DNA of 64,000 nt from a virus. Below, in pieces: positions 1 to 64,000 of the stretch (positions within the stretch are counted from its first letter, which is position 1; each line of letters starts with the position of its first letter). A model generated the notes under the pieces. It did not search any database and had not been told where the DNA came from. It saw only the letters and a list, made by a program, of their open reading frames with translations. Where the stretch lies: IMG/VR virus record IMGVR_UViG_3300021356_000010, positions 1 to 64,000 of that record, one strand, 5' to 3'. The translations under genes and the position numbers were made by a program.

Positions 1-148
1 TCGCCGCCTTTTTGAAAGCATCCTTCGCGGGGTAGTCCTTACTACCAGGACGCGCAGGTGCTTCTCCTCTCTTTCGTTTAGCGTGGATATTTGCGTAGAG
101 ACCACGCTTAGCTTCACAGAGTTCTTTAAATTCCTTATAATCTCTCAT
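1..148 (-). CDS. Conserved small basic phage protein, 3' end outside the window
   Basis: The reading frame starts at ATG 148 and stays open to the left edge, so only the first 49 codons are visible. The peptide begins MRDYKEFKELCEAKRGLY and continues with a Lys/Arg-rich stretch and a GSKDYPAKDAFKKA segment. I recognise this as a type of short conserved protein common in cyanophages, with the pattern G-L-(Y/W)-x-N-I-x-x-K-R, but know no function. A late-promoter-like CTAAATA lies 26 nt upstream, so it is probably expressed with the virion genes. Family recognition is from memory and moderate. Confidence 0.75.
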   Translation of the reverse strand, partial: MRDYKEFKELCEAKRGLYANIHAKRKRGEAPARPGSKDYPAKDAFKKAA

Positions 149-173
149 GATAACCGACGAGGGTTTACAAGAT

Positions 174-180
174 TATTTAG
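174..180 (-). promoter_or_regulatory. Late promoter motif CTAAATA
   Basis: CTAAATAATC lies 26 nt before ATG 148 and contains the TAA stop of the 253-aa gene. Confidence 0.55.
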
Positions 181-938
181 TTATCTAAGAGAATAAGATT
201 AAATGTTGAACTGATTTGAGTTCCAGCACCATTAAATGCCTGAACTTCAATATCTACTTTTTCGTCAAACTTTAGTGGAATAGTATAGTTCTTTACATGG
301 AAACCACCTGATACTGACATAGTATCTGATGTTGTCATCACAAATCCATTAACTGGTAATCTGGTTCTCAAGAAAGCAGATGTTGCTGTATTGTAATCTC
401 CTGCTCCAATAGTCCATTGTGTTAGATATGCTGTCTTACCAGCAGGCACTGTATACAAAGATAGCATAGTCTGACCGAAACCAATATAGTTAATTCCAGT
501 TCCATCACCACCAATTTGTGCTACGACTGTGCCTGCTCCTGATGCTGCGGTGCTGATAACAAGATCACCTTTATTGTATCCATCAGAACCAGCATCAGTA
601 ATAAATGCTCTATAAACTCTAAAGAATGTTTGTGTAGAAGCAGCACCATTAACTGTAACTTCTTCCTGAACCAAATTGCAATCAGCATCCAGTCCTTGAA
701 CTGTTACTTTTCTAGCTCCAGTTCCAGTCAATCCATCGTTGGCATTAGCAGAATAAACATAAACTGCTGCAGCGGATGTTAGATATTCGTAGACGCCACC
801 ACGATCCCAAATAGTTTCAATACTTGTAGAGACACTTGGATTTCTACCGAACTTCTCCACATAAGAAGTTCCACGAACTTTGCCTCTTGCTAGATTGAGA
901 GCAAAGTTTTCTCCCCAGATATAATTGTTGAATGACAT
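177..938 (-). CDS. Probable virion structural protein, 253 aa
   Basis: This gene lies just downstream of the gp13-gp16 block in late gene territory. The protein is rich in Gly, Ser, Thr and Val with alternating beta-strand character, has no signal peptide or membrane segment, and contains short Gly-rich turns such as GTGINYIGFGQT. That composition and position fit a small head, neck or tail decoration protein. I recognise it as a conserved cyanophage structural-type protein of unknown role. Its TAA stop is embedded in the CTAAATA promoter of the next gene. Its start overlaps the stop of the upstream 85-aa gene by one base. Confidence 0.75.
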   Translation of the reverse strand: MSFNNYIWGENFALNLARGKVRGTSYVEKFGRNPSVSTSIETIWDRGGVYEYLTSAAAVYVYSANANDGLTGTGARKVTVQGLDADCNLVQEEVTVNGAASTQTFFRVYRAFITDAGSDGYNKGDLVISTAASGAGTVVAQIGGDGTGINYIGFGQTMLSLYTVPAGKTAYLTQWTIGAGDYNTATSAFLRTRLPVNGFVMTTSDTMSVSGGFHVKNYTIPLKFDEKVDIEVQAFNGAGTQISSTFNLILLDN

Positions 939-1195
939 TATGCTGATACCGCTGCGTTGTTTACATCATGACGTTGATATGCAGCAGGAGTTCTGACAGT
1001 ATTATCGTAGTTCCTTGCTTGGAATGTGCCAGGGGTTCTGTCTGCATTTAGATGGTCATGCGCTTCATAATCACCATTCCAATCTTTATAAGTCACAGTG
1101 CTCCAACCCTCAGTGCCAGAAAACTGATTGACAGTTGTACTAGCAGGTTGCGGGTCAGCAATTACATTATTGTAATCGTATCTAACGTATGCCAT
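938..1195 (-). CDS. Small hypothetical protein, 85 aa
   Basis: This short gene sits between the small terminase subunit and the 253-aa structural protein and overlaps the latter by one base. The product is polar, rich in Tyr, Asn and Asp, with no recognisable motif. A late-promoter-like ATAAATA lies 23 nt upstream of the ATG and overlaps the stop codon of gp16. The position suggests late expression. No function can be assigned. Confidence 0.65.
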   Translation of the reverse strand: MAYVRYDYNNVIADPQPASTTVNQFSGTEGWSTVTYKDWNGDYEAHDHLNADRTPGTFQARNYDNTVRTPAAYQRHDVNNAAVSA

Positions 1196-1217
1196 TTAGA
1201 TTACACTTCTATCCTAT

Positions 1218-1224
1218 TATTTAT
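1218..1224 (-). promoter_or_regulatory. Late promoter motif GATAAATA
   Basis: AGATAAATAATAG lies 23 nt before ATG 1195 and contains the TAA stop of gp16. Confidence 0.55.
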
Positions 1225-1631
1225 CTCTTACCGCCACCCATCTGCTTCAGCATCTTCTGAAGTTCCGCAGTGCTACCAACAAACATAGCGTTGTTGGTGA
1301 CCTTGGATGGACCTTTCTTTTCTTCGTCAAGATCCTTCATCTTCTTATGTAGGTCTTGGAGTTTCTCAGTCATGTCTGCAACGTGCTTCATTGCCGCTAC
1401 AGCGACTTCATATGCTCTTGGGTGCCCTGACTCCTGAGCGACCTCTAAGGCACCATTAACCGCCTCCTGACCCTTGTCTATGAGACTATATAACTCACCC
1501 CTGGTATATTGGTAATCCTTCTCACGATCGTCTCTATCGACCTCTGGTGGTTTTGGTTTGGAAGGTTTGCTTTCCTCAACAGGTTCTGCGGTAATGTTGA
1601 GGATCTCCTCCATGTTCTCTTCTAGGCTCAT
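1221..1631 (-). CDS. 16: Terminase small subunit, T4 gp16-like
   Basis: The small subunit of the DNA packaging motor recognises phage DNA and stimulates the large terminase gp17. The 136-aa protein is acidic at its N-terminus and has a long central helical part ending in KLQDLHKKMKDLDEEKKG, which fits the coiled-coil oligomerisation core of gp16. Near the C-terminus NNAMFVGSTAELQKML matches the position and pattern of the T4 gp16 segment NATVFMGSPTELM. It overlaps gp15 by 4 nt and follows gp13, gp14 and gp15, the usual T4-like order. Its gp17 partner is not in this window and would be expected further left. Confidence 0.85.
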   Translation of the reverse strand: MSLEENMEEILNITAEPVEESKPSKPKPPEVDRDDREKDYQYTRGELYSLIDKGQEAVNGALEVAQESGHPRAYEVAVAAMKHVADMTEKLQDLHKKMKDLDEEKKGPSKVTNNAMFVGSTAELQKMLKQMGGGKR

Positions 1632-2425
1632 AAGAATTCAATCCCTTCATTAAATCCAAAGTCATCACCAGCATCTACTAGTGCGTCATCATTGACATCG
1701 ATGACACCATCTGTGTTGATATCTGTTTTTGCTTTGGGTGTATATGTTCGTGTAATAGTTCTGCGATTAACAGCAAGATCTCCAACCGTTTCGTGAATGA
1801 TCGCCTTCCTGATAATATCAGAAGTGCTGTAAGGACCGTATAGATAAGACTTCATTGTGAAGTTCAAAGTATATGCGATGTATCTTCTATTCATAAAAGT
1901 ATCATCCCATTCATCCTCACTGCCAATGTTGTTTAAAACAATAGCAATATCTTTCTTCTCATTCATGTCAGGAATCATGTTGAGAGTCACAGAAAATGAT
2001 GGTTGGAAATATGGCAAGATCTGTTCTAAAATTTGTAGAGCATCATCTTGTGACTTCGCAATAATTCCTAGTTCAAAATTTATATTATAAGGAACAGGAA
2101 CATATTGAACTCTGACTTCATTACCATTATCATCAATGATTGTTTTGTATTTTTGAATTGGTGATGTCTTACGGGCAGAATCATATTCAACTCCAGTCAT
2201 CTCAAAATAAATTCGAGGTAGAGTGATTGCTACTTTAGAAGTAGAGACATCTGTGAGACGAACCAAGAACTTTTGTTTTGGTCCATAAGCAAGAGGAACT
2301 TTCTGTGCTTCTAATACTTCACCTGTATCAGGATCCGTGCTCTTCATTTCAATATTATTGAAGAGCGTACCAAACGCAATAATGTTCTTACGAACAATTT
2401 GATTGTAAAAATGTGATCCTAACAT
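1628..2425 (-). CDS. 15: Tail completion / sheath terminator protein, T4 gp15-like
   Basis: gp15 caps the finished tail tube and sheath and joins it to the neck. The 265-aa product begins MLGSHFYNQIVRKNIIAFG, matching the T4 gp15 start pattern (FGYFYN...), followed by a segment with VPLAYGPKQKFLVRL and LPRIYFEM that aligns with the gp15 core. Length is near the T4 protein. An unusual feature is the C-terminal tail: residues 235-246 read D-I-N-T-D-G-V-I-D-V-N-D, a textbook EF-hand/dockerin calcium loop. The gene overlaps gp14 by one base and gp16 by four. Confidence 0.88.
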   Translation of the reverse strand: MLGSHFYNQIVRKNIIAFGTLFNNIEMKSTDPDTGEVLEAQKVPLAYGPKQKFLVRLTDVSTSKVAITLPRIYFEMTGVEYDSARKTSPIQKYKTIIDDNGNEVRVQYVPVPYNINFELGIIAKSQDDALQILEQILPYFQPSFSVTLNMIPDMNEKKDIAIVLNNIGSEDEWDDTFMNRRYIAYTLNFTMKSYLYGPYSTSDIIRKAIIHETVGDLAVNRRTITRTYTPKAKTDINTDGVIDVNDDALVDAGDDFGFNEGIEFL

Positions 2426-3549
2426 CAGATGCTATCCGTAAAGTTGCCATATTCACCGAATGGGTTGCCCTCAGTCCAATCAATAATCTCATCACCACTA
2501 TCTTCAATTGCTCTATTCTGAGCGTAGTAGGTGCTACTCGTATTATTTAGAGTGTCAAATGACTCAGGACTCCATCTAGCACCTGATGTTTGACCTTCAA
2601 TTACTTCAGCAGTGGTGAAAGTTCCTGTTCTGTTAATGACTTGGAGTTCTCTTGTAGAACTGTTCCAGGACTTGACTTCTGCTCTGTTGTCTTTAGGTGA
2701 ATAGTCAATAGTGACACTAGGAGCAGTTGTATAACCAGTACCCCCGCTAGTGACAAGGATGCCAGTAACAAGACCAGTCGAGCTAACCGATGCAGTGGCT
2801 GTTGCTCCATTTCCGTCTCCTGTAATAGTTACTGTAGGTGGTAAAGAAGCATTATAATGTAATCCACTATCAGTAATCGTGATGCTATCTACAGCATCAC
2901 CGCTAATAGTTGCTGTTGCTTTAGCAAGGAACTCATCTCCAACAACTTCTTCGCCAACTGTAAAGTCACCTGATCCTCCAGGATCCATGACAAGCTTGAT
3001 AGCAGAACCAAACTCTAGTTCGATATCATCAATCTCCTCAACGCCAGTCTCGAAGGAATCGCTGCCAAGCTCGTAGAGTTCTGCAGTCAGTGTGTAGAAT
3101 TGAATCTTGCCAAACTGGAAGAAAGGAGATTCTTTTTCTACAAATTTAATTTCGTAGATGTCTTCTGTTAGTGGGAAGTAAAGTAGATCTCCCTCATTAG
3201 GTCTGCCATCATAGGCAAGCGTAGGGTTTTCTGCTGCTACTACTTCATCCCAACGTCTTGTAGAGATACGAAAAGTAACCTCGTCAGTAATACGAAGACC
3301 AAACTTACTGACAAATTCTGCGCCATCAGCAAATCCAGTCACGTTTTGTAGAAGCATTTCGACTTGAAATTGCTCTTGATACTTAGAGTATCTTACTTCA
3401 TCTAACGTGCTATCTTTTAGGACGACTCTAGGGATATAGTATATATCTGTACCAAACAGTTTGATTTGCTCATCCACAAGATCCTGAATGAGATTCTGTT
3501 CGCCACTGTGACCTGAGTAGTATGTTGGAAAGTAGGGACTGGTAGGCAT
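2425..3549 (-). CDS. 14: Neck protein, T4 gp14-like, with beta-repeat insert
   Basis: gp14 forms part of the neck that joins head and tail. The N-terminal half has gp14 hallmarks: GTDIYYIPRVVL (T4: GVECYYLPRE), FVSKFGLRITDEVTFRIS (T4: YFSKFGMQMNDEINF) and a segment around KFVEKESPFFQFGKIQFYTL. The 374-aa length exceeds T4 gp14. The extra material at about residues 195-300 is a Gly/Ser/Thr-rich insert with the motif SGGTGYTTAPSVTI, the same repeat seen in the giant fibre and baseplate proteins of this window. The gene sits one base after gp13 and overlaps gp15 by one base. Confidence 0.88.
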   Translation of the reverse strand: MPTSPYFPTYYSGHSGEQNLIQDLVDEQIKLFGTDIYYIPRVVLKDSTLDEVRYSKYQEQFQVEMLLQNVTGFADGAEFVSKFGLRITDEVTFRISTRRWDEVVAAENPTLAYDGRPNEGDLLYFPLTEDIYEIKFVEKESPFFQFGKIQFYTLTAELYELGSDSFETGVEEIDDIELEFGSAIKLVMDPGGSGDFTVGEEVVGDEFLAKATATISGDAVDSITITDSGLHYNASLPPTVTITGDGNGATATASVSSTGLVTGILVTSGGTGYTTAPSVTIDYSPKDNRAEVKSWNSSTRELQVINRTGTFTTAEVIEGQTSGARWSPESFDTLNNTSSTYYAQNRAIEDSGDEIIDWTEGNPFGEYGNFTDSI

Positions 3550-3550
3550 C

Positions 3551-4351
3551 TTATCCGATCATATCCATTGGTGGGATTGCATACTTGCTGAGAACTTCGC
3601 TTTCGATTTTCTCAATTTCTGCTAGTGCGTCTGTGTATAATTCTCTTCCATTAAGAGTAACACCGCCAGGTAACTGAACATTGTTATACTTAATTAGATT
3701 CATACCCCACTGCTTCTTCATTAGAGCAGTAGCATATCTCTTGACAAACATATCATTATACATTTCAGTAGCATCGTTAGGATCAATCATCCTATGTGCT
3801 TCAATTAGCAGATACTTATCTTCTGCAAGGAAGTCAGCATCTACGTCAAGATATAAGCGATCACGACGCGCTGTAAATCTGAACTGCTGGAATGAACCAT
3901 TGTTCAGAACCATATCTAGTGTTTCTAGATATTGCTTGGTCATAAAGTAGTTGAGGATATCTAGTGATCCAAATGCATATAGATCATTCAGATACAATTG
4001 ATACTCAACGCCAAAGAGATTAGAACGGATTGAATTACTAACAAGACCAAATACTTTACTGATTCCAGTAACATGTGATGGAATAGGAATGTAGTTTGTT
4101 GCTTCATTCCAGTTAGTAGTTCCATTGCTGGTTGTTACTGTTGCTTTGAATCTAGCAATGTCATCTGCAGTTAGTGCGTGAGTTAGATAGCACCTCTCCA
4201 TGCCGTTGTAACAGTTCTCCTGAAAGAACTGAATGGTATCGTCGATAACGTTATTGACCTGCTCGTCATCAATATTAACTTGCAGGACAGGCTCACCCAA
4301 CTGCCTCTTACAGTATGTTATAAGATCAGTCCTTGAGTTTGGAGATGCCAT
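3551..4351 (-). CDS. 13: Neck protein, T4 gp13-like
   Basis: gp13 closes the filled head and binds gp14. The product is 266 aa from ATG 4351 and includes a CKRQLGEPVLQVNIDDEQV start region, a long mixed domain with FFQENCYNGMERCYL and a C-terminal part with VKRYATALMKKQWGMNL typical of T4-like gp13. A longer version starting at TTG 4360 is possible but would begin inside the terminator-like hairpin. ATG 4351 is preferred because AGAAGGGA lies about 14 nt upstream. That ribosome site is part of the hairpin stem described separately. It is followed one base later by gp14. Confidence 0.88.
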   Translation of the reverse strand: MASPNSRTDLITYCKRQLGEPVLQVNIDDEQVNNVIDDTIQFFQENCYNGMERCYLTHALTADDIARFKATVTTSNGTTNWNEATNYIPIPSHVTGISKVFGLVSNSIRSNLFGVEYQLYLNDLYAFGSLDILNYFMTKQYLETLDMVLNNGSFQQFRFTARRDRLYLDVDADFLAEDKYLLIEAHRMIDPNDATEMYNDMFVKRYATALMKKQWGMNLIKYNNVQLPGGVTLNGRELYTDALAEIEKIESEVLSKYAIPPMDMIG

Positions 4352-4360
4352 TACACACAA

Positions 4361-4395
4361 AAATCCCTTCTTACCTATTTAGGAAGAAGGGATTT
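4361..4395 (-). terminator. Strong hairpin with T-run just before gp13
   Basis: On the minus strand AAATCCCTTCTT pairs with AAGAAGGGATTT (12 bp, no mismatch) around an 11-nt loop that can form a further CCT/AGG stem, and is followed by TTTTTG. This is a rho-independent terminator for the 63-aa gene upstream. The 3' arm contains the presumed gp13 ribosome site, and the loop contains CTAAATA. Confidence 0.8.
4376..4382 (-). promoter_or_regulatory. T4-type late promoter CTAAATA for gp13-gp16
   Basis: CTAAATA lies 25 nt before the gp13 ATG, the same spacing as other late-promoter-like motifs here (23-37 nt). It sits inside the loop of the terminator hairpin. Transcripts starting about 10 nt downstream would lack the 5' arm of the stem. 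Confidence 0.6.
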
Positions 4396-4400
4396 AGTAT

Positions 4401-4592
4401 TTATTCAGTTGGTGCTTCTGCTGGAACGTCTGGGTCTGATTCACCTTCTAGAAGTCCTAGAGTCTCTAGACCACCCTCCAGTTTAATTTTATACTCTTTT
4501 GCTTTTTTCAGATTCTCTTCGAGTTCTCTGATCTGTTTGTCAGTAGAAGCTAGTTGCTCCTCAAAATTTTTCTTAAGTGTTTCTGAATCCAT
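4401..4592 (-). CDS. Small coiled-coil protein, 63 aa
   Basis: The product begins MDSETLKKNFEEQLASTDKQ and is almost wholly charged helix with heptad-like Leu/Ile spacing up to about residue 45, then an acidic Pro/Ala tail (DPDVPAEAPTE). I recognise similar short coiled-coil proteins with a L-x-G-x-L-x-x-L core in cyanophages, without a known function. It lies between the oxygenase cluster and gp13 and ends in a TAA that is part of ATAAATA. The hairpin that follows probably ends its transcript. Confidence 0.75.
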   Translation of the reverse strand: MDSETLKKNFEEQLASTDKQIRELEENLKKAKEYKIKLEGGLETLGLLEGESDPDVPAEAPTE

Positions 4593-4604
4593 GATTACCT
4601 CAAA

Positions 4605-5318
4605 TTAATAACGGTTACTTACATCAAATGCATGTTCGCATCTATTTCCATCTGCCAAAACATAATGGAAAAATGCCTGATGCCAAAAAGTGTCATCACG
4701 ACCACGTAAAATTCTACGCGCCCACAGTTTATATTTAGGTTCGTCTCTACCGTACTTAGAAGTCAATGGTGGTCTCCAGTGTGGTATCTCACAACCTTTG
4801 TATATGATAGCATCTCCAGGTGCTGTAGTGATCCAAGTTTCTCTTAATTCTGGATTCGAACTATCCACAATGAATGGCCATTCATATTCCCACTTTAGAT
4901 TTGTTTTGATCATAAGACTGACAGAAATTTCACACGCATCTCTATCAACATGTTTTTCCAATTCCTGTCCTAAGAAATAGAACCTATCGTAGTAGTAAGT
5001 ATTATATAATTTTTTACCTAATACTTGTTCTATTTCTAATCTAATTTTTGTATGTAGATCTTTATATGCTGGCCAATTATATCTGCTAGAAGAACCATCT
5101 ACCTGACCCTCATCATCTACGTGAGAATAATTATCTACACTACCATAATAAGTTCTAGATCCTCTCCATTCTGGAACATCACATTCCAGTTTAGTGGGAT
5201 CTGGAACTAAGTTAGGAAGAAAAAAGAAACCATTAGTATCAAATTTTTCATTCCTGGTTCTTAAAGTAGAACCTTTTGTTGGTATCAATTGACTATCTAA
5301 AGCTATCATTTCCATCAT
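4605..5318 (-). CDS. Putative 2OG-Fe(II) oxygenase, HVD type
   Basis: Start ATG 5318 is chosen because it forms an ATGA overlap with the previous stop and has GAGGTGG a few bases upstream; a longer frame from 5342 has no better signal. The 237-aa protein has QELEKHVDRDACEISVSLMI, giving a candidate H-x-D iron pair on a strand, and about 50 residues later PGDAIIYKGCEIPHWRPP, giving the distal His in the position usual for double-stranded beta-helix oxygenases. The distal Arg that binds 2-oxoglutarate is less clear here. It is the last of four adjacent oxygenase-like genes. Substrate unknown. Confidence 0.65.
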   Translation of the reverse strand: MMEMIALDSQLIPTKGSTLRTRNEKFDTNGFFFLPNLVPDPTKLECDVPEWRGSRTYYGSVDNYSHVDDEGQVDGSSSRYNWPAYKDLHTKIRLEIEQVLGKKLYNTYYYDRFYFLGQELEKHVDRDACEISVSLMIKTNLKWEYEWPFIVDSSNPELRETWITTAPGDAIIYKGCEIPHWRPPLTSKYGRDEPKYKLWARRILRGRDDTFWHQAFFHYVLADGNRCEHAFDVSNRY

Positions 5319-5944
5319 TTCCACCTCGGACCAACTACCCAACCAACAATAGATCTTCTAACACCAGAAGTAACTTTCAATACTCTATGTTGAGTTCTAG
5401 AATCAAATATAATTACAGTTCCTCTAGTTCTAGGAGCAAAATATGTTTTACCATTCTCATCTAGTAACTGAAGATTACCTCCTTCATAATCTGATGGATC
5501 TGATAATTGCATAACGATTGATAGTTTCCTGACATTTTCATACTCTGTATTAATCTTGTCAGAAATATACTGTTCTCCTGTAGTATCTTCTGTTTCGGGT
5601 TTGTACATATTGAGGAGACCATGATCAGTATGCCATTTATAAAATTGTCCCTCGGTATATTGAGTATATTGAATACTATTCATATCAATACAATCAATAT
5701 CGTACAGAAAATTTGATCGGTTAGCTAGCGAGACATAATGCCACAAAAATCCAGGTAACCAATGACCACTAGGAATCCAAGCATTACTAGAGTTCCTTGT
5801 TTTATTATCTACCTCCCCTTTATATAAACTAGAAACCTCCATGGAATCTCCAAACTCACTGAAGAGTTCTTCGTCTATAGTTTTTACTAATTTTTCAGGT
5901 AGTCCTGTAGAATACCAAACACTTTGGAATGCCATATCAAACAT
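5315..5944 (-). CDS. Putative prolyl-4-hydroxylase-type 2OG-Fe(II) oxygenase
   Basis: The 209-aa product shows the full signature: EGQFYKWHTDHG (H-x-D), the strand DPSDYEGGNLQLL, RGTVIIFDSRTQHRVLKV (distal His) and GVRRSIVGWVVGP (Arg for 2-oxoglutarate). These are P4H/PKHD-like features, so it should hydroxylate a protein or small molecule using O2, Fe(II) and 2-oxoglutarate. It is clearly paralogous to the gene at 60646-61266, sharing the ends GWVVGPRW. It overlaps the preceding gene by 8 nt; ATG 5935 is an alternative start one base after the previous stop. Substrate is not known. Confidence 0.82.
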   Translation of the reverse strand: MFDMAFQSVWYSTGLPEKLVKTIDEELFSEFGDSMEVSSLYKGEVDNKTRNSSNAWIPSGHWLPGFLWHYVSLANRSNFLYDIDCIDMNSIQYTQYTEGQFYKWHTDHGLLNMYKPETEDTTGEQYISDKINTEYENVRKLSIVMQLSDPSDYEGGNLQLLDENGKTYFAPRTRGTVIIFDSRTQHRVLKVTSGVRRSIVGWVVGPRWK

Positions 5945-6482
5945 TAATAGGATGTAAATTGAATGAAAGAATCAATCTTTCTTTATCACTTGTACATGGT
6001 GATGTGTAGTGATGAATAACTGACGGGAAGAAAATCATAGATCCACTTTTTATTTCTGATGGAGTATGCACTAATTGACATCCAACAAAAAAGTTATTGA
6101 AAGGTGACAGAAATCTTGTTGGAGTATGTTCATCTTCATCATAGTCTATGTACAAGACACAACTATATCCAACAGCACCATGATTGTGGATTTCATGGTG
6201 CATACCTTTTTTAGCTAACTCAAACCAATGTCCATTTGGAGCATAAGACATATTTGTTGCTTGAGAAAACAATCCTAATTCTTCTTTTAGGATATCTACA
6301 ATGTCTTCCCAATAAGATTCTTTACCTTCTCTAAAGTAATCAGTTAATACAGTATAAGATAAATCTTTATTTACCGATACTCTGTTGTAAAGATCTTTGA
6401 GTTTTTTCTTCTTGACTTCCCAGTCCCTAACTTCGTAATGGAATACAGGAACGGAGAAAATGGATTCTTGATAATCACTCAT
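5937..6482 (-). CDS. Putative 2OG-Fe(II) oxygenase, HxH subtype
   Basis: The 181-aa protein carries GMHHEIHNHGAVGYSCVLYI, where H-N-H stands at the usual H-x-D position, followed by SGSMIFFPSVIHHYTSP (distal His) and KERLILSFN (Arg). This arrangement matches the putative 2OG-Fe(II) oxygenase family PF13759, which is common in marine phages. It overlaps its neighbours by 4 nt and 8 nt, so it is translated as part of a tight oxygenase operon. The best guess is a hydroxylase of unknown target. Confidence 0.75.
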   Translation of the reverse strand: MSDYQESIFSVPVFHYEVRDWEVKKKKLKDLYNRVSVNKDLSYTVLTDYFREGKESYWEDIVDILKEELGLFSQATNMSYAPNGHWFELAKKGMHHEIHNHGAVGYSCVLYIDYDEDEHTPTRFLSPFNNFFVGCQLVHTPSEIKSGSMIFFPSVIHHYTSPCTSDKERLILSFNLHPINV

Positions 6483-7030
6483 GACAAACTAATATCAGAA
6501 TTAAATGATATAATTGTTTTTCTTTTATTTGATTCTACTTTTGGAGCAGAATGTACAATAAAAGAAGGGAAGGTTATAATGTCTCCCTCTTCAGTATCAA
6601 CATCAAATGTATCTGTATTATTTAGAGGACTGACAAAAACCGTTCTAGGACTTCCTTTTGGAAATTCTAGATAATAAACAGATGACCATTGACATTGTGT
6701 ATGTGTATGCCATTCATGAAAAGAATTTTTTTCATATTGCTGGAACCACATATTGATAATATTAACAGTTGGAAATCCTAGACTATTGAACAACTTAAAG
6801 TGATTCTCTTCGATATGAGGAAAAATAATATCTAGATATTTTCTTTCTGCTTCTTTGGGTAAGTTCCAATCACATTTACTGATCATGGTTTTTGTATATC
6901 CATGATCGTCTATACCAACATAAGAACTACACCCTGAAGAATCAATGAGACTTAAAATCTCATTCTTCAGGGTGTTGTGTTCTTTTAGTTTTGTTTTGTA
7001 TATTGGACAAGGAAGATCAAATACAAACAT
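6479..7030 (-). CDS. Putative 2OG-Fe(II) oxygenase, HxH subtype
   Basis: The 183-aa product includes KNSFHEWHTHTQCQWSSVYY (H-T-H at the metal site), EEGDIITFPSFIVHSAP (distal His) and KRKTIISFN (basic residue before the final strand). The layout is that of PF13759-type oxygenases and resembles its downstream neighbour, suggesting an old duplication. It is the first gene of the four-gene oxygenase block and follows the glycine-rich adhesin-like gene after 25 nt. Target unknown. Confidence 0.75.
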   Translation of the reverse strand: MFVFDLPCPIYKTKLKEHNTLKNEILSLIDSSGCSSYVGIDDHGYTKTMISKCDWNLPKEAERKYLDIIFPHIEENHFKLFNSLGFPTVNIINMWFQQYEKNSFHEWHTHTQCQWSSVYYLEFPKGSPRTVFVSPLNNTDTFDVDTEEGDIITFPSFIVHSAPKVESNKRKTIISFNSDISLS

Positions 7031-7055
7031 TCCACATCACTAAAAAATCATTCTA

Positions 7056-8027
7056 TCATGGATTCCAGGTAATAACAACTCGTCCTGCTTTTCCTGTATT
7101 TCCGTAACTACCTCTATCACCATCTCCACTATTTCCTGCGGTTGGACCATTGCCTTGCGACAATGATGGAGAAGAAATGTATGATGGATTGGTGTAACCA
7201 GATCCTCCGCCACCACCAAAGGCACCAGAGTCTCCTCCACCTTCTCCACCGCCGTAGCGACCGCCACCGCCACCACCAGATCCTTTGTCACCACCGTTGG
7301 CAGCGCCATATCCACCTTGATAGACGTTGCTTCCAATACCACTAGTTCCGCCTGGGTTTGCTGGTGGTCCAGTTCTACCCTGACCACCTCTTGTTCCAGA
7401 TCCAGGGTTTCCTCTTCTTCTGGGAGCAGCTCCGCCAGCACCTACGCCGTTTTGTGTTCCGCCACCACCACCTTGTGGTCTTCTAGGCTGACCATTAGTA
7501 CCGCCACCAGCACCACCAGGGCGACCAGCAGCACCGCCGCCACCACCGCCAATAATAACAGCAGTGTTACCCTGTCTGATGCCAGAAGCAGCACCACCAC
7601 CTGCACCATTTCTTCCACCAGATGGAGTTCCTCTACCACCAGCCCACACTCGATAAGTGGTTCCGCCATTCATTGTCATGTTGCCACCAGCAAAACCACC
7701 AGCGCCAGCATTGCCATCGACACCACCACCTGCTCCCCAAACTTTAATATTGACAGGAGTTGGTTGAGAAAAAGAAATGTTCCAAGATGATCCACCAGGA
7801 GAATTAATATTACCTGGGTTTAGATATAATTTTGGAGAAGTACTCAAGTCTCCAGGGGATCCTGGGGACAAACTAAAAGTTGCTGGTTGAGTAGCAGTAT
7901 AAGTTTCTCTCCAAGTTCCAGAGACATTGTTATTAACAGTATCAACTTGTCTCCAAGTTCCAGAAACATTGTTCCAGAGTTCTTGAATCTCTCTCCAAGT
8001 GCCAGAAACGTTATTAAAAATACTCAT
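7056..8027 (-). CDS. Glycine-rich tail fibre / adhesin-like protein
   Basis: The 323-aa product starts with three copies of a short repeat, NNVSGTWRE / NNVSGTWRQ / NNVSGTWRE, within the first 45 residues. From about residue 90 it becomes extremely Gly-rich, with runs such as IIGGGGGGAAGRPGGAGGG and clusters of GxG, and ends with GKAGRVVITWNP. Such Gly-rich domains are known from gp38-type receptor-binding tips of T-even phages, where they form polyglycine helices, and from other phage fibre tips. The position after the fibre genes supports a role in host adsorption. A direct gp38 match cannot be claimed. Long open frames in other phases here are composition shadows. Confidence 0.7.
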   Translation of the reverse strand: MSIFNNVSGTWREIQELWNNVSGTWRQVDTVNNNVSGTWRETYTATQPATFSLSPGSPGDLSTSPKLYLNPGNINSPGGSSWNISFSQPTPVNIKVWGAGGGVDGNAGAGGFAGGNMTMNGGTTYRVWAGGRGTPSGGRNGAGGGAASGIRQGNTAVIIGGGGGGAAGRPGGAGGGTNGQPRRPQGGGGGTQNGVGAGGAAPRRRGNPGSGTRGGQGRTGPPANPGGTSGIGSNVYQGGYGAANGGDKGSGGGGGGRYGGGEGGGDSGAFGGGGGSGYTNPSYISSPSLSQGNGPTAGNSGDGDRGSYGNTGKAGRVVITWNP

Positions 8028-8035
8028 GATTTGTA

Positions 8036-8737
8036 CTAAACGTAATAATTTGATTCTGCTGGTTTAGATGGCCAGATAGCATCATCTTCTACTCTTGTGG
8101 TAGGACCATCAATTGTAGTAATGTCGGTAATTGTTGATGGGAAATCTCTCAAAGCTTGACGATAAGTTTTTACTTCTTCTGAGATTGTTCTCCCGTCCTC
8201 AAGACCCTTAAGAAGAATAACATCAGATTCTTGCAATCTTCTGTTTCTATGTTCTCTTACAGCAGACCAAGTTGATTCTTTCTTGATTGCTAATTCTTCT
8301 GGGGTTAGATCTACAACAGTGTAGGTCTTTGTCATAACCATATTGACTCTATCAACTGTCCATTCAGAAATATCATTCTCTTCGCAAGTTTTATCAAATG
8401 CTAAAACTGATGGATATGATGCTTCTCTTATTTGAAACACATCATACTTTACTGTTACAGTAGTAGAAGTACCAATCCATTGCGAAAGATCTGTTCTTTC
8501 AATAATATGATTGGCATCATCAACTTCACTAGGATAGTTGTCAATTAATCTACGATAACCTTCATTCTTCAGAAGATAATCATCATCTACTAAAGCTTGA
8601 TTCTCGTATGTCCAACCAGGGTGTCTCTTTTCTTCACCGTCTGGTGTTAGATAGGATTTTGTGCGCTGAGCTTCGTTATATTCTTCTGTTGGAGATGGAA
8701 GAACTTCAGGCATCCAGTAAGTCTTTTCTTCTGACAT
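8036..8737 (-). CDS. Tail fibre / tail assembly chaperone-like protein
   Basis: The 233-aa protein ends with a domain that reads AVREHRNRRLQESDVILLKG ... EEVKTYRQALRDFPSTI, the signature of the phage tail assembly chaperone family (PF16778): R-x-x-R-L-x-x-S-D and Y-R-Q-x-L-R-D-x-P. The N-terminal two thirds are acidic and specific to this phage. Such proteins often follow fibre genes and help their folding or attachment. It is 8 nt upstream of the Gly-rich protein and 10 nt downstream of a short fibre gene. Confidence 0.75.
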   Translation of the reverse strand: MSEEKTYWMPEVLPSPTEEYNEAQRTKSYLTPDGEEKRHPGWTYENQALVDDDYLLKNEGYRRLIDNYPSEVDDANHIIERTDLSQWIGTSTTVTVKYDVFQIREASYPSVLAFDKTCEENDISEWTVDRVNMVMTKTYTVVDLTPEELAIKKESTWSAVREHRNRRLQESDVILLKGLEDGRTISEEVKTYRQALRDFPSTITDITTIDGPTTRVEDDAIWPSKPAESNYYV

Positions 8738-8747
8738 GTTCCTTTAA

Positions 8748-9164
8748 TTAGTATTTGTACCAAATATCACCGTTGCTTCCACCAGATGGGTTACCAGTAG
8801 AAACTGTTTTAGCACCCCATCCATTGGAATAGGCACCTGAAGTCGGATTGACTGCAATGTTTGAAGAACCATTAAAAGATACACCGTTAATGTTTCTAGC
8901 AGTGGAAAGTGTAGCAGCACTACCAACACTTAGACTACTAATGTTAGTCCATGAAGGAGTGCTTCCACCAACCAAAACCTGTGAGCTACCACCAACACTC
9001 AGTTTTGCAGTAGTATCCGCAGCGGATTGGTATAGTAACTGTCCAGCAGATCCACCTGTAATATTATTTGCTGAACTAATTCCGCCTCCAACGAAAGCTC
9101 CGTTGGAAACATATGTTACTCCTGCAGTTGTCTGCAAAGTATCACACTTTAGAATACTTGCCAT
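8748..9164 (-). CDS. Short tail fibre-like protein
   Basis: The 138-aa product has Gly/Ser-rich beta repeats and the segment LSTARNINGVSFNGSSNIAV, which fits the phage tail fibre repeat PF03406 (A-R-x-I-x-G-x-x-F-x-G-S-x-x-I). It ends with SNGDIWYKY, a common last strand of phage fibre proteins. It is preceded by two late-promoter-like motifs between 9187 and 9203. It may be an accessory tip of the fibre encoded upstream, or a split-off C-terminal part of such a fibre. Confidence 0.75.
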   Translation of the reverse strand: MASILKCDTLQTTAGVTYVSNGAFVGGGISSANNITGGSAGQLLYQSAADTTAKLSVGGSSQVLVGGSTPSWTNISSLSVGSAATLSTARNINGVSFNGSSNIAVNPTSGAYSNGWGAKTVSTGNPSGGSNGDIWYKY

Positions 9165-9186
9165 TTTACTTTCTTGTTTCCGTTGT

Positions 9187-9203
9187 TATTTATATTTATT
9201 TAG
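9187..9203 (-). promoter_or_regulatory. Tandem late promoter motifs CTAAATA and TATAAATA
   Basis: On the minus strand CTAAATA (9197-9203) is followed by TATAAATA (9187-9194), 23 nt before ATG 9164. The TAA stop of the 2929-aa fibre gene is the TAA within the first motif. Confidence 0.65.
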
Positions 9204-12200
9204 ATGATCGACCATGCAGCACCATCTAGGATGGTGACTACTGTGTTGCCAGTCAATTCAATTGGTCCAGCAGACATACAGTTTGTGTTTGCAGGAACGG
9301 TGACGTTTTCTGCAACTGTGTTTCTGTTTGCCTTCATGACACCGTAGGTATCAATATACTGTCTGTCACCCATCACTCTCATAGCGTTGTCGTTATTGTT
9401 ATTGGATGCACTTGCGGTGGTAGTTCCGAAGGAAGCACCAACGAAGTTAGAAGATCCATTAACATGTAGTTGATAATCAGGATCTGCCTGATTAACACCA
9501 ACTCTAGATAGTCTATAGATGTGTCCGCCAGTCGTGCTATCAGTCCATTTAGAAGTAACGAATGGAGAACCATTAGCATATAGAGTTCCGTTGAGGTTGA
9601 AGTTACCATCAACATTCAACTGCATGTCGATACCATTAACTGTGGTAGTTGTGGTATTAATAGAAACTCTGTTTGTATCACCATCGATTGCAATAGCAGG
9701 TGTAGCATTCCAGGTTGTTCCACCATTAGCAGTTGATGCTTGGATGGAGAAGATATCATCGCCAATTAATTGGTTGCCAATTCTAAAGTTTCTAAAGGAA
9801 GATGAACCGAGGAAATTGACACCGACACCTGAATTATCATTTGCACTGTCTAGAGTTAGATTTGATCTAATACGAGCAGCAGCATTTACATCTAAACGAT
9901 AATTAGAATCTGGATTGTTTGTTCCGATACCAACTGTACCATCATGCTTGATGGTCATTCTCTCAACATTATTTGTTCCGAAGTGCAGTGCATCTTCACT
10001 CATATTGACGATTGCACAACTACTATTGTTTCCAGAAGTAGAGAAATGATAAGCACTATTGAGGGTATTGTCGCTATTGCTTATCAATAATCCCCAAGCA
10101 CTGTTGCTACTGTGTGCTATATTAACTTGGTTATAATTACCACCTTTAATACCAACAACATCACCTGCACCAGAACCACCAATATCAAATGTTCTAGCAG
10201 GAGTGCCAGAGTTAATACCAACTCTATTTGTTGATGCATCTACAAAGAATGTATTTGTATCAACAATCAGATCTCCAGCAATTGTTGTGTCGCCAGTTAG
10301 AGTAGATGTTCCAGATACGCTTAGGTTAGATCCAGCACCAGTTAGAGTTAGCGAACCAGTCATGGTGTCGCCTGCTTTCAATACGTTTAGAGAAGCAGCA
10401 CCAGTTACGTTACCAGTGATAGCTCCAACAGCAATATCTCCATTAGCATCACGAAGAACAGCAGTGTTTGGAACATTGGTTGTTTGGAATTGAATGTTAC
10501 CTGAGTTCCAGATCTGGTTACCGTTGATGGTCATTCCATCGGCATTAACAACCTGAACGTTCAGAGTTCCAGATCCGTCAGTTCCATTGCCACCAGAAGC
10601 AATCATTGCAACGTTGTAGTTTGCTGCTAACTGAGAACTATTGAAATAGATTCCAGGTGCAGAAGAAACACCGTCCTTTCTTCCTAGTCTTAGGTTAGCT
10701 GTTCCACTATCACTTTCTAGTACAGCAACATCAATGGTGTTACCGTCTTCAATAGAGAAGTCTTGGAATGGAACTCTATTGCTTGCAGATCCAATAGTTT
10801 CTGCACCAATGAAATTACCAGTTGTTAATCTACCAACGATAATTGTATAATCATTAAAGTTATCAACAGTATCGTCATTGACGATAAGATTATCAATCGT
10901 GATTTCACCTACATTCTGAGAATTGCTATTATACAGATTGACAGAGTTGCCAGGAGTAAATGGTGTAGATCCCAGAACTAAACCACTAACATAAATTTGA
11001 TATCTTGGATCTCCATTGAATGATTTAATTGTTAGATCATCGCGGATAGATGATGCACTGATAAATCTTGGAAGTCTTTCATCAGATAGAGTTCCGTAAT
11101 TGACATTCAGAGCATTCTGATACCAGATGCCTTGGCGGTTGTCTAGTTTATCAGCGTCAAGATCAGATCCAGGACCATCATTGAGAGAACTCCAGATCTT
11201 ACCCCAAGAACCAAAAGCGGTGAGACCAGTTCCAGAACCACGGAGGTACATGTTGTCATTATCAGTGAATGCAAGTTGTCTTACACCACCGAAGGAAGCA
11301 TCAAATCCAGATCCACCATTTCTGATGGTCATTACAAGGTTCTTGCTTCCACCATCATTGAGACCATTAGCACTGTTGTTAATCGTATTAGCAATAATAC
11401 CTTCAACAAAGTTATTAGGAGATGGGTTTGATGTTGGGTTGTTTGTACCAGTAATCAAACGAATAGTGTTTGCAGAAGAACCCGAGATACTAATATTGTA
11501 AGTACCAGATAGTCTATCAGTTGGTAAAGTTCCAGAGTTTTGGTTAGTTGAGTTTAGATAGAACGCACCTTGAGCACCATCGAGGAGGTCAGCATCTAGA
11601 CCACTATCAGCACCAGTTTTCAGTGTGACAGAACCGTTACCTTCTGTGCCAATATCAAACTGAGACTTCTTAAATCTAGCAACACCAATTGTACCGAAGA
11701 GGTCTGCACTGACCGTTAGATCAGTAACTCTCTGAACATCAATAGCAACATTTGCATATTGCTTATTAACTGTGGAAATTTTTGCTGCTAATACTGCATT
11801 GGATCCTGCACCAATGGTAGCAGTTGGCAGTGTAGTAATATTGAAGTCTGCGGTAAATCCAACACCACCATCAGTAACAACAATATCGCTGATTGCATTG
11901 TTTGCTACTGTAATGTTTGCTCTTAAACCAGTTCCAGTACCACCAAGTAATTGCTGGTCAAAGTATTGACCGTTTGTAAATCCAGAACCACCACTAGCAA
12001 TTACGATAGAATCTACAAATCCACCTTGCGTGTATGAAGACTCAAATGTGATAGGAGATGATCCTCTATCGAATTCAATAACTGTACCAACTGGAATTGT
12101 TGATGTTAGAGTATTACTTAGTGAAATAGTTGTAAATCCACCAGACGTTAATACTCCATCAATGTTAGTATTCGCTTGAATACCTGTTACATTAGCAACT

Positions 12201-15200
12201 ACTTCATGTCCAACTAATACATCCGAATTGGTTGTAAATTGTAGTTCGGAACTTCCAGAAGAAGCTTGAGAACTTAGTTTTGCAAAATATCTAGTCTCTG
12301 TGCTCTTTACAGATTGTACTGCCAGTGCCCAGTTTTGATCTCCACGTAAGAATGTGAATGAGTTTGCAGTTCCTCCAGTAGCAATAACGTTTGCTGGGAT
12401 CGGACCACCAATAAGGGTAGAACCGTCGATAGTGCTGGAAGTTAGTGATACCCAGTTGTTACTATCAAATGATGATGTATTGACAACTCTGGTAAGATTA
12501 ACAGTTACTGCTGGGATATCACTGGATTCAATAGTATCGGTATCAGTAATAGCAATGTTATTGACAATATCGCCATACAATCTGCTTTCAATTAATGCGA
12601 CACCTGTTGCCTGTGTTCCAGATCCAGCAGGAGCAGAGAACGTTACTGTTGGAGCAGTTGTGTATCCTTTTCCTCCTTTATAACCATTGAATTCGACAAT
12701 AGTTACAGTTACAACTTCTCCATTTGCAATGGTACTAGTTGCTGCAGCAGATACTCCACCTTGCTGGGGATTACCACCAGCAATTGTTACTGTAGGTGGA
12801 GAGGTGTAACCAGAACCACCATCGGTAATATTGATGGTATGAACTACACCTTGTCTATATTCAGTTGCTTGAACTCTTCCTTGAGATATGCTGCCAAGGA
12901 AAATATCGCCAATTGTAAATTGGATAGTTGGATCAACACCAAATGCAAGGAACAAACTATCCAAGTCATTGTTAAGAATGAATGATGTAGTTGTGTCTTG
13001 CTGAATAGCAATGTCACCAGCGAGTGCTCCTTCGATAGAAGTTCTTTCTTGCTGGTCTGCAACAGTATAAACTTCAAATGGTCTTAGTGCTGGAATTTGG
13101 TCGATAGAAATCTTACCCGAATCGGTAAGTTCAACCAGTGCTCTAGGAACAGCATTTGTAGAGTATGGTTTGTTGATGTAAGGACCAAGGTTGTTAGTGA
13201 TATAGTCCTTAACTGCCTTTTGAGTAGGTAGTTTAGAGTCAGTAGCATTAGCACCACCAAGTGTGTTAGATGCATCGAAACCAGTAACAACAACGTCGCC
13301 ACCCTTCAGTTTCAAGAATTCAACTTCAGAGATAGTAACCGTGCCAGTAAAGGTGATAGCACCAGTTCTGTTTTCAATCTGAGCAAAAGTACCAACTTTG
13401 AAGTCACCTAGTTCGTCAGTACCAGAGACATATACACGACCATAGTCCTCAGAGACTTGCTCGTTTGCCTCTACTTTAGTACCACCGTTTTCAGGTAGTG
13501 CTAAGTAGTTAGTACCAGAACCTGCAAATTCCCAAGTGTGGGAAGAACTATTAACAATAGATGGTCTGTGAAGTCTGATGGTTTCTCCAAGAAGAGAAGC
13601 AGCAGTTTGAGGAGTTCCATCACTGTCTCTGATGACGCTATATGGTTGTCCAGTTCCATCGTCGATGGTGATCGTAGCAGAGAAAGGAGGACCAACTGTA
13701 ACACCAGATACTTCGTCGATGAAGTATTCTACTGTGCTTGATGTATTACTATGACCATCAACTTTAACAACATAGTGCTCTAGTGGTTCTCTTCCTAAAT
13801 TATCAACAGTAAAGATAGTTCTTCCAGTTGGAGTTGCAGAAACATTAACAATAGTACCAACGTCAAATGAATATGCCTCTCTTCTAAATCCTCTACCACG
13901 TAGAGCAAACTGACCAAAGTTTGTAGCGGAGTTTGTAACTGATGCATAACCACCAGACTCAGCAAGAATACCATCAGCACAGAAGATAACGAAGACCGAA
14001 ACTAACTGAGTGTAACCATCTTCAATAATTTTATATCCTGTACCACCAAAGGAGACGATGGTGAATGCAGATGCAACCATCGACTTACCCTGATTGGGGA
14101 AGGTTGCAGAACCATCAAGTTCTAGACCAGGGAAAGGACAGTTGGGTTGCTTAACTTTAGAACCATCAACTAGAGCACCACTACCACCTAAGAACGAAAT
14201 GATAGAAGAGTTCTGAGTATATGGCGATGCCTCAATGATTGGATAATCATCAAAGTCACCACGAATTGCCATCCTTTGATTGTTAGCATCATAGATGTAA
14301 CTATCTGGATATGTAATTACATTTGTAGTGTCAAATAATGTTCCTGTAGTCTTAGTAGTAGTTCCTGGTTCGATTGCAGTTCCACTAGCAGGATCCTCTG
14401 CATACTCTAGAATGCCATCTAGAATACCCATAGAAGTTGTGATAGATGCTTCTACGTTTGCACAAAGAGGATTGCCTAGAGGATCTGCTAGAATAGTTGC
14501 ATCAACAAACTGTGGAATTGGAGAAGATGTGGTTACAGCAGCGCCAGCACCATCTTTCCATCCACGCATCGCTGCGATAGCAAGATCTCTTACTTGAGTA
14601 TATGCATATCTGGTCTCTTCTATTTGAGATGCATCAATACCAGTCAGTGCAGTTCCTGTGAAGTATGTTTCTGCATTAGTTACAATTCCAGAGTTTCCTC
14701 CAAGAACAAGGTCTCTAATTAGACCACCTAGAATATAATTAATATCTCTACGGCACTTTCTTTGATGAATATCAGACAGTCCTAGAGAAGGGAACTGTGC
14801 CTCAGTATTGATAAGTGCTTGATCTGCAATCAGATCTCTGTTTCTAGCAATTAGATATGCAGCATCTAGATATGTGCCAGAAGCATCGTTAGCGATAACA
14901 TCAACATATAGATATGCAAGAGTATCGATAGCAGATCTTACATCATCACACGCAGGAGTTCCAGCAGTTGCTGTAATAACACTGTCGTCAAAATATCTTG
15001 GTACGCTAGAATATACTGGGGTATATGCTGGATTGCCTGGAGTTCCATCTCCAGTTCTCCAGTTTCTCATTGCAAGGATTGCTAGTTCTCTAGCATATTC
15101 AATTGCACGTACAGTCTGTATAATCTCATTTTCAATGTAAGCAATCTTAGCACCAACAATATACTTCTGTGCTGCTTCAATAATGTTATGGTTAGAACCA

Positions 15201-17989
15201 AATTCAAGGTCTCTTACAATGGCGTTGATAAAATGTCTTACATCTTGACGACACTGTTCATCACCATTAGTTTCGCTGTTTGTTACAGTAGGAGAACTGT
15301 ATGATGGATAGACTTTAGTTCCTGCCTCACAAGAAATTTCAAGACCTGCTAGTTGTACAGTATCGTCTTCTGAAAGATTTAGTGATACATCAGTAGTTAC
15401 TGTTGCTACTCCAGTTACTGCTGTGTCATAAACAAAATTAGTTACATTAGCAGTAACTCCACCGAAAGTTGCAGTACCAGTTGGATTTGCACTATCATAA
15501 GTATTTGCATGATCTAGTGTTCCTAGGAAAATATCAAAGGAAGTTCCACTTACATTATAAACAGAATAGTATTCTTTCTTGAATTGATCATTAATTCTTC
15601 CTACAACTTCATCCGCAATAAAATCTCTGTTGTTGCGTAAGAATACACAAGCATCTTGGAATCTTCTTTCTACTGGAGTAGAAAGACTGAAATTATTTGG
15701 TGAGTTTAGTAGTGTTAGTGTAACTGACTTGGAGTAAGATTTTACAACCGCTGTTTGTCCAGGATCAAAGTTTGAATCATTAATTGTTGGAGCTTTCTTT
15801 GGAATTACAAATCTTCTAGAACGACCATCAGCATCTTCTAGAACTTTGTAAATTCTTTGTTTGCCCATCAGGAAAGATAGGTCTGGATTTAGAGTAGGCA
15901 ATCCAGAGATTTCAATTTCTTGACCTTCTTTGAAGTCGTGAATGTTGTCTCTACCAACTAGTTGGTTTGTATAGAATACAATACCACCAAGATCTTCTGC
16001 ATTACCAAACTGAGCATTTTGGAAACCACCAGTTGCGATACTTGGATCTCCCTGTAGAGAGAAATCAATTCTCTGAATGGGAAGAGTAGAAGTTACATCT
16101 TCATCTACAGAAACAACTTCACCCTCTGCTCTAATTGATTTAATGGAGGTACTATCAAAAGACTCTGTTACGATAGCAGCCTGGAAAATATTGATAGATG
16201 CTGCTTGATTAGTTTCCCAAGAAGGTGAGTTGAGAATAGGTACAACTGTTACTTCATAACTAGTTGGAGCATTGGTATCATCAATAGTTGCAACTTCGTA
16301 GAATCCTTGAGTAAAGTTAGCATCTGCAGTATCATCTAGAAAGATATAACTTCCTGGAATAATGCTATCACCAGTAGGATTTGTCGAAAAGATCAGTGTG
16401 TTTGTTCCAGCAGTTGCTGTGATTGTTTGTGTATTGATCTGACTTCCTTGAGAACCAGAAACAATATAGTCAAATCTCTCACCTTCTACGAAAGAACCAC
16501 TAGTTAGAAGAACATCTACACTACCATTAATGTACGCTGATGCTCCAGTAGTTGTATCAAAAACAACATTACTAATTTTTGCTCTAGCACCAGTATTGAC
16601 ACCAACTACTTCTAAACCACTGGTAAGTGCTGATAGACCAGTGTTTTGCTGGAAATCGACATTGAATTTGTCTGGTCCAAAAATTTGATGACCAATTGGG
16701 AAATCTACACCAAAGTCTCCATTGACTTCATTGTCGATGACAACTCTTTGCTTGTCATCAAATACCATTGCAAAGTCCCAAGTTGCAACAGAGTCACCAT
16801 TTGAATCAATTTGATCGCGGAAGGTAACACCAATAACATAGTTTTTATCACCAAACTTGACCATGTGTTTGCCAGGATTGGCAGGTCTCATGATGACGAG
16901 ACGTAAGTTGTCACCTACAATGGAACAATCAGGTGGTAGAGAAATTGGGTTATCTTCTACGTAGTCACCACCAGAAACAATCAGTGTTTCTTTTACGCCA
17001 GGAGTTGACCATGCCAACTGTGCCGCTTTCTTAATTGTGCGAACAGGATTGACAGCAGAACGACCATCGTTTTGGTCGGAACCAATCTGTTGAGAAACAT
17101 AGATACGACCACCAACGTCATTCGTTGCTAGATTGAGGACGTATTCTGTAGTTGCAATCTTATCAGATCTGTCACCAAGTACAGGTGTAATAGATCTTGG
17201 ATATACACCAGATTCTCCTGTTGTTCCATATCCAAACGCTTCATTATCATCTACTCTAAAACCAATATGCTTTAGTGTAGCAGTACCATTGACCACTTCG
17301 CCATCAGTATGGGTTGGAGCATCTGCTCCAGTAGTACCAGAAACTGTTACTTGATAAATATTTGATCCAAAATATCTGTATGAATCTTTCTGTAAGAAAA
17401 CACTTGCAGACCAAAGAGTTCCTGTAGCGTTAGCGTAGGTTTTTAAGTTTGGAGCTCTGTGATTTAGATCAGGACTAATTAGATTATCAACATCTAGGTT
17501 GAGAATTCTTGCAGTATCAGAAATGATAGAAGTAGAAGTTCTGATAGCACCAGAAATATCTAATTCAAAATCAACCGTATCGAGTGTTGCTGTAGCAGCA
17601 GCACCTACACCACCACCTCCAGAAAATGTTACTGTTGGTGCAGAAGTATATCCACTTCCTGGATTATTAACAGCAATTGTAGTTACTTCACCATTGAAGA
17701 TGAAAGCAGAAGCAAGAGCTTGAACTCCACCAGATGCTGGGGGAGAAATATTTACGGAAGGTGCGCTAGTATATCCAGAACCGCCAGCGGTGATTTTAAT
17801 CGTATCAACTCTTTGCCCAGTTCTATTGATACCAACACGAGGCAATCCAGTATTGCTATCAAGTTGAGCACGAAGGATTTCTTTTTCTAACGAGCCTGTA
17901 CCCGATCGAATGGTAAGTTCGTTATCACCGATGAGTTTGGGTTGAGAACCTCTTACAAACTCTTTATCGGAATTGATATTAAAACTCAT
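9200..17989 (-). CDS. Giant tail fibre-like virion protein, 2929 aa
   Basis: Domains read from the sequence: two GGSGYTSAPSVNI-type beta repeats near residues 30-130; a segment around residues 290-400 starting IYVSQQIGSDQNDGRSA and TIKKAAQLAW, which looks like the entry of a right-handed beta-helix; a helical region at roughly 760-1180 with three related modules (pattern RN-R-D-x-I-A-D ... R-D-L-x-x-G-G/S-N ... AxxAMRxW); more GGSGYT repeats near 1730-2060; and a fibre-like C-terminal half with short repeats such as LKAGDTMTGSLTLTG. It ends TVVTILDGAAWSII, as many cyanophage fibres do. It is likely a long fibre or baseplate-attached adhesin and may contain glycan-binding or depolymerase activity, which cannot be shown here. 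A late promoter lies 35 nt upstream. Confidence 0.8.
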   Translation of the reverse strand: MSFNINSDKEFVRGSQPKLIGDNELTIRSGTGSLEKEILRAQLDSNTGLPRVGINRTGQRVDTIKITAGGSGYTSAPSVNISPPASGGVQALASAFIFNGEVTTIAVNNPGSGYTSAPTVTFSGGGGVGAAATATLDTVDFELDISGAIRTSTSIISDTARILNLDVDNLISPDLNHRAPNLKTYANATGTLWSASVFLQKDSYRYFGSNIYQVTVSGTTGADAPTHTDGEVVNGTATLKHIGFRVDDNEAFGYGTTGESGVYPRSITPVLGDRSDKIATTEYVLNLATNDVGGRIYVSQQIGSDQNDGRSAVNPVRTIKKAAQLAWSTPGVKETLIVSGGDYVEDNPISLPPDCSIVGDNLRLVIMRPANPGKHMVKFGDKNYVIGVTFRDQIDSNGDSVATWDFAMVFDDKQRVVIDNEVNGDFGVDFPIGHQIFGPDKFNVDFQQNTGLSALTSGLEVVGVNTGARAKISNVVFDTTTGASAYINGSVDVLLTSGSFVEGERFDYIVSGSQGSQINTQTITATAGTNTLIFSTNPTGDSIIPGSYIFLDDTADANFTQGFYEVATIDDTNAPTSYEVTVVPILNSPSWETNQAASINIFQAAIVTESFDSTSIKSIRAEGEVVSVDEDVTSTLPIQRIDFSLQGDPSIATGGFQNAQFGNAEDLGGIVFYTNQLVGRDNIHDFKEGQEIEISGLPTLNPDLSFLMGKQRIYKVLEDADGRSRRFVIPKKAPTINDSNFDPGQTAVVKSYSKSVTLTLLNSPNNFSLSTPVERRFQDACVFLRNNRDFIADEVVGRINDQFKKEYYSVYNVSGTSFDIFLGTLDHANTYDSANPTGTATFGGVTANVTNFVYDTAVTGVATVTTDVSLNLSEDDTVQLAGLEISCEAGTKVYPSYSSPTVTNSETNGDEQCRQDVRHFINAIVRDLEFGSNHNIIEAAQKYIVGAKIAYIENEIIQTVRAIEYARELAILAMRNWRTGDGTPGNPAYTPVYSSVPRYFDDSVITATAGTPACDDVRSAIDTLAYLYVDVIANDASGTYLDAAYLIARNRDLIADQALINTEAQFPSLGLSDIHQRKCRRDINYILGGLIRDLVLGGNSGIVTNAETYFTGTALTGIDASQIEETRYAYTQVRDLAIAAMRGWKDGAGAAVTTSSPIPQFVDATILADPLGNPLCANVEASITTSMGILDGILEYAEDPASGTAIEPGTTTKTTGTLFDTTNVITYPDSYIYDANNQRMAIRGDFDDYPIIEASPYTQNSSIISFLGGSGALVDGSKVKQPNCPFPGLELDGSATFPNQGKSMVASAFTIVSFGGTGYKIIEDGYTQLVSVFVIFCADGILAESGGYASVTNSATNFGQFALRGRGFRREAYSFDVGTIVNVSATPTGRTIFTVDNLGREPLEHYVVKVDGHSNTSSTVEYFIDEVSGVTVGPPFSATITIDDGTGQPYSVIRDSDGTPQTAASLLGETIRLHRPSIVNSSSHTWEFAGSGTNYLALPENGGTKVEANEQVSEDYGRVYVSGTDELGDFKVGTFAQIENRTGAITFTGTVTISEVEFLKLKGGDVVVTGFDASNTLGGANATDSKLPTQKAVKDYITNNLGPYINKPYSTNAVPRALVELTDSGKISIDQIPALRPFEVYTVADQQERTSIEGALAGDIAIQQDTTTSFILNNDLDSLFLAFGVDPTIQFTIGDIFLGSISQGRVQATEYRQGVVHTINITDGGSGYTSPPTVTIAGGNPQQGGVSAAATSTIANGEVVTVTIVEFNGYKGGKGYTTAPTVTFSAPAGSGTQATGVALIESRLYGDIVNNIAITDTDTIESSDIPAVTVNLTRVVNTSSFDSNNWVSLTSSTIDGSTLIGGPIPANVIATGGTANSFTFLRGDQNWALAVQSVKSTETRYFAKLSSQASSGSSELQFTTNSDVLVGHEVVANVTGIQANTNIDGVLTSGGFTTISLSNTLTSTIPVGTVIEFDRGSSPITFESSYTQGGFVDSIVIASGGSGFTNGQYFDQQLLGGTGTGLRANITVANNAISDIVVTDGGVGFTADFNITTLPTATIGAGSNAVLAAKISTVNKQYANVAIDVQRVTDLTVSADLFGTIGVARFKKSQFDIGTEGNGSVTLKTGADSGLDADLLDGAQGAFYLNSTNQNSGTLPTDRLSGTYNISISGSSANTIRLITGTNNPTSNPSPNNFVEGIIANTINNSANGLNDGGSKNLVMTIRNGGSGFDASFGGVRQLAFTDNDNMYLRGSGTGLTAFGSWGKIWSSLNDGPGSDLDADKLDNRQGIWYQNALNVNYGTLSDERLPRFISASSIRDDLTIKSFNGDPRYQIYVSGLVLGSTPFTPGNSVNLYNSNSQNVGEITIDNLIVNDDTVDNFNDYTIIVGRLTTGNFIGAETIGSASNRVPFQDFSIEDGNTIDVAVLESDSGTANLRLGRKDGVSSAPGIYFNSSQLAANYNVAMIASGGNGTDGSGTLNVQVVNADGMTINGNQIWNSGNIQFQTTNVPNTAVLRDANGDIAVGAITGNVTGAASLNVLKAGDTMTGSLTLTGAGSNLSVSGTSTLTGDTTIAGDLIVDTNTFFVDASTNRVGINSGTPARTFDIGGSGAGDVVGIKGGNYNQVNIAHSSNSAWGLLISNSDNTLNSAYHFSTSGNNSSCAIVNMSEDALHFGTNNVERMTIKHDGTVGIGTNNPDSNYRLDVNAAARIRSNLTLDSANDNSGVGVNFLGSSSFRNFRIGNQLIGDDIFSIQASTANGGTTWNATPAIAIDGDTNRVSINTTTTTVNGIDMQLNVDGNFNLNGTLYANGSPFVTSKWTDSTTGGHIYRLSRVGVNQADPDYQLHVNGSSNFVGASFGTTTASASNNNNDNAMRVMGDRQYIDTYGVMKANRNTVAENVTVPANTNCMSAGPIELTGNTVVTILDGAAWSII

Positions 17990-18023
17990 GGTGCTGACTA
18001 CCTGCGCCTACTGTCCTAACTTA

Positions 18024-18030
18024 TATTTAG
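18024..18030 (-). promoter_or_regulatory. Late promoter motif CTAAATA before the 2929-aa fibre gene
   Basis: CTAAATA followed by TAAG lies 35 nt before ATG 17989, in the short gap after the 166-aa gene. Sequence and distance match the motifs before gp8 and the DUF4815 gene. Confidence 0.6.
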
Positions 18031-18032
18031 CA

Positions 18033-18533
18033 TCACTGCCATGCAATACTTACTACTTGAGTGCTAACAACCCACTTGATAACATTCGTTGTACCAGCTC
18101 TTGTGGTAGAGTATGAAAATCTATTAGTTCCTCCTAGAGGAGATATCTCCCAAGTTTGTCCTGATGGAATATCATCCTTAATAACAGTATTCATACTTGA
18201 CAAAACAGACACTAAACCAGCATTGTCACAAGTAACAACACTTTCTATCTTTTCAGAATAAACTGTCCCCGAAGGATTGACAGCAATTACATGACCTGTG
18301 ACAAAATTAAGTGTGTTATTATCAATTGTAATTTGAGAACCAACTGTATCCAATTGTAATACAGCTGTATTTACTCCCCTCAATATGTAATTGACGGTTT
18401 TACTATCTGTAAATTCAGCGTTTTTAATTTCTAAAGTATTGAAATCTTTAGCATTTCTAAGTTCATCAACAACGACAGTTTTATCGATAGAGAATCCACC
18501 AACTGAGTCAAATTTATCTTTTGTAGTTGCCAT
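18033..18533 (-). CDS. Conserved virion-associated protein, 166 aa
   Basis: The product starts MATTKDKFDSVGGFSIDKTV and is mostly predicted beta structure with many Val, Thr, Ser and Asn, ending KWVVSTQVVSIAWQ. It lacks a signal peptide and membrane segment. It lies between two giant fibre-like genes, two bases after the 1403-aa gene. I recognise it as a conserved cyanophage protein of this locus, probably a small fibre or baseplate component, but no function is established. Confidence 0.7.
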   Translation of the reverse strand: MATTKDKFDSVGGFSIDKTVVVDELRNAKDFNTLEIKNAEFTDSKTVNYILRGVNTAVLQLDTVGSQITIDNNTLNFVTGHVIAVNPSGTVYSEKIESVVTCDNAGLVSVLSSMNTVIKDDIPSGQTWEISPLGGTNRFSYSTTRAGTTNVIKWVVSTQVVSIAWQ

Positions 18534-18535
18534 TT

Positions 18536-21500
18536 TTATTTCTTAGCGAGTTGTGAAATTACTTTAATATTAACCAAATCATTAGCTGCCACACTTGCAT
18601 CCAAGTCAATATTAATTCTCACGATACCTGCTCCTGTCAATTCAATACCAGTTGAAATGAGCTGACCAGATGATCTTACATTTCCATACTCAGTGTGGAA
18701 TGCATCTGTTCCATTATCTATAACAGCATACTCGATAAATTCTCTCTCACCAGTAGTTGCATTGTTAGCAAAAACTGTTACCTTAGAACCCATTGCGACA
18801 GAAGTTGCATATAAATCAGCACTACCAGAATCGATAGTACCCTTATCCAAGTTAATTGTTTCCGTTACAATCTGATAATCAGCAAGTTCGAAGTCTTTTA
18901 GTTCTCCGTCAAAAACTTTAACTCCAGAGAAGGTTCCTGTGCCAAAACCAATATTGAAATAAACATCACCTTGATCATCCAAACGTAAGACTGGATCTGT
19001 GTTGAGTCCAGAAGAAAGACCAAGATCAAAGTATTGTTTTGATGTATGTAAAAATGTAGTATCTACAGCAGTGTTGTCGAGGGTTGTTGTGGCATTATCA
19101 AATAGAATTGTGGAAGCAGTAAATTCTAGGATATTTGAGACAGGACTGCTAATAGAATCAACTCCGCGCATCTCAAGATTTGCGGTAGTCAAATTAACAG
19201 TATTGTTACCATCGTTATAGAAGAACAATGTGTTCTCATTTGCGCCAGGAGCAGTCTCTGGGATGATGTAAGTATTTTGATCAACGTCTTTTACACCACC
19301 AAGAGAACCCCAGTTAGTTCCATCGTAACCTTCATATGTGAAAGTTGTGGTATTGAAACGAATTGATCCCTGAATAGGAATACCTCTTTCAGCAGTTGTT
19401 CCTGCTGGAATTGCCAAAGTTGTATTAGCATCAACTACAACTTTCTTTCCAGTATTTGGTGCTAGGGTCAGATCACTGACATCTGTGGATATAGTGCTGC
19501 CTACAAGTCTTAGATCACTGCTAATGCTTAATGGTACATCTGTATCAGGACCAATTTTTAAAGTGCCGATCTCCTCAAAAGTTAGATCTGCTACAGCAGA
19601 TGCGGAATACTGTAGAGTTGCAGTTCCATTTGTAAATGTATTGCCACTTGTATTAGTTGGTGGATCTTGTGTTACGCCAGTTGTTCCAGGAGAAATTACG
19701 ATATAAATGTCGTGCTTATACTTTAGATAATCTCCAGCAACAACAGGAGTATTAGCAGTCCAATTTACATACGCAGGAGCAGTTACATTTACAGATCTTA
19801 CTTTTTTAACTTCTACAAATTCTTGATAGAACGGAGTAAATCTTACAGTGTTGTCACCATCATTATAGAACCATAAAGTATTATCGTTTGCTCCTACTGT
19901 TTGTTCTGCTAGAATGTATGTGTTTCCATCTAGGTCTCTAATACCACCCAAGGAAGACCACGAAGTATTCGTAGCACTATATCCTTCATATTGATTTGTA
20001 TCTGTGTTGAATCTAATTTGTCCATCCGCTGCAAATCCTAATGGGGGTCTTGCAGCAGTAGATCCCACTGGAATTGTTAGAGCAGAATTTGCATCTACCT
20101 TTACAACTTTTGTTGCATCTGGAGTTAGAAGTAGATCATCACCTGATCCAACTACGGAAATATTATTATCTACAATAGAAAGAATATTATTTACGTTTAG
20201 TTCGTTAGTAGTTTTTAATACTCCAGTGGTAGTAACATTTCCTGTTAGTGGAACAACTGTGAGTGTAGTGCCATTGACACCACCAACGTAAATATATCCT
20301 GCATCAATATTTAAATTCCCTAGTGGAGAAGATACTGATATATTATTAGTAGAATTTGGAAGAATATTATCTGCTTCTAAATTTGTAAATGTTCCTAAAG
20401 GAGAGGTTACAGATGTATTTCCAGTTACGGTGTCTGCTGTTACCGTTGTAGATGTAACAGATCCAGTTACAGATAATGCACCAGTATTACTTATGGTAAT
20501 TGGAATTGTACTATCAATATCAGTAACTGCAATAGAAGCTTCTATTTCGTTACCAGACAGTCCTGCTGGGTTTGCTACAAGAGCAGTTCTATCTAATTGA
20601 AGTACATCACCTGTATAGTAATTTCTACCAGGATTTGTAATTGTAATACTTTCTAGAGTTCCCTCTTTGGTAATCTCAAACTCAAATCCATCATCTCCAC
20701 CATAATTACCTGGATCTGGTGGTAGTCTTAAAATATCTCCTACTACATATCCAGTTCCTCTATTGACAAATACAATATCGGAAATTGCTCTTCGGTTTGA
20801 GATTCTATATTCAAAACCAGATCCGCTATTTCCTGTAATGGAATTATTGAAAGAAAGAATATCTCCTTCTACGTATCCAGTACCTTCTGTTGTAATTGTT
20901 ACAGTAGTAACTGTACCAACAATTGTGACAGACGTGTATGCTACTAATGCTCCAGATCCAGTTCCACCAAGATATGAGTTATCTACAGTTACTTGGTCTC
21001 CTGACTTCCAATTTGTTCCGCGAGTTGCTATATCCCAAGAAATAATTGAACCGCCAGATACTTCTACATTTGCGGTTTGATCAAAAATATATTGCCCAAT
21101 AGCTGGAGTAGCAGATATTGCAAAAACAATACTTCTTCCATCTGGACCAGTGCTTGGCGTAAGTCCTAATCCAGTAATAGATTGATTTACAACTTCTGGT
21201 GTTATGATTAGCAGTGAATATGCACCAGCAAGTCCAGGAGTACCATAATTCTTTAGTCTGACAATTGTATTGTCTAGTGTTACTCCAAAATCATCAGTAA
21301 GAGCAATGTCATATCCACTATTTGATGCATCTGAAGTATCTAATAAAATAGTTTGGGAATAATCAACAGATGTATTGAGTGCTGTGGTATCAGTACCATT
21401 CAGCAAGTATTGATACTTATCTGTAACTGCTGCTTTTACAATTCCATATGCACCAGCAGCAGAAATTTCTTCGCCAACTGTAAATGTTCCAGTTACTGAT

Positions 21501-22747
21501 GAAAAATAAAGTGCTCCAAGTTGATCACTAAAATTAACAACCGTGCCACTTCCACTTGCACCAACAATAGTATCTCCAACAGCAAATGAGTTTCCTGTGT
21601 TAGTTCCAATGGTGATGGTGCCAGTCATCGAACCATGGTTTCCACAGACATAGTAATAAGTTCCAGCAAAAACTTCACTGGTATCAAAAATAATAGTACC
21701 ACTGTCAGTACCATTGTTTGTTACACCATCAGCAGCAATTAAAACATTTGCTGGATCATATGGTCCTGCTACTGATTGTAAGTAGAATGGATGCCCTGGT
21801 GCGTTAATATTGAATACTAAATAATCTCCCTCTTCGGCAGTAATAGCAACATTATTTCCAGACGTTGCTCCAGCAAAAACAAAATTTGTATTTGCTCCGT
21901 CGTCAGTTACGTTCCACTCGTAACGTCTTCCGTATGTAAATAATAACTCTTTTCTTTGAGCAACTGTTAGGTTGATAGTCTGTGTTGGAACGTTATCAAC
22001 AGGAACACTTGAATATGTGCCATCAACATAACCAGTACCAGCATTAGAGATAGTAGAATTAAATGTAATACTACCAGTTACTTCAATGTCTGCTACCTTA
22101 CCGTTTCCAACTCCACCATCCAGTGCTACATTAGTGTAAGTGCCTGGAAAATATTCGGTTCCACCATTCTGGATAATTCCCTTAGTTGCTACTTCTGTAG
22201 TTACGATTTGGAAGTCAATTGCTGCATTACTTCCTGTTCCACCACCCAGAGGAATGTTTGAGTATGTACCAGTTACATACTCATCAACATTACTGTTTGT
22301 AGTTTCTTGACCATTATATTCTGCGATGACAACAGTTGCTTGAGCTCCTACTCCACTACCACCAAACAAAGCAACGTTGGGGTAAGTTCCTACATCATAT
22401 TCAGATCCAGTCTCTGTAACGCTGAGATACGTATCATCTAGAAAGTTATTCCTTACGAATAAATCATTCTCAAAATATGTACCATAATCATTATATGTAA
22501 ATGCCAATCTATCGTTGCTAACAAATCCGATAGTATTAGAATTATTTTTGTATAAACCTAATTTATTGTCAGACTGAAAGGTCAGTGCTGGAGCAGATTT
22601 TGTACCATCTTGTAGAGAAACTCCTGCTGGAGAAATTGTAGCACCACCCGATCCTCCAGTGAGATCAAATAGATCCTCTGCGATTTCGTTGATTTTGACC
22701 CTTTGTTGCTCAAAGGTGTCAGTTCTGGCGACATTAATTGCTGGCAT
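18536..22747 (-). CDS. Fibre-like virion protein, 1403 aa, with a cupredoxin domain
   Basis: The N-terminus (MPAINVARTDTFEQQRVKIN) is followed by fibre-type segments (SDNKLGLYKNNSNTIGF) and several repeats of the form GTYxNVxLxGGxGxGA. Between residues about 270 and 385 there is a complete cupredoxin-like domain: GHPFY with His319, and YYYVCGNHGSMTGTI with Cys368, His371 and Met374. The Cys-x2-His-x2-Met spacing equals that of amicyanin, and the His-to-Cys distance of 49 is like plastocyanin. The C-terminal two thirds contain repeated GGSG-type and SGDDLLLTPDATKVV-type blocks. The likely role is a tail or baseplate fibre; copper binding is inferred from ligands only. It overlaps the 68-aa gene upstream by 14 nt. 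Confidence 0.8.
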   Translation of the reverse strand: MPAINVARTDTFEQQRVKINEIAEDLFDLTGGSGGATISPAGVSLQDGTKSAPALTFQSDNKLGLYKNNSNTIGFVSNDRLAFTYNDYGTYFENDLFVRNNFLDDTYLSVTETGSEYDVGTYPNVALFGGSGVGAQATVVIAEYNGQETTNSNVDEYVTGTYSNIPLGGGTGSNAAIDFQIVTTEVATKGIIQNGGTEYFPGTYTNVALDGGVGNGKVADIEVTGSITFNSTISNAGTGYVDGTYSSVPVDNVPTQTINLTVAQRKELLFTYGRRYEWNVTDDGANTNFVFAGATSGNNVAITAEEGDYLVFNINAPGHPFYLQSVAGPYDPANVLIAADGVTNNGTDSGTIIFDTSEVFAGTYYYVCGNHGSMTGTITIGTNTGNSFAVGDTIVGASGSGTVVNFSDQLGALYFSSVTGTFTVGEEISAAGAYGIVKAAVTDKYQYLLNGTDTTALNTSVDYSQTILLDTSDASNSGYDIALTDDFGVTLDNTIVRLKNYGTPGLAGAYSLLIITPEVVNQSITGLGLTPSTGPDGRSIVFAISATPAIGQYIFDQTANVEVSGGSIISWDIATRGTNWKSGDQVTVDNSYLGGTGSGALVAYTSVTIVGTVTTVTITTEGTGYVEGDILSFNNSITGNSGSGFEYRISNRRAISDIVFVNRGTGYVVGDILRLPPDPGNYGGDDGFEFEITKEGTLESITITNPGRNYYTGDVLQLDRTALVANPAGLSGNEIEASIAVTDIDSTIPITISNTGALSVTGSVTSTTVTADTVTGNTSVTSPLGTFTNLEADNILPNSTNNISVSSPLGNLNIDAGYIYVGGVNGTTLTVVPLTGNVTTTGVLKTTNELNVNNILSIVDNNISVVGSGDDLLLTPDATKVVKVDANSALTIPVGSTAARPPLGFAADGQIRFNTDTNQYEGYSATNTSWSSLGGIRDLDGNTYILAEQTVGANDNTLWFYNDGDNTVRFTPFYQEFVEVKKVRSVNVTAPAYVNWTANTPVVAGDYLKYKHDIYIVISPGTTGVTQDPPTNTSGNTFTNGTATLQYSASAVADLTFEEIGTLKIGPDTDVPLSISSDLRLVGSTISTDVSDLTLAPNTGKKVVVDANTTLAIPAGTTAERGIPIQGSIRFNTTTFTYEGYDGTNWGSLGGVKDVDQNTYIIPETAPGANENTLFFYNDGNNTVNLTTANLEMRGVDSISSPVSNILEFTASTILFDNATTTLDNTAVDTTFLHTSKQYFDLGLSSGLNTDPVLRLDDQGDVYFNIGFGTGTFSGVKVFDGELKDFELADYQIVTETINLDKGTIDSGSADLYATSVAMGSKVTVFANNATTGEREFIEYAVIDNGTDAFHTEYGNVRSSGQLISTGIELTGAGIVRINIDLDASVAANDLVNIKVISQLAKK

Positions 22748-22940
22748 TTTTGATTAACTCTCGCAGTAAGGCTTTGATTTCAGATACTTCATCCTTCAAG
22801 TTATTTATGTCATCCAACGCGGAATTCAACTGTTTTTGTTTACGTCTCGCTTGGATAGCAGAATCGTCGCGATTCAAGATGGCACCTGTGGTCTCGTCTC
22901 TGACAAGACCATCATGCCCCGACACTTTGATATATGACAT
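22734..22940 (-). CDS. Small coiled-coil protein, 68 aa
   Basis: The product begins MSYIKVSGHDGLVRDETTG and then turns into a charged helix (DINNLKDEVSEIKALLRELI) with heptad spacing. This N-terminal pattern followed by a coiled coil is familiar from cyanophages, where it occurs near baseplate and fibre genes. Its function is unknown; a trimeric adaptor or chaperone would fit. It ends within the start of the 1403-aa gene and follows the DUF4815 gene by 9 nt. Confidence 0.75.
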   Translation of the reverse strand: MSYIKVSGHDGLVRDETTGAILNRDDSAIQARRKQKQLNSALDDINNLKDEVSEIKALLRELIKNASN

Positions 22941-22949
22941 ACGCGGAAA

Positions 22950-25900
22950 TTAGAACGATGCAACAACTCGGATATCTTGAATTTTTGGAACGAATGCAGG
23001 ATCTACTCCCTTCATAACTACCTTCACTGCAAAAGATGAAAACTCTGGTAGGTCAGAAACACTGAATGCAAGTTCTTGATATGAACTTTGCTTTTCTACA
23101 ATTGAAGAAATTGTATTTTCAGGGTTTGCAATTTCTAAAGTATCAGGAGATCCATCTACATTGAAATACTGCCAATCAATATCGTCAAAGTTTTCTTGAC
23201 TCGATGCTTTCTTGAACTTGTACAAGACAGCAACATTAGATACATCCTTAAGGTTAGCAGTCAATCTAACATCAATCGTTGTAGCAGGACTTGAAATAGA
23301 TACTTCCTTGGTAACATACTTAGCAACCGAAGAACTATTCTTAGAAGTATTTTCTGCTACAAACTCAACACCATTGGTGTATGATACAGTGGAGATTTCT
23401 AGGAAAGATGCTTCATCATCTGGTTGATCAGGATACTTAACAAAATCTCCAACACGGAAGATATCAGCAACTTGAGCATTTACAACAGCATTTCTATTGA
23501 ATAGAACGTTGTCGATAATTCTTCCGTTGTAATCATCATTGATAGGTCTAGCATCATTTCTTACAGTTAGTTCCTGTGTCTTATTATTCCAGATAACTGC
23601 TCTACCAGTAATGATATTTTCATATGTTTCTAGAATGATAGATGGATTTCTAGCAACAATTACAGATGCATCATTAATGCTGGTAATTATTTGAGTCAAA
23701 GCACTATCAACAGTGACACCAGATAGTGAGAGTTGATTTCCTAGATCAACTTCCTCACCTTTCTCGAAGATCTGAGAAGTTTTGATTCTAACAAAAACTG
23801 TAGATCCGTCAATCTTAGCAATAGTTCCAGCAGCTTTTGAAGTCTTGCCTTTAATTGTTTGATTGCTCTGAATCTCTGTATTTTGATTTCCAGTCAAGGT
23901 GAAACTGTAGATAGGATAGAAGGAAACAACTTGATTTCTTCTTCCATAGCGATCTTCAGTTCCAGAACCATTCTCAATTCTATTGCTTATTGTCTTAACA
24001 GAACAAGAAGATAGATCGACAAGTGGTGAAAGATATGAGACAGTAGATGATAGAGACAACTTGTATTCTAAAGATGTATCAAGACTATTAAGAGTCTCAT
24101 TGATCTCAGAAGTAACCATCTTCTGGTTTGTGAAATAATGTGGTTCATTCAAGAATGTCTTTTCATAATCTGTCTGAGAATATGATGTATAATTTGTAGT
24201 AGTAGAATCTACAGGAACTACATTTGTAGTTTTAACAGTAGATTCTAATGTGGTTCCAGTGAATGACAGATAATGAACTTGTGGATATAGAGTTTCAAAT
24301 TTTCTATTGTAAGTTGCAAAAACATCGGAACCACCACCAACAGCATTGCCAGCAGACTGGTTTGTTGATCTAATAGTATAAGTATCGATACCAGAATTAT
24401 CAACCTGGAACAATACACTGTTCAGTGTTTCTGCAGTGATACCAGCAGTTTCTTGTGCTCCTCTGTAGAATACATAAGAATTTCCACGATCCTCAAATCC
24501 ATTATCTCTATGCGCGACTTTCACGATAGAATTGTTGTTGCCAAACAATAGAGAAGTTGCATTTGTGTTGGAAGATGCATCTGTCTTGAATGGATTAATA
24601 TCTAGTTTCTCATAACCTAACTTCTCATTAGTAAGAACAAGTTCTGCTGGTCTTGTAATACTAAACTCTGCTCTGTATAGAGTGAATTTAATATCTTCAA
24701 AGATGTCTTCTGTCCAAGTATCAATATTTTGTGATCTATAGACAGAACCTAGAGATGGTTGTGTGGTAATAATTGTATTCGTAGCTACATCAGTTTCCCC
24801 TAGACGAGAAGCCCAAATAGCGTAATCAACAGAATCCGTTTCTACTGCTAGTGCATACTCAGTATCATTTTGCAAATAGATTGGATTATCAAATGCAAAG
24901 TAGGTTGGAGTAGAAGACTCAATTGCACCTGAAACCTCAACGTCATCAATTGCAACACCCATTCTAACTGCTGGGGTATCAATATCAATAAACGTTTCTA
25001 CTTGACATCCTCCTGCCCCATTTCCGATGCCTTTAATTACAACAGCAGGTGGTTCTGTGTATCCAAAACCATTGAGGACTACTTCTGCATTATAGATCTT
25101 GCCGTCTGAAACATCGATTCTTGCAGTAGCTACTGATCCTCCTGGAATTTGAGGACTTTCAATTGTCAAGATAGCACTATCGTAATTTGCTCCTGGGTTC
25201 GTGATTTTTATGTTAGAAACCTTACCACTGTCTTTAGCGATACTTACTGTGAAGTTAGTTCCGTTTGTATTATTAGCAGTGGTGACAGAACCGATTGTTA
25301 GATTTTCATTCTGTTGGAAAGATCTTCCATTATGATTACTCAACACTAGAGTATATACTTGCTCATTTGTTATTGCAATCTTTCCAGTTGATGATGGAAT
25401 TAATTCAACACCATTCTTGTCAATGATCTTCTTGATAGGACCACTTGCTGCAGAACTAGATCCAATTACAGACTCACCAACATCAACTGTTACCGTTCCA
25501 GTAGTGAAGATTTTCAAATACGTATCTGGAGTTAGAGTCTTCTCAGTTCCAGGTACAATATTTTTTCCTGGTTTGTCACCTTCTACATCAGTCAAATATA
25601 CTTTAACTGGAATGTTAGAACTCTTCTTATTAAAGAATAGATCAATACCAGTTACAAACAATCCACCATCATAGTTTTCAACTTTAAATGTTTGTGCTAG
25701 TGGGTTTGGTCTGATTGGATTTTCTGTATTATTATCAACTATCTGAACACCCTCATTTGCCTTGAAGTATGCTGGTTTTGTTGATACGATACCTGAAGGA
25801 TTCTGTGGTAGAACTCCAGTAGCATAGAATTTAACTTCTGCATATGTATCGACATTATTTTTGTTTTCATCAGTAGCACTAGATGTAAATCTAATTGTTT

Positions 25901-28900
25901 TTACACCTGCTGTTACTCTTACTTCCTCGAATGAAGAATCATAATCAACGGTAGCAACATCTCCAGTCCAAGTAGAGTTTTCTCTTGGTGGATGTCCTGC
26001 AGGAACTAGAATCAAACCACTGGCATTACCATTCTCGTCAGTAACAATATCACCATTAAATGCTGATAGGGAGTTTGTTGCAGTTCCAGTAAATCTAAAG
26101 TCTGGATTAACCCATCTGTCAATATTTCTTCCTTCTAAGAATACAGAAACTTTAGTATTTGGTTTTAATCTTCTAAGGACAAATCTAACTGGAATGCTTC
26201 TAGCAAAGAACTGAAGAGAATCGGAAACAATACTGTTACCAACAGTCTTAGATTGGACTCCTTTAGCAACCTCATTGTTTTGTGGATTGACATTAGAAGA
26301 ACTGCCAATAGACGCCATGCTTACAGTTGCATTTGCTTCTAGAGTATTGATTTCTCCAAGAGAAACAATTGAAGTGAAACTTGAAGAAGTTCCTACCCAG
26401 TTGATAGCAAATGAATTGAATAGACTGGAGAATGAATCTCTAATATTTTCTTTTGCAATAAAGATGTTGTAGAGACTTGTATTGGTATTTACAATTAGAG
26501 GTTCTACAGTATCATCATACCACTGATCAATAGATGGATTGATGGAAGCATCACCAACATATTGAATGACAACAAATGGATTTGGATTTAGAGTCTTGGA
26601 AGCAAAATTGTTACCAAGTAGAGATAGTGATGTATATGGAAGAGTAACTACATTGCCAGTCTTCTGATAACCAGCAACTGTTCTTTGATCTTCTCTTGTA
26701 TTGACTTCTCTCAATGCTAGAGAGTCCTCCTTAGACTGAGGTCTAAGAACAGACTGCTGACTGTCAATAGAGCATAAGTAGTCTGCTGAGGAAATATTAC
26801 CAACTCTATGCTCTTCAAAGTTATCGACTAAGAATCCGCTCTTGAATCTATCCAATCCAATGCTATCTTTAACTTGCATGTTGAGAGCTTGTTGCTCAAG
26901 AATGCTAAGTGTTGTATAATACTCAAGACGCTCAATACGCTTCTCCAATTTACCGATGTCACGCATCGTGTAACGACGGTTATCAACTGGAGTAATTCTT
27001 ACATTCTTACTCGAAGATGTGTAAGCAGGGATGTAAGCATAGAAGAGAGGAATTGCATCTTCAATTGGATCTGGTTTGGTTGGGTTGAGAGATGAGTTAC
27101 CTTCTTTGACGATAAACTCACCCTTCTTATTCAAGAACACTCCATCAATACGATCAAGGTATTGAATTTGACTAAAGGAGAATGTGTATTCGAGATTTTT
27201 ATCTGGAGCAGGGGTGCTAGCAATAACAGAACCAGGACCAGAGAACTGACCAGTTGTTACAGATAAAGAAGACTGATCTTGGAATCCTGGAATGATTGCA
27301 TTGCTATCAACTTTTGGTCTAAAGTCTATAACATTTTTCAATTCTAGGTTTCCATGGACAGCAGAATTAAATCCAGGAATTTCATCTTCTGTTACACCAG
27401 CTTCGTGAAGATAACTGTCGATTGTACAGAAGTCTCCCTGAGAGTGCTCGAAGTAATCAAAAGAGATTACCAATTGACCAGAGGTAGCTTCAAATCCTGG
27501 TTTTAGAACAATTCTTGAGACATCTAGAATAGTATCTCTCTGTCCATTATCAAATGTAAATCTATCAGTAACATCGGTTCCAGAAATCAAGTTACCAGCA
27601 CTGTCGATAGTTGGTGCTTGAGATGCAGTTCCCTCATAGACAAAGTTCAACTTGTATGCATCAGAATAAGTCAGAATTTCTACGACCTCACTGTCGTAGT
27701 CTGTTCCTCTGAAAGGAATTACTCTGTCACCAGATGCACTAATAACAATTCTCTTATTTTCTACAGAAGTCTTTAGTCTTGGTTTTGCGTTGGTAACTTC
27801 AATAGTTGATGAAAGTTTTAGTTTAGGGAATGTTCCGTTGGTAGGAATAGTTCCAAAATATGTTGATGGTAACTGAAGACTAATACTACCAGATGTAAGA
27901 CCACTAGCAGTATCAGTAGCGGAAGTAATTTCTACGCTATCAGTAGGAACATAAACAATATCTCCAACTGTCAAGTCTGGTGCATCACCTGGATCTAAGA
28001 CAGTAATAATATAGTTATCTTCATTGAAAGCAACAAATCTCTGAGTACCGAATGGCAACTGAGCTGCAAACGTAATGGTTCCACCACCAGAAGATGCAGT
28101 TGTTACAAAGTCTCTTCTGAAGTAATACTTAATCTTGGTGTCATCACCACCAGCAGAAATTTGTTCTACTTGCTTGCTACCAGTTGGGAAGACTAGAGTT
28201 CCTGCATTTGGATTCTGTACCTTAGGTCTTAGTCTAACAATACTTGTGTTTGTTACATCTCCTGGTAGAGCAATATCTAGATATACTCTGGTCTTGGATG
28301 GTCCAGACTGCTCAGTTGCATACTGTACAACTGCTCTAACGAGATTGTTATCGACATCAGAAAATTGAACAAGGTCTCCCTGCTGTAGAACACCGCTAGC
28401 GTCTGCACTGAAACTTGTGGATTCGATAAACTTATAACCTTTTGATCCAAAGAAAGTAAAATCAGTAACCGATTTAATTTCAGAATAAGTTTGACTATCT
28501 ACTACTAAATCTGCTGTGAATGTATTTGCATTTCCAGATCCGTATTGGCAACCAATTGATTTTACATTCTGTGGTGTGTATGTTGTAACTGCATTTCTAA
28601 CCAGAACTGGAACAATTGCAGCTGCTGTTTGTGGTTGTGCAACTCCCTCTGCCTGCAATGCAGTTACTGCTGGTGGTTGTGCGTATTCAATATTAACAGA
28701 ATTTCTATCTTTGATTTCTACTTTATAAATTTTGCCTGTTGCATCTTCTCCAGCAATCGAGAGTTGAATCTTAGATGAATCATACTCAACTCCATTGATT
28801 AACAGAGTCGATAGTGAAGAATAACCAAGACCTCTGTTCTGAACAACAAAGTGTGAAATAGTATTATTTGTCGCAATCTTGAGAGTATTTCCAGCTTCAT

Positions 28901-31061
28901 CTCTAATTGTTTCACCAGAAACAAAATTACCAGATAAAGTTTTCACAAAAAGCATGTTGGTCGTAGTATATACTCCATTTGGAGCTCCTTCAACTACACC
29001 ATATGCACCACTAGTCAATCCGAATACATACTTTCCTTCATCAAAAGTTTCAGATTGGATTCTGGAGTCTAGTAAGATTTTTGTAAAGAATGAAGGATCA
29101 AAATAAGAGAATCCAAAAACAGCATTGTAAGCAGCAGTTCCTGCAGATAATCTTCCCTTAGACAGAACAATATCGGCATCAGGATTAAAACCATCTCCTC
29201 TGCTTTGTAGAGAGAAATTACTTGGTTTTACTTTACCAATTACAGGAGTAATGGTATCGCTATAATCAACAACAAATCCTAGTTCGTTGTCTCCTATGGT
29301 AGCATCGGATTGTGAGAGATACAATCTTCTGATATATCCAGGATCTCCATCGTCATACTCTCTTAAAAGTAGATCTACTTCATCTTTGTCTCCAAACACT
29401 GTCAATTCTAAGAATTGAACTGACTCAGCAGAATTGATGAGAGGTCTATTTACGGATGCAAATGATAGAGAAGTTACAGATCCAATAGAAGTAGCAGATC
29501 CTGTGTCATCTCTAGAGGTAACATAATATAGAGTTCCAATTTGACTCTCGAAAGTTCCATCAGTGATCCCTACTAGAGGATTAGTAGCACTAGTTACTTG
29601 AATTGTAATAGTTTTGATTGCATCATTGGAAGAGAAAATTTTGCCTCTTCTAGACAAAGTTTGTCTGTGATCTGTAGATGCTTCTGTATTGCTTAATCCA
29701 ATAGAACCATCATTAAATGTAGAATATAAGAATACATCAGGATATGCTGTAAGATCAGATCCTTCTTTGTTTAGTGGAGTGCTACCATAAACGTTAGTAA
29801 CACTGAACGTTGGAAGTCCTCTAGTCTTTAGAGTTACATTATCGCTAGATAGACTTTCTCTTGCTTTGTTGATCTCAAGATATTTGGTCTCTTTATTGAC
29901 AATTTCATATCCTTTAATATATGCTTTTCCTGGTCCAATGCTAGCGATCATCTTTCTAGATGCTTCACTAGCAGAAATACCATTGTAGAGACCAATGTCA
30001 TCTACTGCATAAATTCCGTTGTTATTATCTTTCTGAGCATACTCTCTGACATCAACAGAGAAATTATCTACAACATAATCTCCGCTTTCATCATACGTTC
30101 TTCTTGCAAGAGTTTGCTCAAGAATGCTATAATTTGTTGGAGTAACCTTTTTCTGAATGACTCCTCTAAGAACAGTGATTAACTGAATAAAGTTTCTATC
30201 AGTGATTGCATTTACAGCAAACTCTTTTAGTGAAAGGTTAATCTTTAGTCTATGAGCTCCAGGTGCTGTATAGTTTGATGATCCAATAGCATTATCGTAG
30301 AGACTTGGATCTTCTTCTGGAGTTACAATTTCTTCGTTAATAACAAAACCAACTTTTGCAGATGGTTTGTCATAATACTCATCAATGATTAAAAGTTCTT
30401 CGTTGTTTCTTACAAAGAATCCATTGACAAAGTAAATACCTTCTTCTACTTTTACAGCAGAAGCATAACCCATTGCTGGACTTTCTAGAGAAGTAACTTC
30501 TCCTGTGTCTGGGTTGGTAACTTGAATACTGGTTGGGAGGACACTACCGTCCGTTCCAACAACCATTAGTGGTGTATTTACACCATCTACTACCTCAATG
30601 GTTTCCCCCTGTCTAAAGGTCTCCTCTGAGTTAGAATTACCACTGTTAAGATAATTTACATACAGAGTGTCTGCTGCCTCTTCTGTAGCAGTATTAGCAT
30701 CAAGGACTGTTGCTAGTACGCCAGAATTTAATCCTCTGATCTGTAGTCCTTTGAGTAAGGTAATATCGTATTTTTTATATACGATATCATTTCCTTCCCC
30801 AACTGCAACTTCAGATACAGAGGATAGTTTTACGTAATCTAATTTTGTATTAAGACCTACTTCTCCAGGGACAACTAATTGTCCCTGCTTGAAGGCGTAT
30901 TTTCCAAAACTTTCAACCTGATTCTGTAGAATCGATTGAAGTTGAGTTAATTCTCTACCTTGAATAGAGTAACCAGGACGAAAAAGAATTTTATAGAAAT
31001 TCTTATTTACGTCAAAGTCATCGTAGTATGGTGATGCATTAAGGTTAGTCTTCTGAGGCAT
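22950..31061 (-). CDS. DUF4815-type giant baseplate/tail protein, 2703 aa
   Basis: The N-terminus (NASPYYDDFDVNKNFYKILF, GYSIQGRELTQLQSILQNQV) is characteristic of the DUF4815 family of large cyanophage virion proteins found next to gp8. Further on there are conserved family segments around LAQTFKVENYDGGLFVTGID and YALAVETDSVDYAIWASRLG. GxGYxxPPAVVI-like repeats occur near residues 760 and 1990. A region around NRRYTMRDIGKLEKRIERLE is helical. In T4 the equivalent place holds gp9-gp11, so this may be the fibre-attachment part of the baseplate; that is inference. A CTAAATA motif lies 37 nt upstream of the start. Confidence 0.82.
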   Translation of the reverse strand: MPQKTNLNASPYYDDFDVNKNFYKILFRPGYSIQGRELTQLQSILQNQVESFGKYAFKQGQLVVPGEVGLNTKLDYVKLSSVSEVAVGEGNDIVYKKYDITLLKGLQIRGLNSGVLATVLDANTATEEAADTLYVNYLNSGNSNSEETFRQGETIEVVDGVNTPLMVVGTDGSVLPTSIQVTNPDTGEVTSLESPAMGYASAVKVEEGIYFVNGFFVRNNEELLIIDEYYDKPSAKVGFVINEEIVTPEEDPSLYDNAIGSSNYTAPGAHRLKINLSLKEFAVNAITDRNFIQLITVLRGVIQKKVTPTNYSILEQTLARRTYDESGDYVVDNFSVDVREYAQKDNNNGIYAVDDIGLYNGISASEASRKMIASIGPGKAYIKGYEIVNKETKYLEINKARESLSSDNVTLKTRGLPTFSVTNVYGSTPLNKEGSDLTAYPDVFLYSTFNDGSIGLSNTEASTDHRQTLSRRGKIFSSNDAIKTITIQVTSATNPLVGITDGTFESQIGTLYYVTSRDDTGSATSIGSVTSLSFASVNRPLINSAESVQFLELTVFGDKDEVDLLLREYDDGDPGYIRRLYLSQSDATIGDNELGFVVDYSDTITPVIGKVKPSNFSLQSRGDGFNPDADIVLSKGRLSAGTAAYNAVFGFSYFDPSFFTKILLDSRIQSETFDEGKYVFGLTSGAYGVVEGAPNGVYTTTNMLFVKTLSGNFVSGETIRDEAGNTLKIATNNTISHFVVQNRGLGYSSLSTLLINGVEYDSSKIQLSIAGEDATGKIYKVEIKDRNSVNIEYAQPPAVTALQAEGVAQPQTAAAIVPVLVRNAVTTYTPQNVKSIGCQYGSGNANTFTADLVVDSQTYSEIKSVTDFTFFGSKGYKFIESTSFSADASGVLQQGDLVQFSDVDNNLVRAVVQYATEQSGPSKTRVYLDIALPGDVTNTSIVRLRPKVQNPNAGTLVFPTGSKQVEQISAGGDDTKIKYYFRRDFVTTASSGGGTITFAAQLPFGTQRFVAFNEDNYIITVLDPGDAPDLTVGDIVYVPTDSVEITSATDTASGLTSGSISLQLPSTYFGTIPTNGTFPKLKLSSTIEVTNAKPRLKTSVENKRIVISASGDRVIPFRGTDYDSEVVEILTYSDAYKLNFVYEGTASQAPTIDSAGNLISGTDVTDRFTFDNGQRDTILDVSRIVLKPGFEATSGQLVISFDYFEHSQGDFCTIDSYLHEAGVTEDEIPGFNSAVHGNLELKNVIDFRPKVDSNAIIPGFQDQSSLSVTTGQFSGPGSVIASTPAPDKNLEYTFSFSQIQYLDRIDGVFLNKKGEFIVKEGNSSLNPTKPDPIEDAIPLFYAYIPAYTSSSKNVRITPVDNRRYTMRDIGKLEKRIERLEYYTTLSILEQQALNMQVKDSIGLDRFKSGFLVDNFEEHRVGNISSADYLCSIDSQQSVLRPQSKEDSLALREVNTREDQRTVAGYQKTGNVVTLPYTSLSLLGNNFASKTLNPNPFVVIQYVGDASINPSIDQWYDDTVEPLIVNTNTSLYNIFIAKENIRDSFSSLFNSFAINWVGTSSSFTSIVSLGEINTLEANATVSMASIGSSSNVNPQNNEVAKGVQSKTVGNSIVSDSLQFFARSIPVRFVLRRLKPNTKVSVFLEGRNIDRWVNPDFRFTGTATNSLSAFNGDIVTDENGNASGLILVPAGHPPRENSTWTGDVATVDYDSSFEEVRVTAGVKTIRFTSSATDENKNNVDTYAEVKFYATGVLPQNPSGIVSTKPAYFKANEGVQIVDNNTENPIRPNPLAQTFKVENYDGGLFVTGIDLFFNKKSSNIPVKVYLTDVEGDKPGKNIVPGTEKTLTPDTYLKIFTTGTVTVDVGESVIGSSSAASGPIKKIIDKNGVELIPSSTGKIAITNEQVYTLVLSNHNGRSFQQNENLTIGSVTTANNTNGTNFTVSIAKDSGKVSNIKITNPGANYDSAILTIESPQIPGGSVATARIDVSDGKIYNAEVVLNGFGYTEPPAVVIKGIGNGAGGCQVETFIDIDTPAVRMGVAIDDVEVSGAIESSTPTYFAFDNPIYLQNDTEYALAVETDSVDYAIWASRLGETDVATNTIITTQPSLGSVYRSQNIDTWTEDIFEDIKFTLYRAEFSITRPAELVLTNEKLGYEKLDINPFKTDASSNTNATSLLFGNNNSIVKVAHRDNGFEDRGNSYVFYRGAQETAGITAETLNSVLFQVDNSGIDTYTIRSTNQSAGNAVGGGSDVFATYNRKFETLYPQVHYLSFTGTTLESTVKTTNVVPVDSTTTNYTSYSQTDYEKTFLNEPHYFTNQKMVTSEINETLNSLDTSLEYKLSLSSTVSYLSPLVDLSSCSVKTISNRIENGSGTEDRYGRRNQVVSFYPIYSFTLTGNQNTEIQSNQTIKGKTSKAAGTIAKIDGSTVFVRIKTSQIFEKGEEVDLGNQLSLSGVTVDSALTQIITSINDASVIVARNPSIILETYENIITGRAVIWNNKTQELTVRNDARPINDDYNGRIIDNVLFNRNAVVNAQVADIFRVGDFVKYPDQPDDEASFLEISTVSYTNGVEFVAENTSKNSSSVAKYVTKEVSISSPATTIDVRLTANLKDVSNVAVLYKFKKASSQENFDDIDWQYFNVDGSPDTLEIANPENTISSIVEKQSSYQELAFSVSDLPEFSSFAVKVVMKGVDPAFVPKIQDIRVVASF

Positions 31062-31097
31062 TGTACTCCGCCGATAATACTAATATTCTCGTAGAAG

Positions 31098-31104
31098 TAT
31101 TTAG
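31098..31104 (-). promoter_or_regulatory. Late promoter motif CTAAATA before the DUF4815 gene
   Basis: The motif lies 37 nt before ATG 31061, in the 58-nt gap after gp8. Spacing agrees with the other late motifs of this window. Confidence 0.6.
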
Positions 31105-31119
31105 CGAAGTTTCTAGGAA

Positions 31120-32931
31120 TCAGAACTCGATAACTAGTTTGATATCTTCAATCTGGTCTTGAGCACGGGTGATAAGACGACGGTTCTCGACGTAAATTAC
31201 CTCACCAGAGTTGTTCTCGATTTCTGGAGCAGCAAGACCAGATGCGAAGGTCTTACCTAGTAGAGAACCAGCATATCCTGTATCAACAGTTCCAGAAGCA
31301 GCAGATAGTCCGCCGCTAACTGCGTTTGCACCATTGCTCTCGAATGCACGAACAACACCTTGATCGGTATGTGCCTTTGTTGTTTGGAGATACTTGAGAA
31401 CACCATCAGTGGTAGAACCCTGATCTAGTGTCCAGGAAACGACAGTACCGTATGCAGTACCACCAGTTACAGTCTGGGTAATGGTCTCATCAGGGATATA
31501 GTCCGCAGTTGCTCCACTGATCTTAATTGCCTTGAGACCAGAAAGAGTATCTGCAGTAGCAAAATCAGTAGTGCCCCATAGTTGTGGATCCTTGATAATA
31601 CCAATTCTACGGAAGTCGTTATCAACAGGGAAGTCTCCTTGACCTTCCGCAAACTCGATGCGAATGTTGGTCATGACACGCTTACCATTCAACTCTTGCT
31701 CATGGTTCGATGCGTGTCCTCCTTGTGGAGGTAGAATTGCTTCTAGAGCACCAACAGCGTTAGCAGCAGTTGCAACTGCTGAAGATAGACCAGCATCAGA
31801 GAAGAGGTTACCGTTGCCGAGGAGAACGTTAGCATAAGTGTAACCTGATCCTCTTGCTTCGATTCTTGCAGCAGTGATAGTACCAGAACCATCAGTGTCG
31901 AAAGCAACTACTCCACCAGCACCGTCTCCTTTGATGGAGGTGTATAATGTCTGTGAAGCAGGAAGGTTTGTACCAGCATTCTCAACTAGAACAACATCAA
32001 CAGCACCATCAACAGCAAGTGCAGTCGCTTCTTGTCTTGAGGTGTTAGATGCTAGAACGATTGGAAGGAAATCTGATGAGAGGAATCTTACAGCATCATC
32101 GATTTCTAGTTTGTACATGAACTTCCAGATGTATCCAGCACCAGTAGTTTCAGTGTATAAACCAGTAGCAGCGTTATAGTTTGCTCCACCTCTTGATGGT
32201 TCCTCAGTAGCGTTTTGACCAGCTGGGTTTGCTGGGTTTTCGCCGTTGTAGAGGCACTTGAATACTTCGTAAGTTCCGTTCATTACGTAGAACTTAGCAT
32301 CAGCAATGCTATTTGCACCCGTTGCAGTTTGCTTACCAACTTGACCACCGCCACCAGGGGTAGCAGAGTAGTCAGGTTTCCACATGTCAAACTTAGGGTT
32401 CGTTACGACATCCCAGTTGTAACGACGAATTACTGTTCTGGCATAAGCGGTAGTAATTCTCTTAGCGGCAATAATTTCGTCGTAAAGACCAAACTTCTCG
32501 TCCTGGTTGTCTAGTGGAAGAGGGGGAATGTCCTCTGTTGCGTAGCGATAGACTCCAGTAACAGCAGTAGCACTGGTAGTAGTAGAACCACCATCTGCAG
32601 TTTCGAGAAGAGTGCTGCCTAGTGGAGGAACAGAACTGATTCCGTTTGCTCCAAAAATACTCGATAGAAGGAGGGCACCGTCATAAACAGCAGCAACCGT
32701 AGCACGGAATGCTGTTGATCCATACGTTCCAACAAAGACCTCATTGCCAACAGTAAAGTTGGTTGAAGACTTCGTATGGACCTCTAGGTATGCGGACCAT
32801 TCTTGAGGGCGTCCTACGAAGAAGTACATTCTTGAACGCTCGGCGCTAGTATCGGTAGCACCCTCAGAAAGCGACTCTAGGAATTGAGACGCATTAAAAA
32901 TTCTAAACTTATCAGAGATAATAGCAGCCAT
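31120..32931 (-). CDS. 8: Baseplate wedge protein, T4 gp8-like
   Basis: gp8 is a wedge subunit that links gp7 and gp6 to gp10. The 603-aa product starts with ISDKFRIFNASQFLESLSEG and RMYFFVGRPQEWSAY, corresponding to the T4 gp8 start region (SKFRTEKMLNFYNSI, FGRSEPW). The conserved middle contains TVIRRYNWDVVTNPKFDMW, GTYEVFKCLYNG and GYIWKFMYKLEIDDAVRFL. It is nearly twice as long as T4 gp8 because of extra beta-rich segments, one with the RGSGYTYANVLLGNG repeat. It lies between gp7 and the DUF4815 gene and has a TATAAATA motif 35 nt upstream. Confidence 0.85.
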   Translation of the reverse strand: MAAIISDKFRIFNASQFLESLSEGATDTSAERSRMYFFVGRPQEWSAYLEVHTKSSTNFTVGNEVFVGTYGSTAFRATVAAVYDGALLLSSIFGANGISSVPPLGSTLLETADGGSTTTSATAVTGVYRYATEDIPPLPLDNQDEKFGLYDEIIAAKRITTAYARTVIRRYNWDVVTNPKFDMWKPDYSATPGGGGQVGKQTATGANSIADAKFYVMNGTYEVFKCLYNGENPANPAGQNATEEPSRGGANYNAATGLYTETTGAGYIWKFMYKLEIDDAVRFLSSDFLPIVLASNTSRQEATALAVDGAVDVVLVENAGTNLPASQTLYTSIKGDGAGGVVAFDTDGSGTITAARIEARGSGYTYANVLLGNGNLFSDAGLSSAVATAANAVGALEAILPPQGGHASNHEQELNGKRVMTNIRIEFAEGQGDFPVDNDFRRIGIIKDPQLWGTTDFATADTLSGLKAIKISGATADYIPDETITQTVTGGTAYGTVVSWTLDQGSTTDGVLKYLQTTKAHTDQGVVRAFESNGANAVSGGLSAASGTVDTGYAGSLLGKTFASGLAAPEIENNSGEVIYVENRRLITRAQDQIEDIKLVIEF

Positions 32932-32965
32932 TGGTTTTCTGTTCCGACGTAATTTGTGCCTGAGT

Positions 32966-32990
32966 TATTTATATTTATGCAGTTATTTAG
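32966..32990 (-). promoter_or_regulatory. Tandem late promoter motifs before gp8
   Basis: On the minus strand CTAAATA (32984-32990) contains the TAA stop of the gp7-like gene and is followed by TATAAATA (32966-32973), which lies 35 nt before the gp8 start. The second motif equals the T4 late consensus. Confidence 0.7.
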
Positions 32991-35900
32991 GAAATTGAGA
33001 AGGGGATCAACTCATCAAGACGATTAATGCTGTTTATTCCACTATAAAGAGTACAACCAGTGAATGAGTTCGCAGTTGTACCAGTATATTGAATAACTGC
33101 TCCAGTGCTAGTAAATAAGTATCCTTCACTTGGGAAGTATGTAGTTGATCCAAGAACATTAATTGTAGATGGTATCAATCCCTGAGTGTCAGATATAGCA
33201 ACTGGATTTTGAATTGATGCGGTAGCAAGATTGAAGTAATCGCCTGCTAGAGTGTAACTAGAATTCGCACGCTCCACAAAATCGTTAATTGTCAAGTTTG
33301 GATAGTAGAATTCAATATCTAGTAGTGACAATCCAGAAACATCACATACACCATCATCTAGAATTTGATCGAAGTTTTTCAAAGTTGGACCAGCATTTCC
33401 AGTTGTGTATTGTCCGACATACTCTGTCGAAGCTCCAGATGCATTAGTAATAGCAACGATGTTGCCATTTCTTTGTGTAACAGTATATGGTTCAGGAATA
33501 TCAATGAATCCAGCTCTTGTTAAGATTGGATCACTGAATATTACAGATTCCTCATATCCGTCAATCACACCAGATGGTGGAGTGAATAGAAGTACTTCTA
33601 GAGTTTCTTTTCTCAACTGAGAATTTGACTGTACCGATAGTACAGAGTTAGAAACTTGTGTAGAAGATGATGATAGGAAGTTAGTTTGATCAGCAGTAAT
33701 TTCAAGTGAAACTACTCTCTCACCAGGAGGAATGACTACGCTAGTGATAGAATCTACGAATGCTGAAATTTCTACTCCAACTACAGTTACGGTAGAAGTA
33801 TTTTCAATTGTTACATCGGGAGTAATTACTTGAATACCAGTAACTCTCTCAGTTGTTCTTACATCCGATGCTATTCTCATAGTAACAACTTGAGAATCAG
33901 ATTCAATTCTGGTGACGCCACCGTATGCTACAGATACTGGATCTGGAATCTGTAATACAAATGTTCCTGCTGGATGTAACTGTGCAGTTGTTCCCTCTTG
34001 TCCTCTCTGGACATTCAAGAATCTTCCAAAACCTTTACGGTAGTATCTAACTACTTCCGTTCCAATCTGTAAGTATCCATTAGAACTAAACTTAGTAACA
34101 TCGGGAACAAATACAATATTGTCGGTTGGATCCAAATCAATAGACAAGAATGCACCAACAGAATGGTAATGACCAGCATTAATATCAGTATTGTCAATCT
34201 GGTTAGTTACTATAGAAGTGACTTCTCTAGAAGAAATCAGAGAAGAAGTAGAAATAATATCATCAACACGACCAGATATAATAGATACGTATTCATTTGG
34301 TGCTGTTGATGCCGTAACAGTAACGATTGTACCTACACCACCCGAGAGGGTTGTAATGCTATTAACACCAGCAGTGAGACCAGTTCCAACGTTCTCTTCC
34401 AAATAAATCTCACATTCAATTACTCTATCAAGATCTCTAGGACTCTCAAAGAGAATTGTAGTAAATGATTCTACACCAGGAACTTGGTTTCCAAGTTCAG
34501 TAATCGTCGAAGATGACGACATAATAAATGCAGGTAGAGTCGAATTGATTCCACCATTGATAGTAGAAACACCAAATCCTCTTCCTTGCAAGATCTCATA
34601 TCTTCTTGCAACAACAACTCTTGGTGCTTCTGTGTATCCAGATCCACCCTCAAGCAGATCAACACTGATAACTTGACCTTTACTTACAAGAACTACTGCT
34701 TTAGCGCCGCCACCATTTCCATTTTTTGGAATGAAATGTAATACTGGTGGTGTATAATATTGATATGCAGTTGGTTGAGTCAAAGGATCATAACTACGTT
34801 GATTCCACTCAAGACTTACAACTGATCCGTTTTCAATCTTGGCGACAATACTCAGTCCTTCGCCTCTAGTTACACCATTATATGCTTCGACTTGAGCGAT
34901 ACCAAAATTGGAACCAGAGACATATCCTTGATTTCTATGTTCTTTAGAGGTTGTTGTTTCTGGTGCTTTCTTAACTCTTCTAAAGTCACTCTCACCCTCA
35001 ATTCTTACATAGTCCTCATCTGACAGAGAAACAAAAGGATCTCTATAATACTTACCAATAAATGTTCCACGCCAAGCGTTTTCTGATACTGGATATGCTA
35101 GTTTGAGTCTTCCGTCCTCATCAGTAACATAAGATATGCTGGATCCAGAAGAATTCAATCCAATAATTCTATTATTAGAATAATCTCCTTTAATTCCTAC
35201 AACAACATCAACACCTTGAATCAAATCACATTTCTGACCTTCAAGAGTAAAGGTTAATATGTTGGAAGATTGTGATGGATTTGTAAGTTGTCCGATAACA
35301 TTGAAAGATCCATTAGGATTGACTTGCCATGCATGGAAAGATTCGGAAGAATTCAAACCAATCCAGTTCAACAATTCAGTTGCTCCAGAAGCAACATCAA
35401 ATGTTACTGTACCTTGTGCATAGAAAGTATCTTGATTAAAATCGTGGAAATTGATAATTTGATCTAAATCTCTTCCATAGAGATATCTCATATCAATTTT
35501 GGTATCCTTCTTAATTGGAACGTTGAAAGAGATTGTAGATCCTGCTACACTATAAGAATATTCTCTTCTCTGTAAAACTCCATCTAAGAATACAAACAAG
35601 TAATCTTGCTGTTCAATTTCTTGTGATGTGTTATCTTCAACGTCAAGAATTAAGAAAGGACCACCTCTAACTTCATCTACTAGTGCATAATCAATAGTTA
35701 ATCTCTTGTAGTTTCCTACTCCAACACCAGCGACTAGCTCTACTGCTGTTGGTTCTCCAATGCTCTTAGCACTAAAGTCTTGATCCCAAATAGGAGCAAC
35801 ATCAAATACTAATTTGTTTGGAATAGTTGTTCTATCAATATAGTATGCATCAGAAAGAGGATACGATTCTGTATATTTTGGTCTCTGTAAGACAGCATTC

Positions 35901-38900
35901 AGTGTTAGGAATAGATCTTCGTCCTCTTCAGTATTGACCTCTGTGTCGTCATCCCAATACATATCAAAAGTAGTGGTCTCTCCATCTAAGAAGTCTGGAG
36001 TAGATCTAGTAACACTGGTGCCATTAAGAATATCACTTACATTGTTAAACAACGAATCTACAGATGAAATAACATCGTTGCACTCTTGTGCTGTCAATAG
36101 AGGATCAGGAATTATGTTATAATTAGAATATGTTAAGGTTCTACTCCAGTTTCCAGCATAATTCGAATTGATGTTGGTTTTCTCTATTAAACCTTTACCT
36201 TCATTCAATATAGTATTGATTATGCTGTAGAAATTATTCAAAGAACTTTCTACCTGAGCACAATATGGGAAAGAAGTATCTGTTGCTACAGTACTATCTG
36301 TGAATGGGGGAATAGAAGTATATGTTCCTATTCCTAAATTATTTCTCATGGCATCAACCATAAGAACTTTCAATTCATTATATGCACCAGCAAATTCTGC
36401 AGGACTTACACCTGCTTTCAACTGCTCTGGATATGGATAAAGATTTCTTTCATAGTATAGTTGTGCAAAATCAACTATCTTAAAGTTGCCACCAAGTCTC
36501 AAATGATAAACAGTAGCATCAACATAAGTATCAATATCTTTTACTAAATCTGTCCAAGTAACATTAGGATATTGTGCAGCAAACCATCCAGCAATTTCTT
36601 CCTTGAAATATTCTTTATTGCCAGCAATTAAATCCGACGCATCCCAGAACGTTCCATTGTTAATACCACTGAAGTAGAAAGTTGCACTATCAGAAGCAGA
36701 GAATGAAATAGGTGCTTGTAAAACATCACCAGGATCTACAGCATACTGATTTCCAGGTTGAACTGCACCTGTGCTCGTAGGAATAATATAATCACTACCT
36801 CCTGTTGATCCATTCAGATCAGTGACACCCGCTGCAGCACCGCCGCCTCCACCAGAGTTTGCTAGAGCAGCATTGTTTAAAGTGACTTGTGTATCACTAT
36901 CAATAGAAACAATTTTAGTTCCAGATGCGAATGCAGTACCAGAACTAATAAACATTCCAATAGCTAGATTATTAGTATTGGCAACTGTTACCTGTCTAGA
37001 TCCTTGAATATATGCAACATTCTCTTCTACAATATCCCAGTTTCTAACTGCTAATTTAGCGAGGTTAGTAGCATACTTGAATATATCTAAAGACTCAGTT
37101 TTATTAGTTGTGATATAATTGTAATCATCATCTGAATTGAATATTGAGAGATAATCTACAGTTTTAATGTTTCCACCAAAACGTACATCGTGTTCATATG
37201 CATCAATAATAAATCCAACATCTTCTAGATAATCATCAATCTTAGTGCTCCAATCTAAATTTGGATGCTTCTCTCTACCATATCCTACTGCTTCCTCAAC
37301 AATAAATTCTCTATTTCTTTCAATTTGATTTGCAGCATCTAACCATCTTCCATTTCTCTGGAAAATATTTCTCAGTTTCTTGAAATACTGGTTGTTATAT
37401 TGATTATCTTTGAACTCAATATATCTTCCATAGAATACTGTACCATCATAAGAAGTTAGATCTGTAAGATTAGTTCCAGTCAATTTAGATGATGGACCCA
37501 AAGGTGCTTGGGAGAAAACAATCTTATCACCTGACACTGTATAAGAAACTTCTGGTTCTTGCAGAATACCATTCAACGTGATAATAAGATTCTTTGCACT
37601 GACTGGGGTAAAGGGATTACCTTGATCATCTAGGAGTTGGAAAATCTTTTGTCCAACATTCTCTGCACCACCAGTGTAACCAGTTGTTGCATCAACACCA
37701 TTGACTCCATTGAAAGGATCGGCAAGAGTAACCTCAAATGCTCTTGTTTCAGAAAAATTAAATTCTGATGCATGAGCAGTACCAACTCCTTTGATTTCTT
37801 TAGTGCTCTTCGAACTGGTTACAGTCTGAGTTACAATTCTTCTGGTGCTCTCTACACTAATCTTGTTCTTTTCTGGATCCCAAAGTTGAATAATAGTAAA
37901 ATTGTCAGACTTTGGAGACTGCGCTGGCATTCTAATTTCAGCGTCAGATTCGATATCAACCTGACCAAACAACTTGAATCCAGCTGGATGAGTTGTAGAT
38001 TTAATCAAGTCTCTCCATTGATCAATTGGAGTTTTTGATTTTACAACATATGAATAGTCTTGATAGAAGAAACTGTCAGTTAGTTTTTGATTAGCAACAC
38101 CAAGTTTTCCTCTATCAGACTGATAAGATCCAATGTTATCGTAGAATGATGCAATCTCTTCTGTAAGAGAAGTTACATATACTGTTCTAACCATTCCAGA
38201 AGAATTGGAAATTTTTCCTACAATAGAAACGGAATTTCTTATACTTCCTACAACATCATCTAATTTGAGTAAATTAGATCCAGATCTCCATTCAGCAACT
38301 TTGGCACGGAATACTTCAATACCATTAATAGACTGAGATACCTTCTCACCTTTTAAGAAATTGCCACTAAAATCTTTCAGAGAAATTACATACTTTGTTG
38401 TAAAGGTAGAAGATACAGTCTTGTCTAAATGATATGCTCCACCATTTCTGAAGATGTTGATACTTTGTGGAGTTCCAATAGTATTACTATCAACATATGC
38501 TTCTACATCAGATTCAATGATTTGAATTGTTGGAGCATAAGTATATCCTCTTCCAGGATTATCTACAGTAATAGAGAAGATCTCTCCATTTCTTGCAACA
38601 ACATTGAATGTTGCATCAAAACCATCTCCATCAATGATGACAACTTTTGGATTTACATAATTAGATCCTTTTTTGTCAATATCGACACCAGTTATTGTTT
38701 GTGTAGCAGTATCAAATAATACTGTTGCTTCAGCAATAAAAGTAGAACTAAGATCGCATCCCAAAATAACAGGGACCTTCTTATAGTTTAAACCCAAATT
38801 AGAAACATTAATAGAATTAATCTCACCAACAGCAAATTGTCCAGATGTGGTGTATGTAATAGTTCCAGATCCATCCCAAAGTGGAATAGATGTCAAGTCA

Positions 38901-41900
38901 TAAACAAATCTATTTGGTGTTACATAATTTACAGTCTTTGATCCTTGTAGGGGATCCTGTATAATCTTGAAATACTTTCCGTCAGCATTTACAATGTCAT
39001 TTCTGTCAAAGTAGAAGAAATTTGTAAAATTAGTTCCTACTTTTTCACGATACGTATTACCTGCCAATCTAGATCCAAAACCAAATTTAAGATCAGTAAA
39101 TGCTCCTGGGTTTCCTGGAAGAATTGTACTGTTGATCTTTTCTACTGTTACTAGATTGAACTTTCCACTTGGACTTACATCGAAGAAAGTTCCAGTCAGA
39201 GATGAGTGTGAAGTATCGAAAACATAACGATAATATTCCTGCAAATCAATGTTAGGATTGGGATCAAATGTTTGATTATCTTCAGAGAACTCAAACTTAT
39301 AGTCAATGCCACTAACTGATACTACAGTAACAAGTCTATTAGGATTGCTTGAATCAAAGAATGTAGTGCTAAGAGCAACTGGGTTTGCAGTGCTCTTTAT
39401 CGTTCCATAGTCAAATACAATCGTAGCAGTTTGTGTGGATGGATTATAAGATTTGATGAAACCAGTTCCAACACCAGTTTGTACCTGATAGTTATCAGTA
39501 AAGTTATATCTTCCATTATAGAGAGATACTTTCTGCCCATCAAAGTGATCTACATCTTTTGTATTTTCTCTCGCTCTAATAACAGTGAGTTCTGTACCAT
39601 TGATAGAAGAGATTTCTAGAACTTCTTCTCCTATCTGTATCAAATCTCCTTCTGCATATCCTTTTGCATCTTTGACAATAACTTTACTGGATCCTGCTGC
39701 AAATCCAACATGATCAACATATAGAGTAAATCTTGCTGTGCTTAGTGATGCTAAAGATCTTGATAGACTCTCATCATCTACAGACAAGTAATCGCCTCTC
39801 TGATAATCTTTACCAAGAGATTGGATTTGAATACTAGATACCAAACCAGCATCTGATACAGTAATAGTTGCTGTAGCACCAGATCCTGATCCACCAGTCA
39901 ATGGCACATCTTGATATTGTCCTGGTGCATAATCTGCTCCACCATTTAAAATTGTAAATTTACCAATTCCAGTAAAATCAATTGTAGTATCAAATACAGG
40001 AGTCCTAAAAACAACTTCTTGATATAATCTCTTTCTCAGATAATATGTCTTGGTTTTTGTAGTATCGTCAGGATTTATATCAACAACTACATTATCACCA
40101 ATACCCAAACCATGATTCTCATCAGTCTCAATTAATGCTACATTTTGATTTACATCAAATGGTTCTAGGTCATCACTAAGGGATGTAAGACTTACAATCT
40201 TTGTTCCTGAGGTATTAAATAAGTCACTTGATTGTAAGAAATAATCATCATCAACAATCCAAGTTCCTGTTAAAACTTTAATTCTAATGATATTTTGATT
40301 ATTAGATCCATCCAATACCTCTGCTGTTGCAATTGGTGGATTGATACCATCAGTTAGAGAAAGAGTTGCTCCCTCTGTATATGTGCTATTCTTATCTAAG
40401 AAGAGAGTAAAGGTTTTGATATCTGCAGAGAAAGTGCCAGTGTTATTGAAAGTACCGATAACATTTCTTAGGACAATTATATTGTCGTTTTGTACAGTTC
40501 CAACAATGTCACCAGAAGCTCCAGATGCTGGTTGTCTTAGAGTATCATCTGCAAACAGGTATGCATTCTGAATTGTTGTGAGTTTTACAACTTTATCTTC
40601 TTTGCTTTCTAAGTAAGTTACAGATTTGCCCTTAACAGAAGATACGGATGCTTCTGCACCAGATCCATCTGTACCTCTATTGTCAAAGTATAATTTAGAA
40701 TTGATAGAGAAATTGCTTGATGATCTATCAAGTAGAACATTATCAACTGTACCAGATTTTACTTCTGCTACTGTGGCAATGAGACCCTCGCCATTTCGTG
40801 GCATTCCTGGGAGATACAATCTCTTTGCATCTTTTGGAATATCATTTTGATTGATGCCAGAATTGTAATTACTATCTACTGGTAGAGAATAATAGTTGTC
40901 ACCTAGAACATATGGGAATTGCGGTATTTGATTGCTATTAATAGTAAGGAAATAAGCATAAGTTCCTTCTGGGAAATCTGGAGTGACGCAGAATCTTCCA
41001 TTGTTTTCGTCTAGAGAACCGCTCTTGTGAGCATAGGTATAATCATTTGTAAATGTTCCTAATGCATACTCACTGGTTGAGGGACCACCAGATCTAGTGC
41101 CATTGAGAGAATAACTAGAAGTCATTCTTACAATAGAAGAGTTAGGATCTAGTGGGTCTTCATGACCAAATGGACCATAGATTGGATTGCCATCATAAGC
41201 AAAACCAATGATTGGAGAGTGTGTCTTTACAGCTGGTTCTGATCCAGCATTGTCAATATTGTCATTGAGACTAATACGAAGAGTTTTTGGATTTCCAACG
41301 TGACCATATCCATAGTCATTAGCAGGACTATAATTCTCAAATAGATGACCGTAGTCAGTATCTAAGTTATTGGATAACTTTTGGAATCTATTAAAGTTCC
41401 ATTCTTTAAGAGAAGGAGTTCCACTAGCGTTTGATCCAACAGGAATAATATCTACAACTACAGAATCTTGATTGTAGAAGTTACCTTCTTCAATTTGGTC
41501 AAATCCAGTAATCTCTCCTGCACTATTGACAATTGCTTGATAGTTGGCAAATCTTCCTCTTCCTAGATTATCTCTGATATTGACAATTGGTGGAGATGAA
41601 TAAAACTCTCCAGGGTCGTCAATTACCAGACTAGTAACTTTTCCTCCTGTTACAACTGCTCTGACTTTTGCACCTCTTCCAGAAGTGATTGTAATTTTTG
41701 GAGTTGAGATGAATGTCTCTTCAGTAGTTACTTCAATACTATCAACTACCTGACCAGCAAGGAATGCTCTTGCTTTGTTTGGCAGATCATCGATAAGGAC
41801 AAATGGAGGTTTTGCATATCCATTACCCTGAGTATTGACATCAATTTTTTCTAATTTACCATACCTAACACTCTCAGGATCTTTATATCCGTAAATTGGA

Positions 41901-43486
41901 ACACCGTTAAGTAGAATACCTACATCACGCTTTGGTGTCTTATAGATTTCTGTAGTGCTGGTTGCTTTCTGTCTAATAATTCTTAGGATCTTCTGATCAG
42001 CAACAGTTTCTGTAGTGATAGAACCATCTAAAATTTTGTAAGACGGGAAAGAAGAACTAGTAACATAGTAATACTGCTCATCTGCAAAAATAGCAGAAAC
42101 GTCAGTAGAAACTTGATCTAATGCTGTCGCAACATATGGAATAGTTGGAGAATTGACAGCACTGCCTTGAGAGAGCACCCATCTAGTCTGATTCGATCCT
42201 GTTTGTGTAATTTTTGGATCGGTAGTCTCGAATCCTGGATTTGATACTTGAATTCGATCACCTACTGAAGAGTATGGATTTCTTGCGACTGGTGCAAGAC
42301 CATAGACTACACCAAATGTTAATAGTGTTACTCCAGACCCCTCAATGGTTACTGGTTTATATACTGAAGATCCTACTGCATGAGTGGTAGGAATGTCACC
42401 TCTTTCTTTGATGATAAACTGAGTTACATTCTTATCATCAAATTCGATAACTTCATCTCCAATCAGGAATGACCCTGTGGTCTCCCAACCAATTGTTGAA
42501 AATACATCAACTCTTTTTCCAACACCATAGGTCGAAGGAAGTTCTTTCTCTAGTCTAGTCTTAGTTGAGATCTCAAAGAGACCATTGACAGTCTCTGGAG
42601 CAACAACCAGATTCCAGATTTGTTCTCCATCACTGGTTCCCTCTGCATATACATTATCAATTATTGCAGAAGCATATCCGTATTCATCAGTTGGTTGCTG
42701 AACAATTTGCTTTCCAATAAGATTTTTTGGATCTCCTGTAACTACTTTTGCCTTGATAGCAAAAACATTATTCCAGTCAGACTTAGATGCTTTGTATGTA
42801 AAATCCTTAGGATTATAGACTTCTGGTTTATTTTCAATATCTTTGGCGACAATAGTATTGAAAATAAATTTAATAGAACTATGTGTTCCCTTTGACTTGT
42901 AGAACTTCTGAATATTCTTAATTAAAGTTCTCTTGTCAATCTCTCCTTTGAGATATTTCTCTGGAAAAGAACTTAGGTACTGACTTTCAAAATTTCTTAC
43001 AAATGCATATAAGAAAAGGTTACTAACATTGAATACAGTTTCTCCAGACTGATGAGAAGATGCCTCAGTGCTGCTAAAATTAGAAGTGCTGTATAGATCT
43101 CCAAGTGTGGTGTTACCACTTACACCTCTGGAACAATCTAAAAACTGCGTGCTTGTTCTTGAGGTATAGAAAATAATCTCATCATTGATTCTGATATAAC
43201 CATTCTTCTCTGGAAATGAACTCGCATCATTTACAGTGATTGTTGTATCTGTAGCAGAAACTGTTACAGAAAGAATATCATTCTGCTTTAGTAGTTTCTT
43301 TTCGTAGAAATCAATGTCTGTATATTTTTGGATATTGTTAATAATATCCAAAGCACCGCCTTGTACTTCCTGTGCTTCATAATACTTCTGAACGAACTTA
43401 GAGAATAGTTCATATTCAGAAGCAATGAATTCAGGGAGCTGGGACTCAATTAGAGTTGAAATTCTCTTGGTCTTAACAGCAGCCAT
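32987..43486 (-). CDS. 7: Giant baseplate wedge initiator, gp7-like, 3499 aa
   Basis: The position between gp6 and gp8 is that of T4 gene 7, whose product starts wedge assembly. The N-terminus (STLIESQLPEFIASEYELFS, FVQKYYEAQEVQGGA) is the typical cyanophage gp7 start. At about residues 755-785 IIGFAYDGNPIYGPFG is a YHYH-domain motif. GxGY(A/T)xPPxVxI-type repeats occur throughout. Two helical modules near residues 2040-2105 and 2270-2340 (NRE-FIVEE ... VRFGGN; NKEYFKEE ... LRLGGN) resemble those in the 2929-aa fibre. T4 gp7 is about 1000 aa, so more than two thirds is extra. Assignment to gp7 relies on position and cyanophage precedent more than on similarity to T4. Confidence 0.78.
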   Translation of the reverse strand: MAAVKTKRISTLIESQLPEFIASEYELFSKFVQKYYEAQEVQGGALDIINNIQKYTDIDFYEKKLLKQNDILSVTVSATDTTITVNDASSFPEKNGYIRINDEIIFYTSRTSTQFLDCSRGVSGNTTLGDLYSTSNFSSTEASSHQSGETVFNVSNLFLYAFVRNFESQYLSSFPEKYLKGEIDKRTLIKNIQKFYKSKGTHSSIKFIFNTIVAKDIENKPEVYNPKDFTYKASKSDWNNVFAIKAKVVTGDPKNLIGKQIVQQPTDEYGYASAIIDNVYAEGTSDGEQIWNLVVAPETVNGLFEISTKTRLEKELPSTYGVGKRVDVFSTIGWETTGSFLIGDEVIEFDDKNVTQFIIKERGDIPTTHAVGSSVYKPVTIEGSGVTLLTFGVVYGLAPVARNPYSSVGDRIQVSNPGFETTDPKITQTGSNQTRWVLSQGSAVNSPTIPYVATALDQVSTDVSAIFADEQYYYVTSSSFPSYKILDGSITTETVADQKILRIIRQKATSTTEIYKTPKRDVGILLNGVPIYGYKDPESVRYGKLEKIDVNTQGNGYAKPPFVLIDDLPNKARAFLAGQVVDSIEVTTEETFISTPKITITSGRGAKVRAVVTGGKVTSLVIDDPGEFYSSPPIVNIRDNLGRGRFANYQAIVNSAGEITGFDQIEEGNFYNQDSVVVDIIPVGSNASGTPSLKEWNFNRFQKLSNNLDTDYGHLFENYSPANDYGYGHVGNPKTLRISLNDNIDNAGSEPAVKTHSPIIGFAYDGNPIYGPFGHEDPLDPNSSIVRMTSSYSLNGTRSGGPSTSEYALGTFTNDYTYAHKSGSLDENNGRFCVTPDFPEGTYAYFLTINSNQIPQFPYVLGDNYYSLPVDSNYNSGINQNDIPKDAKRLYLPGMPRNGEGLIATVAEVKSGTVDNVLLDRSSSNFSINSKLYFDNRGTDGSGAEASVSSVKGKSVTYLESKEDKVVKLTTIQNAYLFADDTLRQPASGASGDIVGTVQNDNIIVLRNVIGTFNNTGTFSADIKTFTLFLDKNSTYTEGATLSLTDGINPPIATAEVLDGSNNQNIIRIKVLTGTWIVDDDYFLQSSDLFNTSGTKIVSLTSLSDDLEPFDVNQNVALIETDENHGLGIGDNVVVDINPDDTTKTKTYYLRKRLYQEVVFRTPVFDTTIDFTGIGKFTILNGGADYAPGQYQDVPLTGGSGSGATATITVSDAGLVSSIQIQSLGKDYQRGDYLSVDDESLSRSLASLSTARFTLYVDHVGFAAGSSKVIVKDAKGYAEGDLIQIGEEVLEISSINGTELTVIRARENTKDVDHFDGQKVSLYNGRYNFTDNYQVQTGVGTGFIKSYNPSTQTATIVFDYGTIKSTANPVALSTTFFDSSNPNRLVTVVSVSGIDYKFEFSEDNQTFDPNPNIDLQEYYRYVFDTSHSSLTGTFFDVSPSGKFNLVTVEKINSTILPGNPGAFTDLKFGFGSRLAGNTYREKVGTNFTNFFYFDRNDIVNADGKYFKIIQDPLQGSKTVNYVTPNRFVYDLTSIPLWDGSGTITYTTSGQFAVGEINSINVSNLGLNYKKVPVILGCDLSSTFIAEATVLFDTATQTITGVDIDKKGSNYVNPKVVIIDGDGFDATFNVVARNGEIFSITVDNPGRGYTYAPTIQIIESDVEAYVDSNTIGTPQSINIFRNGGAYHLDKTVSSTFTTKYVISLKDFSGNFLKGEKVSQSINGIEVFRAKVAEWRSGSNLLKLDDVVGSIRNSVSIVGKISNSSGMVRTVYVTSLTEEIASFYDNIGSYQSDRGKLGVANQKLTDSFFYQDYSYVVKSKTPIDQWRDLIKSTTHPAGFKLFGQVDIESDAEIRMPAQSPKSDNFTIIQLWDPEKNKISVESTRRIVTQTVTSSKSTKEIKGVGTAHASEFNFSETRAFEVTLADPFNGVNGVDATTGYTGGAENVGQKIFQLLDDQGNPFTPVSAKNLIITLNGILQEPEVSYTVSGDKIVFSQAPLGPSSKLTGTNLTDLTSYDGTVFYGRYIEFKDNQYNNQYFKKLRNIFQRNGRWLDAANQIERNREFIVEEAVGYGREKHPNLDWSTKIDDYLEDVGFIIDAYEHDVRFGGNIKTVDYLSIFNSDDDYNYITTNKTESLDIFKYATNLAKLAVRNWDIVEENVAYIQGSRQVTVANTNNLAIGMFISSGTAFASGTKIVSIDSDTQVTLNNAALANSGGGGGAAAGVTDLNGSTGGSDYIIPTSTGAVQPGNQYAVDPGDVLQAPISFSASDSATFYFSGINNGTFWDASDLIAGNKEYFKEEIAGWFAAQYPNVTWTDLVKDIDTYVDATVYHLRLGGNFKIVDFAQLYYERNLYPYPEQLKAGVSPAEFAGAYNELKVLMVDAMRNNLGIGTYTSIPPFTDSTVATDTSFPYCAQVESSLNNFYSIINTILNEGKGLIEKTNINSNYAGNWSRTLTYSNYNIIPDPLLTAQECNDVISSVDSLFNNVSDILNGTSVTRSTPDFLDGETTTFDMYWDDDTEVNTEEDEDLFLTLNAVLQRPKYTESYPLSDAYYIDRTTIPNKLVFDVAPIWDQDFSAKSIGEPTAVELVAGVGVGNYKRLTIDYALVDEVRGGPFLILDVEDNTSQEIEQQDYLFVFLDGVLQRREYSYSVAGSTISFNVPIKKDTKIDMRYLYGRDLDQIINFHDFNQDTFYAQGTVTFDVASGATELLNWIGLNSSESFHAWQVNPNGSFNVIGQLTNPSQSSNILTFTLEGQKCDLIQGVDVVVGIKGDYSNNRIIGLNSSGSSISYVTDEDGRLKLAYPVSENAWRGTFIGKYYRDPFVSLSDEDYVRIEGESDFRRVKKAPETTTSKEHRNQGYVSGSNFGIAQVEAYNGVTRGEGLSIVAKIENGSVVSLEWNQRSYDPLTQPTAYQYYTPPVLHFIPKNGNGGGAKAVVLVSKGQVISVDLLEGGSGYTEAPRVVVARRYEILQGRGFGVSTINGGINSTLPAFIMSSSSTITELGNQVPGVESFTTILFESPRDLDRVIECEIYLEENVGTGLTAGVNSITTLSGGVGTIVTVTASTAPNEYVSIISGRVDDIISTSSLISSREVTSIVTNQIDNTDINAGHYHSVGAFLSIDLDPTDNIVFVPDVTKFSSNGYLQIGTEVVRYYRKGFGRFLNVQRGQEGTTAQLHPAGTFVLQIPDPVSVAYGGVTRIESDSQVVTMRIASDVRTTERVTGIQVITPDVTIENTSTVTVVGVEISAFVDSITSVVIPPGERVVSLEITADQTNFLSSSSTQVSNSVLSVQSNSQLRKETLEVLLFTPPSGVIDGYEESVIFSDPILTRAGFIDIPEPYTVTQRNGNIVAITNASGASTEYVGQYTTGNAGPTLKNFDQILDDGVCDVSGLSLLDIEFYYPNLTINDFVERANSSYTLAGDYFNLATASIQNPVAISDTQGLIPSTINVLGSTTYFPSEGYLFTSTGAVIQYTGTTANSFTGCTLYSGINSINRLDELIPFSIS

Positions 43487-43490
43487 TTAC

Positions 43491-45284
43491 TTACTCTTTA
43501 TATGCGGTGAAACTTGAATTCGCTACATCAACGTCCAGATAGACCTCACGGAGTGCCTGAACATCATTAGATAGTGGTTTTACTCTAACTGAGATGCGGT
43601 TGTCAAAGAAACTACCTTTGATGATAGTCAAATCATACATTTTAAGCTCACCTCTAACATAATCAATGTCTCCAACATCCTTGTTGAGAACAACTTTTTC
43701 GCCAGTTACAGTGTCTAGTCTATATAGGACAATTTTGCCATCCCTATCTTCAACATAGACATCAAAAGTAGGATATTCAGTTACCCTAAATCCTGTGCTG
43801 GAGAGAGTTGGTCCATCACATTCTTCATCAAAAGCATTCTGGAAACATATCTCATAATAGAATGTAGAATTCAACTGAGGATAGAAATCTTTCCTCATTG
43901 TCACTTCTGTTAAGTTGGAGTTGATAGTGCGATCTGCATCATCAATCACACCAACAAATTTACTGTATCTAAATTTACCGTTGAACTTTTCTGTATCAGA
44001 GTTTGTAGTATAGGTTTGCACAGATCCAATAACTTTGTCTCTAATCTGTGAAGGTGTCTGATCTGTAACGTTTCCATTATAATAGATCTTACTCGATAGT
44101 TCAACATAGAGTATAGAAGGATCTACAATAACTGGTTCTACAGAAGCAACAACATATTTCTTCAATTCATCAGTGATTTGCTTCTTCGTTAATGAAGTCA
44201 AGTAAGAAGCATCAACTGGTTTTAATACAATGAATACTTTTCCATACTCTGGTGGATCTTGATCCTCTCCACCAAATGTAATGATATCACTAACTGATGG
44301 ATATATCTTACGAACGATAGCAGCATAGTCATCAGAGGTAACTGCACGATCCTGAGTCCCATAAGTCTTTGGAGCATTGAACTTAATGCTCTTTACAGAC
44401 TCTGGCAATTCTCCACCAGAAGATGCAACACTAGAATCAATAGTTACATTAGTAACAGGAGTAAATCCAATTGTATTTTCTAATACACCAGAGAATACAA
44501 AACTCTTAACTCCGTTTGAGTCTGGTCCAGAAGTGGTTAGGTAAGACACTTCCACTCTCGCACCATTCTCTAGTGCCTTACCTAAAACTCCATCACCAAA
44601 TATCATCTCATATCTGTCATCCTCGGTTTCTTCTAAGAAGAAGATCTTCGAGTTTCCGTCAATGCCAAGAATATTTTCTGCTAACAGATAAGGTTCGTTA
44701 AACGTTCCGCCAGTTGGATAAACCTTAACTCTGATAGTATTAGCATCGATGCTTTGGTTATCAAGAATAAATCTCTGTGAAGACAGTGAAGTATCAACAG
44801 TAAAGTTACTGACAACTACAGTTCCTTCTCTAATTTCTACATCAGTAAATACTGCACGATCATTTGCTACTTGTGCTTTCGTATCTTCAACAGTAACATA
44901 CTGATAGATTGTATTGTCATAGTTGGCAATAAATCCTGTTCCTCTTTTTAGGATTAGTTCAGTATCAGTTGTTGGGTTTGAATATGTTGCAGTAAAAGAA
45001 ATTGAGGCAGCAGGAGAAGTGATACTCTTGGGTCTGTATCCTAATTGCTTCGCAATCGCTACTACGTTGTCCCTGAGGGTCGCTGAATCAATGAATAGTT
45101 CATTGACCACCATATTGGTGTTAAACGCCGTGTAGTAGGTGTTATAGGCAAGAGTATCAATCAACGTTGATAATGCCGATCCCTCAAAATCATAATCAGT
45201 GAAATCAGAATTTGCCCTGAGGTAATCCTTCAGAGCTGCTTTGATATCTTCAAAGTCTAAATTGGCAACCTGAGTATATGGCAT
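43491..45284 (-). CDS. 6: Baseplate wedge protein, T4 gp6-like
   Basis: gp6 forms the inner ring of wedges around the hub. The 597-aa product starts with NLDFEDIKAALKDYLRANSD and continues with GSALSTLIDTLAYNTYYTAF and DSATLRDNVVAIAKQLGY, which are signature stretches of T4-like gp6 (baseplate J family). KSIKFNAPKTYGTQDRAVTS and DDYAAIVRKIYP are the J-like core. Length is close to T4 gp6 (660 aa). It overlaps gp25 by one base and is followed 4 nt later by gp7. Confidence 0.93.
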   Translation of the reverse strand: MPYTQVANLDFEDIKAALKDYLRANSDFTDYDFEGSALSTLIDTLAYNTYYTAFNTNMVVNELFIDSATLRDNVVAIAKQLGYRPKSITSPAASISFTATYSNPTTDTELILKRGTGFIANYDNTIYQYVTVEDTKAQVANDRAVFTDVEIREGTVVVSNFTVDTSLSSQRFILDNQSIDANTIRVKVYPTGGTFNEPYLLAENILGIDGNSKIFFLEETEDDRYEMIFGDGVLGKALENGARVEVSYLTTSGPDSNGVKSFVFSGVLENTIGFTPVTNVTIDSSVASSGGELPESVKSIKFNAPKTYGTQDRAVTSDDYAAIVRKIYPSVSDIITFGGEDQDPPEYGKVFIVLKPVDASYLTSLTKKQITDELKKYVVASVEPVIVDPSILYVELSSKIYYNGNVTDQTPSQIRDKVIGSVQTYTTNSDTEKFNGKFRYSKFVGVIDDADRTINSNLTEVTMRKDFYPQLNSTFYYEICFQNAFDEECDGPTLSSTGFRVTEYPTFDVYVEDRDGKIVLYRLDTVTGEKVVLNKDVGDIDYVRGELKMYDLTIIKGSFFDNRISVRVKPLSNDVQALREVYLDVDVANSSFTAYKE

Positions 45285-45676
45285 TATCGTGTGCGCTCTA
45301 GAAAGATGTCTACAGTTACTGGTGCATCATCTCGACCAACAATAGTGTAAGAAATTTCAACGTCATATCCGTTATTCAGTTGATCTGGATAAACACGGAT
45401 CGTATTAACCGTAATTCGTGGTTCATACTTCTTAAGTGTATCCGTGATTTCTGAACGAATAATACCAGCAGACGCAAAATCTAGGGGTTCGAACAATACA
45501 TTTCGTAGTCCGCACCCCAGATCTGGTTGAAATGGTCTTTCACCTTTATTTGTAAGAAGCAAATTGGAGATTGACTGCACGATAGCCGCCTTATCCTTTA
45601 CACTAACAATATCGTCAGTGACAGGATGCTTCTTAAACGTAACACTCAAATCTTTGAATGTCTGAAAGGTTGGCAT
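45284..45676 (-). CDS. 25: Baseplate wedge protein, T4 gp25-like
   Basis: gp25 sits in the inner baseplate and triggers sheath polymerisation. The 130-aa product has the GPW_gp25 domain (PF04965): NLLLTNKGERPFQPDLGCGL, NVLFEPLD and a helix-strand pair EITDTLKKYEPRITVNTIRV. Length and motif match T4 gp25 closely. The gene starts 25 nt after an ATAAATA late motif and leads directly into gp6. Confidence 0.95.
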   Translation of the reverse strand: MPTFQTFKDLSVTFKKHPVTDDIVSVKDKAAIVQSISNLLLTNKGERPFQPDLGCGLRNVLFEPLDFASAGIIRSEITDTLKKYEPRITVNTIRVYPDQLNNGYDVEISYTIVGRDDAPVTVDIFLERTR

Positions 45677-45700
45677 TTAGACACAGCAGTAGGCTGTTTC

Positions 45701-45707
45701 TATTTAT
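45701..45707 (-). promoter_or_regulatory. Late promoter motif GATAAATA before gp25
   Basis: GTGATAAATAG lies 25 nt before the gp25 ATG and overlaps the TGA stop of the 56-aa gene upstream. The sequence fits the T4-type late consensus. Confidence 0.6.
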
Positions 45708-45877
45708 CACTTGCCGCAGAATCCGTCCGCCCACTCCTCTTGATTGTCAAAGATTTCTCCCTCCTTGACATCTTTCATCTTCCTTGCTTTTCTCAAATAC
45801 TTTTCACTATCTACTTCAGTGATTAGAGTCATTCCCGATTCTCTAAAATCTTCACTCTTGTCCACTCTCTTGTCCAT
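45707..45877 (-). CDS. Small hypothetical protein, 56 aa
   Basis: ATG 45877 gives MDKRVDKSEDFRESGMTLIT, a highly charged protein ending EEWADGFCGK. A longer frame from 45943 would overlap the upstream gene by more than 90 nt and is less likely. The chosen start overlaps the upstream 229-aa gene by 26 nt. The composition resembles small cyanophage proteins placed before gp25. Function unknown. Confidence 0.65.
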   Translation of the reverse strand: MDKRVDKSEDFRESGMTLITEVDSEKYLRKARKMKDVKEGEIFDNQEEWADGFCGK

Positions 45878-46541
45878 TTGTGGTCTCCGTCCGTAGTTTT
45901 CGCTCAGCATTAGTTTCCCAAAAATAATTATCAGTGTCTCCAAGGCGTCCCCAGTCGATTCCTGCCTCTACTTGGTATTCTATGGTAGAAACCTTGAAGT
46001 CAGGGAACTTGGGGTCCTCAGGGGTTATAGAGAGGTCATACAGACGCATCCTATTGTTAGGATACAATGCATACTGACCATTGTTCAATGCAATACAATT
46101 ATGAGATTTGTGCTCTTGTGGCACTTCACTTACATTATTATCTATTACATCAGGATTTGCATGATAGTTGTCTAGTGTGAATAGATACTGCCCTCTCATC
46201 AGTCCATGATCACGAGTAAAGACCTCGCAATCCATGGATGCAACAAAACCTTTGTTCATGGCAGTAACACCATAGTCCATGCAATTCCAAAATTGTAGAT
46301 TCTCCAAACTCATGTCTATGACTGGGGTTTCGGGGGATCGTACAAACGCACTAATAGGAAGTTTGTCATACATCGCACCATACTCTGGTAGGTACGTCTC
46401 AAAATAAAAAGCACGCCCAGGTATGCTCTTAGCACATACCCAGACGCCCTCTACAAACTCCCCATGACCGTCTTGATGGTCACGTAAATATTCTTTACGT
46501 ACCCAAACTTTCTCAGCAGGAAGATTGCAAATTAAATTCAT
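45852..46541 (-). CDS. Conserved cyanophage protein, 229 aa
   Basis: The product starts NLICNLPAEKVWVRKEYLRD and includes aromatic-rich segments (GRAFYFETYLPEYG, GQYALYPNNRMRLYDLSI). There is no signal peptide or transmembrane segment. I recognise it as a conserved cyanophage protein in the gp25-PAAR interval; its role is not known to me. It overlaps the 48-aa basic gene by an ATGA junction, so the two are probably translated together. Confidence 0.75.
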   Translation of the reverse strand: MNLICNLPAEKVWVRKEYLRDHQDGHGEFVEGVWVCAKSIPGRAFYFETYLPEYGAMYDKLPISAFVRSPETPVIDMSLENLQFWNCMDYGVTAMNKGFVASMDCEVFTRDHGLMRGQYLFTLDNYHANPDVIDNNVSEVPQEHKSHNCIALNNGQYALYPNNRMRLYDLSITPEDPKFPDFKVSTIEYQVEAGIDWGRLGDTDNYFWETNAERKLRTETTNGQESGQE

Positions 46542-46684
46542 CTACCTTGACCGCGATAACGCTTCTTGGCACCGTTACGACTGCTAGCAGACAACTTCGT
46601 GTGCTTTCCTTGACCTTGACGTGTTTTTTTCGGGGTGCTTTCAATGACCTTTTGACCAGAAAGACCAACTTTGCTTCGTGCCAT
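46538..46684 (-). CDS. Very small basic protein, 48 aa
   Basis: ATG 46684 to TGA 46538 encodes MARSKVGLSGQKVIESTPKK followed by TRQGQGKHTKLSASS and a final NGAKKRYRGQGR. About a third of residues are Lys or Arg. The sequence is of a type I recognise as conserved in cyanophages at this place. It may bind nucleic acid or serve in assembly; this is inference. It has a TATAAT box about 20 nt upstream and joins the next gene through an ATGA overlap, which supports it as a real gene. Confidence 0.82.
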   Translation of the reverse strand: MARSKVGLSGQKVIESTPKKTRQGQGKHTKLSASSRNGAKKRYRGQGR

Positions 46685-46719
46685 AGTGTTTTATCAATTG
46701 ACTCTAGTATTATAGCATA

Positions 46720-47136
46720 TTATGCTGCTGGTGGTGGGGTAGCAGGTGGTTCTGGTTCTGGAAAAGAAACCTCACCATCAGAGATTACACCAACCACTGG
46801 TGTTGCATCACCCATGAAGACCGTATGCGACCCTGTAAGGAGCAGAGACCCCACTCCAATGCCTGGAGGTAGTGCAACTATCTCACTCTCGATTTGCATC
46901 GCTGCAGGGGCACCATTGATCCATACAGTAGGATGTCCTGATATGATTACATCAGCATGTAATGGTGGTGGAGGAATCATAGGAACAGTATGCTCCACAA
47001 ATGTATTCCCACCATGATGTGCTGCTAATCCATTAATAATCACATTTGCAGAAACGCCCGCTGGTGCTGGTTTCGGCACAGGAACTGGATGTATATCATG
47101 GTTGCAATAAGCACCAAGCAATCCAATTGGTTTCAT
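46720..47136 (-). CDS. PAAR-type tail spike tip protein
   Basis: PAAR proteins cap the needle of contractile tails and sharpen it for membrane piercing; T4 has gp5.4. The 138-aa product has the repeat pattern of these proteins: NVIINGLAAHHGGNTFVEH, ADVIISGHPTVWINGAPAA and SLLLTGSHTVFMGDATP, with His residues that could bind the usual metal ion. It ends in a Pro-rich tail. It overlaps the preceding 369-aa gene by 4 nt. A gp5-type lysozyme needle is not visible in this window. Confidence 0.88.
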   Translation of the reverse strand: MKPIGLLGAYCNHDIHPVPVPKPAPAGVSANVIINGLAAHHGGNTFVEHTVPMIPPPPLHADVIISGHPTVWINGAPAAMQIESEIVALPPGIGVGSLLLTGSHTVFMGDATPVVGVISDGEVSFPEPEPPATPPPAA

Positions 47137-48242
47137 GCGTCTGGTTGGTTGATTGCTGCTCTATTTAGAAGGTACTGTATTCTCTCAGCAGGGATTTCTC
47201 CGTTATATCTCACTGGAAGATAGAAATACCAAATATTGTTCGATAAATTAGAACCAAGGGTCTCTAACGCGATTTGTGCATAGTCTGCTAATCCTGTTGC
47301 AACATCATCAGGGAATGGTTCATCAGGTACAACAACAGTTACTGCAGATACTTTGATCGTAAATACAACAGTGTCTAATTCACTCGTCTTAAATTCTTGG
47401 AATGTGCCAATTTGTGGTTTTCCCTCATCATTGAACTTTGTTAGGTTATCCCAATTCTCATTACCCCAAAGTCGCGCTTCAGTTATGTCGGAACTCATTG
47501 CCCATTGTTGATATGCACTGCTCGGCGTTAGGTGCGTTAAATTACCTGGATACCCTCCATTCTCTTCAATCTCAAACGGCGTCCCCGCTTCTGGTAACTC
47601 TGCAGGACTCTGTGTCCATATACCATCACCCCTTACTCTAGTAACCTCGGTGTACTCATAGTCACCCCCTGCTAACCCTGGCATGTTATACTGAGGTGCT
47701 TTGATATACGTCATCTCCTGATCATAAAAAGCATACTCGGTGATCCTCCCACTGATGGCAGAAATACCTACATATCCCAGAAACAAAACTGGTGGTACAA
47801 CATTCTGAGTAACCACAATGCCTGGGTCGATATTGACGCCTACAAGACCTCCTCCCCATCCCCATGCCTCGCTTTGGATCTGATCATCATAATATGTCTG
47901 CTCCCACTCTGGAAGACCCTCCTCAGGGTCTCTAGGCCATAAATCAATCCTCTCTATAGTAGTCACCGTAGAGACTACCCTCTCATCCTCAAAGACTGGA
48001 ATCATCCAAATCTGAGTACTCTCGATCTCCTCCCACGTAAGCCACGGTGGAGTCTGAGAAATTAATCCAAGTTGGAGCGTACCATCGATAATTGTCTGCG
48101 AGTCCTTTGGATAAAATCTCCCAGCATAAAATGGTACTCCATTCTTTTCTGTGAGCTCATTGAGTTTCGGTAAGTCCGCTAACTCGATGGGTCCTATACC
48201 GCCCATTGACGGTGCTAAGAAATTTATCCAGGGTACTGCCAT
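47133..48242 (-). CDS. Baseplate-region protein of unknown role, 369 aa
   Basis: The protein begins MAVPWINFLAPSMGGIGPIE and is rich in Trp, Pro and Gly, with no lysozyme motif. It sits directly before the PAAR gene with a 4-nt overlap, which points to a hub or spike function, perhaps the place of gp5 in cyanophages. The C-terminal part (NNIWYFYLPVRYNGEIPAER) looks like a compact conserved domain. I do not recognise a defined family and would not name it gp5 without a search. Confidence 0.72.
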   Translation of the reverse strand: MAVPWINFLAPSMGGIGPIELADLPKLNELTEKNGVPFYAGRFYPKDSQTIIDGTLQLGLISQTPPWLTWEEIESTQIWMIPVFEDERVVSTVTTIERIDLWPRDPEEGLPEWEQTYYDDQIQSEAWGWGGGLVGVNIDPGIVVTQNVVPPVLFLGYVGISAISGRITEYAFYDQEMTYIKAPQYNMPGLAGGDYEYTEVTRVRGDGIWTQSPAELPEAGTPFEIEENGGYPGNLTHLTPSSAYQQWAMSSDITEARLWGNENWDNLTKFNDEGKPQIGTFQEFKTSELDTVVFTIKVSAVTVVVPDEPFPDDVATGLADYAQIALETLGSNLSNNIWYFYLPVRYNGEIPAERIQYLLNRAAINQPDA

Positions 48243-48472
48243 TAGACCGCTTGTGAAACTTTTACTAGATCTTTCTTAATTCCCTCTACATTATTGTGCA
48301 GATAATCTAAAGTGTCTGACAGTGTTTCGTAGTCTTTCCCTGTGGGGCGTCTATACGCGATCGTCGGTCTCTCCAAGTTCCCCACCCTCTGCTCCAGGCT
48401 CTCCAATCTCTGCAACAGCACTAGGAGTTTCTCCTCCAAGTTTTTCTGTAGCTGCTCTGACGACTTTTCCAT
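48242..48472 (-). CDS. Small coiled-coil protein, 76 aa
   Basis: Start ATG 48472 has a strong ribosome site (AGAGGAG) 9 nt upstream. The N-terminal half (MEKSSEQLQKNLEEKLLVLL, QRLESLEQRVGNLE) is a clear coiled coil, and the C-terminal half is a second helix. It ends at the start of the 369-aa gene. The first 122 nt overlap the end of the 78-aa gene in another frame. Function unknown. Confidence 0.7.
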   Translation of the reverse strand: MEKSSEQLQKNLEEKLLVLLQRLESLEQRVGNLERPTIAYRRPTGKDYETLSDTLDYLHNNVEGIKKDLVKVSQAV

Positions 48473-48587
48473 TATTCTGGTCTCCTCTCATAAATGCCTC
48501 AGCGGCGCGTGTCTCAAACTCATCACAGAACTTGTCGAAGTTTTCTAAGATACTATCGAAGTTCTCAAAGTCGGGTTTTTCAGTCAT
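48351..48587 (-). CDS. Small acidic protein, 78 aa
   Basis: The product begins MTEKPDFENFDSILENFDKF and continues with CDEFETRAAEAFMRGDQNNG, an acidic helix-rich pattern that looks genuinely coding, then ends in a Gly/Glu-rich tail (AEGGELGETDDRV) that overlaps the coiled-coil gene. There is no strong ribosome site. A GATAAATA late-type motif lies 58 nt upstream. It may be a real overlapping gene; the tail may be read-through sequence with little function. Confidence 0.55.
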   Translation of the reverse strand: MTEKPDFENFDSILENFDKFCDEFETRAAEAFMRGDQNNGKVVRAATEKLGGETPSAVAEIGEPGAEGGELGETDDRV

Positions 48588-48721
48588 TTTTTTGCTGGGA
48601 AATTTTTTTCAATTTGAAGGTTTTGAAAAACCAATTTCGTAAAATATTTATCGATCGTCTGGATACTTTTGTAGGTTAGGGAAGTAGGGCATTTTTGAAA
48701 TCGCTTGGCGACCCTTAACTA

Positions 48722-48750
48722 ACAAATAAGGGGGCAAATCACTGCCCCCT
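48722..48750 (-). terminator. Rho-independent terminator after the 81-aa gene
   Basis: On the minus strand AGGGGGCA and TGCCCCCT form an 8-bp stem with a 6-nt loop, followed by TATTTGTT. It lies just after the stop of the 81-aa gene. The stretch 48588-48721 downstream holds only an AT-rich leader with a late-type motif at 48645-48651. Confidence 0.75.
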
Positions 48751-48763
48751 CACTGTTACTCTG

Positions 48764-49009
48764 TCAGGCAGATGTGTCACAGAGTTCTTCTAACATTTCA
48801 TCCATTTCTTCACGGTCGATGCTGTCATCCTCCCAGTGCAATCCGTCTCCATTATAATCACCGAACACCTGCAGATAAGGGACGAGTTTATCATATCCAC
48901 TGTGACCATATACGCGGGCAGTTCTATACAGTGCCTCGTCATTATTGATCCACAGTGATGCACACCATGTCTCCCAATTTGCCCAACCGTTGTAGGTGTT
49001 GTCTGCCAT
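48764..49009 (-). CDS. Conserved phage protein with NGWANWETW motif, 81 aa
   Basis: The product begins ADNTYNGWANWETWCASLWI followed by NNDEALYRTAR. The N-G-W-x-N-x-E-T-W ... L-W-x-x-N-D pattern is a familiar small protein family of phages and plasmids with unknown function. The C-terminus is acidic. It is the leftmost of the small accessory genes and is followed by a terminator. Confidence 0.8.
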   Translation of the reverse strand: MADNTYNGWANWETWCASLWINNDEALYRTARVYGHSGYDKLVPYLQVFGDYNGDGLHWEDDSIDREEMDEMLEELCDTSA

Positions 49010-49052
49010 GTGTTGTGTGTTGTTGTTGTGTGTATCCTAGTCGGTCAGTGGG

Positions 49053-49271
49053 TCAGTGGCGATCACTGATGTTCCAGTTGCCCCACTGTCCTGAGGGTGC
49101 GGGGATGCGACCTTCTCGCACGTCCTTGCGGTATGCTGCCTCTCTGAGCATGTCCCTTTTAATGCTCTCCATGGCGGCAAAGATCACGGGGTCAGTCTCG
49201 CCCTTCTTAATGATGAACCCGTCGCGTACCTCGTAGCGGTCCTGCAGGTTGGTGGGAAGTTTGTTTGTCAT
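49053..49271 (-). CDS. Small hypothetical protein, 72 aa
   Basis: The product (TNKLPTNLQDRYEVRDGFII ...) is charged and has no recognised motif. TATAAT lies only 6 nt before the ATG, followed by AGGCAC, the same arrangement as before ATG 50228. If that box is the -10 element, the mRNA would start at or near the ATG. Confidence 0.6.
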   Translation of the reverse strand: MTNKLPTNLQDRYEVRDGFIIKKGETDPVIFAAMESIKRDMLREAAYRKDVREGRIPAPSGQWGNWNISDRH

Positions 49272-49305
49272 GTGCCTATTATAGAGGGTCTGTATAGGGA
49301 AGGGG

Positions 49306-49491
49306 TCAGGCAGAGACCACTTCGTCAGGCGTCACATTCAACCACTTGATCGGTTTGCCACTGGTGAGACGCCATACCGTAGCGGGTTCATCCATTGCAA
49401 GGGCGATCCGATACGCTCCGTTGATGGTGGGGGTGTAGTCTGCCCCCCACTCGTCAAAGTTGCCGAAGGCGGTGGGTTGAACTGCGAACAT
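49306..49491 (-). CDS. Small hypothetical protein, 61 aa
   Basis: The product begins MFAVQPTAFGNFDEWGADYT and ends KWLNVTPDEVVSA. It is well folded in composition but I do not recognise it. A TATAAT-like box is found about 25-30 nt upstream. The gene fits the tandem of small accessory genes on this strand. Confidence 0.55.
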   Translation of the reverse strand: MFAVQPTAFGNFDEWGADYTPTINGAYRIALAMDEPATVWRLTSGKPIKWLNVTPDEVVSA

Positions 49492-49493
49492 GC

Positions 49494-49616
49494 TCAGCGT
49501 TGTGTGATTGATCTAATTATAGAGGCAAGACCTTTGCCGATGGCGACATAGGTGGACAGTCTGCTCGCTGCACCCTGACCAATGGTTGGCAGGTAAGGCA
49601 TGGTATAGTGGGACAT
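49494..49616 (-). CDS. Possible small protein, 40 aa
   Basis: ATG 49616 begins 7 nt after the stop of the upstream gene and gives MSHYTMPYLPTIGQGAASRL followed by an amphipathic helix ending SIIRSITQR. A longer frame from 49769 only overlaps the upstream gene and is rejected. No family is recognised; the gene call rests on spacing and composition. Confidence 0.4.
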   Translation of the reverse strand: MSHYTMPYLPTIGQGAASRLSTYVAIGKGLASIIRSITQR

Positions 49617-49623
49617 GGTGTGA

Positions 49624-49965
49624 TCAGGCGAAGACGTAACCACTGCAGAAGTCTTCGGTCTGATATACATTTTTACCGTTGATTGCGCCCACAAACTTGC
49701 GAACGTACCATGCAAAGTCTTTCTGGAAGACACCCTCACCAACAATGCAGAATTCATCACACAATGCATTCAGTCGTGATTTGGTGGTGTTAGATTGCCA
49801 ACCACCATCAAAGATTGTGAGAGAGGTGTCATCAACCATGGCGATCTTGTTGCCGTGGAGATACACAAGGGACACACCATCCATGGTCACCACTTCAGTG
49901 TTGCCAGACTTCCAGTTCTTGTTTGCCTGGATAGCACGGCACATTTGCTGTTCGATCTTACGCAT
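49624..49965 (-). CDS. Conserved phage protein, 113 aa
   Basis: The product from ATG 49965 starts MRKIEQQMCRAIQANKNWKS and contains TMDGVSLVYLHGNKIAMV and TIFDGGWQSNTTKSRLNALC. This is a family I know from many phages (pattern NKNW, YLHGN-x-I, GGWxSxTTKxRLNAL) with no established function. An upstream GTG at 50046 would give a longer form, but the intervening sequence includes a palindromic promoter-like element, so the ATG is preferred. Confidence 0.8.
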   Translation of the reverse strand: MRKIEQQMCRAIQANKNWKSGNTEVVTMDGVSLVYLHGNKIAMVDDTSLTIFDGGWQSNTTKSRLNALCDEFCIVGEGVFQKDFAWYVRKFVGAINGKNVYQTEDFCSGYVFA

Positions 49966-49989
49966 GAGAGTCGTTGGTTGTTTGACTTG

Positions 49990-50002
49990 TGTATACAATA
50001 CA
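49990..50002. promoter_or_regulatory. Palindrome TGTAT-N3-ATACA, copy 1
   Basis: TGTATACAATACA is a 5-3-5 palindrome exactly 25 nt upstream of ATG 49965. A second copy stands exactly 25 nt upstream of ATG 50582. It contains a TATACA hexamer that could be a -10 box. It may be an operator, a promoter core or both. Confidence 0.5.
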
Positions 50003-50042
50003 TGGGATGAGGCAGGGCACAACCGATGCTGTGCCACTTTGC

Positions 50043-50228
50043 TCACTGGTCAGCGAACATGCCGAAATGGGCATCGACCACGTAATCTATCACGTCATCC
50101 GTGGCAGACACGTTGAAACGATCGCAGAACCAATCGACGCACATCTCAGCGGGCATCATGGTATCGAACATGAAATCCTGCAGGTCCTGCAGGGTCTGTG
50201 GGTTGGAGAGAAGGGTTTTTGTTTTCAT
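50043..50228 (-). CDS. Small hypothetical protein, 61 aa
   Basis: The chosen start ATG 50228 gives MKTKTLLSNPQTLQDLQDFM and then a Met/Asp-rich helical protein ending VVDAHFGMFADQ. A longer frame from 50318 is not supported, as TATAAT lies between the two starts, 6 nt before ATG 50228. No family is recognised, but the pattern MCVDWFCDRFNV...DDVIDYVV looks like a helix-rich small phage protein. Confidence 0.65.
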   Translation of the reverse strand: MKTKTLLSNPQTLQDLQDFMFDTMMPAEMCVDWFCDRFNVSATDDVIDYVVDAHFGMFADQ

Positions 50229-50250
50229 GCACCTATTATAAGCACAGGGT

Positions 50251-50415
50251 CTAGACGAGTGGGGTCTGGTCTGTGCCACTAGGAAAGTTGGCACACACTG
50301 CATCACATAATGCTTCAATCAACCCATCACAATCGTCATCAATTCTTGACTCAATGATGCACTCAATGTCTTCCATTAATTGTTCCCGAGCAGTGAGCAT
50401 TTCAAGCATGTTCAT
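50251..50415 (-). CDS. Small acidic protein, 54 aa
   Basis: The product begins MNMLEMLTAREQLMEDIECI and is mainly helix with several Asp/Glu and Cys residues, ending GTDQTPLV. The start lies 5 nt after the stop of the 53-aa gene, with GGGGGT as a weak ribosome site. Not recognised. Spacing and codon phase support a real gene. Confidence 0.6.
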   Translation of the reverse strand: MNMLEMLTAREQLMEDIECIIESRIDDDCDGLIEALCDAVCANFPSGTDQTPLV

Positions 50416-50420
50416 TGTTA

Positions 50421-50582
50421 TCAACCCCCGAACATATCGTCGAACAGTTGTTGAGCATTTTGCTCCAATTCTTCACGGTGTTCTTGTTCCCAACGCTTGT
50501 GATCTTCCATGCGTTGCTTTGCTTCCCATGGTGTCAATTGATCGAGCAAAAGTAATTCACCACGCAGTCCAGTTGTTAGCAT
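50421..50582 (-). CDS. Small charged helical protein, 53 aa
   Basis: The product begins MLTTGLRGELLLLDQLTPWE and continues with a very charged helix (HKRWEQEHREELEQ) ending LFDDMFGG. It is followed 5 nt later by the 54-aa gene. A hairpin with T-run lies 13 nt upstream, which ends transcription of the preceding 52-aa gene, together with the palindrome TGTATTCTATACA. Function unknown. Confidence 0.65.
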   Translation of the reverse strand: MLTTGLRGELLLLDQLTPWEAKQRMEDHKRWEQEHREELEQNAQQLFDDMFGG

Positions 50583-50593
50583 TGAAAAAGAAA

Positions 50594-50630
50594 AATCCCT
50601 CGAACATGTATAGAATACACGATCAAGGGA
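50594..50630 (-). terminator. Imperfect hairpin with T-rich tail
   Basis: On the minus strand TCCCT pairs with AGGGA around a loop that contains the palindrome TGTATTCTATACA, followed by TTTTTCTTTTTC. It lies between the 52-aa and 53-aa genes and is a likely weak terminator. Confidence 0.5.
50607..50619. promoter_or_regulatory. Palindrome TGTAT-N3-ATACA, copy 2
   Basis: TGTATAGAATACA is a perfect 5-3-5 palindrome ending 25 nt before ATG 50582. Its half-sites are identical to those of copy 1 at 49990-50002 and the distance to the start is the same. Confidence 0.5.
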
Positions 50631-50654
50631 CGAATGGGAGATTAGTGTGCCACT

Positions 50655-50813
50655 TCAATAAGTGTCATCATACTCATTGACTTCACGTTTAAATTTGGTA
50701 ACTTTCTTTTTAGTCTGTCTGCGAATATTCTTCACTTCATAACCAAAGTCTTCGAAATCATCATCGAATTGTTGATACTTACTGTCAGAAGACTGATTGT
50801 AACGTTTGCCCAT
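50655..50813 (-). CDS. Small charged protein, 52 aa
   Basis: The product begins MGKRYNQSSDSKYQQFDDDF and continues EDFGYEVKNIRRQTKKKVTK. An acidic middle is followed by a basic end. It starts 33 nt after the KTSC-like gene. It is too short for most gene finders but has good coding character. Function unknown. Confidence 0.65.
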   Translation of the reverse strand: MGKRYNQSSDSKYQQFDDDFEDFGYEVKNIRRQTKKKVTKFKREVNEYDDTY

Positions 50814-50846
50814 GATTTGGTTGTGGTTTTAACTCAAACTGTGTGA

Positions 50847-51083
50847 TTATTTAGTTACAGCAACTAGTTCTTGTTGTTTGATACAAGAATTCAACAGTTT
50901 TCCGATTGATTCTTCGTTTTGTAGAGTTTTTGACACTTTATCATCGAATTCTTGTGTATTTTCACACTTAAACTCGTATTCTTTGTCAATATTACTATTA
51001 TACACTACATATACACTCTCTGTATTAACTTTTAGTGTATTAATAGCTGAACTATTAAGGTTTTCGTAGGTTTTCACAAACAT
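50847..51083 (-). CDS. KTSC-like small protein, 78 aa
   Basis: The protein begins MFVKTYENLNSSAINTLKVN, with VYVVYNSNIDKEYEFKCEN and NEESIGKLLNSCIKQQELVAV. The small beta-sheet pattern with V-Y-V-x-Y and an S-x-G-K-x-x-N end resembles KTSC-type domains that are frequent in cyanophage accessory regions; this is from memory. Its leader is the AT-rich 308-nt gap with a 12-bp hairpin. It is AT-rich compared with its neighbours. Confidence 0.6.
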   Translation of the reverse strand: MFVKTYENLNSSAINTLKVNTESVYVVYNSNIDKEYEFKCENTQEFDDKVSKTLQNEESIGKLLNSCIKQQELVAVTK

Positions 51084-51391
51084 TAAAAAGTTTAAAAAAG
51101 GAAAAAACTCAAAATCTTAAAAAAATGACTTTTTAAGATTTCTCAAAAACTCAAAAAACCCAAAAAGTGAGATTTCTGAATTCTTGAGTTTATTATAAAC
51201 CCTTCTGAGGTGCCTGGGAGGGGTTCTGTGCCACTTTGAGACCTGTCACATGCTTTCTTGACTTTCGATAGGTTGCGTGCTAAGCCAACGTCTCTGGAGT
51301 GCCTTCTAGGTATCTTCAGAGTTACTCTAGAGCTCCTCCACTATATTTTTTTAACCATTTAGAAATATATTCACCGAGGGGGGAGAGTTGT
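51084..51391 (-). other. 308-nt intergenic region with hairpin and TATAAT
   Basis: No gene is seen here. It holds a 12-bp perfect AT-rich hairpin (AAATCTTAAAAA / TTTTTAAGATTT, 51112-51141), several CTCAAAA-type short repeats, a TATAAT box at 51191-51196 (minus strand) and a more GC-balanced part at 51195-51340. The latter could encode a small RNA, but no tRNA cloverleaf was found. Confidence 0.5.
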
Positions 51392-51619
51392 TCAAAAACC
51401 CTGTGCCTGACTGACGCGCTTAGGTGTTGTATAGTCCAATACATTTACTTTCATACCTTTAGTGTTACCCTGTTGAAACCACCATGCCCTTAGTTGTTCA
51501 TATGAGTCAAATGTAGCACGTATCATAGGTCTATTTGCTTGTGGTCCAACAACTGAGTAATAGTGTCTATCATATGGTTCAGTTGATGTACAAGTAAATG
51601 ATTTAAGTGTTGGTGTCAT
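51392..51619 (-). CDS. Conserved small phage protein, 75 aa
   Basis: The product includes STEPYDRHYYSVVGPQANRP and the segment FDSYEQLRAWWFQQGNTKG. Phage proteins with the pattern S-x-E-x-L-x-x-W-W-F are known to me as uncharacterised. It starts at the last base of the zinc-ribbon gene, so the two overlap by one base. It is the last gene of the 53.7-51.4 kb operon. Confidence 0.7.
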   Translation of the reverse strand: MTPTLKSFTCTSTEPYDRHYYSVVGPQANRPMIRATFDSYEQLRAWWFQQGNTKGMKVNVLDYTTPKRVSQAQGF

Positions 51620-51966
51620 TAATCTACCTCTGATATGTCTAGGTTATTCTTTTTAATGATTGCATCACGTAAATGTTTATTGACCCATGTAATTGCTTCA
51701 CCACATTTATCACAACGTAATATACCAAAGTGAGACATTCTCTTTGGTCCTATTTCCCAACACTTATAATGATATACTAGAAAGAACTTATCATGTGCAC
51801 ACTGCTGACACTTATGGTAAGGAAGAAATCGAGGATGATATTTAAACAAAGGATCATTAGGAAGAGTAAATGATCCAACATGTTCAGTGAACTCATTAAC
51901 AAAGTAATGAGCATGTTTATTGATCTCTTCTTGTGTTAAGGATCTATTTGTGTGTTGGTTGATCAC
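51619..51966 (-). CDS. Zinc-ribbon-like protein, 115 aa
   Basis: Two Cys pairs are visible: HKCQQCAHDKF and ILRCDKCGEAITWVNKHL, a CxxC-(about 30)-CxxC spacing that fits a zinc ribbon. The N-terminal part is helical (SLTQEEINKHAHYFVNEF). Such proteins may bind DNA or act in transcription control, but nothing more specific is supported. It overlaps its neighbours at both ends within the accessory operon. Confidence 0.68.
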   Translation of the reverse strand: MINQHTNRSLTQEEINKHAHYFVNEFTEHVGSFTLPNDPLFKYHPRFLPYHKCQQCAHDKFFLVYHYKCWEIGPKRMSHFGILRCDKCGEAITWVNKHLRDAIIKKNNLDISEVD

Positions 51967-52147
51967 GTTCTTTCTTCACTGTCTGATAGTATAGTTTATA
52001 GTATTTGTTCTTCATCTCTGTTAGTATAGCATTATCTTCATCAAATGCCATGTATTTTGTTAATTGGTATGATCCTTCTAGTTCTGATAGTAAGCGTAGT
52101 ATGTTAGTTGATGATGGTTTTAGTCCGCCATGTGAGTATTGTGACAT
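51944..52147 (-). CDS. Small hypothetical protein, 67 aa
   Basis: The product begins MSQYSHGGLKPSSTNILRLL, with a basic Tyr/Lys-rich C-terminal half (KNKYYKLYYQTVKKERDQPT). It overlaps the oxygenase gene by 28 nt and the zinc-ribbon gene by 23 nt. Not recognised. Confidence 0.6.
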   Translation of the reverse strand: MSQYSHGGLKPSSTNILRLLSELEGSYQLTKYMAFDEDNAILTEMKNKYYKLYYQTVKKERDQPTHK

Positions 52148-52740
52148 GATATGGATAGTCTATTGGTTGAATCACCGAACTCACCATGAAGGAAAATATT
52201 AAAGGAGATAGCGTATCTTACTTGATCTGATTGTGATTGTGGTGCTGAGTGTTCAATATGTGATGGGAATAGTAATAGTGTTCCTTCTTCTAGTTGAATA
52301 TCTAATGTTTTAGAGTTGTAAATGTTTGATTGATTAGTTGTTGGTATTACTGTTCCTGGTACAAATGATGGTATGAATGGTGATTGATGTAATGAGAGTA
52401 TGTTACCTGATTGTGGGGGGACTTGGATGTAATATATGCCAGTGAAGATAGAGTTAGCATGTGAGTGTTGTGGTAGATAGTCTCCCTTAGTGTGTTTATT
52501 ACACCAACTATTGATGATTTGGAACGATTGTTGTATTTGTAGTTCGTTGTGAATGTAATGGGAGATGTGTGGATCTAACTTATCTTCTAGTGTAGGAGTG
52601 ATTAGTTGTTGATTAGTAGAGATATAACCATTATTCCCTTCAGACCTATTGTATTGTGTATTGGTGACTAGATCTATCTCGTGTTGATCTACTGGTAAGT
52701 TAGTTTGATATAGGGGAGAAGAGAATAGTGGTATGATCAT
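52120..52740 (-). CDS. Putative 2OG-Fe(II) oxygenase, HxH subtype
   Basis: The 206-aa protein reads GDYLPQHSHANSIFTGIYYI (H-S-H at the metal site and a strand), QLEEGTLLLFPSHIEHSAPQ (distal His) and DQVRYAISFNIF (Arg). This is the PF13759 pattern and close in layout to the genes at 5937 and 6479. The N-terminus MIIPLFSSPLYQTNLPV is also typical of that family (short strand with P-L/V-F-x-T). It overlaps the membrane mini-gene upstream by an ATGA junction. Confidence 0.78.
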   Translation of the reverse strand: MIIPLFSSPLYQTNLPVDQHEIDLVTNTQYNRSEGNNGYISTNQQLITPTLEDKLDPHISHYIHNELQIQQSFQIINSWCNKHTKGDYLPQHSHANSIFTGIYYIQVPPQSGNILSLHQSPFIPSFVPGTVIPTTNQSNIYNSKTLDIQLEEGTLLLFPSHIEHSAPQSQSDQVRYAISFNIFLHGEFGDSTNRLSISCHNTHMAD

Positions 52741-52847
52741 TTACATATGGTATCTAATCGATACAGTGTGACTAGGGCAATGATGAACTGTAGATATGGT
52801 AGCATGAATTGGATACGTTGTCTCACTTTGGTTTCTTGACTGCCCAT
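52737..52847 (-). CDS. Membrane mini-protein, 36 aa
   Basis: ATG 52847 to TGA 52737 encodes MGSQETKVRQRIQFMLPYLQ followed by a hydrophobic stretch FIIALVTLYRL. One transmembrane helix is likely. The stop overlaps the oxygenase start as ATGA and the start lies inside the preceding mini-gene, so translational coupling is plausible. No family known. Confidence 0.5.
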   Translation of the reverse strand: MGSQETKVRQRIQFMLPYLQFIIALVTLYRLDTICK

Positions 52848-52906
52848 GTCATTTCCATAGTAATAGTGAGTAGCAGAGTGAAGATGAGAATGAATGTGGT
52901 TGTCAT
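52823..52906 (-). CDS. Membrane mini-protein, 27 aa
   Basis: ATG 52906 overlaps the stop of the upstream 47-aa gene as ATGA and gives MTTTFILIFTLLLTITMEMT followed by WAVKKPK. A single hydrophobic helix with a short basic tail is the typical form of small phage membrane proteins. Very short, so judged mainly by its neat coupling on both sides. Confidence 0.45.
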   Translation of the reverse strand: MTTTFILIFTLLLTITMEMTWAVKKPK

Positions 52907-53046
52907 TCTTGTGTATGTGCTAGTTTGAATAGTTCATCTAGGATTGGTGCTAACTCATAATATCGTGCGTTATTGAGATGTTGGAGAGCACGTTCTTGTT
53001 CTTTACGAACAATTGCCTCTACTTCTTGCCATTGACGTTGGTTCAT
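52903..53046 (-). CDS. Small helical protein, 47 aa
   Basis: ATG 53046 forms an ATGA overlap with the upstream membrane protein gene and gives MNQRQWQEVEAIVRKEQERA, a charged helix continuing to ELFKLAHTQE. A longer frame from 53139 is less likely because of that overlap. Function unknown. Confidence 0.6.
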   Translation of the reverse strand: MNQRQWQEVEAIVRKEQERALQHLNNARYYELAPILDELFKLAHTQE

Positions 53047-53282
53047 GTGAAGTGCGTTAGAGAGTGATAAACTGCTTCGATATGCATGTTTCCCTTTATG
53101 TATCCTGCTACTATGATTGATAGTCCGAAGGCGATACATGCCAGGAGTGATAAGATGAGGGGGATTGTTGGATTAGCTACCTGTGTATTGGTAACATTTG
53201 TACTTGTGGTCGTATCTATCGATGTATTTTTGGGCGTGTTCTGTGCAGCAGAACCAACATCGTTTTGATTCTGTGAGGTCAT
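53043..53282 (-). CDS. Small single-pass membrane protein, 79 aa
   Basis: The N-terminal 35 residues are polar and Asn/Thr-rich, followed by a strong hydrophobic segment (IPLILSLLACIAFGLSIIVA) at about residues 40-60. The stop is coupled to the next gene by ATGA. It overlaps the 55-aa gene by 110 nt in another frame, so the polar N-terminus may be shadow sequence and the true start could lie further in, although no good ATG is found. Confidence 0.5.
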   Translation of the reverse strand: MTSQNQNDVGSAAQNTPKNTSIDTTTSTNVTNTQVANPTIPLILSLLACIAFGLSIIVAGYIKGNMHIEAVYHSLTHFT

Positions 53283-53340
53283 GTAAGAAGATAGGGAACG
53301 TCTCGATATAAGGGAAATACTCCTTCTTACGGGAGTTCAT
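53173..53340 (-). CDS. Small Cys/aromatic-rich protein, 55 aa
   Basis: ATG 53340 gives MNSRKKEYFPYIETFPIFLH and then LTESKRCWFCCTEHAQKYID, ending KYKCYQYTGS. Four Cys and several aromatic residues suggest a compact fold, perhaps metal-binding. I recall similar cyanophage proteins with F-L-H-x-L-T-E-S-K. The longer frame from 53631 is a Ser/Thr/Lys-rich shadow of the AbrB-like gene and is rejected. It overlaps the AbrB-like stop by 14 nt. Confidence 0.6.
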   Translation of the reverse strand: MNSRKKEYFPYIETFPIFLHDLTESKRCWFCCTEHAQKYIDRYDHKYKCYQYTGS

Positions 53341-53665
53341 AACCTTCAATGGAAGAGGTTTCTTCGATCGACGCTTCGATGTAGTCGTCGTAGATCTCGT
53401 CGAATTCTTTACCTTCGCTTTCGCTGTTGAGGTAGTCTTCGATGTACGCTGCTTTGATTGCGTACCAGTCGTTAGTTTCGCTTGATTCTTCTTTAATGCT
53501 GTCTGTGTCTTTGATTTTAGTGAGGATGATTTGGTTGCCTTTGATACTCCACGCGAGTTCGTCCCCTTCTTTCCAGTCGAGATTTTGGAGGATGTAGTGC
53601 GGGATCTCGATGTAGAGGTCTTGCGTGTCATTATACTGTTGAACTTTAGTCTGAAATGTGTCCAT
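53327..53665 (-). CDS. AbrB/SpoVT-like transcription regulator
   Basis: The first 50 residues (IEIPHYILQNLDWKEGDELA, then WSIKGNQIILTKI) match the AbrB/MazE swapped-hairpin DNA-binding domain: I-P-x-x-I-L-x-x-L-x-W-x-x-G-D-x-L. The 112-aa product continues with a very acidic tail. In phages such proteins can control promoters; in toxin-antitoxin loci they serve as antitoxins, but no toxin partner is recognised next to it. ATG 53665 is preferred over the TTG at 53671. It overlaps the metalloprotease-like gene by 20 nt. Confidence 0.72.
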   Translation of the reverse strand: MDTFQTKVQQYNDTQDLYIEIPHYILQNLDWKEGDELAWSIKGNQIILTKIKDTDSIKEESSETNDWYAIKAAYIEDYLNSESEGKEFDEIYDDYIEASIEETSSIEGYELP

Positions 53666-54323
53666 TTTCAATCAACCACTTACGAGTGAGAGGAGTCGGT
53701 TCATAATCTGACCACATTGTGCCCGCAGCACAACTCTGAAGTGCTTTCATGGTCATGCCTTCAGTCTTTCCTGCCCATGATGCCTCTGCTTCCCAGGGTA
53801 CTGCGGAAGCAGGATATGTACGCTCTGCCATCACACGCCATACTGGTGGTACGCTCTCTTCAGGCATAATAATAGCAATCATCTTATTATTGATGCTACC
53901 CGCCATACAATCCTGTGCAGCGTGCCATCCTTCATGACGTACAACACTCATCAATACATGTGGGCGATACATGTATCTCTTGTTGAGATAAAAATGATTG
54001 CTCACTGTATGATATACACCACGATGACCAATAGGGAAATACTTGTCATCAGCAAGATATACATTGACACCAATGTTCTTGAAAGCAACCATGATTAAGT
54101 CAAACTCATCTTTGACTACACCCCAATCAGCATCAGGATATGCATTCATGAGATCCATTGATGAGTTGATTCGATCAACACCATCTGTACATTCTTTCAA
54201 TAGCATACAACCCATGGCATCCATGGTCTTGTATCCCTTGGTGATCTTATCCTCATTAGCAAGTGCTAGACCTGCTGATCCTAGACTAATTGCTGTCAGG
54301 ACTGATAGAATTGCTGCTTTCAT
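53646..54323 (-). CDS. Exported protein with HExxH motif, conserved in cyanophages
   Basis: The N-terminus (MKAAILSVLTAISLGSAGLA, then LANEDK) is a clear Sec signal peptide. The mature part contains SVVRHEGWHAAQDCM, giving H-E-x-x-H as in zinc metallopeptidases, and a later acidic stretch PWEAEASWAGKTEGM whose Glu could be the third ligand as in gluzincins. Several Cys residues would suit a periplasmic location. I recall this 225-aa protein as a conserved cyanophage hypothetical. Protease activity is inferred. A role in modifying the envelope, lysis or superinfection exclusion is possible. Confidence 0.72.
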   Translation of the reverse strand: MKAAILSVLTAISLGSAGLALANEDKITKGYKTMDAMGCMLLKECTDGVDRINSSMDLMNAYPDADWGVVKDEFDLIMVAFKNIGVNVYLADDKYFPIGHRGVYHTVSNHFYLNKRYMYRPHVLMSVVRHEGWHAAQDCMAGSINNKMIAIIMPEESVPPVWRVMAERTYPASAVPWEAEASWAGKTEGMTMKALQSCAAGTMWSDYEPTPLTRKWLIENGHISD

Positions 54324-54408
54324 GTTTAATTTGTGTCAAAAGGTCATCTGCTAACTTGTCCTCACCCTTGTTACATGCTTCCATGTATCGTATGATGAGG
54401 TCACGCAT
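54286..54408 (-). CDS. Small hypothetical protein, 40 aa
   Basis: ATG 54408 lies 4 nt after the stop of the 83-aa gene and gives MRDLIIRYMEACNKGEDKLA followed by DDLLTQIKHESSN. The helix-turn-helix-like pattern is typical of tiny phage proteins. The last 38 nt overlap the signal peptide of the metalloprotease-like gene. Spacing supports it, length does not. Confidence 0.5.
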   Translation of the reverse strand: MRDLIIRYMEACNKGEDKLADDLLTQIKHESSNSISPDSN

Positions 54409-54412
54409 CTCA

Positions 54413-54664
54413 TCACTGATCGGATGATCGTTCGTAGAAGAGTTCTTGGAGTTCATGCTCATTGAAAAAGAATGTTGGTTCGTTTTCTAGTTGATTGGGG
54501 TCCATCCACTCATAGAACTCATCAGCGAGCGCCATGGCACTGTCAATATCATCATTAGACATGTGATGACGGAAACGATCTACGATGTAATCATAGATTG
54601 AATCACGTTGCTCAGACAAACGCTCAGTGATGGCAGTGTCGTCAGTGTAGTTGAAGGAGTTCAT
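54413..54664 (-). CDS. Small acidic protein, 83 aa
   Basis: The product begins MNSFNYTDDTAITERLSEQR and is helical and acidic, with FYEWMDPNQLENEPTFFFNE. It overlaps the 82-aa gene by an ATGA junction. No family recognised; likely an early accessory gene. Confidence 0.65.
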   Translation of the reverse strand: MNSFNYTDDTAITERLSEQRDSIYDYIVDRFRHHMSNDDIDSAMALADEFYEWMDPNQLENEPTFFFNEHELQELFYERSSDQ

Positions 54665-54909
54665 AGTTTGTTGGCGAACAAGATGTTTTGCATGTGATCG
54701 TACTGGATGAATTCTACATCATCAGGGAGCAGAGAGACAGCAGCAGCGGCGAAATCGTTAGGAAACTTCTTGAATAAGCGCCAGAACTTCTGCACACCAT
54801 CATAATCTAGATCTTCATGCGGAAGCACACGGATCTCCCACTTGCCACGAGTGTATCTGTTAGGATATGGGTTGATAAACTCGCGGATGTGATCTTGTAA
54901 CAGATTCAT
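54661..54909 (-). CDS. Small hypothetical protein, 82 aa
   Basis: The product begins MNLLQDHIREFINPYPNRYT and contains EDLDYDGVQKFWRLFKKFPN. Mixed helix and strand, no known motif. It is joined by 4-nt overlaps to genes on both sides, so it belongs to the operon started by the promoter at 55156-55184. Confidence 0.65.
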   Translation of the reverse strand: MNLLQDHIREFINPYPNRYTRGKWEIRVLPHEDLDYDGVQKFWRLFKKFPNDFAAAAVSLLPDDVEFIQYDHMQNILFANKL

Positions 54910-55133
54910 TTGACAAATACCTCACTGTTTTGTTCGATAGTAAGCTGCTGTGCTTGCTTCAAATAATAGCACATGTGTGCTACATACTCAACATCTTCTT
55001 CACAGGGATCAAAATCATAGGCGGCATCCCAATCAACAGTGCCATCAGTATTAACTGGCGCACCATAGAGATCATCACCATCGATTGCGTAAGCATTGCC
55101 ATCAGCGACGAGATAGAACTGAGGAGCAGACAT
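54906..55133 (-). CDS. Small acidic phage protein, 75 aa
   Basis: The product begins MSAPQFYLVADGNAYAIDGD and contains NTDGTVDWDAAYDFDPCEED. The pattern of a short beta-sheet followed by an acidic loop occurs in small phage proteins of unknown role. It is the first gene after a good sigma70-like promoter and starts the 55.1-51.4 kb accessory operon. Confidence 0.68.
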   Translation of the reverse strand: MSAPQFYLVADGNAYAIDGDDLYGAPVNTDGTVDWDAAYDFDPCEEDVEYVAHMCYYLKQAQQLTIEQNSEVFVK

Positions 55134-55155
55134 TAGAGGAAAAGCGTGGATTGAT

Positions 55156-55184
55156 AGTATAATATGTATGGGTCAGAGTGTCAA
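55156..55184 (-). promoter_or_regulatory. Sigma70-like promoter TTGACA-17-TATACT
   Basis: On the minus strand TTGACA (55179-55184) and TATACT (55156-55161) are separated by 17 nt, upstream of ATG 55133. The -35 box contains the TGA stop of the 149-aa gene (GCT TGA CA). It likely drives the small-gene operon by host polymerase. Confidence 0.75.
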
Positions 55185-55630
55185 GCGGTGTAGTATGCAT
55201 TCTTGTAGAGATAACCGCCAGACCAGTCACACTTCTCCAGAACAAACTCACGCTCAGTGATGATACGAAGATCGAAACGTGGTTCTTTCACAGGTGCTTT
55301 GAATGATGCTGCCTTGTGCAATTCACCAGTCTTGATGTTGATGAAGGCATGAACACTACGAGAACCACTCTCAGTCTCCATGATCACTTTGTGATACTTG
55401 CGACCAGTCTCATAATAGAACTTGTACATGCGCTCACCACTCTTGATCTCAGCGAGACGCTTTGCTTTGTACTCAGGATCGTTCTTGCTGAAGAAATTAG
55501 CACGGCGGATGCTATCTTCAATGAAGTCCTGCATCAGTGCCTCACACAGCATCTCAGTCCAGAGGAGAACGTTCTCTTGGATACGCTCGCGAGCGTCAGC
55601 GGTGGCAGCGAATTCAGCGAAAGTGGTCAT
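55181..55630 (-). CDS. Conserved phage protein, 149 aa
   Basis: The product begins TTFAEFAATADARERIQENV and contains GRKYHKVIMETESGSRSVHA followed by FINIKTGELHKAASFKAP. The latter (H-A-F-I/V-x-x-K-T-G-x-x-x-K-x-A-S-x-x-A-P) is a conserved motif of uncharacterised phage proteins. It has a TATACT-containing leader similar to the next gene upstream. Confidence 0.78.
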   Translation of the reverse strand: MTTFAEFAATADARERIQENVLLWTEMLCEALMQDFIEDSIRRANFFSKNDPEYKAKRLAEIKSGERMYKFYYETGRKYHKVIMETESGSRSVHAFINIKTGELHKAASFKAPVKEPRFDLRIITEREFVLEKCDWSGGYLYKNAYYTA

Positions 55631-55640
55631 GGTCTCTTGC

Positions 55641-55660
55641 GTTGATGAACTTAGTATAGG
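55641..55660 (-). repeat. Leader repeat with CCTATACTA, copy 1
   Basis: The 20-nt minus-strand block reads CCTATACTAAGTTCATCAAC and precedes ATG 55630. A near copy lies before ATG 55914. It includes the -10-like TATACT. Confidence 0.55.
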
Positions 55661-55665
55661 GTAGA

Positions 55666-55914
55666 TCAGGCGTTGCGGATGTCACCTTGGACCACTACGT
55701 CAGCTGGCACACGAGAGACAGTATAGCGCGTGATCTGCTGGGAAAATGGACGCCATGCATCCACAGTCTCATTCACAATACGATTGTGCTGACGATCCAT
55801 GCCCTTAGCAGTGGTGCAGCGACCTGCCTTACGGAAGTAGATGATGGGTTGAACAGAGTCCTTGGTGTCGATCTCAACCTTGTAGAAGCAGTGCTTGACG
55901 ACTTGAACGGTCAT
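55666..55914 (-). CDS. Small hypothetical protein, 82 aa
   Basis: The product begins MTVQVVKHCFYKVEIDTKDS and includes FRKAGRCTTAKGMDRQHNRI, a basic beta-rich protein. It has its own promoter-like leader (CCTATACTA block). No family recognised. It ends 35 nt before the next gene of the strand. Confidence 0.65.
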   Translation of the reverse strand: MTVQVVKHCFYKVEIDTKDSVQPIIYFRKAGRCTTAKGMDRQHNRIVNETVDAWRPFSQQITRYTVSRVPADVVVQGDIRNA

Positions 55915-55928
55915 GAGTGGTGTCCCTT

Positions 55929-55948
55929 GCTGATGAACATAGTATAGG
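55929..55948 (-). repeat. Leader repeat with CCTATACTA, copy 2
   Basis: The minus-strand block CCTATACTATGTTCATCAGC precedes ATG 55914 and differs from copy 1 at two positions. Further downstream both leaders share CAAG(A/G)GACACC-like sequence. A duplicated early promoter/leader is likely. Confidence 0.55.
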
Positions 55949-55950
55949 GC

Positions 55951-56079
55951 TCAGTCGATCAGTTCCAATGCCTCCTGTGACAGTTCTTCCATTGGCATGT
56001 CCTTGTCGATCTCGATCATGTCATACTCTTCTTCAATCTGCTCCAGGAGCCAGCGGTCGAGCATCACTTCTTCAATCAT
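55951..56079 (-). CDS. Small acidic protein, 42 aa
   Basis: ATG 56079 gives MIEEVMLDRWLLEQIEEEYD and continues as a strongly acidic helix ending ELSQEALELID. It overlaps the end of the 81-aa gene by 8 nt. The longer frame from 56199 is a shadow of that gene. Function unknown; DNA mimicry would be speculation. Confidence 0.6.
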   Translation of the reverse strand: MIEEVMLDRWLLEQIEEEYDMIEIDKDMPMEELSQEALELID

Positions 56080-56317
56080 TGTTCTTCTTAGCGTTGATTT
56101 TTTCGTAGTTAAGGTTGCCATTGTATGTGTCATTGAACTTGACACACATTTCTTTGAGTGCGTTATCTTGTTTGGGCACTGGTTTGTGACCAACAGCACG
56201 CATTTGTCTCCACGTCTTTACTTTAGCATGAGGACGTTGAGCATAATAAAATGGTTCTAGTGCAGCATACTCTGCAACTGTGAGAGTATGGCGTGGTGGT
56301 AAAGAACCTTGTGTCAT
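56072..56317 (-). CDS. Small basic protein, 81 aa
   Basis: The product begins MTQGSLPPRHTLTVAEYAAL and contains KVKTWRQMRAVGHKPVPKQD. It is Lys/Arg-rich and has no recognised domain. Start overlaps the stop of the 60-aa gene as ATGA. Part of a four-gene run of overlapping small genes. Confidence 0.62.
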   Translation of the reverse strand: MTQGSLPPRHTLTVAEYAALEPFYYAQRPHAKVKTWRQMRAVGHKPVPKQDNALKEMCVKFNDTYNGNLNYEKINAKKNND

Positions 56318-56496
56318 AAGTGAGTGTTTTCCATAAGGAGCATTTCATCGACAGTCATCTCAAGCTCTGCTGCCTTTAGTTCAAGATGATCACAGCATGT
56401 GTCATCATCGTGGAGATCAATCTCTTCCATATCTACAAACGCAGTGAGTTTGCCGAAGAGAAAATCAATGAAATCAGTGTCGTCTTTAGAAAACAT
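56314..56496 (-). CDS. Small acidic protein, 60 aa
   Basis: ATG 56496 gives MFSKDDTDFIDFLFGKLTAF and then an acidic segment with DLHDDDTCCDHLELKAAELE. The start overlaps the 53-aa gene by 11 nt, and the stop couples to the 81-aa gene. The longer frame from 56682 is rejected as overlap with the 53-aa gene. Confidence 0.62.
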   Translation of the reverse strand: MFSKDDTDFIDFLFGKLTAFVDMEEIDLHDDDTCCDHLELKAAELEMTVDEMLLMENTHL

Positions 56497-56647
56497 TGGT
56501 CCAGCGTTCGTGTTGTACTTTGGTGATCTGTCCTGCATGTAGCATGTTATCACACACATTGCAGAAGATTTGGAACTTCTCCTCTCGGGAGAAGTTATGT
56601 TGAGCAGCAGTCTCTGCGATAACCTTGGTGACTTGTGCTTTGAGCAT
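56486..56647 (-). CDS. Small Cys-containing protein, 53 aa
   Basis: ATG 56647 gives MLKAQVTKVIAETAAQHNFS followed by REEKFQIFCNVCDNMLHAGQ, with one CxxC pair, ending ERWTNVF. A palindromic leader (ATTAC-AAA-GTAAT) stands just upstream and is shared with the gene at 57150. Not recognised as a family. Confidence 0.68.
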   Translation of the reverse strand: MLKAQVTKVIAETAAQHNFSREEKFQIFCNVCDNMLHAGQITKVQHERWTNVF

Positions 56648-56673
56648 GGTGTCTCTCGATTACTTTGTAATTC
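56648..56673 (-). repeat. Palindromic leader repeat, copy A
   Basis: Minus-strand ATTACAAAGTAATCGAGAG followed by ACACC lies immediately before ATG 56647 and repeats a 24-nt block found before ATG 57150. It includes the inverted repeat ATTAC-AAA-GTAAT and is preceded by TAGAAT. Promoter, operator or RNA leader. Confidence 0.6.
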
Positions 56674-56867
56674 TACCAGCACTCGGTAGGGTCAGGTGGG
56701 TCAGGCAGACAGTTCTGCAAGTGGTTGTAGATGGCACTGTCATCAACACCATTCAGGTAAGCATGGTGTTTGCTGATGCCAAGAGAGCACCCCATCATCA
56801 CATCCATCAGGAATCGGATCTGAGAGGGAGTCAGGGGTACGTTAGCAGTCTCCATGGAGATCTCCAT
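56673..56867 (-). CDS. Small hypothetical protein, 64 aa
   Basis: The product begins MEISMETANVPLTPSQIRFL followed by MDVMMGCSLGISKHHAYLNG. It may start at the second Met (ATG 56855). Helix-rich with several His and Cys residues. No family recognised. It ends at the palindromic leader of the next gene. Confidence 0.62.
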   Translation of the reverse strand: MEISMETANVPLTPSQIRFLMDVMMGCSLGISKHHAYLNGVDDSAIYNHLQNCLPDPPDPTECW

Positions 56868-56913
56868 AGGTAAAAGGGGATAGAGGGGCGTTAGAGGCGC
56901 TTCTAGACGCCTC

Positions 56914-57150
56914 TCAGCAGGCGAGAGGAGAATAGTCGCTGCCCTGATACTCTTCAGTGTTGATGGCAGTCACTACAGCACCGTTGGCAATGTAGTTCTC
57001 AACCTCATAGCGCATCTCAGACTTGACCTTGGTAGCGAAGAAAGTCATCTCAGACTCAGAACCAGGATGCCAAACGACTTTCTTAACGAAACGCTTGCCA
57101 GTGCCAACGGGATAGTAGTCGATCTTGGTGGCGGAGGTGAAGAGTTGCAT
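56914..57150 (-). CDS. Small hypothetical protein, 78 aa
   Basis: The product begins MQLFTSATKIDYYPVGTGKR and includes FATKVKSEMRYEVENYIANG. It looks like a small mixed alpha/beta protein. Its leader is copy B of the GATTAC-AAA-GTAATC element. It follows the methyltransferase gene by 36 nt. No function is known. Confidence 0.65.
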   Translation of the reverse strand: MQLFTSATKIDYYPVGTGKRFVKKVVWHPGSESEMTFFATKVKSEMRYEVENYIANGAVVTAINTEEYQGSDYSPLAC

Positions 57151-57151
57151 T

Positions 57152-57176
57152 GGTGTCTCTCGATTACTTTGTAATC
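57152..57176 (-). repeat. Palindromic leader repeat, copy B
   Basis: The perfect palindrome GATTACAAAGTAATC (57162-57176) is followed by GAGAGACACC and ATG 57150, repeating copy A with no mismatch over 24 nt. It is preceded by TATGAT. Confidence 0.6.
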
Positions 57177-57186
57177 ATACAAGGCA

Positions 57187-57969
57187 TCAGGGGAAGAATG
57201 GGTGCAGAGTGGGCGCTTTGACAGGTGGCACAGCAGCGCGGATCCTGTCCGCAGCGATCTGATAATACTCCGCATCGGACTCCATGCCAATGAAATGACG
57301 ACCCAGTGCCACCGCAGCAACACCAGTAGAACCAGATCCCATACAGTTGTCCAGCACAGTGTCACCCTCATTAGAGTATGTTTTGATCAACCACTCCATC
57401 AGTGGCACAGGTTTCTGCGTGGGATGCACCTGTTGTTGAGCACTAAAGTCGCGTGAGATGTTGAGAATAGACTTAGGATACCGTGTTCCCTTGTTCTCAA
57501 ACTCTTTACGTGGTTTCATACCATATCCATGGTCATTCTTACGTCCCACATATCCTTCAGGGTTCTTACTCTTGCGAGCATATGGTTCTCCTACCTCCAT
57601 CTGTGGATTATATACTCCGCCTGGTTTCTTAGAGAACAACAATACATTCTCATGTGTCTTCATTGGTCTATACTTTGCAAGACCAGGAGATCCACACTTA
57701 TTCTTGTTCCACACCAATTCATATTTGAACCACTTGATCTTAGAACAGATCAACTGTGCAGAGAATGGTTGTGATCCAAACAGACACATCATGCCCTTGG
57801 GTTTAATGATGCGACCATATTGTTCCCACACGGCATCAAAATCCAATACTTCATCCCATTTGATGCTGGTGGTGCCGTATGGTGGGTCACAGCAAATAAA
57901 ATCGACTGATTCGTCTGGAATCTCACGCATGAGTTCCAGGCAGTCACCTAGTTGTAGATCAAAGGGCAT
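57187..57969 (-). CDS. Beta-class DNA methyltransferase (N6-adenine or N4-cytosine)
   Basis: From ATG 57969 the 260-aa protein begins MPFDLQLGDCLELMREIPDE and has the catalytic motif IV DPPY at residues 28-31. The SAM-binding motif I follows only near the C-terminus (VLDNCMGSGSTGVAA), preceded by HPTQKPVPLMEWLI. The order IV then I is that of beta-class amino-methyltransferases (PF01555). The modified base and recognition site cannot be read. It overlaps the 200-aa nuclease-like gene by 11 nt, so both are likely made together as a restriction-modification-like pair or for self-protection. ATG 57981 and GTG 57987 are alternative starts. Confidence 0.9.
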   Translation of the reverse strand: MPFDLQLGDCLELMREIPDESVDFICCDPPYGTTSIKWDEVLDFDAVWEQYGRIIKPKGMMCLFGSQPFSAQLICSKIKWFKYELVWNKNKCGSPGLAKYRPMKTHENVLLFSKKPGGVYNPQMEVGEPYARKSKNPEGYVGRKNDHGYGMKPRKEFENKGTRYPKSILNISRDFSAQQQVHPTQKPVPLMEWLIKTYSNEGDTVLDNCMGSGSTGVAAVALGRHFIGMESDAEYYQIAADRIRAAVPPVKAPTLHPFFP

Positions 57970-58561
57970 CGAAACCGTCATGAGCACTAATCTTTTTACG
58001 AACAGAATCTTTGTAGCATCCTACCAGAAAATCATACGCTTCGCTGTAGGTGCGTTGTACAGGGTTGGTGTTGTCCTTCCACTTGATCTGGAAGGGCAAG
58101 TTGTTACCATTGGCAGTGAGTTTGCTGAGAGACTTGAGTGAGGTGAGATGAACCTCATTGTTTGTCTTGTTCAGGGAGAGGATATAATAGTCACGATGAT
58201 TCTCCTTCCTGCCGTAGATAGACAGGGCATCTTGAAACTTCTTCCATGATGACACATTCAACTTGTCCTCAGGCAGATCAGTCAGAGCATACAGAATTGC
58301 TGCTTTAGAAGAGAAGTTGTCAGCAGCACTGCCATACTTGGATGACTTGATGTTGAAATAGTATCCAAAGATCTTAACATCCCACCAGCAACGCGGAGGT
58401 GGTTTGATAATGTTCTCCTCACCATACTTCTCAATCAACAGATCAATGATAGTATCCTCATCATCAATACTATTCACACGACCGTCTTCATGACTCTCAC
58501 TGACAGCGATAGCAATGCTGTTGAGATACTGAAGGACTTCAAGCAGTTTGGCAGGGAACAT
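57959..58561 (-). CDS. Nuclease-like partner of the methyltransferase, 200 aa
   Basis: ATG 58561 gives a 200-aa product. Its centre reads PPPRCWWDVKIFGYYFNIKS followed by SKYGSAADNFSSKAAIL. D61 and N70-x-K72 fall in the spacing of a PD-(D/E)xK core, with Asn in place of the acidic residue. The layout (helix, D-strand-strand-xK, then SSK helix, and a LPFQIKW end) resembles type II restriction endonucleases as I know them, but no named family can be given. Gene order, with an 11-nt overlap into the methyltransferase, supports an R-M-like role. It has its own promoter at 58584-58612. Alternatively an orphan protein of unknown role. Confidence 0.6.
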   Translation of the reverse strand: MFPAKLLEVLQYLNSIAIAVSESHEDGRVNSIDDEDTIIDLLIEKYGEENIIKPPPRCWWDVKIFGYYFNIKSSKYGSAADNFSSKAAILYALTDLPEDKLNVSSWKKFQDALSIYGRKENHRDYYILSLNKTNNEVHLTSLKSLSKLTANGNNLPFQIKWKDNTNPVQRTYSEAYDFLVGCYKDSVRKKISAHDGFDAL

Positions 58562-58583
58562 GGTGCGTTGCTTTGATACAGAT

Positions 58584-58612
58584 AGTATGGCATAAAAAAG
58601 GGGCACCGTCAA
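58584..58612 (-). promoter_or_regulatory. Sigma70-like promoter TTGACG-17-CATACT, -35 in terminator loop
   Basis: TTGACG (58607-58612) is exactly the 6-nt loop of the terminator hairpin at 58600-58619. CATACT (58584-58589) follows after 17 nt. It reads into the nuclease-like/methyltransferase pair. Confidence 0.7.
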
Positions 58613-58619
58613 GTGCCCC
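58594..58619 (-). terminator. Rho-independent terminator after the 52-aa gene
   Basis: On the minus strand GGGGCAC and GTGCCCC form a perfect 7-bp stem with loop TTGACG, followed by six T residues. It ends the transcript of the 59.6-58.6 kb gene group. Confidence 0.88.
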
Positions 58620-58629
58620 AACCAGTTGC

Positions 58630-58788
58630 TCAGTTGTCCCCATAGATGGGGATGATGTCAGTGCGACAGTGCTGCGTTTTGCTTATGTGCTGCTCCCACA
58701 GAGCGGCATCGTCCAAATTGTAAAAGATCGCTTCTTGGCGGCTCTTGCCCTTTTTCTTTGACTTCATCCAGACAACTGCGTACTTCAT
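58630..58788 (-). CDS. Conserved small basic phage protein, 52 aa
   Basis: ATG 58788 gives MKYAVVWMKSKKKGKSRQEA followed by IFYNLDDAALWEQHI. I recall similar cyanophage proteins (K-Y-A-V-V ... KKGK-x-R-Q-E-A-x-F-x-x-L-x-D-A-x-x-W-E). It is the last gene before the terminator. Of its 159 nt, 131 are also covered in another frame by the C-terminus of the 103-aa gene. Confidence 0.72.
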   Translation of the reverse strand: MKYAVVWMKSKKKGKSRQEAIFYNLDDAALWEQHISKTQHCRTDIIPIYGDN

Positions 58789-58969
58789 TCCAATACTGGG
58801 GATAAACAATAATGTTAGCATAGTGACGACCCCACCGTGAGTTTGCACTCGTGGGAAGTGGGATGTCTTTGAAGCAAATACTAATGTAGTATTCACTTAT
58901 GAAAGAGATGTAACCACATGTGCCATGATAACACACTGGTTGGAGCAATTCAAAATCAGTCTGCTTCAT
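58658..58969 (-). CDS. Conserved phage protein with overlapping C-terminal tail, 103 aa
   Basis: ATG 58969 gives MKQTDFELLQPVCYHGTCGY then ISFISEYYISICFKDIPLPT. This Cys/aromatic pattern (Q-P-x-C-Y-H-G-x-x-G-Y-I-S-F) is familiar from cyanophages. The core appears to end near IIVYPQYWNEV; the remaining 40 residues (CLDEVKEKGQEPPRSD ...) lie opposite the 52-aa gene in another frame and look less folded. It overlaps the coiled-coil gene by 14 nt. Confidence 0.68.
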   Translation of the reverse strand: MKQTDFELLQPVCYHGTCGYISFISEYYISICFKDIPLPTSANSRWGRHYANIIVYPQYWNEVRSCLDEVKEKGQEPPRSDLLQFGRCRSVGAAHKQNAALSH

Positions 58970-59153
58970 CGAACAACTTCCGATCCTTATTCTCTGGTTT
59001 AGGGAGACGGAACATCTCCTTAAGATCATTTAGGTCATTTAATTGACGCTGCAAATTGTCAATCTGTGCCTGCAAGATCTGGAAGTTGTGATCGTTGTTG
59101 TTCTGCATCATCAGAACATTGTCCATTGCCTTCTTAAAGTCTTCTTCAGTCAT
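58956..59153 (-). CDS. Small coiled-coil protein, 65 aa
   Basis: ATG 59153 starts 4 nt after the previous stop and gives MTEEDFKKAMDNVLMMQNNN followed by the heptad helix FQILQAQIDNLQRQLNDLND. An upstream ATG at 59183 is possible. A clear coiled coil, probably an oligomeric small accessory protein. Function unknown. Confidence 0.7.
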   Translation of the reverse strand: MTEEDFKKAMDNVLMMQNNNDHNFQILQAQIDNLQRQLNDLNDLKEMFRLPKPENKDRKLFDEAD

Positions 59154-59157
59154 TGTA

Positions 59158-59442
59158 TCAGAAACGCTTTGGTAATTTAGCATACTGCCACTTCTTGACA
59201 AGTTCAGGATCATCAAGAAATGGATCGATCTCTCGATTGCCCATCATAAGATCGTAAAGACCACGAGCACGGCAGTATGCTTTCTCGTGGTATTCTATCA
59301 CATCATTGATGCAAGATAGCATCTCTTCATACGCTTGTCTGCTTGATACTTTATCATCTTGGAGGTAATCGTCGATAGCATCTTGCATACGACATTTGCG
59401 TTGCTTTTCATAAGTGTTGTCAGGTCCAAGATCAATGGTCAT
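59158..59442 (-). CDS. Small acidic helical protein, 94 aa
   Basis: ATG 59442 gives MTIDLGPDNTYEKQRKCRMQ, with DVIEYHEKAYCRARGLYDLM and PFLDDPELVKKWQYAKLPKR. It overlaps the 64-aa gene by 11 nt. Helix-rich, with two Cys and several His. No family recognised. A longer frame from 59493 is less likely because of the larger overlap. Confidence 0.65.
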   Translation of the reverse strand: MTIDLGPDNTYEKQRKCRMQDAIDDYLQDDKVSSRQAYEEMLSCINDVIEYHEKAYCRARGLYDLMMGNREIDPFLDDPELVKKWQYAKLPKRF

Positions 59443-59626
59443 AGTGGAATTCCTGGTTGCGTCGTTCATCAAGGTAGCGTAGAACATCATCACGCCATTC
59501 CATCAATTCATGATAACATGACTGATTGTGAGCACACTGGCGCAGTTGATGATCTGGTTTAAGAACAGACTCATAAAACAGACCTAGTGCATCCCTGCGT
59601 TTTTCGTGCTTCTCTGGCGTGTTCAT
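59432..59626 (-). CDS. Small His-rich protein, 64 aa
   Basis: The product begins MNTPEKHEKRRDALGLFYES and contains HQLRQCAHNQSCYHELMEWR, with several His and two Cys that could bind metal. It has a TATTATACAG leader 50 nt upstream. First gene of the group that ends at the 58594-58619 terminator. Not recognised. Confidence 0.65.
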   Translation of the reverse strand: MNTPEKHEKRRDALGLFYESVLKPDHQLRQCAHNQSCYHELMEWRDDVLRYLDERRNQEFHYDH

Positions 59627-59694
59627 GTTAGTTTAGCGTTGTACAATGTATTTTAGATGGTTGTGTGAGGAAATCTGTATAATATCAGACTTTC

Positions 59695-59841
59695 TTAATA
59701 TTGCTCACCATCTCGTGCTTTAGCAGGACTGTGAGCAAGATCGACAAATGCCATTGCCAACTCAGAATAGTCATTGGGAACAGCAACAGCAAACAAACCT
59801 GATGCTGCCACGCACAAACACGTCGTCCAGAAATGCCTCAT
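59695..59841 (-). CDS. Small exported protein, 48 aa
   Basis: ATG 59841 gives MRHFWTTCLCVAASGLFAVA followed by VPNDYSELAMAFVDLAHSPA. The first 20 residues are a signal peptide or membrane anchor with a short basic start, and the rest is a small polar peptide. It is too short for the usual length cut-off but has good coding character and an own gap on both sides. Function unknown. Confidence 0.65.
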   Translation of the reverse strand: MRHFWTTCLCVAASGLFAVAVPNDYSELAMAFVDLAHSPAKARDGEQY

Positions 59842-59868
59842 GATGACTGGGAGATCACTACCCCACAA

Positions 59869-60141
59869 TTATACACCAGATGGACCCCATCCGTCGTTCT
59901 CAGGGACAGTATCATCATCGTCCAATCGATCAACGGATGCAATGTCACACACTGGCACCTCATGCTCACCACCAATGATATACCAGTGCATCATTTGTCC
60001 ATGGTATTCTGGATGTGCCTGAAAATCTTCGGGATAGACACGCTCACCGCAATACATAATCTCACTTTCTGGAATATTGTGTTCGCGTAACATTGCTTGC
60101 AGCTGCATGTGCATCAACTCGGGTTGCGTAGGAACTTTCAT
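59869..60141 (-). CDS. Small acidic protein, 90 aa
   Basis: ATG 60141 gives MKVPTQPELMHMQLQAMLRE then HNIPESEIMYCGERVYPEDF, a His/Met/Glu-rich protein that ends in an acidic stretch (DRLDDDDTVPENDGWGPSGV). Starts at 60156, 60111, 60105 or 60090 are also possible; the last reduces the overlap with the DUF4385 gene from 80 to 29 nt. Unknown function. Confidence 0.6.
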   Translation of the reverse strand: MKVPTQPELMHMQLQAMLREHNIPESEIMYCGERVYPEDFQAHPEYHGQMMHWYIIGGEHEVPVCDIASVDRLDDDDTVPENDGWGPSGV

Positions 60142-60598
60142 TAGATCTCCATTCACGTCTCATTTCTTGGTAGGTTTTATCATAGGCAGCCAAGTCTCTA
60201 ACCTCTTTAAATACGGCAGCAGCCTTGGACTTTTCATTGGTTCGCCAATCTTTCTCTTGGGGTCTGACTTCACCAGAAACTTTATCGTACTTCCTTCCAC
60301 TGGCATGATTAGCATACCTACGGGCTCTCGTAAAACCCATCTCCAGGAATTTCCTCGCCATGTCCATACCAATGAAGTCTCCTTTGGTTTTAAATCCAAG
60401 GAACATTTGGTATATCTTAGCAGAAGAGTCGCGAGCAGTAGCTTCATCTACAAAGCGCCAATGAGCGCAAATGTCGTTAGTGTAAGGGCGTACCAGTAGC
60501 ACTCCTTGCTCTCCCCTTCCAATACGATAAAGTTTGCGAGTCTCTGCGTCTGTGAAGTCAAGGTCCTCATAATTGAGTTCATAACAAAATTCGAGCAT
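60062..60598 (-). CDS. DUF4385 family protein, 178 aa
   Basis: The product begins MLEFCYELNYEDLDFTDAET and continues KLYRIGRGEQGVLLVRPYTN, ICAHWRFVDEATARDSSAKI and MARKFLEMGFTRARRYANHA. These match DUF4385 (PF14328), found in bacteria and cyanophages, with unknown function. The last 60 residues (EKSKAAAVFKEVRDLAAYDK ...) are extra compared with the core. It is the first gene after a sigma70-like promoter that is overlapped by an inverted repeat. Confidence 0.88.
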   Translation of the reverse strand: MLEFCYELNYEDLDFTDAETRKLYRIGRGEQGVLLVRPYTNDICAHWRFVDEATARDSSAKIYQMFLGFKTKGDFIGMDMARKFLEMGFTRARRYANHASGRKYDKVSGEVRPQEKDWRTNEKSKAAAVFKEVRDLAAYDKTYQEMRREWRSNESSYATRVDAHAAASNVTRTQYSRK

Positions 60599-60610
60599 GG
60601 GTCACCACTG

Positions 60611-60643
60611 GTGCTCTGCTACCATAACATGCTGTCAGAGCAC
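60611..60643. promoter_or_regulatory. Inverted repeat GTGCTCTG-N17-CAGAGCAC over promoter
   Basis: Eight-base arms at 60611-60618 and 60636-60643 flank the -10 box. The arms cover the spacer and the start region of the promoter at 60621-60649. No T-run follows, so an operator is more likely than a terminator. Confidence 0.55.
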
Positions 60644-60649
60644 TGTCAA
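60621..60649 (-). promoter_or_regulatory. Sigma70-like promoter TTGACA-17-TATGGT
   Basis: TTGACA (60644-60649) and TATGGT (60621-60626) are 17 nt apart, upstream of ATG 60598 (DUF4385 gene). The -35 box contains the TGA stop of the oxygenase gene at 60646 (GCT TGA CA), as at 55179-55184. Confidence 0.7.
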
Positions 60650-61266
60650 GCCCATCTAGGACCAACGACCCATCCAACCAGTGACCTTCTACATCCAGAC
60701 TTGACTTTTCTCACTCTGTGCATTGTTCTAGCATCAAAGACAATCATTCTACCTCTTGCCTTTGGAGCAGTCATTAATTTACCAGCATCCAAAAACTGTA
60801 ACTCGCCACCATCATAATCATTAGGACCAGACAGTTGCAATGAGAATGCTAACTTTCTCACATACTCATGCTCTACAAACGATTCATTAGATGATTGGTT
60901 GTACTTAGAACTAGGAACAAAGTTTGGAGTAAATTCTGTATAGAGGTGCTGATCTGGATGCCAGTGATAGAACTGACCCTTATTGTACTCAGTATATTGA
61001 ATCATCTCAGTATCAAAAGACGTTATGTTGAATCTAAAGTTACGTCTATTTGCTGCTTGAATCCAATACCAGATCATTGGTCCAACCCAAACATCAGTTG
61101 GAATATAAGAAACCAATGAATCTCTTTGAGTATTAAGATGCCCTACCTCTCCATCTGGTTTGAATACAGTGCCGTCTTTGACAGGATAATCATGTGCTAA
61201 TTTTATAATCTCACTAACTACCACATCAGGTAGTTTTGTATCAAATTCAACTGCAAAGTCTGCCAT
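60646..61266 (-). CDS. Putative prolyl-4-hydroxylase-type 2OG-Fe(II) oxygenase
   Basis: The 206-aa product carries KGQFYHWHPDQHLY (H-x-D), GPNDYDGGELQFLD, RGRMIVFDARTMHRVRKV (distal His) and GCRRSLVGWVVGPRW (Arg). It is a paralogue of the gene at 5315-5944, with the same end GWVVGPRW and the same D-Y-x-G-G-x-L-Q-x-L-D strand. It overlaps the 266-aa gene by one base. Substrate unknown; hydroxylation of a virion or host protein is a reasonable guess. Confidence 0.85.
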   Translation of the reverse strand: MADFAVEFDTKLPDVVVSEIIKLAHDYPVKDGTVFKPDGEVGHLNTQRDSLVSYIPTDVWVGPMIWYWIQAANRRNFRFNITSFDTEMIQYTEYNKGQFYHWHPDQHLYTEFTPNFVPSSKYNQSSNESFVEHEYVRKLAFSLQLSGPNDYDGGELQFLDAGKLMTAPKARGRMIVFDARTMHRVRKVKSGCRRSLVGWVVGPRWA

Positions 61267-62066
61267 TAAATCTCCTCAAAATCATATACACACATTGAAT
61301 CAAATTCAACTCTTTCGATTGCTTTATCAACCCACAGATATTTCAACGTGCCATGTTGCATTCTGGGGCAATTATCAATAATGAAATCATGGGTCTCTTG
61401 AGTGATGATCTCGTCAGTCAATAATGCATTATAGAATGCTCTCTTTTTACTGAGATAATGTCTCTCATCTCTTCCCATTGCAACATCAGCGGTGTCTATT
61501 CTATATGGTGTGTTGTCATGAATGTGAATTGAAAATCTATTGTCATCTGTTAGATCAAACCACCACTTTGAATGGAAGAATCCAAAGTGTTTAATGACAG
61601 ATTTTCTAATTTTTTCAAAGTTTTCATAATCTGCAAATTCTTCCATGTGTTCAATTTCTTTCGTTCCCATACCCATACCCAAATACTTTGGAGTACCATC
61701 AGGAAGAAAATACACATTATTGCCTGCCATTCTAATACCTTTGTCACGCAATGATGCTAGTGCTACTGGTTCTGTGCTCATGTTAAGAATTTCTCTCACC
61801 CTAGAGTCATATTGAAATGCAGCAAAAGAAAGTTCATAACCATATACTTCTTCTAAGTTTGGAGTATAAAACTTCTTCACACCATCAATTTGTTTTCTGG
61901 CAATATGAACAATTGATTCCAATTGTTTCATTGTTTCCAAACAAGCGTCTGGAACAGATTCATTCGTCATAGAAATGTATCTGTAGGGTGTCATCTTAGC
62001 GTAAGAGATCTTCTCTTGTGTATCCAAATTGAAGATATTAAACCCTCTATGATAATCTTTCTGCAT
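61266..62066 (-). CDS. Unrecognised protein in oxygenase operon, 266 aa
   Basis: The product begins QKDYHRGFNIFNLDTQEKIS and includes SKWWFDLTDDNRFSIHIHDN and DTADVAMGRDERHYLSKKRA. It lacks a signal peptide, membrane segment and the usual oxygenase signature, although RFSIHIHDN has closely spaced His residues. It lies between two oxygenase genes with a 1-nt overlap on one side and a 2-nt gap on the other, so it is likely to work with them, perhaps as substrate-binding partner. I do not recognise the family. Confidence 0.7.
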   Translation of the reverse strand: MQKDYHRGFNIFNLDTQEKISYAKMTPYRYISMTNESVPDACLETMKQLESIVHIARKQIDGVKKFYTPNLEEVYGYELSFAAFQYDSRVREILNMSTEPVALASLRDKGIRMAGNNVYFLPDGTPKYLGMGMGTKEIEHMEEFADYENFEKIRKSVIKHFGFFHSKWWFDLTDDNRFSIHIHDNTPYRIDTADVAMGRDERHYLSKKRAFYNALLTDEIITQETHDFIIDNCPRMQHGTLKYLWVDKAIERVEFDSMCVYDFEEI

Positions 62067-62068
62067 TG

Positions 62069-62587
62069 TTATACTAGCTCCAGTTTCCAGGCTACAGTCT
62101 TACGCAATCCGCCAAATGTTCTTGTAGGTTCTTCAGCAAAGTGTTTGATTTGACCAGGGAAATATACTGCTTTATTTATTTCTGGGGTGACCCAAACTGG
62201 TCCATTGTCAAACAAGAAGCATGTCTTACCATTCCATCGAACATCCCATGCACCATTAGCATACCACAATAGAGTTCTTGCTTTTTCATCAAATCCATCT
62301 ACATGTGGTTGCCCACCTAATCCATATGTCTGACCATTAGCATAAACTGATATCACTTTAAAGTCATCACCAGTTGCTTTACGTATTGGTTCAAGTAAAG
62401 TCTCTGTAAAGAGTTTATCTCTTCCAAGTTGCATTATCCAAAATGGTGGAGCATTTATATTACCTGATCCAGAGACATGTCCATATCTCCACTGTGGTCT
62501 TTCCAAGAAAACTTTAATAGATTCGCAATGCTCTTCAGAAAACATATTTCTAAAGATACGAATATCATCTGGACTAAAATTGTGCAT
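62069..62587 (-). CDS. Putative 2OG-Fe(II) oxygenase, HVD type
   Basis: The 172-aa product reads YGLGGQPHVDGFDEKARTLL (H-x-D followed by a strand), DVRWNGKTCFLFDN, AVYFPGQIKHFAEEP (distal His) and GLRKTVAWKLEL (basic residue on the last strand). The fold and spacing fit a prolyl-4-hydroxylase-like oxygenase. The N-terminus has FRNMFSEEHCESIKVFLERP, as in P4H-like proteins. It overlaps the upstream oxygenase gene by 14 nt. Confidence 0.82.
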   Translation of the reverse strand: MHNFSPDDIRIFRNMFSEEHCESIKVFLERPQWRYGHVSGSGNINAPPFWIMQLGRDKLFTETLLEPIRKATGDDFKVISVYANGQTYGLGGQPHVDGFDEKARTLLWYANGAWDVRWNGKTCFLFDNGPVWVTPEINKAVYFPGQIKHFAEEPTRTFGGLRKTVAWKLELV

Positions 62588-63227
62588 ATTCTCGTATCAA
62601 TTGATATCTTGTCCTTTCAAGATCAGCAACAAGCTCCACGTCTCTAAGTTTATCATAGTTTTTGATAATTGTCATTGAATAGTCATTGACAATCTCTCTA
62701 ATTCTACTATCAGAAATCACTGACTCCATCCACAATACCATGACCCTTCTCTCACCAGAAGTAACTTCATTGACTTTGTGATAGACACCAGTTGGATATG
62801 CTACACAAGATCCTGCAGGTAGTTTGTATTCAATTTCTTTGCCACCAACATTCAATACCAACTCTCCTCCCTCATATTCATCTGGATCATTGAGAAAGAG
62901 CGACAGACTATAATCTGTTCTCACTTCATTCATGCAATAAAAATCATTATGATATTTGTAATGCATACCCTCTGTATATCTGAGAAACATAGGGATAGTA
63001 GTAGCTCTAGGAACTAGAACGTAATTCAATTGTTCAGACTTTTTTATCTGACTATCAGCATACTCACACAACCTAGGACCATGAACAGAATCTTGTATCT
63101 GTTCATTCCATTTTATAGACTTGTCATCAGAACCAGTGACAGACCCATCCACAAAGTCACAGATTTTGTAGTATTCATTTATGGTATCAAGTTGGGTTTC
63201 GCTTAAAACTTTAATAGTATAGATCAT
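62574..63227 (-). CDS. Putative PKHD-type 2OG-Fe(II) oxygenase
   Basis: The 217-aa product begins MIYTIKVLSETQLDTINEYY and contains EGMHYKYHNDFYCMNEVRTD (H-N-D), SLSLFLNDPDEYEGGELVLN, LPAGSCVAYPTGVYHKVNEV (distal His) and SGERRVMVLWMESVI (Arg). This is the PiuC/YbiX-type PKHD hydroxylase pattern, with length close to that family. It follows the tail-chaperone-like gene by 16 nt and is the first oxygenase of the right-hand cluster. Confidence 0.88.
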   Translation of the reverse strand: MIYTIKVLSETQLDTINEYYKICDFVDGSVTGSDDKSIKWNEQIQDSVHGPRLCEYADSQIKKSEQLNYVLVPRATTIPMFLRYTEGMHYKYHNDFYCMNEVRTDYSLSLFLNDPDEYEGGELVLNVGGKEIEYKLPAGSCVAYPTGVYHKVNEVTSGERRVMVLWMESVISDSRIREIVNDYSMTIIKNYDKLRDVELVADLERTRYQLIREYAQF

Positions 63228-63243
63228 TATAATGTCAATAAGT

Positions 63244-64000
63244 TTAATCTTCTACGTGCAACAACTCCATTCTTAAATCTGGGAAGAAGTCCCAAGCGTT
63301 GAGAGTTTCCATTAGTTCATAATATTTACGTGTAATCTTCGCAGTATCATCATGTCCTTTATTTACATATTCCAGGACATTCATAATGTTGTTGGTAACA
63401 AAATCAGTAGATGCTTTGAAGTCTAGTTTAGTGAATTGATCTTCTGTACCCATATATTCTACTGGGTTGCCATCTGCATCCTGACCATTTGGATACAGTT
63501 TAAAATAATTATTTGGATCAACAGCAAACTTAACTGTTGTTGCAAACTTAAATGCTTCGTATCTATTTTCAAACGTTTCAATATTTGGCAGGAGATCTCT
63601 CAAATGCTGTCTCCACTTCTTCCACATTTCTAATTCACCATCAAATTCTTCTTGATAGTCTGGAAGCATTCTCCAATCAGAGAAGAGGAGCATAGAACGT
63701 ACTTCAATAGTTCTCTTTACATACTTTGCCTCATAGTAATACTGATAATCAATCAGTTTCTTACTTTCTTCGATAAATTGAGACGTTTTCTCATGCTTTT
63801 GTACTTCAGCTAGAGAATCAAAGAGTTCATATATTCTATTTGCATCATCAGTCGATGCTTCTGGATAGTTGTAACTTCTCCAGTATTGATTTCCCTCTGA
63901 ATCCGTGACAATCTTTTTCTTTTGACAGAGATACTCCCCACCCCAGTAGAAAATGAGATACTCGATCTCATCCTTATCTGGAAGATGCCACTCAGATCCT
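63244..64000 (-). CDS. Tail assembly chaperone-like protein, 5' end outside the window
   Basis: The frame is open from the right edge to the stop at 63244, so at least 251 residues are visible and the start is missing. The visible N-part reads GSEWHLPDKDEIEYLIFYWG. In the middle RSMLLFSDWRMLPDYQEEFD and WKKWRQHLRDLLPN match the phage tail assembly chaperone signature (R-x-x-L-L-x-x-S-D-W, W/Y-R-Q-x-L-R-D-L-P; PF16778). It is then followed by about 110 further residues of mostly helix. It heads the oxygenase operon, so fibre-type genes may lie just outside the window. Confidence 0.65.
   Translation of the reverse strand, partial: GSEWHLPDKDEIEYLIFYWGGEYLCQKKKIVTDSEGNQYWRSYNYPEASTDDANRIYELFDSLAEVQKHEKTSQFIEESKKLIDYQYYYEAKYVKRTIEVRSMLLFSDWRMLPDYQEEFDGELEMWKKWRQHLRDLLPNIETFENRYEAFKFATTVKFAVDPNNYFKLYPNGQDADGNPVEYMGTEDQFTKLDFKASTDFVTNNIMNVLEYVNKGHDDTAKITRKYYELMETLNAWDFFPDLRMELLHVED

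Follow-up and report, generated by a model that had tools for sequence, protein, structure and literature searches.

Four coupled 2-oxoglutarate oxygenase genes, one from a family labelled 'ferrochelatase', beside the fibre genes of a cyanophage-type myovirus

The window, a stretch of 64,000 nucleotides of viral DNA, comes from a cyanophage-type myovirus and carries, inside its fibre-to-neck region, four overlapping minus-strand genes (4605-7030, in the order P4-P3-P2-P1) that are all assigned to the 2-oxoglutarate (2OG)-Fe(II) oxygenases. We give about even odds to the reading that they are peptidyl hydroxylases, made as a translationally coupled set, whose target is the fibre or adhesin encoded next to them. 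The enzyme class, the fold of the P1 family, the coupling, the pairing of P1 with P2, the fibre-side position and the presence of bacterial relatives in peptide-modifying clusters were all obtained computationally; a peptide is the likely substrate of these enzymes, and the fibre or adhesin would be the target. What is new here is the identity of the P1 family as a mislabelled 2OG oxygenase, while the block itself is of a common kind. Its genes are:

6479..7030, minus strand: P4, 183 aa, assigned as a PF13759-type three-His 2OG-Fe(II) oxygenase (ORF list, Pfam and PHROGs)
5937..6482, minus strand: P3, 181 aa, assigned as a PF13759-type three-His 2OG-Fe(II) oxygenase (Pfam)
5315..5944, minus strand: P2, 209 aa, assigned as a PF13640 / PKHD-like 2OG-Fe(II) oxygenase (Pfam and motif columns)
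4605..5342, minus strand: P1, phrog_2954 family, predicted 2OG-Fe(II) oxygenase fold, labelled 'ferrochelatase'

The four genes constitute a translationally coupled operon, with ATGA overlaps between P4 and P3 (6482-6479) and between P2 and P1 (5318-5315). P1 would comprise 245 aa from TTG 5342 or 237 aa from ATG 5318, and the ATG is probably its start because it creates the ATGA overlap with P2. Two other contigs, L063 and L050, have all four genes in the same order, their proteins being 48-66% identical to those of the window. In the comparison with L063 the block (48-66% identity) diverges faster than the neck genes (80-95%), much as the tail-fibre chaperone does (58%). The surroundings are as the first-pass annotation had described them, with a giant fibre gene, a chaperone and a Gly-rich adhesin, then the block, then the neck genes:

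9200..17989, minus strand: putative fibre or structural ORF of 2929 aa, upstream of the cassette (ORF list alone)
8748..9164, minus strand: tail-fibre-like protein of 138 aa, conserved in the cassette
8036..8737, minus strand: tail-fibre assembly chaperone (PF16778 / phrog_4912)
7056..8027, minus strand: Gly-rich adhesin-like protein (30% Gly, 8.7% Asn, 6.5% Pro) with three NNVSGTWR repeats, the proposed substrate; no Pfam match, and weak PHROG matches of unknown function
4401..4592, minus strand: phrog_580 protein of 63 aa, unknown function (E 2e-19), between the block and the neck genes
3551..4360, minus strand: gp13-type neck protein, head-tail adaptor Ad2 (phrog_211, E 1.7e-45; blastn match to S-RSM4 gp13)

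ORFs and alignments bear out the earlier observation of four overlapping genes with 2OG-oxygenase metal motifs, the H-V-D, H-T-D, H-N-H and H-T-H types belonging to P1, P2, P3 and P4, respectively. At least two subfamilies had been proposed and three were found, namely PF13759 (twice), PF13640 and the phrog_2954 family. By profile scores above the curated cut-offs, P2, P3 and P4 are assigned to the Fe(II)/2OG oxygenase superfamily: P2 matches PF13640 (56.8 bits), and PF13759 is matched by P3 (38.6 bits) and by P4 (47.0 bits against a cut-off of 27; also phrog_81, E 6.6e-35). P2 further resembles the NCBIfam PRK05467 family (E 1e-14), at 54.6 bits under the cut-off of 143. Its motif reads H105-T-D107...H186...R196, in which D107 and R196 are invariant and H105 and H186 are conserved at 90% or more (n=21); R196, at +10 after the distal histidine, has the position usual for the basic residue of 2OG binding. 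The metal motifs of P4 (H108-T-H110...H160) and P3 (H99-N-H101...H158) lack a carboxylate as second metal ligand, as do all 31 PF13759-type sequences aligned. H-x-H...H occurs in 31/31 of these, and 29/31 have a basic residue (Arg or Lys) 11 positions past the distal histidine. Since the three-His arrangement is seen throughout the PF13759-type sequences aligned, the membership of P3 and P4 stands, and canonical 2OG chemistry is less sure for this pair. The same H-x-H replaces the carboxylate in the structures 2rg4 and 3bvc (uncharacterised PF13759-type proteins from Oceanicola and Roseovarius), which match the P3/P4 profile (E 3.6e-19 and 7.6e-19) in alignments that bring the H-x-H motifs together; a sequence search of the PDB with P4 returned weak matches only. 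Judged from its sequence, P3 is a diverged paralogue of P4, and 33% identity across 93 residues rules out a recent duplication.

P1 required a different route. Neither Pfam (E<=1) nor NCBIfam (E<=0.1) yields a match, so that fold and motif are what put P1 in the superfamily, outside any of its named families; a sequence search of the PDB gave weak matches only. Its motif, H131-V-D133...H188-W-R190, has H-V-D...H invariant in 19/19 aligned sequences, and H-x-D with the distal histidine is invariant in 45/45 sequences of a wider family alignment. The usual Arg or Lys about 10 residues past the distal histidine is lacking; instead, there is an invariant Arg at +2 (HWR), and a compact member shows a near-invariant H-Q at +14/+15. 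In a profile comparison the HxD regions of P1 and P2 align weakly (E 3.8e-4, probability 36%). The model of a 176-residue family member (pLDDT 96.5, pTM 0.91) gives the double-stranded beta-helix expected of such an enzyme, in a prolyl-hydroxylase-like form. Its best Foldseek match is the P. putida prolyl hydroxylase (E 2e-8), also found as the EF-Tu complex 4iw3, and the chlorovirus collagen prolyl hydroxylase 5c5t ranks 11th. The best 50 matches comprise 49 named 2OG-type or putative oxygenases and the uncharacterised 2rg4. Structural comparison yields a Z of 16.6 over 169 residues at 3.1 Å, with 16.1 for P4H and 15.7 for P3H1. The P. putida P4H, PHD2/EGLN, P3H1 and PBCV-1 vCPH are thus among the closest solved folds, yet they share only about 10-16% identity with P1 and differ from it by the H-W-R at the distal histidine and the missing basic residue about 10 positions on. 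The model of the window's own P1 is moderate (pLDDT 58.9, best Z 10.8). We regard the assignment of the four enzymes to the Fe(II)/2OG oxygenase class as near-certain.

This result conflicts with the label that the family bears. P1 matches phrog_2954 'ferrochelatase' (E 6.4e-53), and the same label is attached to phrog_3531 and to RefSeq products. It is also used for P1-type genes in passages of PMC9599517 and PMC11561400, Table 3 of PMC3037559 has 'ferrochetalase domain', and in one of these three papers a passage lists 'ferrochelatases' (phrog2954) among seasonally enriched marine auxiliary metabolic genes. These labels are what would favour a ferrochelatase role for P1, with haem or iron passed on to the oxygenases next to it. 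Searches of open-licence PubMed Central listed no correction of the label. The chelatase fold consists of two alpha/beta domains. The high-confidence P1 family model instead shows the beta-helix of an oxygenase, the HxD...H of the family is invariant, no ferrochelatase appears among the best 50 Foldseek matches listed for either P1 model, and the make-up of phrog_3531 is that of P1 with a 2OG domain added. Together with the missing Pfam and NCBIfam matches, this leads us to reject the ferrochelatase assignment, which we consider extremely improbable.

P1 rarely occurs alone. In 40 of 41 non-redundant viral loci (43 less the phage records L001 and L002, and scored with profiles built partly from the same loci) a same-strand 2OG gene lies within 150 bp of P1, and in 39 it is P2-type; in S-SCSM1, a single polypeptide combines P1 with a PF13640 domain. 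Since the two are almost always adjacent and sometimes one polypeptide, P2 and P1 would act as an obligate pair, either as partners or in sequence. Viral contigs with P1 hold a median of four 2OG genes within 6 kb. The first-pass annotation had regarded single 2OG genes as usual in cyanophages and a block of four as striking, a view that does not hold: by profile search, 17 marine phage genomes carry 5-19 2OG genes apiece, which are lower bounds given that phrog_274-type genes were omitted and below-cut-off matches dropped, and adjacent 2OG blocks occur in S-SM2, Bellamy, HTVC008M, P-RSM4 and S-SCSM1. S-SM2 (SSM2_035-038) and Bellamy (genes 45-48) have four in a row, the former beginning with PF13640 and then phrog_2954, and Pelagibacter phage HTVC008M has five (gp068-gp072) directly before gp13, which the window's block also precedes. 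These blocks share with ours the families and the side of the fibre genes, but order and count differ, and that of HTVC008M is transcribed against the neck genes. A tail chaperone is flanked by 2OG genes in one S-H9-1 locus and again in a second fibre locus of the window:

60646..61266, minus strand: PF13640 gene, 43% identical to P2
62069..62587, minus strand: H-V-D...H...R protein of 172 aa, labelled 'endonuclease V' (phrog_274), with a match to FlmC-type 2OG oxygenases
62574..63227, minus strand: PF13640 2OG oxygenase (52.1 bits)

Position across phages points in the same direction. The 17 records were picked for matching P1-P4, independently of fibre position (G000, a fragment lacking a PF21722 match, was left out). 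Twelve of them contain phrog_2954, which lies within 5 kb of Gly_rich_2 in 8/9 records holding both (8/10 genes). Circular shifts give a mean expectation of 0.72 for this proximity, and 0 of 20,000 shifts reach the observed value. The 8/9 do not amount to eight independent events, because P-RSM4-like genomes may share inherited synteny. Where annotation was read, fibre, structural or Gly-rich neighbours surround phrog_2954 in 7 of 8 records; S-CAM8, ACG-2014g, S-RIM50 and Mosig contribute profile positions alone. Many other 2OG genes are far from fibres, only 23/140 falling within 5 kb of Gly_rich_2. A clear counterexample is P-SSM7, whose P1 is surrounded by replication genes and by no further 2OG gene. 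A Gly-rich ORF is found near P1 in 14/43 non-redundant loci, L001 and L002 included (14/30 with at least 6 kb of flank), compared with 4/25 methyltransferase control loci (3/18), the control list holding 76 of 80 loci after removal of L152-L155, which are listed with identity and length equal to those of L151. This enrichment is suggestive only. Presumed pelagiphage contigs, of podovirus type as read from gene content, mostly have no nearby Gly-rich ORF, and one (L102) has collar/fibre genes.

The bacterial relatives of P1 suggest what the substrate may be. Two of four related bacterial genes sit in lasso-peptide clusters beside more 2OG genes, with a lasso protease and cyclase next to the P1 relative in both G001 and G344. 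Next to the P1 relative, one cluster has two more 2OG genes and the other has three, of which one is recognised solely by its motif; a JmjC gene is present too. The arrangement is seen on a contig of Mucilaginibacter and in another genome from the same family, where the P1 relative adjoins two or three 2OG genes and peptide-processing genes. The other two relatives lie off the lasso contig and 4 kb from an opposite-strand lasso-cyclase-like gene, respectively. From its literature description, CanE of the canucin A lasso cluster is a comparable 2OG oxygenase acting on a peptide, hydroxylating an Asp of the precursor (PMC8498205). Unlike the lasso clusters, the scanned phage neighbourhood of the block contains no lasso protease or cyclase by Pfam or PHROGs. 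The earlier suggestion that these enzymes hydroxylate fibres thus gains computational support from their position across phages and from the lasso-cluster relatives of P1; the reaction itself is what we infer.

Other targets have to be weighed. It is possible, if unlikely, that the enzymes act on host proteins or surface molecules, such as EF-Tu or an outer-membrane receptor, rather than on the virion. That the closest solved fold of the P1 family is a prolyl hydroxylase also solved with EF-Tu would fit such a role, as would the location of P1 away from fibres in P-SSM7, but host targets predict neither the fibre- or adhesin-side position nor the coupling within the structural-gene strand. A metabolic role, drawing on 2OG, making succinate or exploiting the host nitrogen-stress signal, has a precedent in the model outlined by Sullivan et al. 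2010 for cyanophage 2OG genes (PMC3037559), and the high copy number of 5-19 per genome is in keeping with it. We hold it to be less probable again, as it leaves unexplained why several diverged subfamilies share one operon, why they lie beside fibres, why P1 pairs with P2 and why there are lasso relatives. Nucleic-acid modification or repair, AlkB-like or through hypermodified bases, appears more doubtful still. It shares the superfamily, phrog_274 and phrog_2297 resemble block genes and bear DNA-enzyme labels, and P1 of P-SSM7 adjoins dam and gp62. However, the 'endonuclease V' gene itself has a 2OG motif and the FlmC match, among the matches listed the nearest solved folds come mainly from hydroxylases of peptidyl-proline, amino acids and natural products, and the block sits in structural modules.

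If the block modifies the fibre or adhesin, each enzyme would consume O2 and 2OG and release succinate and CO2 while hydroxylating an amino-acid residue of a polypeptide. The likeliest substrates would be the adjoining Gly-rich adhesin and the fibre, in which Pro and Asn outnumber Lys or Asp, and hydroxylation may serve the stability or the receptor fit of the fibre tip. Searches of open-licence PubMed Central listed no account of phage 2OG enzymes that hydroxylate fibres. It is tempting to extend the proposal to marine tailed phages at large, in which coupled hydroxylases from the same stock as lasso-peptide tailoring enzymes might form a fibre-finishing line that multiply hydroxylates Gly-rich adhesins before assembly, an idea that we put forward tentatively. 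Cyanophages and pelagiphages are rich in 2OG oxygenases, and the lasso relatives and fibre-side position condense into one testable claim, namely hydroxylation of the adhesin on the virion. Recognising the P1 family as oxygenases puts right a label found in PHROGs, in RefSeq and in three papers. If the wider proposal is true, the seasonal marine 'ferrochelatase' auxiliary metabolic genes would be host-recognition maturation genes rather than genes of haem metabolism.

The window derives from a virus record of 81,720 bases of the T4-like cyanophage type, and among the matches listed, Synechococcus phages match its neck-gene end at approximately 75-79% DNA identity. On the minus strand, the fibre part reads, in order, a 2929-aa ORF, a 138-aa fibre-like protein, a PF16778 assembly chaperone and a Gly-rich protein of 323 aa. 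These are followed by P4, P3, P2 and P1, the putative 2-oxoglutarate (2OG)-Fe(II) oxygenase genes, a 63-aa protein, and then the neck genes gp13 and gp14:

9200-17989, minus strand, putative fibre ORF (2929 aa)
7056-8027, minus strand, Gly-rich, adhesin-like protein
6479-7030, minus strand, P4
5937-6482, minus strand, P3
5315-5944, minus strand, P2
4605-5342, minus strand, P1

This order bears out the first-pass annotation, which had placed fibre, adhesin and chaperone genes before the block and neck genes after it. The four genes do overlap in a row as it had claimed, by ATGA start-stop overlaps (P4/P3 and P2/P1) and by 8 bases (P3/P2). Start-stop gene overlaps are a usual sign of translational coupling.

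The proposal that all four encode 2OG oxygenases held in profile searches for P2 (PF13640) and for P3 and P4 (PF13759), each above its Pfam cut-off, but not for P1, which matches nothing in Pfam or NCBIfam and carries the PHROG label ferrochelatase. The nearest NCBIfam groups fall below cut-off, namely PKHD/YbiX for P2 and TIGR02466 for P3 and P4. Unlike textbook 2OG oxygenases, the P3/P4 type has three His and no carboxylate in 31/31 sequences, as do 2rg4 and 3bvc. P1 departs from the textbook enzymes differently, lacking the usual basic residue about 10 positions past the distal His and having HWR instead. H131, D133, H188 and R190 are invariant in 19 aligned P1-family sequences, and H-x-D...H-x-R is so again in an alignment of 45. 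Structure prediction upheld the assignment of P1: the model of the window protein is of moderate quality (pLDDT 58.9, pTM 0.63), and its matches, among those listed, are either unnamed proteins of PF13759 type or enzymes of 2OG type. Modelled from the 45-row alignment, a relative of 176 aa and 35% identity reaches pLDDT 96.5 and pTM 0.91. Its best solved match among those listed is the P. putida prolyl hydroxylase (E 2e-8), others being HygX, Dictyostelium PHD and the chlorovirus collagen prolyl hydroxylase; fold comparison gives Z 16.6 to SnoN and 6n1f, 16.1 to P4H and 15.7 to P3H1. Because of the invariant motif and these model matches, P1 almost certainly belongs to an unrecognised 2OG-oxygenase family.

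P1 and P2 belong together. A same-strand 2OG gene lies within 150 bp in 40/41 non-redundant viral P1 loci, and it is P2-type in 39/41. S-SCSM1 gp124 is a single 453-aa protein with a phrog_2954 (P1-family) half and a PF13640 half. phrog_3531, also labelled ferrochelatase, covers both kinds, with P1 on positions 55-152 and P2 on 290-362, and the first half of gp124 aligns to its positions 10-181. According to PMC9599517, each phage 'ferrochelatase' is adjoined by a 2OG gene; that both are oxygenases is the simpler reading of this pattern. In other papers, phrog2954 is reported as seasonally enriched (PMC11561400) and GC615 is listed as a 'ferrochetalase domain' protein (PMC3037559, Table 3). 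Within the open-licence PubMed Central literature, as far as its text was covered, we found no report of P1 in the 2OG superfamily, of a P1-P2 fusion or of a link to lasso-peptide clusters.

Single 2OG genes had been thought usual and a block of four striking, a view that the counts contradict. PF13640, PF13759 and phrog_2954 profiles find 195 2OG genes in 17 phage genomes, 5-19 per genome. Four are consecutive in S-SM2 (SSM2_035-038) and Bellamy (45-48), five directly precede gp13 in HTVC008M, and a longer run, interrupted by one unmatched gene, occurs in contig L102. The median number within 6 kb of P1 is 4 (41 non-redundant viral loci). Therefore, the arrangement is widespread and the block an ordinary example of it. 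Two contigs, L063 and L050, keep precisely the window's succession of the four genes together with fibre, chaperone and adhesin, and their proteins are 48-66% (P1-P4), 58-59% (chaperone), 70-72% (Gly-rich protein), 86-88% (gp13) and 86-95% (gp15) identical to those of the window.

Fibre genes occur at another locus of this genome too, where a tail chaperone is surrounded by three PF13640 genes and one FlmC-like gene. This second locus adjoins a 1229-aa Collar/Gly-rich short-fibre protein, and the S-H9-1 layout resembles it:

window 60646-64000 plus contig L059 1-5481, 2OG genes flanking the tail assembly chaperone (phrog_4697)

In one gene there (62069-62587), annotated as phrog_274 'DNA endonuclease V', the motif H-V-D...H...R is accompanied by an FlmC 2OG-oxygenase match (E 5e-13), and phrog_274 and phrog_2297 weakly match other 2OG genes, so that both labels look wrong too. 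Between the 2OG genes, 61266-62066 (266 aa) has no Pfam, PHROGs or NCBIfam match. A lone PF13759 gene (52120-52740, 72 bits) lies away from the fibre genes. Elsewhere, a Nol-like carbamoyltransferase gene separates the 2OG pair of P-RSM4 from the Gly-rich gene (L138 3652-5316). The Sf-CH11 2OG block encloses a tryptophan halogenase gene (L137 5112-6668), and such a gene also lies near the block of HTVC008M (L136 13764-14001), raising the question of halogenated fibres.

A pattern scan of an 84,980-species genome collection for bacterial P1 relatives yielded two. One lies in a phage-like stretch of an alphaproteobacterial single-cell contig (L220 2442-7568) that looks podovirus-like, with several consecutive 2OG-like genes and then a collar-like gene, by eye. 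The other, on a Mucilaginibacter contig (L221), has two PF13640 genes upstream; downstream of it come a chaperone of PqqD type, a lasso B2 protease (63.2 bits against a cut-off of 33), a cyclase of Asn-synthetase type (383 bits, short of its cut-off of 525), an HprK-like gene and a JmjC gene. A P1-relative gene occurs in 4/399 genomes sampled from the bacterial family of this contig. In one (G344) the cluster recurs with 50-81% identity (P1 relative 71%), and a further 2OG-like gene, recognised by motif and lacking an NCBIfam match, makes four in a row; another (G016) has a lasso cyclase-like gene approximately 4 kb off and a B2 gene approximately 10 kb off, and in a third (G123) the B2 gene is on a different contig. 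For lasso tailoring by a 2OG hydroxylase, CanE is a precedent (PMC8498205). The lasso-peptide setting of these relatives is the best hint that the P1 family acts on peptides.

It is possible that the oxygenases act on host proteins, in metabolism or on nucleic acids, roles to which we give lower odds. For 8/10 phrog_2954 genes, and in 8/9 records with both features, a PF21722 Gly-rich domain lies no more than 5 kb away; these amount to fewer independent cases because of shared ancestry, the shift mean is 0.72 and 0/20,000 shifts reach the observed value. For other 2OG genes the count is 23/140 (shift mean 8.9, reached by 35/20,000). The phrog_2954 neighbour is fibre, structural, sericin-like or Gly-rich in 7/8 records whose annotation was read; P-SSM7, where P1 stands alone between dam and gp62, is the exception. 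The association is weaker in viral contigs (14/43 P1 loci vs 4/25 control loci), where by our reading the associated loci are nearly all cyanophage-like. Fold, motifs, coupling, pairing and position were computed here, while catalysis, substrate and modified residue are what we infer. The best-supported reading is that the block would hydroxylate peptidyl residues of the Gly-rich adhesin or the fibre next to it, with P2 and P1 working as a pair. Pro or Asn would be the favoured target, because they are commoner in the Gly-rich protein (6.5% and 8.7%) than Lys (1.2%) and Asp (2.2%). The block is one more case of a known arrangement.

Follow-up and report, generated by a model that had tools for sequence, protein, structure and literature searches.

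We found that a virion structural protein of 1403 aa, encoded in a 64,000-nucleotide stretch of the IMG/VR virus record IMGVR_UViG_3300021356_000010 (the window), carries at residues 275-381 what profile matches and structure prediction identify as a cupredoxin (blue-copper) domain with an intact type-1 ligand set. In addition, comparison of orthologous sequences indicates that one complete site per chain is nearly always kept while the domain that carries it changes. The features concerned are the following, by position in the window.

9200..17989, minus strand: tail fibre protein, 2929 aa (phrog_5342, E=0)
18033..18533, minus strand: virion structural protein, 166 aa, downstream neighbour (phrog_5449, E=2.2e-74)
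18536..22747, minus strand: virion structural protein with the predicted cupredoxin domain, 1403 aa (open reading frame)
21113..21454, minus strand: putative relic (residues 432-545) of a second cupredoxin domain that has lost its ligands (profile A7, E=1.1e-10; alignment A9)
about 21605..21925, minus strand: predicted cupredoxin domain with a complete type-1 copper ligand set, residues 275-381 (profile matches, AlphaFold, Foldseek)
21626..21646, minus strand: ligand loop Cys368-x2-His371-x2-Met374, within YYYVCGNHGSMTG (sequence and model)
21626-21628, minus strand: Met374 codon
21635-21637, minus strand: His371 codon
21644-21646, minus strand: Cys368 codon
21791-21793, minus strand: His319, the first ligand, in GHPFY (residues 318-322), in the model loop between strands 55-61 and 67-70
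22448..22747, minus strand: conserved N-terminus MPAINVARTDTFEQQR... of the 1403-aa protein, used to pick orthologues blind to the cupredoxin domain
22734..22940, minus strand: virion structural protein, 68 aa, between the gp7-like gene and the 1403-aa gene (phrog_473)
22950..31061, minus strand: DUF4815 / gp7-like baseplate protein, 2703 aa, upstream neighbour (Pfam PF16075, E=1.3e-48)
43491..45284, minus strand: gp6-like baseplate wedge subunit, marker of the baseplate cluster (phrog_219, E=2.9e-211)

Predicted fold and virion context

The ligands read in the 1403-aa open reading frame exactly as the initial annotation had listed them, with 49 residues from His319 to Cys368 and the C-x2-H-x2-M spacing of the amicyanin loop CTPHPFM. 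The interval proposed there, 21590-21940, proved slightly short: the domain spans about 21605-21925, and reaches 21985 with its N-terminal linker included. The sequence has the marks of a type-1 copper site, namely the order His...Cys-x(n)-His-x(n)-Met, a cysteine that ends a strand and a loop that precedes the last strand. Cys368 is the sole cysteine among the 1403 residues, which include 5 histidines and 4 methionines.

Firstly, we assessed the fold with profiles. Taken singly, the window domain scores 13.3-13.5 bits against PF00127 (Copper-bind), below the gathering cut-off of 21.2 bits, and its best PDB match is azurin (E=0.23). A profile of 34 phage relatives matches rusticyanin (6e-6), plastocyanin (1.8e-5) and amicyanin (9e-5) in the PDB, and a larger profile of 117 sequences retrieves the same families. 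Relative L028 (25.1 bits) and all four flavobacterial homologues tested (22.1-23.4 bits) lie above the PF00127 cut-off. Weak Pfam matches of the domain family include Ig-like families. The narrower families fit poorly: Plastocyanin TIGR02656 gives 15.4 bits against an equivalog cut-off of 87.85, and Amicyanin TIGR02657 (cut-off 110.2 bits) gives no match with the window domain and only weak matches with other family members, the best flavobacterial relatives reaching 25.3-27.6 bits.

Secondly, an AlphaFold model (window plus IMG/VR rows) is a confident eight-stranded Greek-key beta-sandwich (pLDDT 92.6; strands 21-28, 35-39, 48-51, 55-61, 67-70, 95-101, 108-114 and 121-127). Cys368 ends the penultimate strand (108-114), and the loop with His371 and Met374 leads into the last one (121-127), so that the placement of the four ligands in the model corresponds to the standard cupredoxin layout. 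Every one of the 50 PDB fold matches listed by Foldseek is a type-1 copper or multicopper protein; they comprise rusticyanins, copper nitrite reductases, azurin, laccases and other multicopper oxidases, including 2fta and 2vmj, in which the amicyanin loop is grafted into azurin or nitrite reductase. The Foldseek probability to cupredoxins is 1.00, although TM-scores to solved cupredoxins are only 0.4-0.6. Against a viral structure library, the two best matches give rmsd values of 1.0 and 1.8 Angstrom; most of the top matches that have a name are tail proteins of cyanophages or S8 protease ORFs. Residues 275-381 thus almost certainly adopt a cupredoxin fold, as the initial annotation had proposed along with the complete ligand set, and the structure prediction and Foldseek comparison for which it had called both bear this out.

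The domain therefore resembles the PF00127 cupredoxins (plastocyanin, amicyanin, azurin, rusticyanin) in its predicted Greek-key sandwich, its four type-1 ligands in order, its Cys-loop between the last two strands and its significant profile similarity, with relatives above the Pfam cut-off. It differs from them in that the window domain itself falls below that cut-off and in being a module of a large virion protein, without a known redox partner. Its loop has the spacing of the amicyanin loop, the shortest natural one, but the residues are C-G-N-H-G-S-M and there is no methylamine dehydrogenase context.

Thirdly, we examined the protein that carries the domain. Among PHROG profiles, phrog_6005 (virion structural protein) covers residues 730-1403 (1226 bits, E=0), and this C-terminal-half match and the conserved gene order together place the protein in phrog_6005. 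Its syntenic orthologues are virion structural proteins in S-RSM4, ACG-2014h, ACG-2014i and S-RIM32, with a gp7-like protein on one side and a tail fibre on the other; the gene in the position of the 2703-aa gp7-like gene is annotated in ACG-2014h as 'baseplate wedge initiator', gp7. The window has the same baseplate cluster, in the order gp6 ... gp7-like gene, 1403-aa gene, 166-aa protein, tail fibre. On its sequence, the window phage is an S-RSM4-like cyanomyovirus, and homology to PHROGs and annotated proteins identifies the 1403-aa product as a virion protein. The initial description as a virion fibre protein hence holds for the virion and for the cyanomyovirus-like phage, but 'fibre' is imprecise for a gene of the baseplate cluster.

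Elsewhere in the window, a 229-aa protein in the structural region (45852-46541, minus strand) matches phrog_3704, labelled ferredoxin, and at least six genes are 2OG-Fe(II) oxygenase-like, among them those at 5315-7030, 52120-52740, 60646-61266 and 62574-63227 (minus strand).

Ligand conservation and the one-site pattern

The first set of loci had been fetched by ligand-containing patterns and a regex filter. Because of this risk of circularity, we masked the four ligand columns in the profile and picked orthologues by their N-terminus. With the masked profile, 320 of 329 distinct domains (those with letters in all four ligand columns) read His-Cys-His-Met. The loop is C-x2-H-x2-M in 316 of these 320 and C-x2-H-x3-M in the other 4. 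Four exceptional rows keep at most one ligand, which none of 20,000 shuffles reached; the rows being related, this is not a formal probability, but it indicates that ligand losses tend to come together, in an all-or-none manner. Among 117 clustered sequences, the invariant columns are one tyrosine and the Cys, His and Met ligands, the first His being present at 90% or more, and the ligand Cys is often a protein's only cysteine. The ligands are also kept in domains in which an insert extends the His-Cys gap to about 115-125 residues; two orthologues (L352 and L354, at about residues 615-700 and 700-775) have a fibre-type stretch between His and Cys and all four ligands. Persistence of the ligands in close and distant homologues, which the initial annotation had set as a check, was thus observed, and these alignments show that what is conserved is the putative metal site, beyond the fold alone.

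Asparagine is common after the first His in blue-copper proteins. In this family, the residue is proline in 322 of the 329 domains. The corresponding residue, Asn54 of amicyanin and Ser86 of rusticyanin, tunes potential and stability (PMC12723479). The proline in place of asparagine implies that the properties of the site may be unusual.

We then compared 62 complete, distinct orthologues, chosen by their first 100 residues and with those from GenBank added; the orthologue set as a whole numbers 455. Exactly one C-x2-H-x(2-4)-M motif is present in 60 of the 62, which, being related and recombining, are not 60 independent cases; one orthologue (L479) has two motifs, and one (L478) has no site at all, yet persists. 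Chance occurrence of the motif was considered and rejected, since residue shuffling of these 62 yields 0.00024 motifs per protein, while about one is observed. The site lies at about residue 340-400, in an early domain, in 35 proteins, and at 580-920, in a later, interrupted domain, in 25. In early-site proteins, the later domain is generally retained, with LYYYD or a similar sequence in its Cys-strand; its fold is kept and its ligands are lost. The apparent lack of the domain in the cyanophage orthologues was also rejected: these domains are missed by tblastn with the window domain and found by a motif and profile scan. The cupredoxins of S-RSM4, ACG-2014h, ACG-2014i and S-RIM32 are of a different subfamily; two of the four lie elsewhere in the chain.

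The window protein illustrates the replacement. Directly downstream of its intact domain lies the relic at residues 432-545, in which the alignment shows the His changed to Tyr and the whole Cys-His-Met loop deleted. In the window clade, this relic appears to be the old early-type domain, and the adjoining main-subfamily cupredoxin carries the site. The early-type (second) subfamily also has a cupredoxin model, of pLDDT 93, whose best matches are nitrite reductase and rusticyanin. Its profile A7 by itself gives no convincing match in the PDB, so that its cupredoxin status rests on the cross-matches between profiles A5 and A7 and on the model.

On the tree of the C-terminal region, site position requires 11 changes; as the middle region may be exchanged in one piece by recombination, we do not take these for as many independent events. 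On the domain-B tree, the losses need 1-4 events (4, with 1 forced). Since recombination can move the whole state, and given these 1-4 losses, independent replacements are probably few and their number is uncertain.

Occurrence in phages and cells

The window domain matches 41 GenBank phage records. One other subfamily member used as query matches 352, of which 345 are Synechococcus, Cyanophage or Prochlorococcus records, and connector proteins are prominent among the matches listed. For scale, the sheath stabiliser of the window matches 2104 T4-like records, 593 of them Escherichia; no Escherichia record is found among the cupredoxin-domain matches in GenBank phage records, and T4 itself yielded no such domain. 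S-PM2 gives no match with either cupredoxin profile. The proteins that contain the domain are proximal tail fibres, S8-protease ORFs, connectors and fibre-like proteins. Scans of IMG/VR yielded hundreds of loci. Two PHROG families are among the closest known systems: phrog_677, 'baseplate wedge tail fiber protein connector', has a cupredoxin domain at its C-terminus (phrog_677 positions 306-409), and phrog_9158 has the same domain, also C-terminal. They differ in the host protein, and their annotation makes no mention of copper.

Further arrangements were seen among the scanned loci. Several cyanophage ORFs (L002:6016-6333, L008:6004-6321, L009, L010 and L012) have this family's cupredoxin exactly at their end; one is annotated as a subtilisin-like protease (S-H9-1), and others are S8/S53 in the viral structure library. 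On a marine virus contig (L033:5803-6129), a cupredoxin end of the C-x2-H-x3-M type follows an HWHL stretch resembling a PEBP-like domain. Two contigs binned as Euryarchaeota (L276, L298) encode phage-tail-like proteins and are probably mis-binned phage.

All four ligands are also present in the Pelagibacter (SAR11) phages Baldr and Mosig, in the Methylophilales phage Melnitz-3 and in the Prochlorococcus podophage P-SCSP2. Cellular relatives from the scan are mostly proteins of marine Flavobacteria, many with lipoprotein-like N-termini and all four ligands. Some consist of the domain alone (about 140 aa); in others, surface proteins with DUF285 and Ig-like repeats, it comes last. Stand-alone examples of about 140-150 aa, mostly lipoprotein-like, are L337, L338, L340, L335 and L343; these have the appearance of marine flavobacterial blue copper proteins not yet described. 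The window domain is thus, by homology, a member of a large marine family that comprises phage tail proteins and flavobacterial surface lipoproteins. Full-text literature searches returned no report of a cupredoxin or blue-copper domain in phage tails, which is weak evidence, most subscription journals being outside their coverage. The domain, called unexpected in the initial annotation, is so for the searched literature, but it is common in these viruses.

Probable copper binding and the proposed role of the site

On balance, we lean towards a copper-binding baseplate or fibre module, probably a metal-stabilised surface or adhesion module, as the best explanation overall. That the domain binds copper in nature is, from sequence and model, quite probable; for its role as a metal-clasped surface or adhesion module, which we infer, the case is evenly balanced. 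The domain would bind copper in the virion, and would most likely take it up once the particle has left the copper-poor cytosol. When bound, the metal would fix the ligand loop and clasp the sandwich, making it a rigid, protease-resistant module at the surface of the baseplate or fibre, which could take part in host-surface contact or hold the fibre in shape; electron transfer would be possible but not required. The retention of one site per chain next to sister domains that keep the fold only argues that the metal matters, and the occurrence in structural proteins that face seawater, in phages of differing hosts, favours a metal-clasped module over an electron carrier.

The known type-1 copper sites belong to electron-transfer proteins and oxidases. 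A redox-active site in the virion would exchange single electrons at the host surface, act as a redox or copper trigger of the baseplate, or blunt oxidative damage. The domain has the full ligand set of electron-transfer cupredoxins on the shortest natural loop, and among PDB entries it is closest to electron carriers and redox enzymes. However, the ligand set alone does not show electron transfer, and the domain sits inside structural proteins of 1400-1800 aa without a known partner and is also found in phages of non-photosynthetic hosts, which leaves this explanation unlikely.

Could the four residues be kept for packing in a mere Ig-like sandwich that binds no metal in nature? Ligand-less domains of the same fold exist and are kept in the same proteins, and Ig-like families are among the weak Pfam matches. 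Like the domain studied here, the Ig-like and other beta-sandwich modules of phage tails and capsids are small exchangeable modules found at varied positions in tail proteins. Unlike them, the cupredoxin family conserves a full type-1 ligand set, and we know of no description of such modules on tails or capsids as metal sites of the type-1 kind. The ligand-less domains themselves indicate that packing does not need the four residues; moreover, the all-or-none losses exceed chance, and 60 of 62 orthologues keep one complete site, often with the only cysteine of the protein. We therefore regard this explanation as improbable.

Another metal, such as Zn(II) or Ag(I), or mere sequestration of copper, seems hardly probable either. 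Type-1 sites do bind Zn, Hg and Ag in vitro, as established for azurin and plastocyanin, and the proline after the first His is unusual, but a cupredoxin with His-Cys-His-Met bears the signature of a copper site, and the close solved relatives are copper proteins.

Mimicry of plastocyanin, the host electron carrier, as the initial annotation had envisaged, is largely refuted and very improbable: although the window phage is S-RSM4-like and free petE plastocyanins, cupredoxins too, are known in cyanophages (PMC3037559), those are described as metabolic genes and are not part of the virion, in the solved plastocyanins aligned His and Met are two residues further apart than in the C-x2-H-x2-M loop, and the profile is equally near rusticyanin and amicyanin. 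The same domain with its four ligands in SAR11 (Pelagibacter) and Methylophilales phages and in flavobacterial lipoproteins also means that photosynthesis, to which the initial annotation had tied it, is not the common factor.

Both the fold and the site are known; the setting and the one-site evolutionary pattern are new. Together with the strong conservation of the ligands, this pattern suggests that the virions of these marine phages carry a copper site. We tentatively propose, at somewhat less than even confidence, that many marine phage virions are copper metalloproteins whose baseplate and fibre proteins have been selected for one type-1 site per chain, the site being moved to a non-orthologous domain, or replaced by the site of such a domain, as the old one decays, because copper binding itself would be needed for adsorption, stability or triggering in seawater. 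The one-site pattern makes the copper idea directly testable in cultured, harmless laboratory systems. Should the sites hold copper, ocean viruses would amount to a pool of protein-bound copper that has not been counted, and the stability or adsorption of phages could be affected by how much copper is available.

Follow-up and report, generated by a model that had tools for sequence, protein, structure and literature searches.

The analysed window, i.e. positions 1 to 64,000 of an IMG/VR virus record that is 81,720 bases long, carries at its right-hand end a compact cluster of four genes (60646-63227), all on the minus strand. Starting from its upstream end, the cluster consists of a PiuC/PKHD-type hydroxylase of 217 aa (ox217, 62574..63227), an oxygenase-like protein of 172 aa (ox172, 62069..62587), a 266-aa partner protein (u266, 61266..62066), and a 2OG-Fe(II) oxygenase of 206 aa (ox206, 60646..61266), which is the last gene of the cluster. 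Counted from ox206, neighboring ORFs share one base, are then separated by a gap of 2 bp, and finally overlap by 14 bp, so that the coordinates agree with the earlier description of the 266-aa protein as enclosed with almost no gaps. The adjoining tail-chaperone-like gene is also real. It encodes a tail assembly chaperone (TAC) of 298 aa on the minus strand (63244..64000 in the window, extending to 64140 on the contig), which matches phrog_4697 at 2.1e-57 and scores 21.5 bits against PF16778, under the cut-off of 26.6. Just outside the window and directly behind TAC lies a ninth oxygenase (64141-64767), followed by a short-tail-fibre protein of 1229 aa with a Gly-rich start (64792-68481). Downstream of the cluster, a DUF4385 protein of 178 aa (60062..60598, minus strand) shares 87% identity with its counterpart in Sf-CH1b.

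Oxygenase genes of the window

The genes at 60646, 62069, and 62574 had been described as P4H/PKHD-like, which was confirmed on different grounds. Both ox206 and ox217 exceed the PF13640 cut-off of 27 bits (48.6 bits at 1.7e-12 and 52.1 bits at 1.3e-13, respectively). Searches of the PDB returned a weak match of ox206 to PiuC (9ghl, 1.4e-4) and matches of ox217 to 3dkq (2.9e-19) and 9ghl (5.3e-18). Like the PKHD-type hydroxylases PiuC and Sbal_3634 behind these structures, which it matches near full length, ox217 keeps the HxD...H...R residues; unlike them, it is phage-borne and lies within a fibre operon. ox172 matches phrog_274 at 3.7e-24. The window copy has no Pfam match, but the S-PM2 orthologue passes PF13640 (1.9e-6, 29.1 bits against 27), and the family as a whole (16 members) aligns to the ox217 family by hhalign at 2.7e-5 with HxD..H in register. 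Relatives of ox172 carry the RefSeq label "DNA endonuclease V"; this name was rejected for the family given the PiuC-like alignment and the S-PM2 member.

Catalytic residues are invariant in three orthologous families, namely H93, D95, H150, and R160 in the ox217 family (15/15 sequences), H95, D97, H149, R156, and R162 in the ox172 family (16/16), and an HxD/E...H triad plus a basic residue in the ox208 family (17/17). From what is known of such families, the triad presumably provides the metal ligands and the basic residue binds 2OG. As these residues are kept, the enzymes look active, as far as can be judged from the alignments. The ox206 slot differs among phages and is of the phrog_81 type in S-PM2.

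A second cluster is situated near the left end of the window, likewise on the minus strand. Three of its members pass Pfam cut-offs: a 2OG oxygenase of 209 aa (5315..5944, PF13640) and two PF13759 oxygenases of 181 aa (5937..6482) and 183 aa (6479..7030). A further protein of 245 aa (4605..5342) belongs to phrog_2954, a family labelled ferrochelatase. Its likeness to oxygenases lies solely in an HxD...HWR motif that is invariant in 10 of 10 aligned sequences, and hhalign detected no relation to the ox208 family. This left cluster ends before gp13 and stands behind a tail fibre assembly protein (8036..8737, minus strand, phrog_4912) and a gp38-like, Gly-rich protein of 323 aa (7056..8027, minus strand), which by composition and position is a candidate fibre tip and a candidate substrate of the left cluster. 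Similar Gly-rich adhesins are S16 gp38 and Pam3 gp24: such fibre-tip proteins reach 35-54% Gly per 100 aa in many relatives, the Pam3 gp24 domain (39% Gly) resembles S16 gp38, and a Gly-rich cyanophage fibre tip has been described together with its chaperone (PMC9608196). The 323-aa protein differs in having no sequence match to solved structures in the PDB, and in the available text of PMC9608196, no modification is described for these adhesins.

Finally, a lone oxygenase-like protein of 206 aa (52120..52740, minus strand) matches PF13759 at 5e-20 and reads HSH where HxD is expected, in line with the HxH type assigned to it before. The eight oxygenase candidates originally counted in 64 kb were thus borne out, six over the Pfam cut-off, one by profile (62069), and one by motif (4605). 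Eight is an ordinary number for such phages. Matches to PF13640 and PF13759 were present in 26 of 26 records, and 15 of the 25 isolate records, taken whole, hold 6 to 19 oxygenases per genome (147 in total) when only matches above the cut-off are used (the PF13640 listing went down to about 2e-5) and those at most 350 bp apart are merged into one. S-SCSM1 was reported to have 24 (PMC9602691). The window resembles published cyanophage repertoires (S-SCSM1, the Sullivan set) in that large numbers of genes from one superfamily are present, whereas those accounts, in the text available, treat the oxygenases as metabolism or repair genes and do not include a link to fibre operons among their readings.

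Conservation of the fibre-linked gene order

Among 16 loci (Sf-CH1b and 15 further isolates, picked for holding TAC), oxygenases flank TAC in 15. The exception is Sf-FR1, where TAC and fibre are present and no oxygenase directly adjoins TAC. The order conserved in Kyanoviridae is fibre, oxygenase, TAC, PiuC-like oxygenase, and third oxygenase. The ox172 slot is occupied in 14 of the 16 loci and the slot of u266, by a protein of about 290 aa, in 13 (12 recognized by the phrog_4851 HMM, plus Sf-CH1b, whose otherwise identical operon encodes a 287-aa protein at this place). The window's exact gene set was found in identical order on two further IMG/VR contigs. Of 77 oxygenases encoded by nine TAC genomes, 27 are at most 3 kb away from TAC, compared with a mean of 2.7 after rotation, a count reached by none of 2000 rotations and one that, because the genomes share ancestry, measures synteny and not the number of independent origins. 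For comparison, 7 of 453 ORFs of 150-300 aa are as close to TAC in the nine genomes. The repeated pairing of oxygenases with chaperone and fibre genes, proposed from the window, was hence recovered in other phages, and relatives of the 266-aa protein were found in the same slot of related clusters. Most oxygenases in the genomes analysed are nevertheless near neither TAC nor a Gly-rich gene.

The association with Gly-rich proteins is weaker than that with TAC and fails in some phages. With Gly-rich ORFs defined by at least 33% Gly in 100 aa and a distance of 8 kb, 49 of 147 oxygenases have one nearby (22.8 expected; 1 of 2000 rotations), while at 25% and 5 kb the count is 35 (27.0 expected), which 290 of 2000 rotations reach; these results come from twelve threshold pairs tried, the non-significant one included. 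Only 1 of 19 oxygenases in P-SSM2, none of 10 in S-B64, and 1 of 7 in P-SSM4 is near a Gly-rich ORF, and the oxygenase cluster of S-B64 adjoins gp5, not fibres. The association with Gly-rich and fibre-type genes is thus not universal. The slot between the fibre genes and gp13, where the window's left cluster is also located, holds three Gly-rich proteins in tandem along with two tryptophan halogenases and a number of oxygenases in S-RIM44, and Gly-rich proteins together with oxygenases in S-RSM4. Behind the fibre genes, Syn9 encodes oxygenases alongside a pair each of Gly-rich proteins and tryptophan halogenases, and S-SM1 encodes oxygenases alongside one Gly-rich protein; for these two phages, the slot was assigned from the fibre side since gp13 is outside the stretch compared. 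The halogenase identity is backed by a Pfam match.

Two overlapping NATAAATA motifs (9187..9200, minus strand), a candidate for the left operon's late promoter, are situated 30-36 bp before the start of a fibre-like gene (8748-9164). We take NATAAATA to be a late-promoter motif. In 6 of 15 loci, it also precedes the fibre gene by 34-40 bp, and its counts are not above those of shuffles. A late promoter near TAC was considered and dropped, as the motif there doubles as codons of a conserved Asp-Lys-Tyr. The occurrence of the motif ahead of the left operon and some fibre genes fits late expression.

The partner protein and its predicted fold

The 266-aa protein had been called unrecognised, a label now replaced by a predicted fold for its family. 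No match was obtained by tblastn in 50,697 phage records, and neither a Pfam family nor a PDB sequence match was found. Its two relatives in IMG/VR are 89-90% identical. It can be placed with fair confidence as a diverged homologue of phrog_4851, as judged from profile searches and gene position. The phrog_4851 HMM itself matches neither u266 nor the Sf-CH1b protein. When a profile HMM built from u266 plus the two IMG/VR relatives was run on 1742 ORFs from 15 genomes, the same-slot proteins of S-CAM4 and Sf-CH1b ranked first and second after self (E-values of 0.0059 and 0.023, each weak), and the reciprocal search with an HMM of the Sf-CH1b type returned u266 next. It is the agreement of rank and slot position that points to kinship, given that the E-values are weak singly. 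Direct hhalign comparison of u266 with the phrog_4851 set gave a weak match (probability 3.9, E 0.011) covering only the N-terminus. The family follows TAC closely, being found in 12 of 26 records, all of them TAC-positive, and in none of the 7 that have no TAC match at all.

A phrog_4851 member supported by 24 aligned sequences was modelled at a pLDDT of 84.9 and a pTM of 0.85. The predicted fold is a ten-strand barrel with helices outside. Foldseek returned prenyltransferases as the best 31 PDB matches (best E 2.6e-4; TM-scores about 0.45, mostly 0.4-0.47), and VIA-align listed 50 matches, every one of them a PT-barrel prenyltransferase (Z 9.8-12.1), including AmbP1 (12.1 over 218 residues), PatF (10.3), LimF and DciF (both 9.9), and KgpF (9.8). 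The phrog_4851 family is thus predicted to adopt the PT-barrel (ABBA prenyltransferase) fold. The model of u266 itself, built from three close sequences, reached a pLDDT of 36, and its fold search gave no match below 0.001, values that do not speak for a new fold.

PT-barrel prenyltransferases are expected to conserve basic and Tyr residues for the prenyl diphosphate. Such a set is absent among the 15 conserved columns of 19 non-redundant phrog_4851 members; K/R71 is the one invariant basic position (19/19) and is lost in Sf-CH1b and u266. The phrog_4851 family therefore resembles AmbP1, NphB/Orf2, and the cyanobactin enzymes PatF, LimF, KgpF, and DciF in predicted fold and length, but differs in showing no sequence match to prenyltransferases in Pfam, NCBIfam, or the PDB, no conserved basic pocket set, and no precursor peptide in sight. 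Accordingly, the fold is claimed for the family only and activity is not.

These features also raise the possibility, a somewhat doubtful one in our view, that the barrel protein has no enzymatic activity and serves as a chaperone of the tail fibre or as a cofactor of the adhesin, being unrelated to the oxygenases and simply travelling with the operon. Its few conserved residues and fast divergence (9-18% identity between u266 and its non-close relatives) would suit such a role, as would its absence from S-RSM4 and ACG-2014h, both of which possess oxygenases and TAC. Against it speaks the fold, which matches a single enzyme superfamily with several members active on peptides. A non-enzymatic barrel would nonetheless be compatible with a fibre-maturation cassette.

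Possible roles of the cassette

Based on the gene content, the conserved order, the invariant catalytic motifs, and the family-level fold prediction, we give about even chances to the reading that the cassette hydroxylates tail-fibre proteins during assembly and that the barrel protein binds or modifies the same polypeptide. The right cluster would then be the enzymatic tail of the tail-fibre operon. The fibre protein would be made late, presumably along with the enzymes, and then be bound by TAC; side chains on the fibre, or on a tip formed by a Gly-rich adhesin, would be hydroxylated by several 2OG/Fe(II) oxygenases, either ahead of assembly or while it proceeds. The PT-barrel partner would most likely bind the same fibre chain, be it to present the chain to the oxygenases or to attach a further group itself. 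For the second, gp38-like fibre, the left cluster may play the same role. We infer the fibre as the substrate from gene position alone, and what is said of the reaction and of the barrel's part in it is likewise conditional.

An unlikely, yet published, proposal for cyanophage oxygenases is auxiliary metabolism (PMC3037559, PMC9602691), where the enzymes would turn over 2-oxoglutarate or modify small molecules or proteins of the host and thereby steer nitrogen status and energy in the infected cell, their position beside fibres being a hot-spot effect. The many scattered oxygenases, including those of P-SSM2 and S-B64 that show no fibre link, agree with this proposal. It leaves unexplained, however, the fixed order with TAC and why several oxygenase families, distinct from one another and with intact catalytic sites, cluster behind two fibre genes that also differ.

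The oxygenases could also work with halogenases and the protein of prenyltransferase fold to make or decorate a small molecule, a capsule or surface sugar, or another polymer of the host surface, as PT-barrel and halogenase enzymes are frequent in natural-product pathways. A cyanophage cluster of halogenases and 2OG oxygenases was interpreted as metabolite or capsule chemistry (PMC7824862). We consider such a pathway rather improbable here since the loci examined contain no backbone-making synthase, the genes sit among fibre, chaperone, and neck genes, and the PiuC/PKHD relatives are annotated as hydroxylases. An equally long shot is a RiPP-like decoration of fibres, in which several peptide hydroxylases, a PT-barrel enzyme of the cyanobactin type (phrog_4851/u266) transferring a prenyl or related group, and, in relatives, tryptophan halogenases would act on the phage's own Gly-rich receptor-binding tips and so vary host recognition by chemistry and not only by sequence. 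DNA repair or modification, with the 172-aa protein and its relatives as DNA endonuclease V or AlkB-like enzymes, could invoke the RefSeq labels and the AlkB-like role proposed for Syn9 (PMC2984593), but is very improbable in light of the in-register HxD..H alignment to PiuC-like hydroxylases and the PF13640 match of the S-PM2 member.

Previous work has read cyanophage oxygenases in terms of 2OG and nitrogen control, DNA repair, or host reprogramming (PMC3037559, PMC2984593, PMC9602691), and the available text of the cyanophage-oxygenase literature that was searched for a fibre link describes none. What is noteworthy here and deserves a test is not the count of eight but the conservation of the link to fibres, together with the PT-barrel family. 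Few accessory genes of abundant marine phages outnumber the 2OG oxygenases, and should many of these enzymes have tail fibres as their target, a whole large class of genes would need a new reading. phrog_4851, a family that has long been unnamed, gains a predicted fold that is testable. The placement of the genes suggests that marine cyanophages may chemically decorate the fibres with which they grip their hosts; if this is true, receptor-binding proteins would bear chemistry that is invisible in their sequence.

Possible oxygenase families under other labels

The family phrog_2954 carries the label ferrochelatase, and its members include the 245-aa protein of the left cluster (window 4605-5342) and genes in the locus stretches of a relative (L011 12641-13249) and of S-RIM44 (L050 14729-15322). 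Because an HxD...HWR pattern is invariant in the alignment (10 of 10 sequences), phrog_2954 is suggested to be an oxygenase and not a ferrochelatase. RefSeq relatives of ox172, the 172-aa phrog_274 protein encoded at 62069-62587, are named 'DNA endonuclease V', S-PM2p230 among them. Since phrog_274 proteins, including S-PM2p230, resemble 2OG oxygenases, this name seems to be wrong for the branch comprising both. Proteins labelled 'minor coat protein' in Syn9 (L048 12414-13025) and S-RIM44 (L050 12102-12866) match DUF6445 at 1.9e-13 (over the cut-off) and 9.9e-4 (under the cut-off), respectively, and both contain HxD-like motifs.

Partner slot and other window features

In relatives, a phrog_4883 gene (~117 aa; L011 8940-9293) precedes the partner gene, whereas it is absent from the window cluster around the partner at 61266-62066. 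On the minus strand, NATAAATA motifs at window positions 45708, 32973-32979, 22809, 9194-9200, and 4405 are located 30-62 bp upstream of structural gene starts; these make up five of the eight sites found. Separately, a DNA methyltransferase (PF01555, 57187-57987) and an endonuclease (phrog_3978, 57959-58621) overlap as a restriction-modification-like pair.

Fibre-tip loci of S-RIM44 and Syn9

In both phages, two tandem tryptophan halogenases (L050 7634-10745 in S-RIM44; L048 3966-7071 in Syn9, where gp41 matches PF04820 at 1.4e-99) are placed between Gly-rich candidate fibre-tip proteins on one side and the oxygenases on the other. Gly-rich paralogues are arranged in tandem (L050 4842-7131; L048 1344-3328), and Syn9 gp39 contains a repeated segment with an apparent frame slip. 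These tandem paralogues and the gp39 repeat perhaps represent a recombining store of adhesins.
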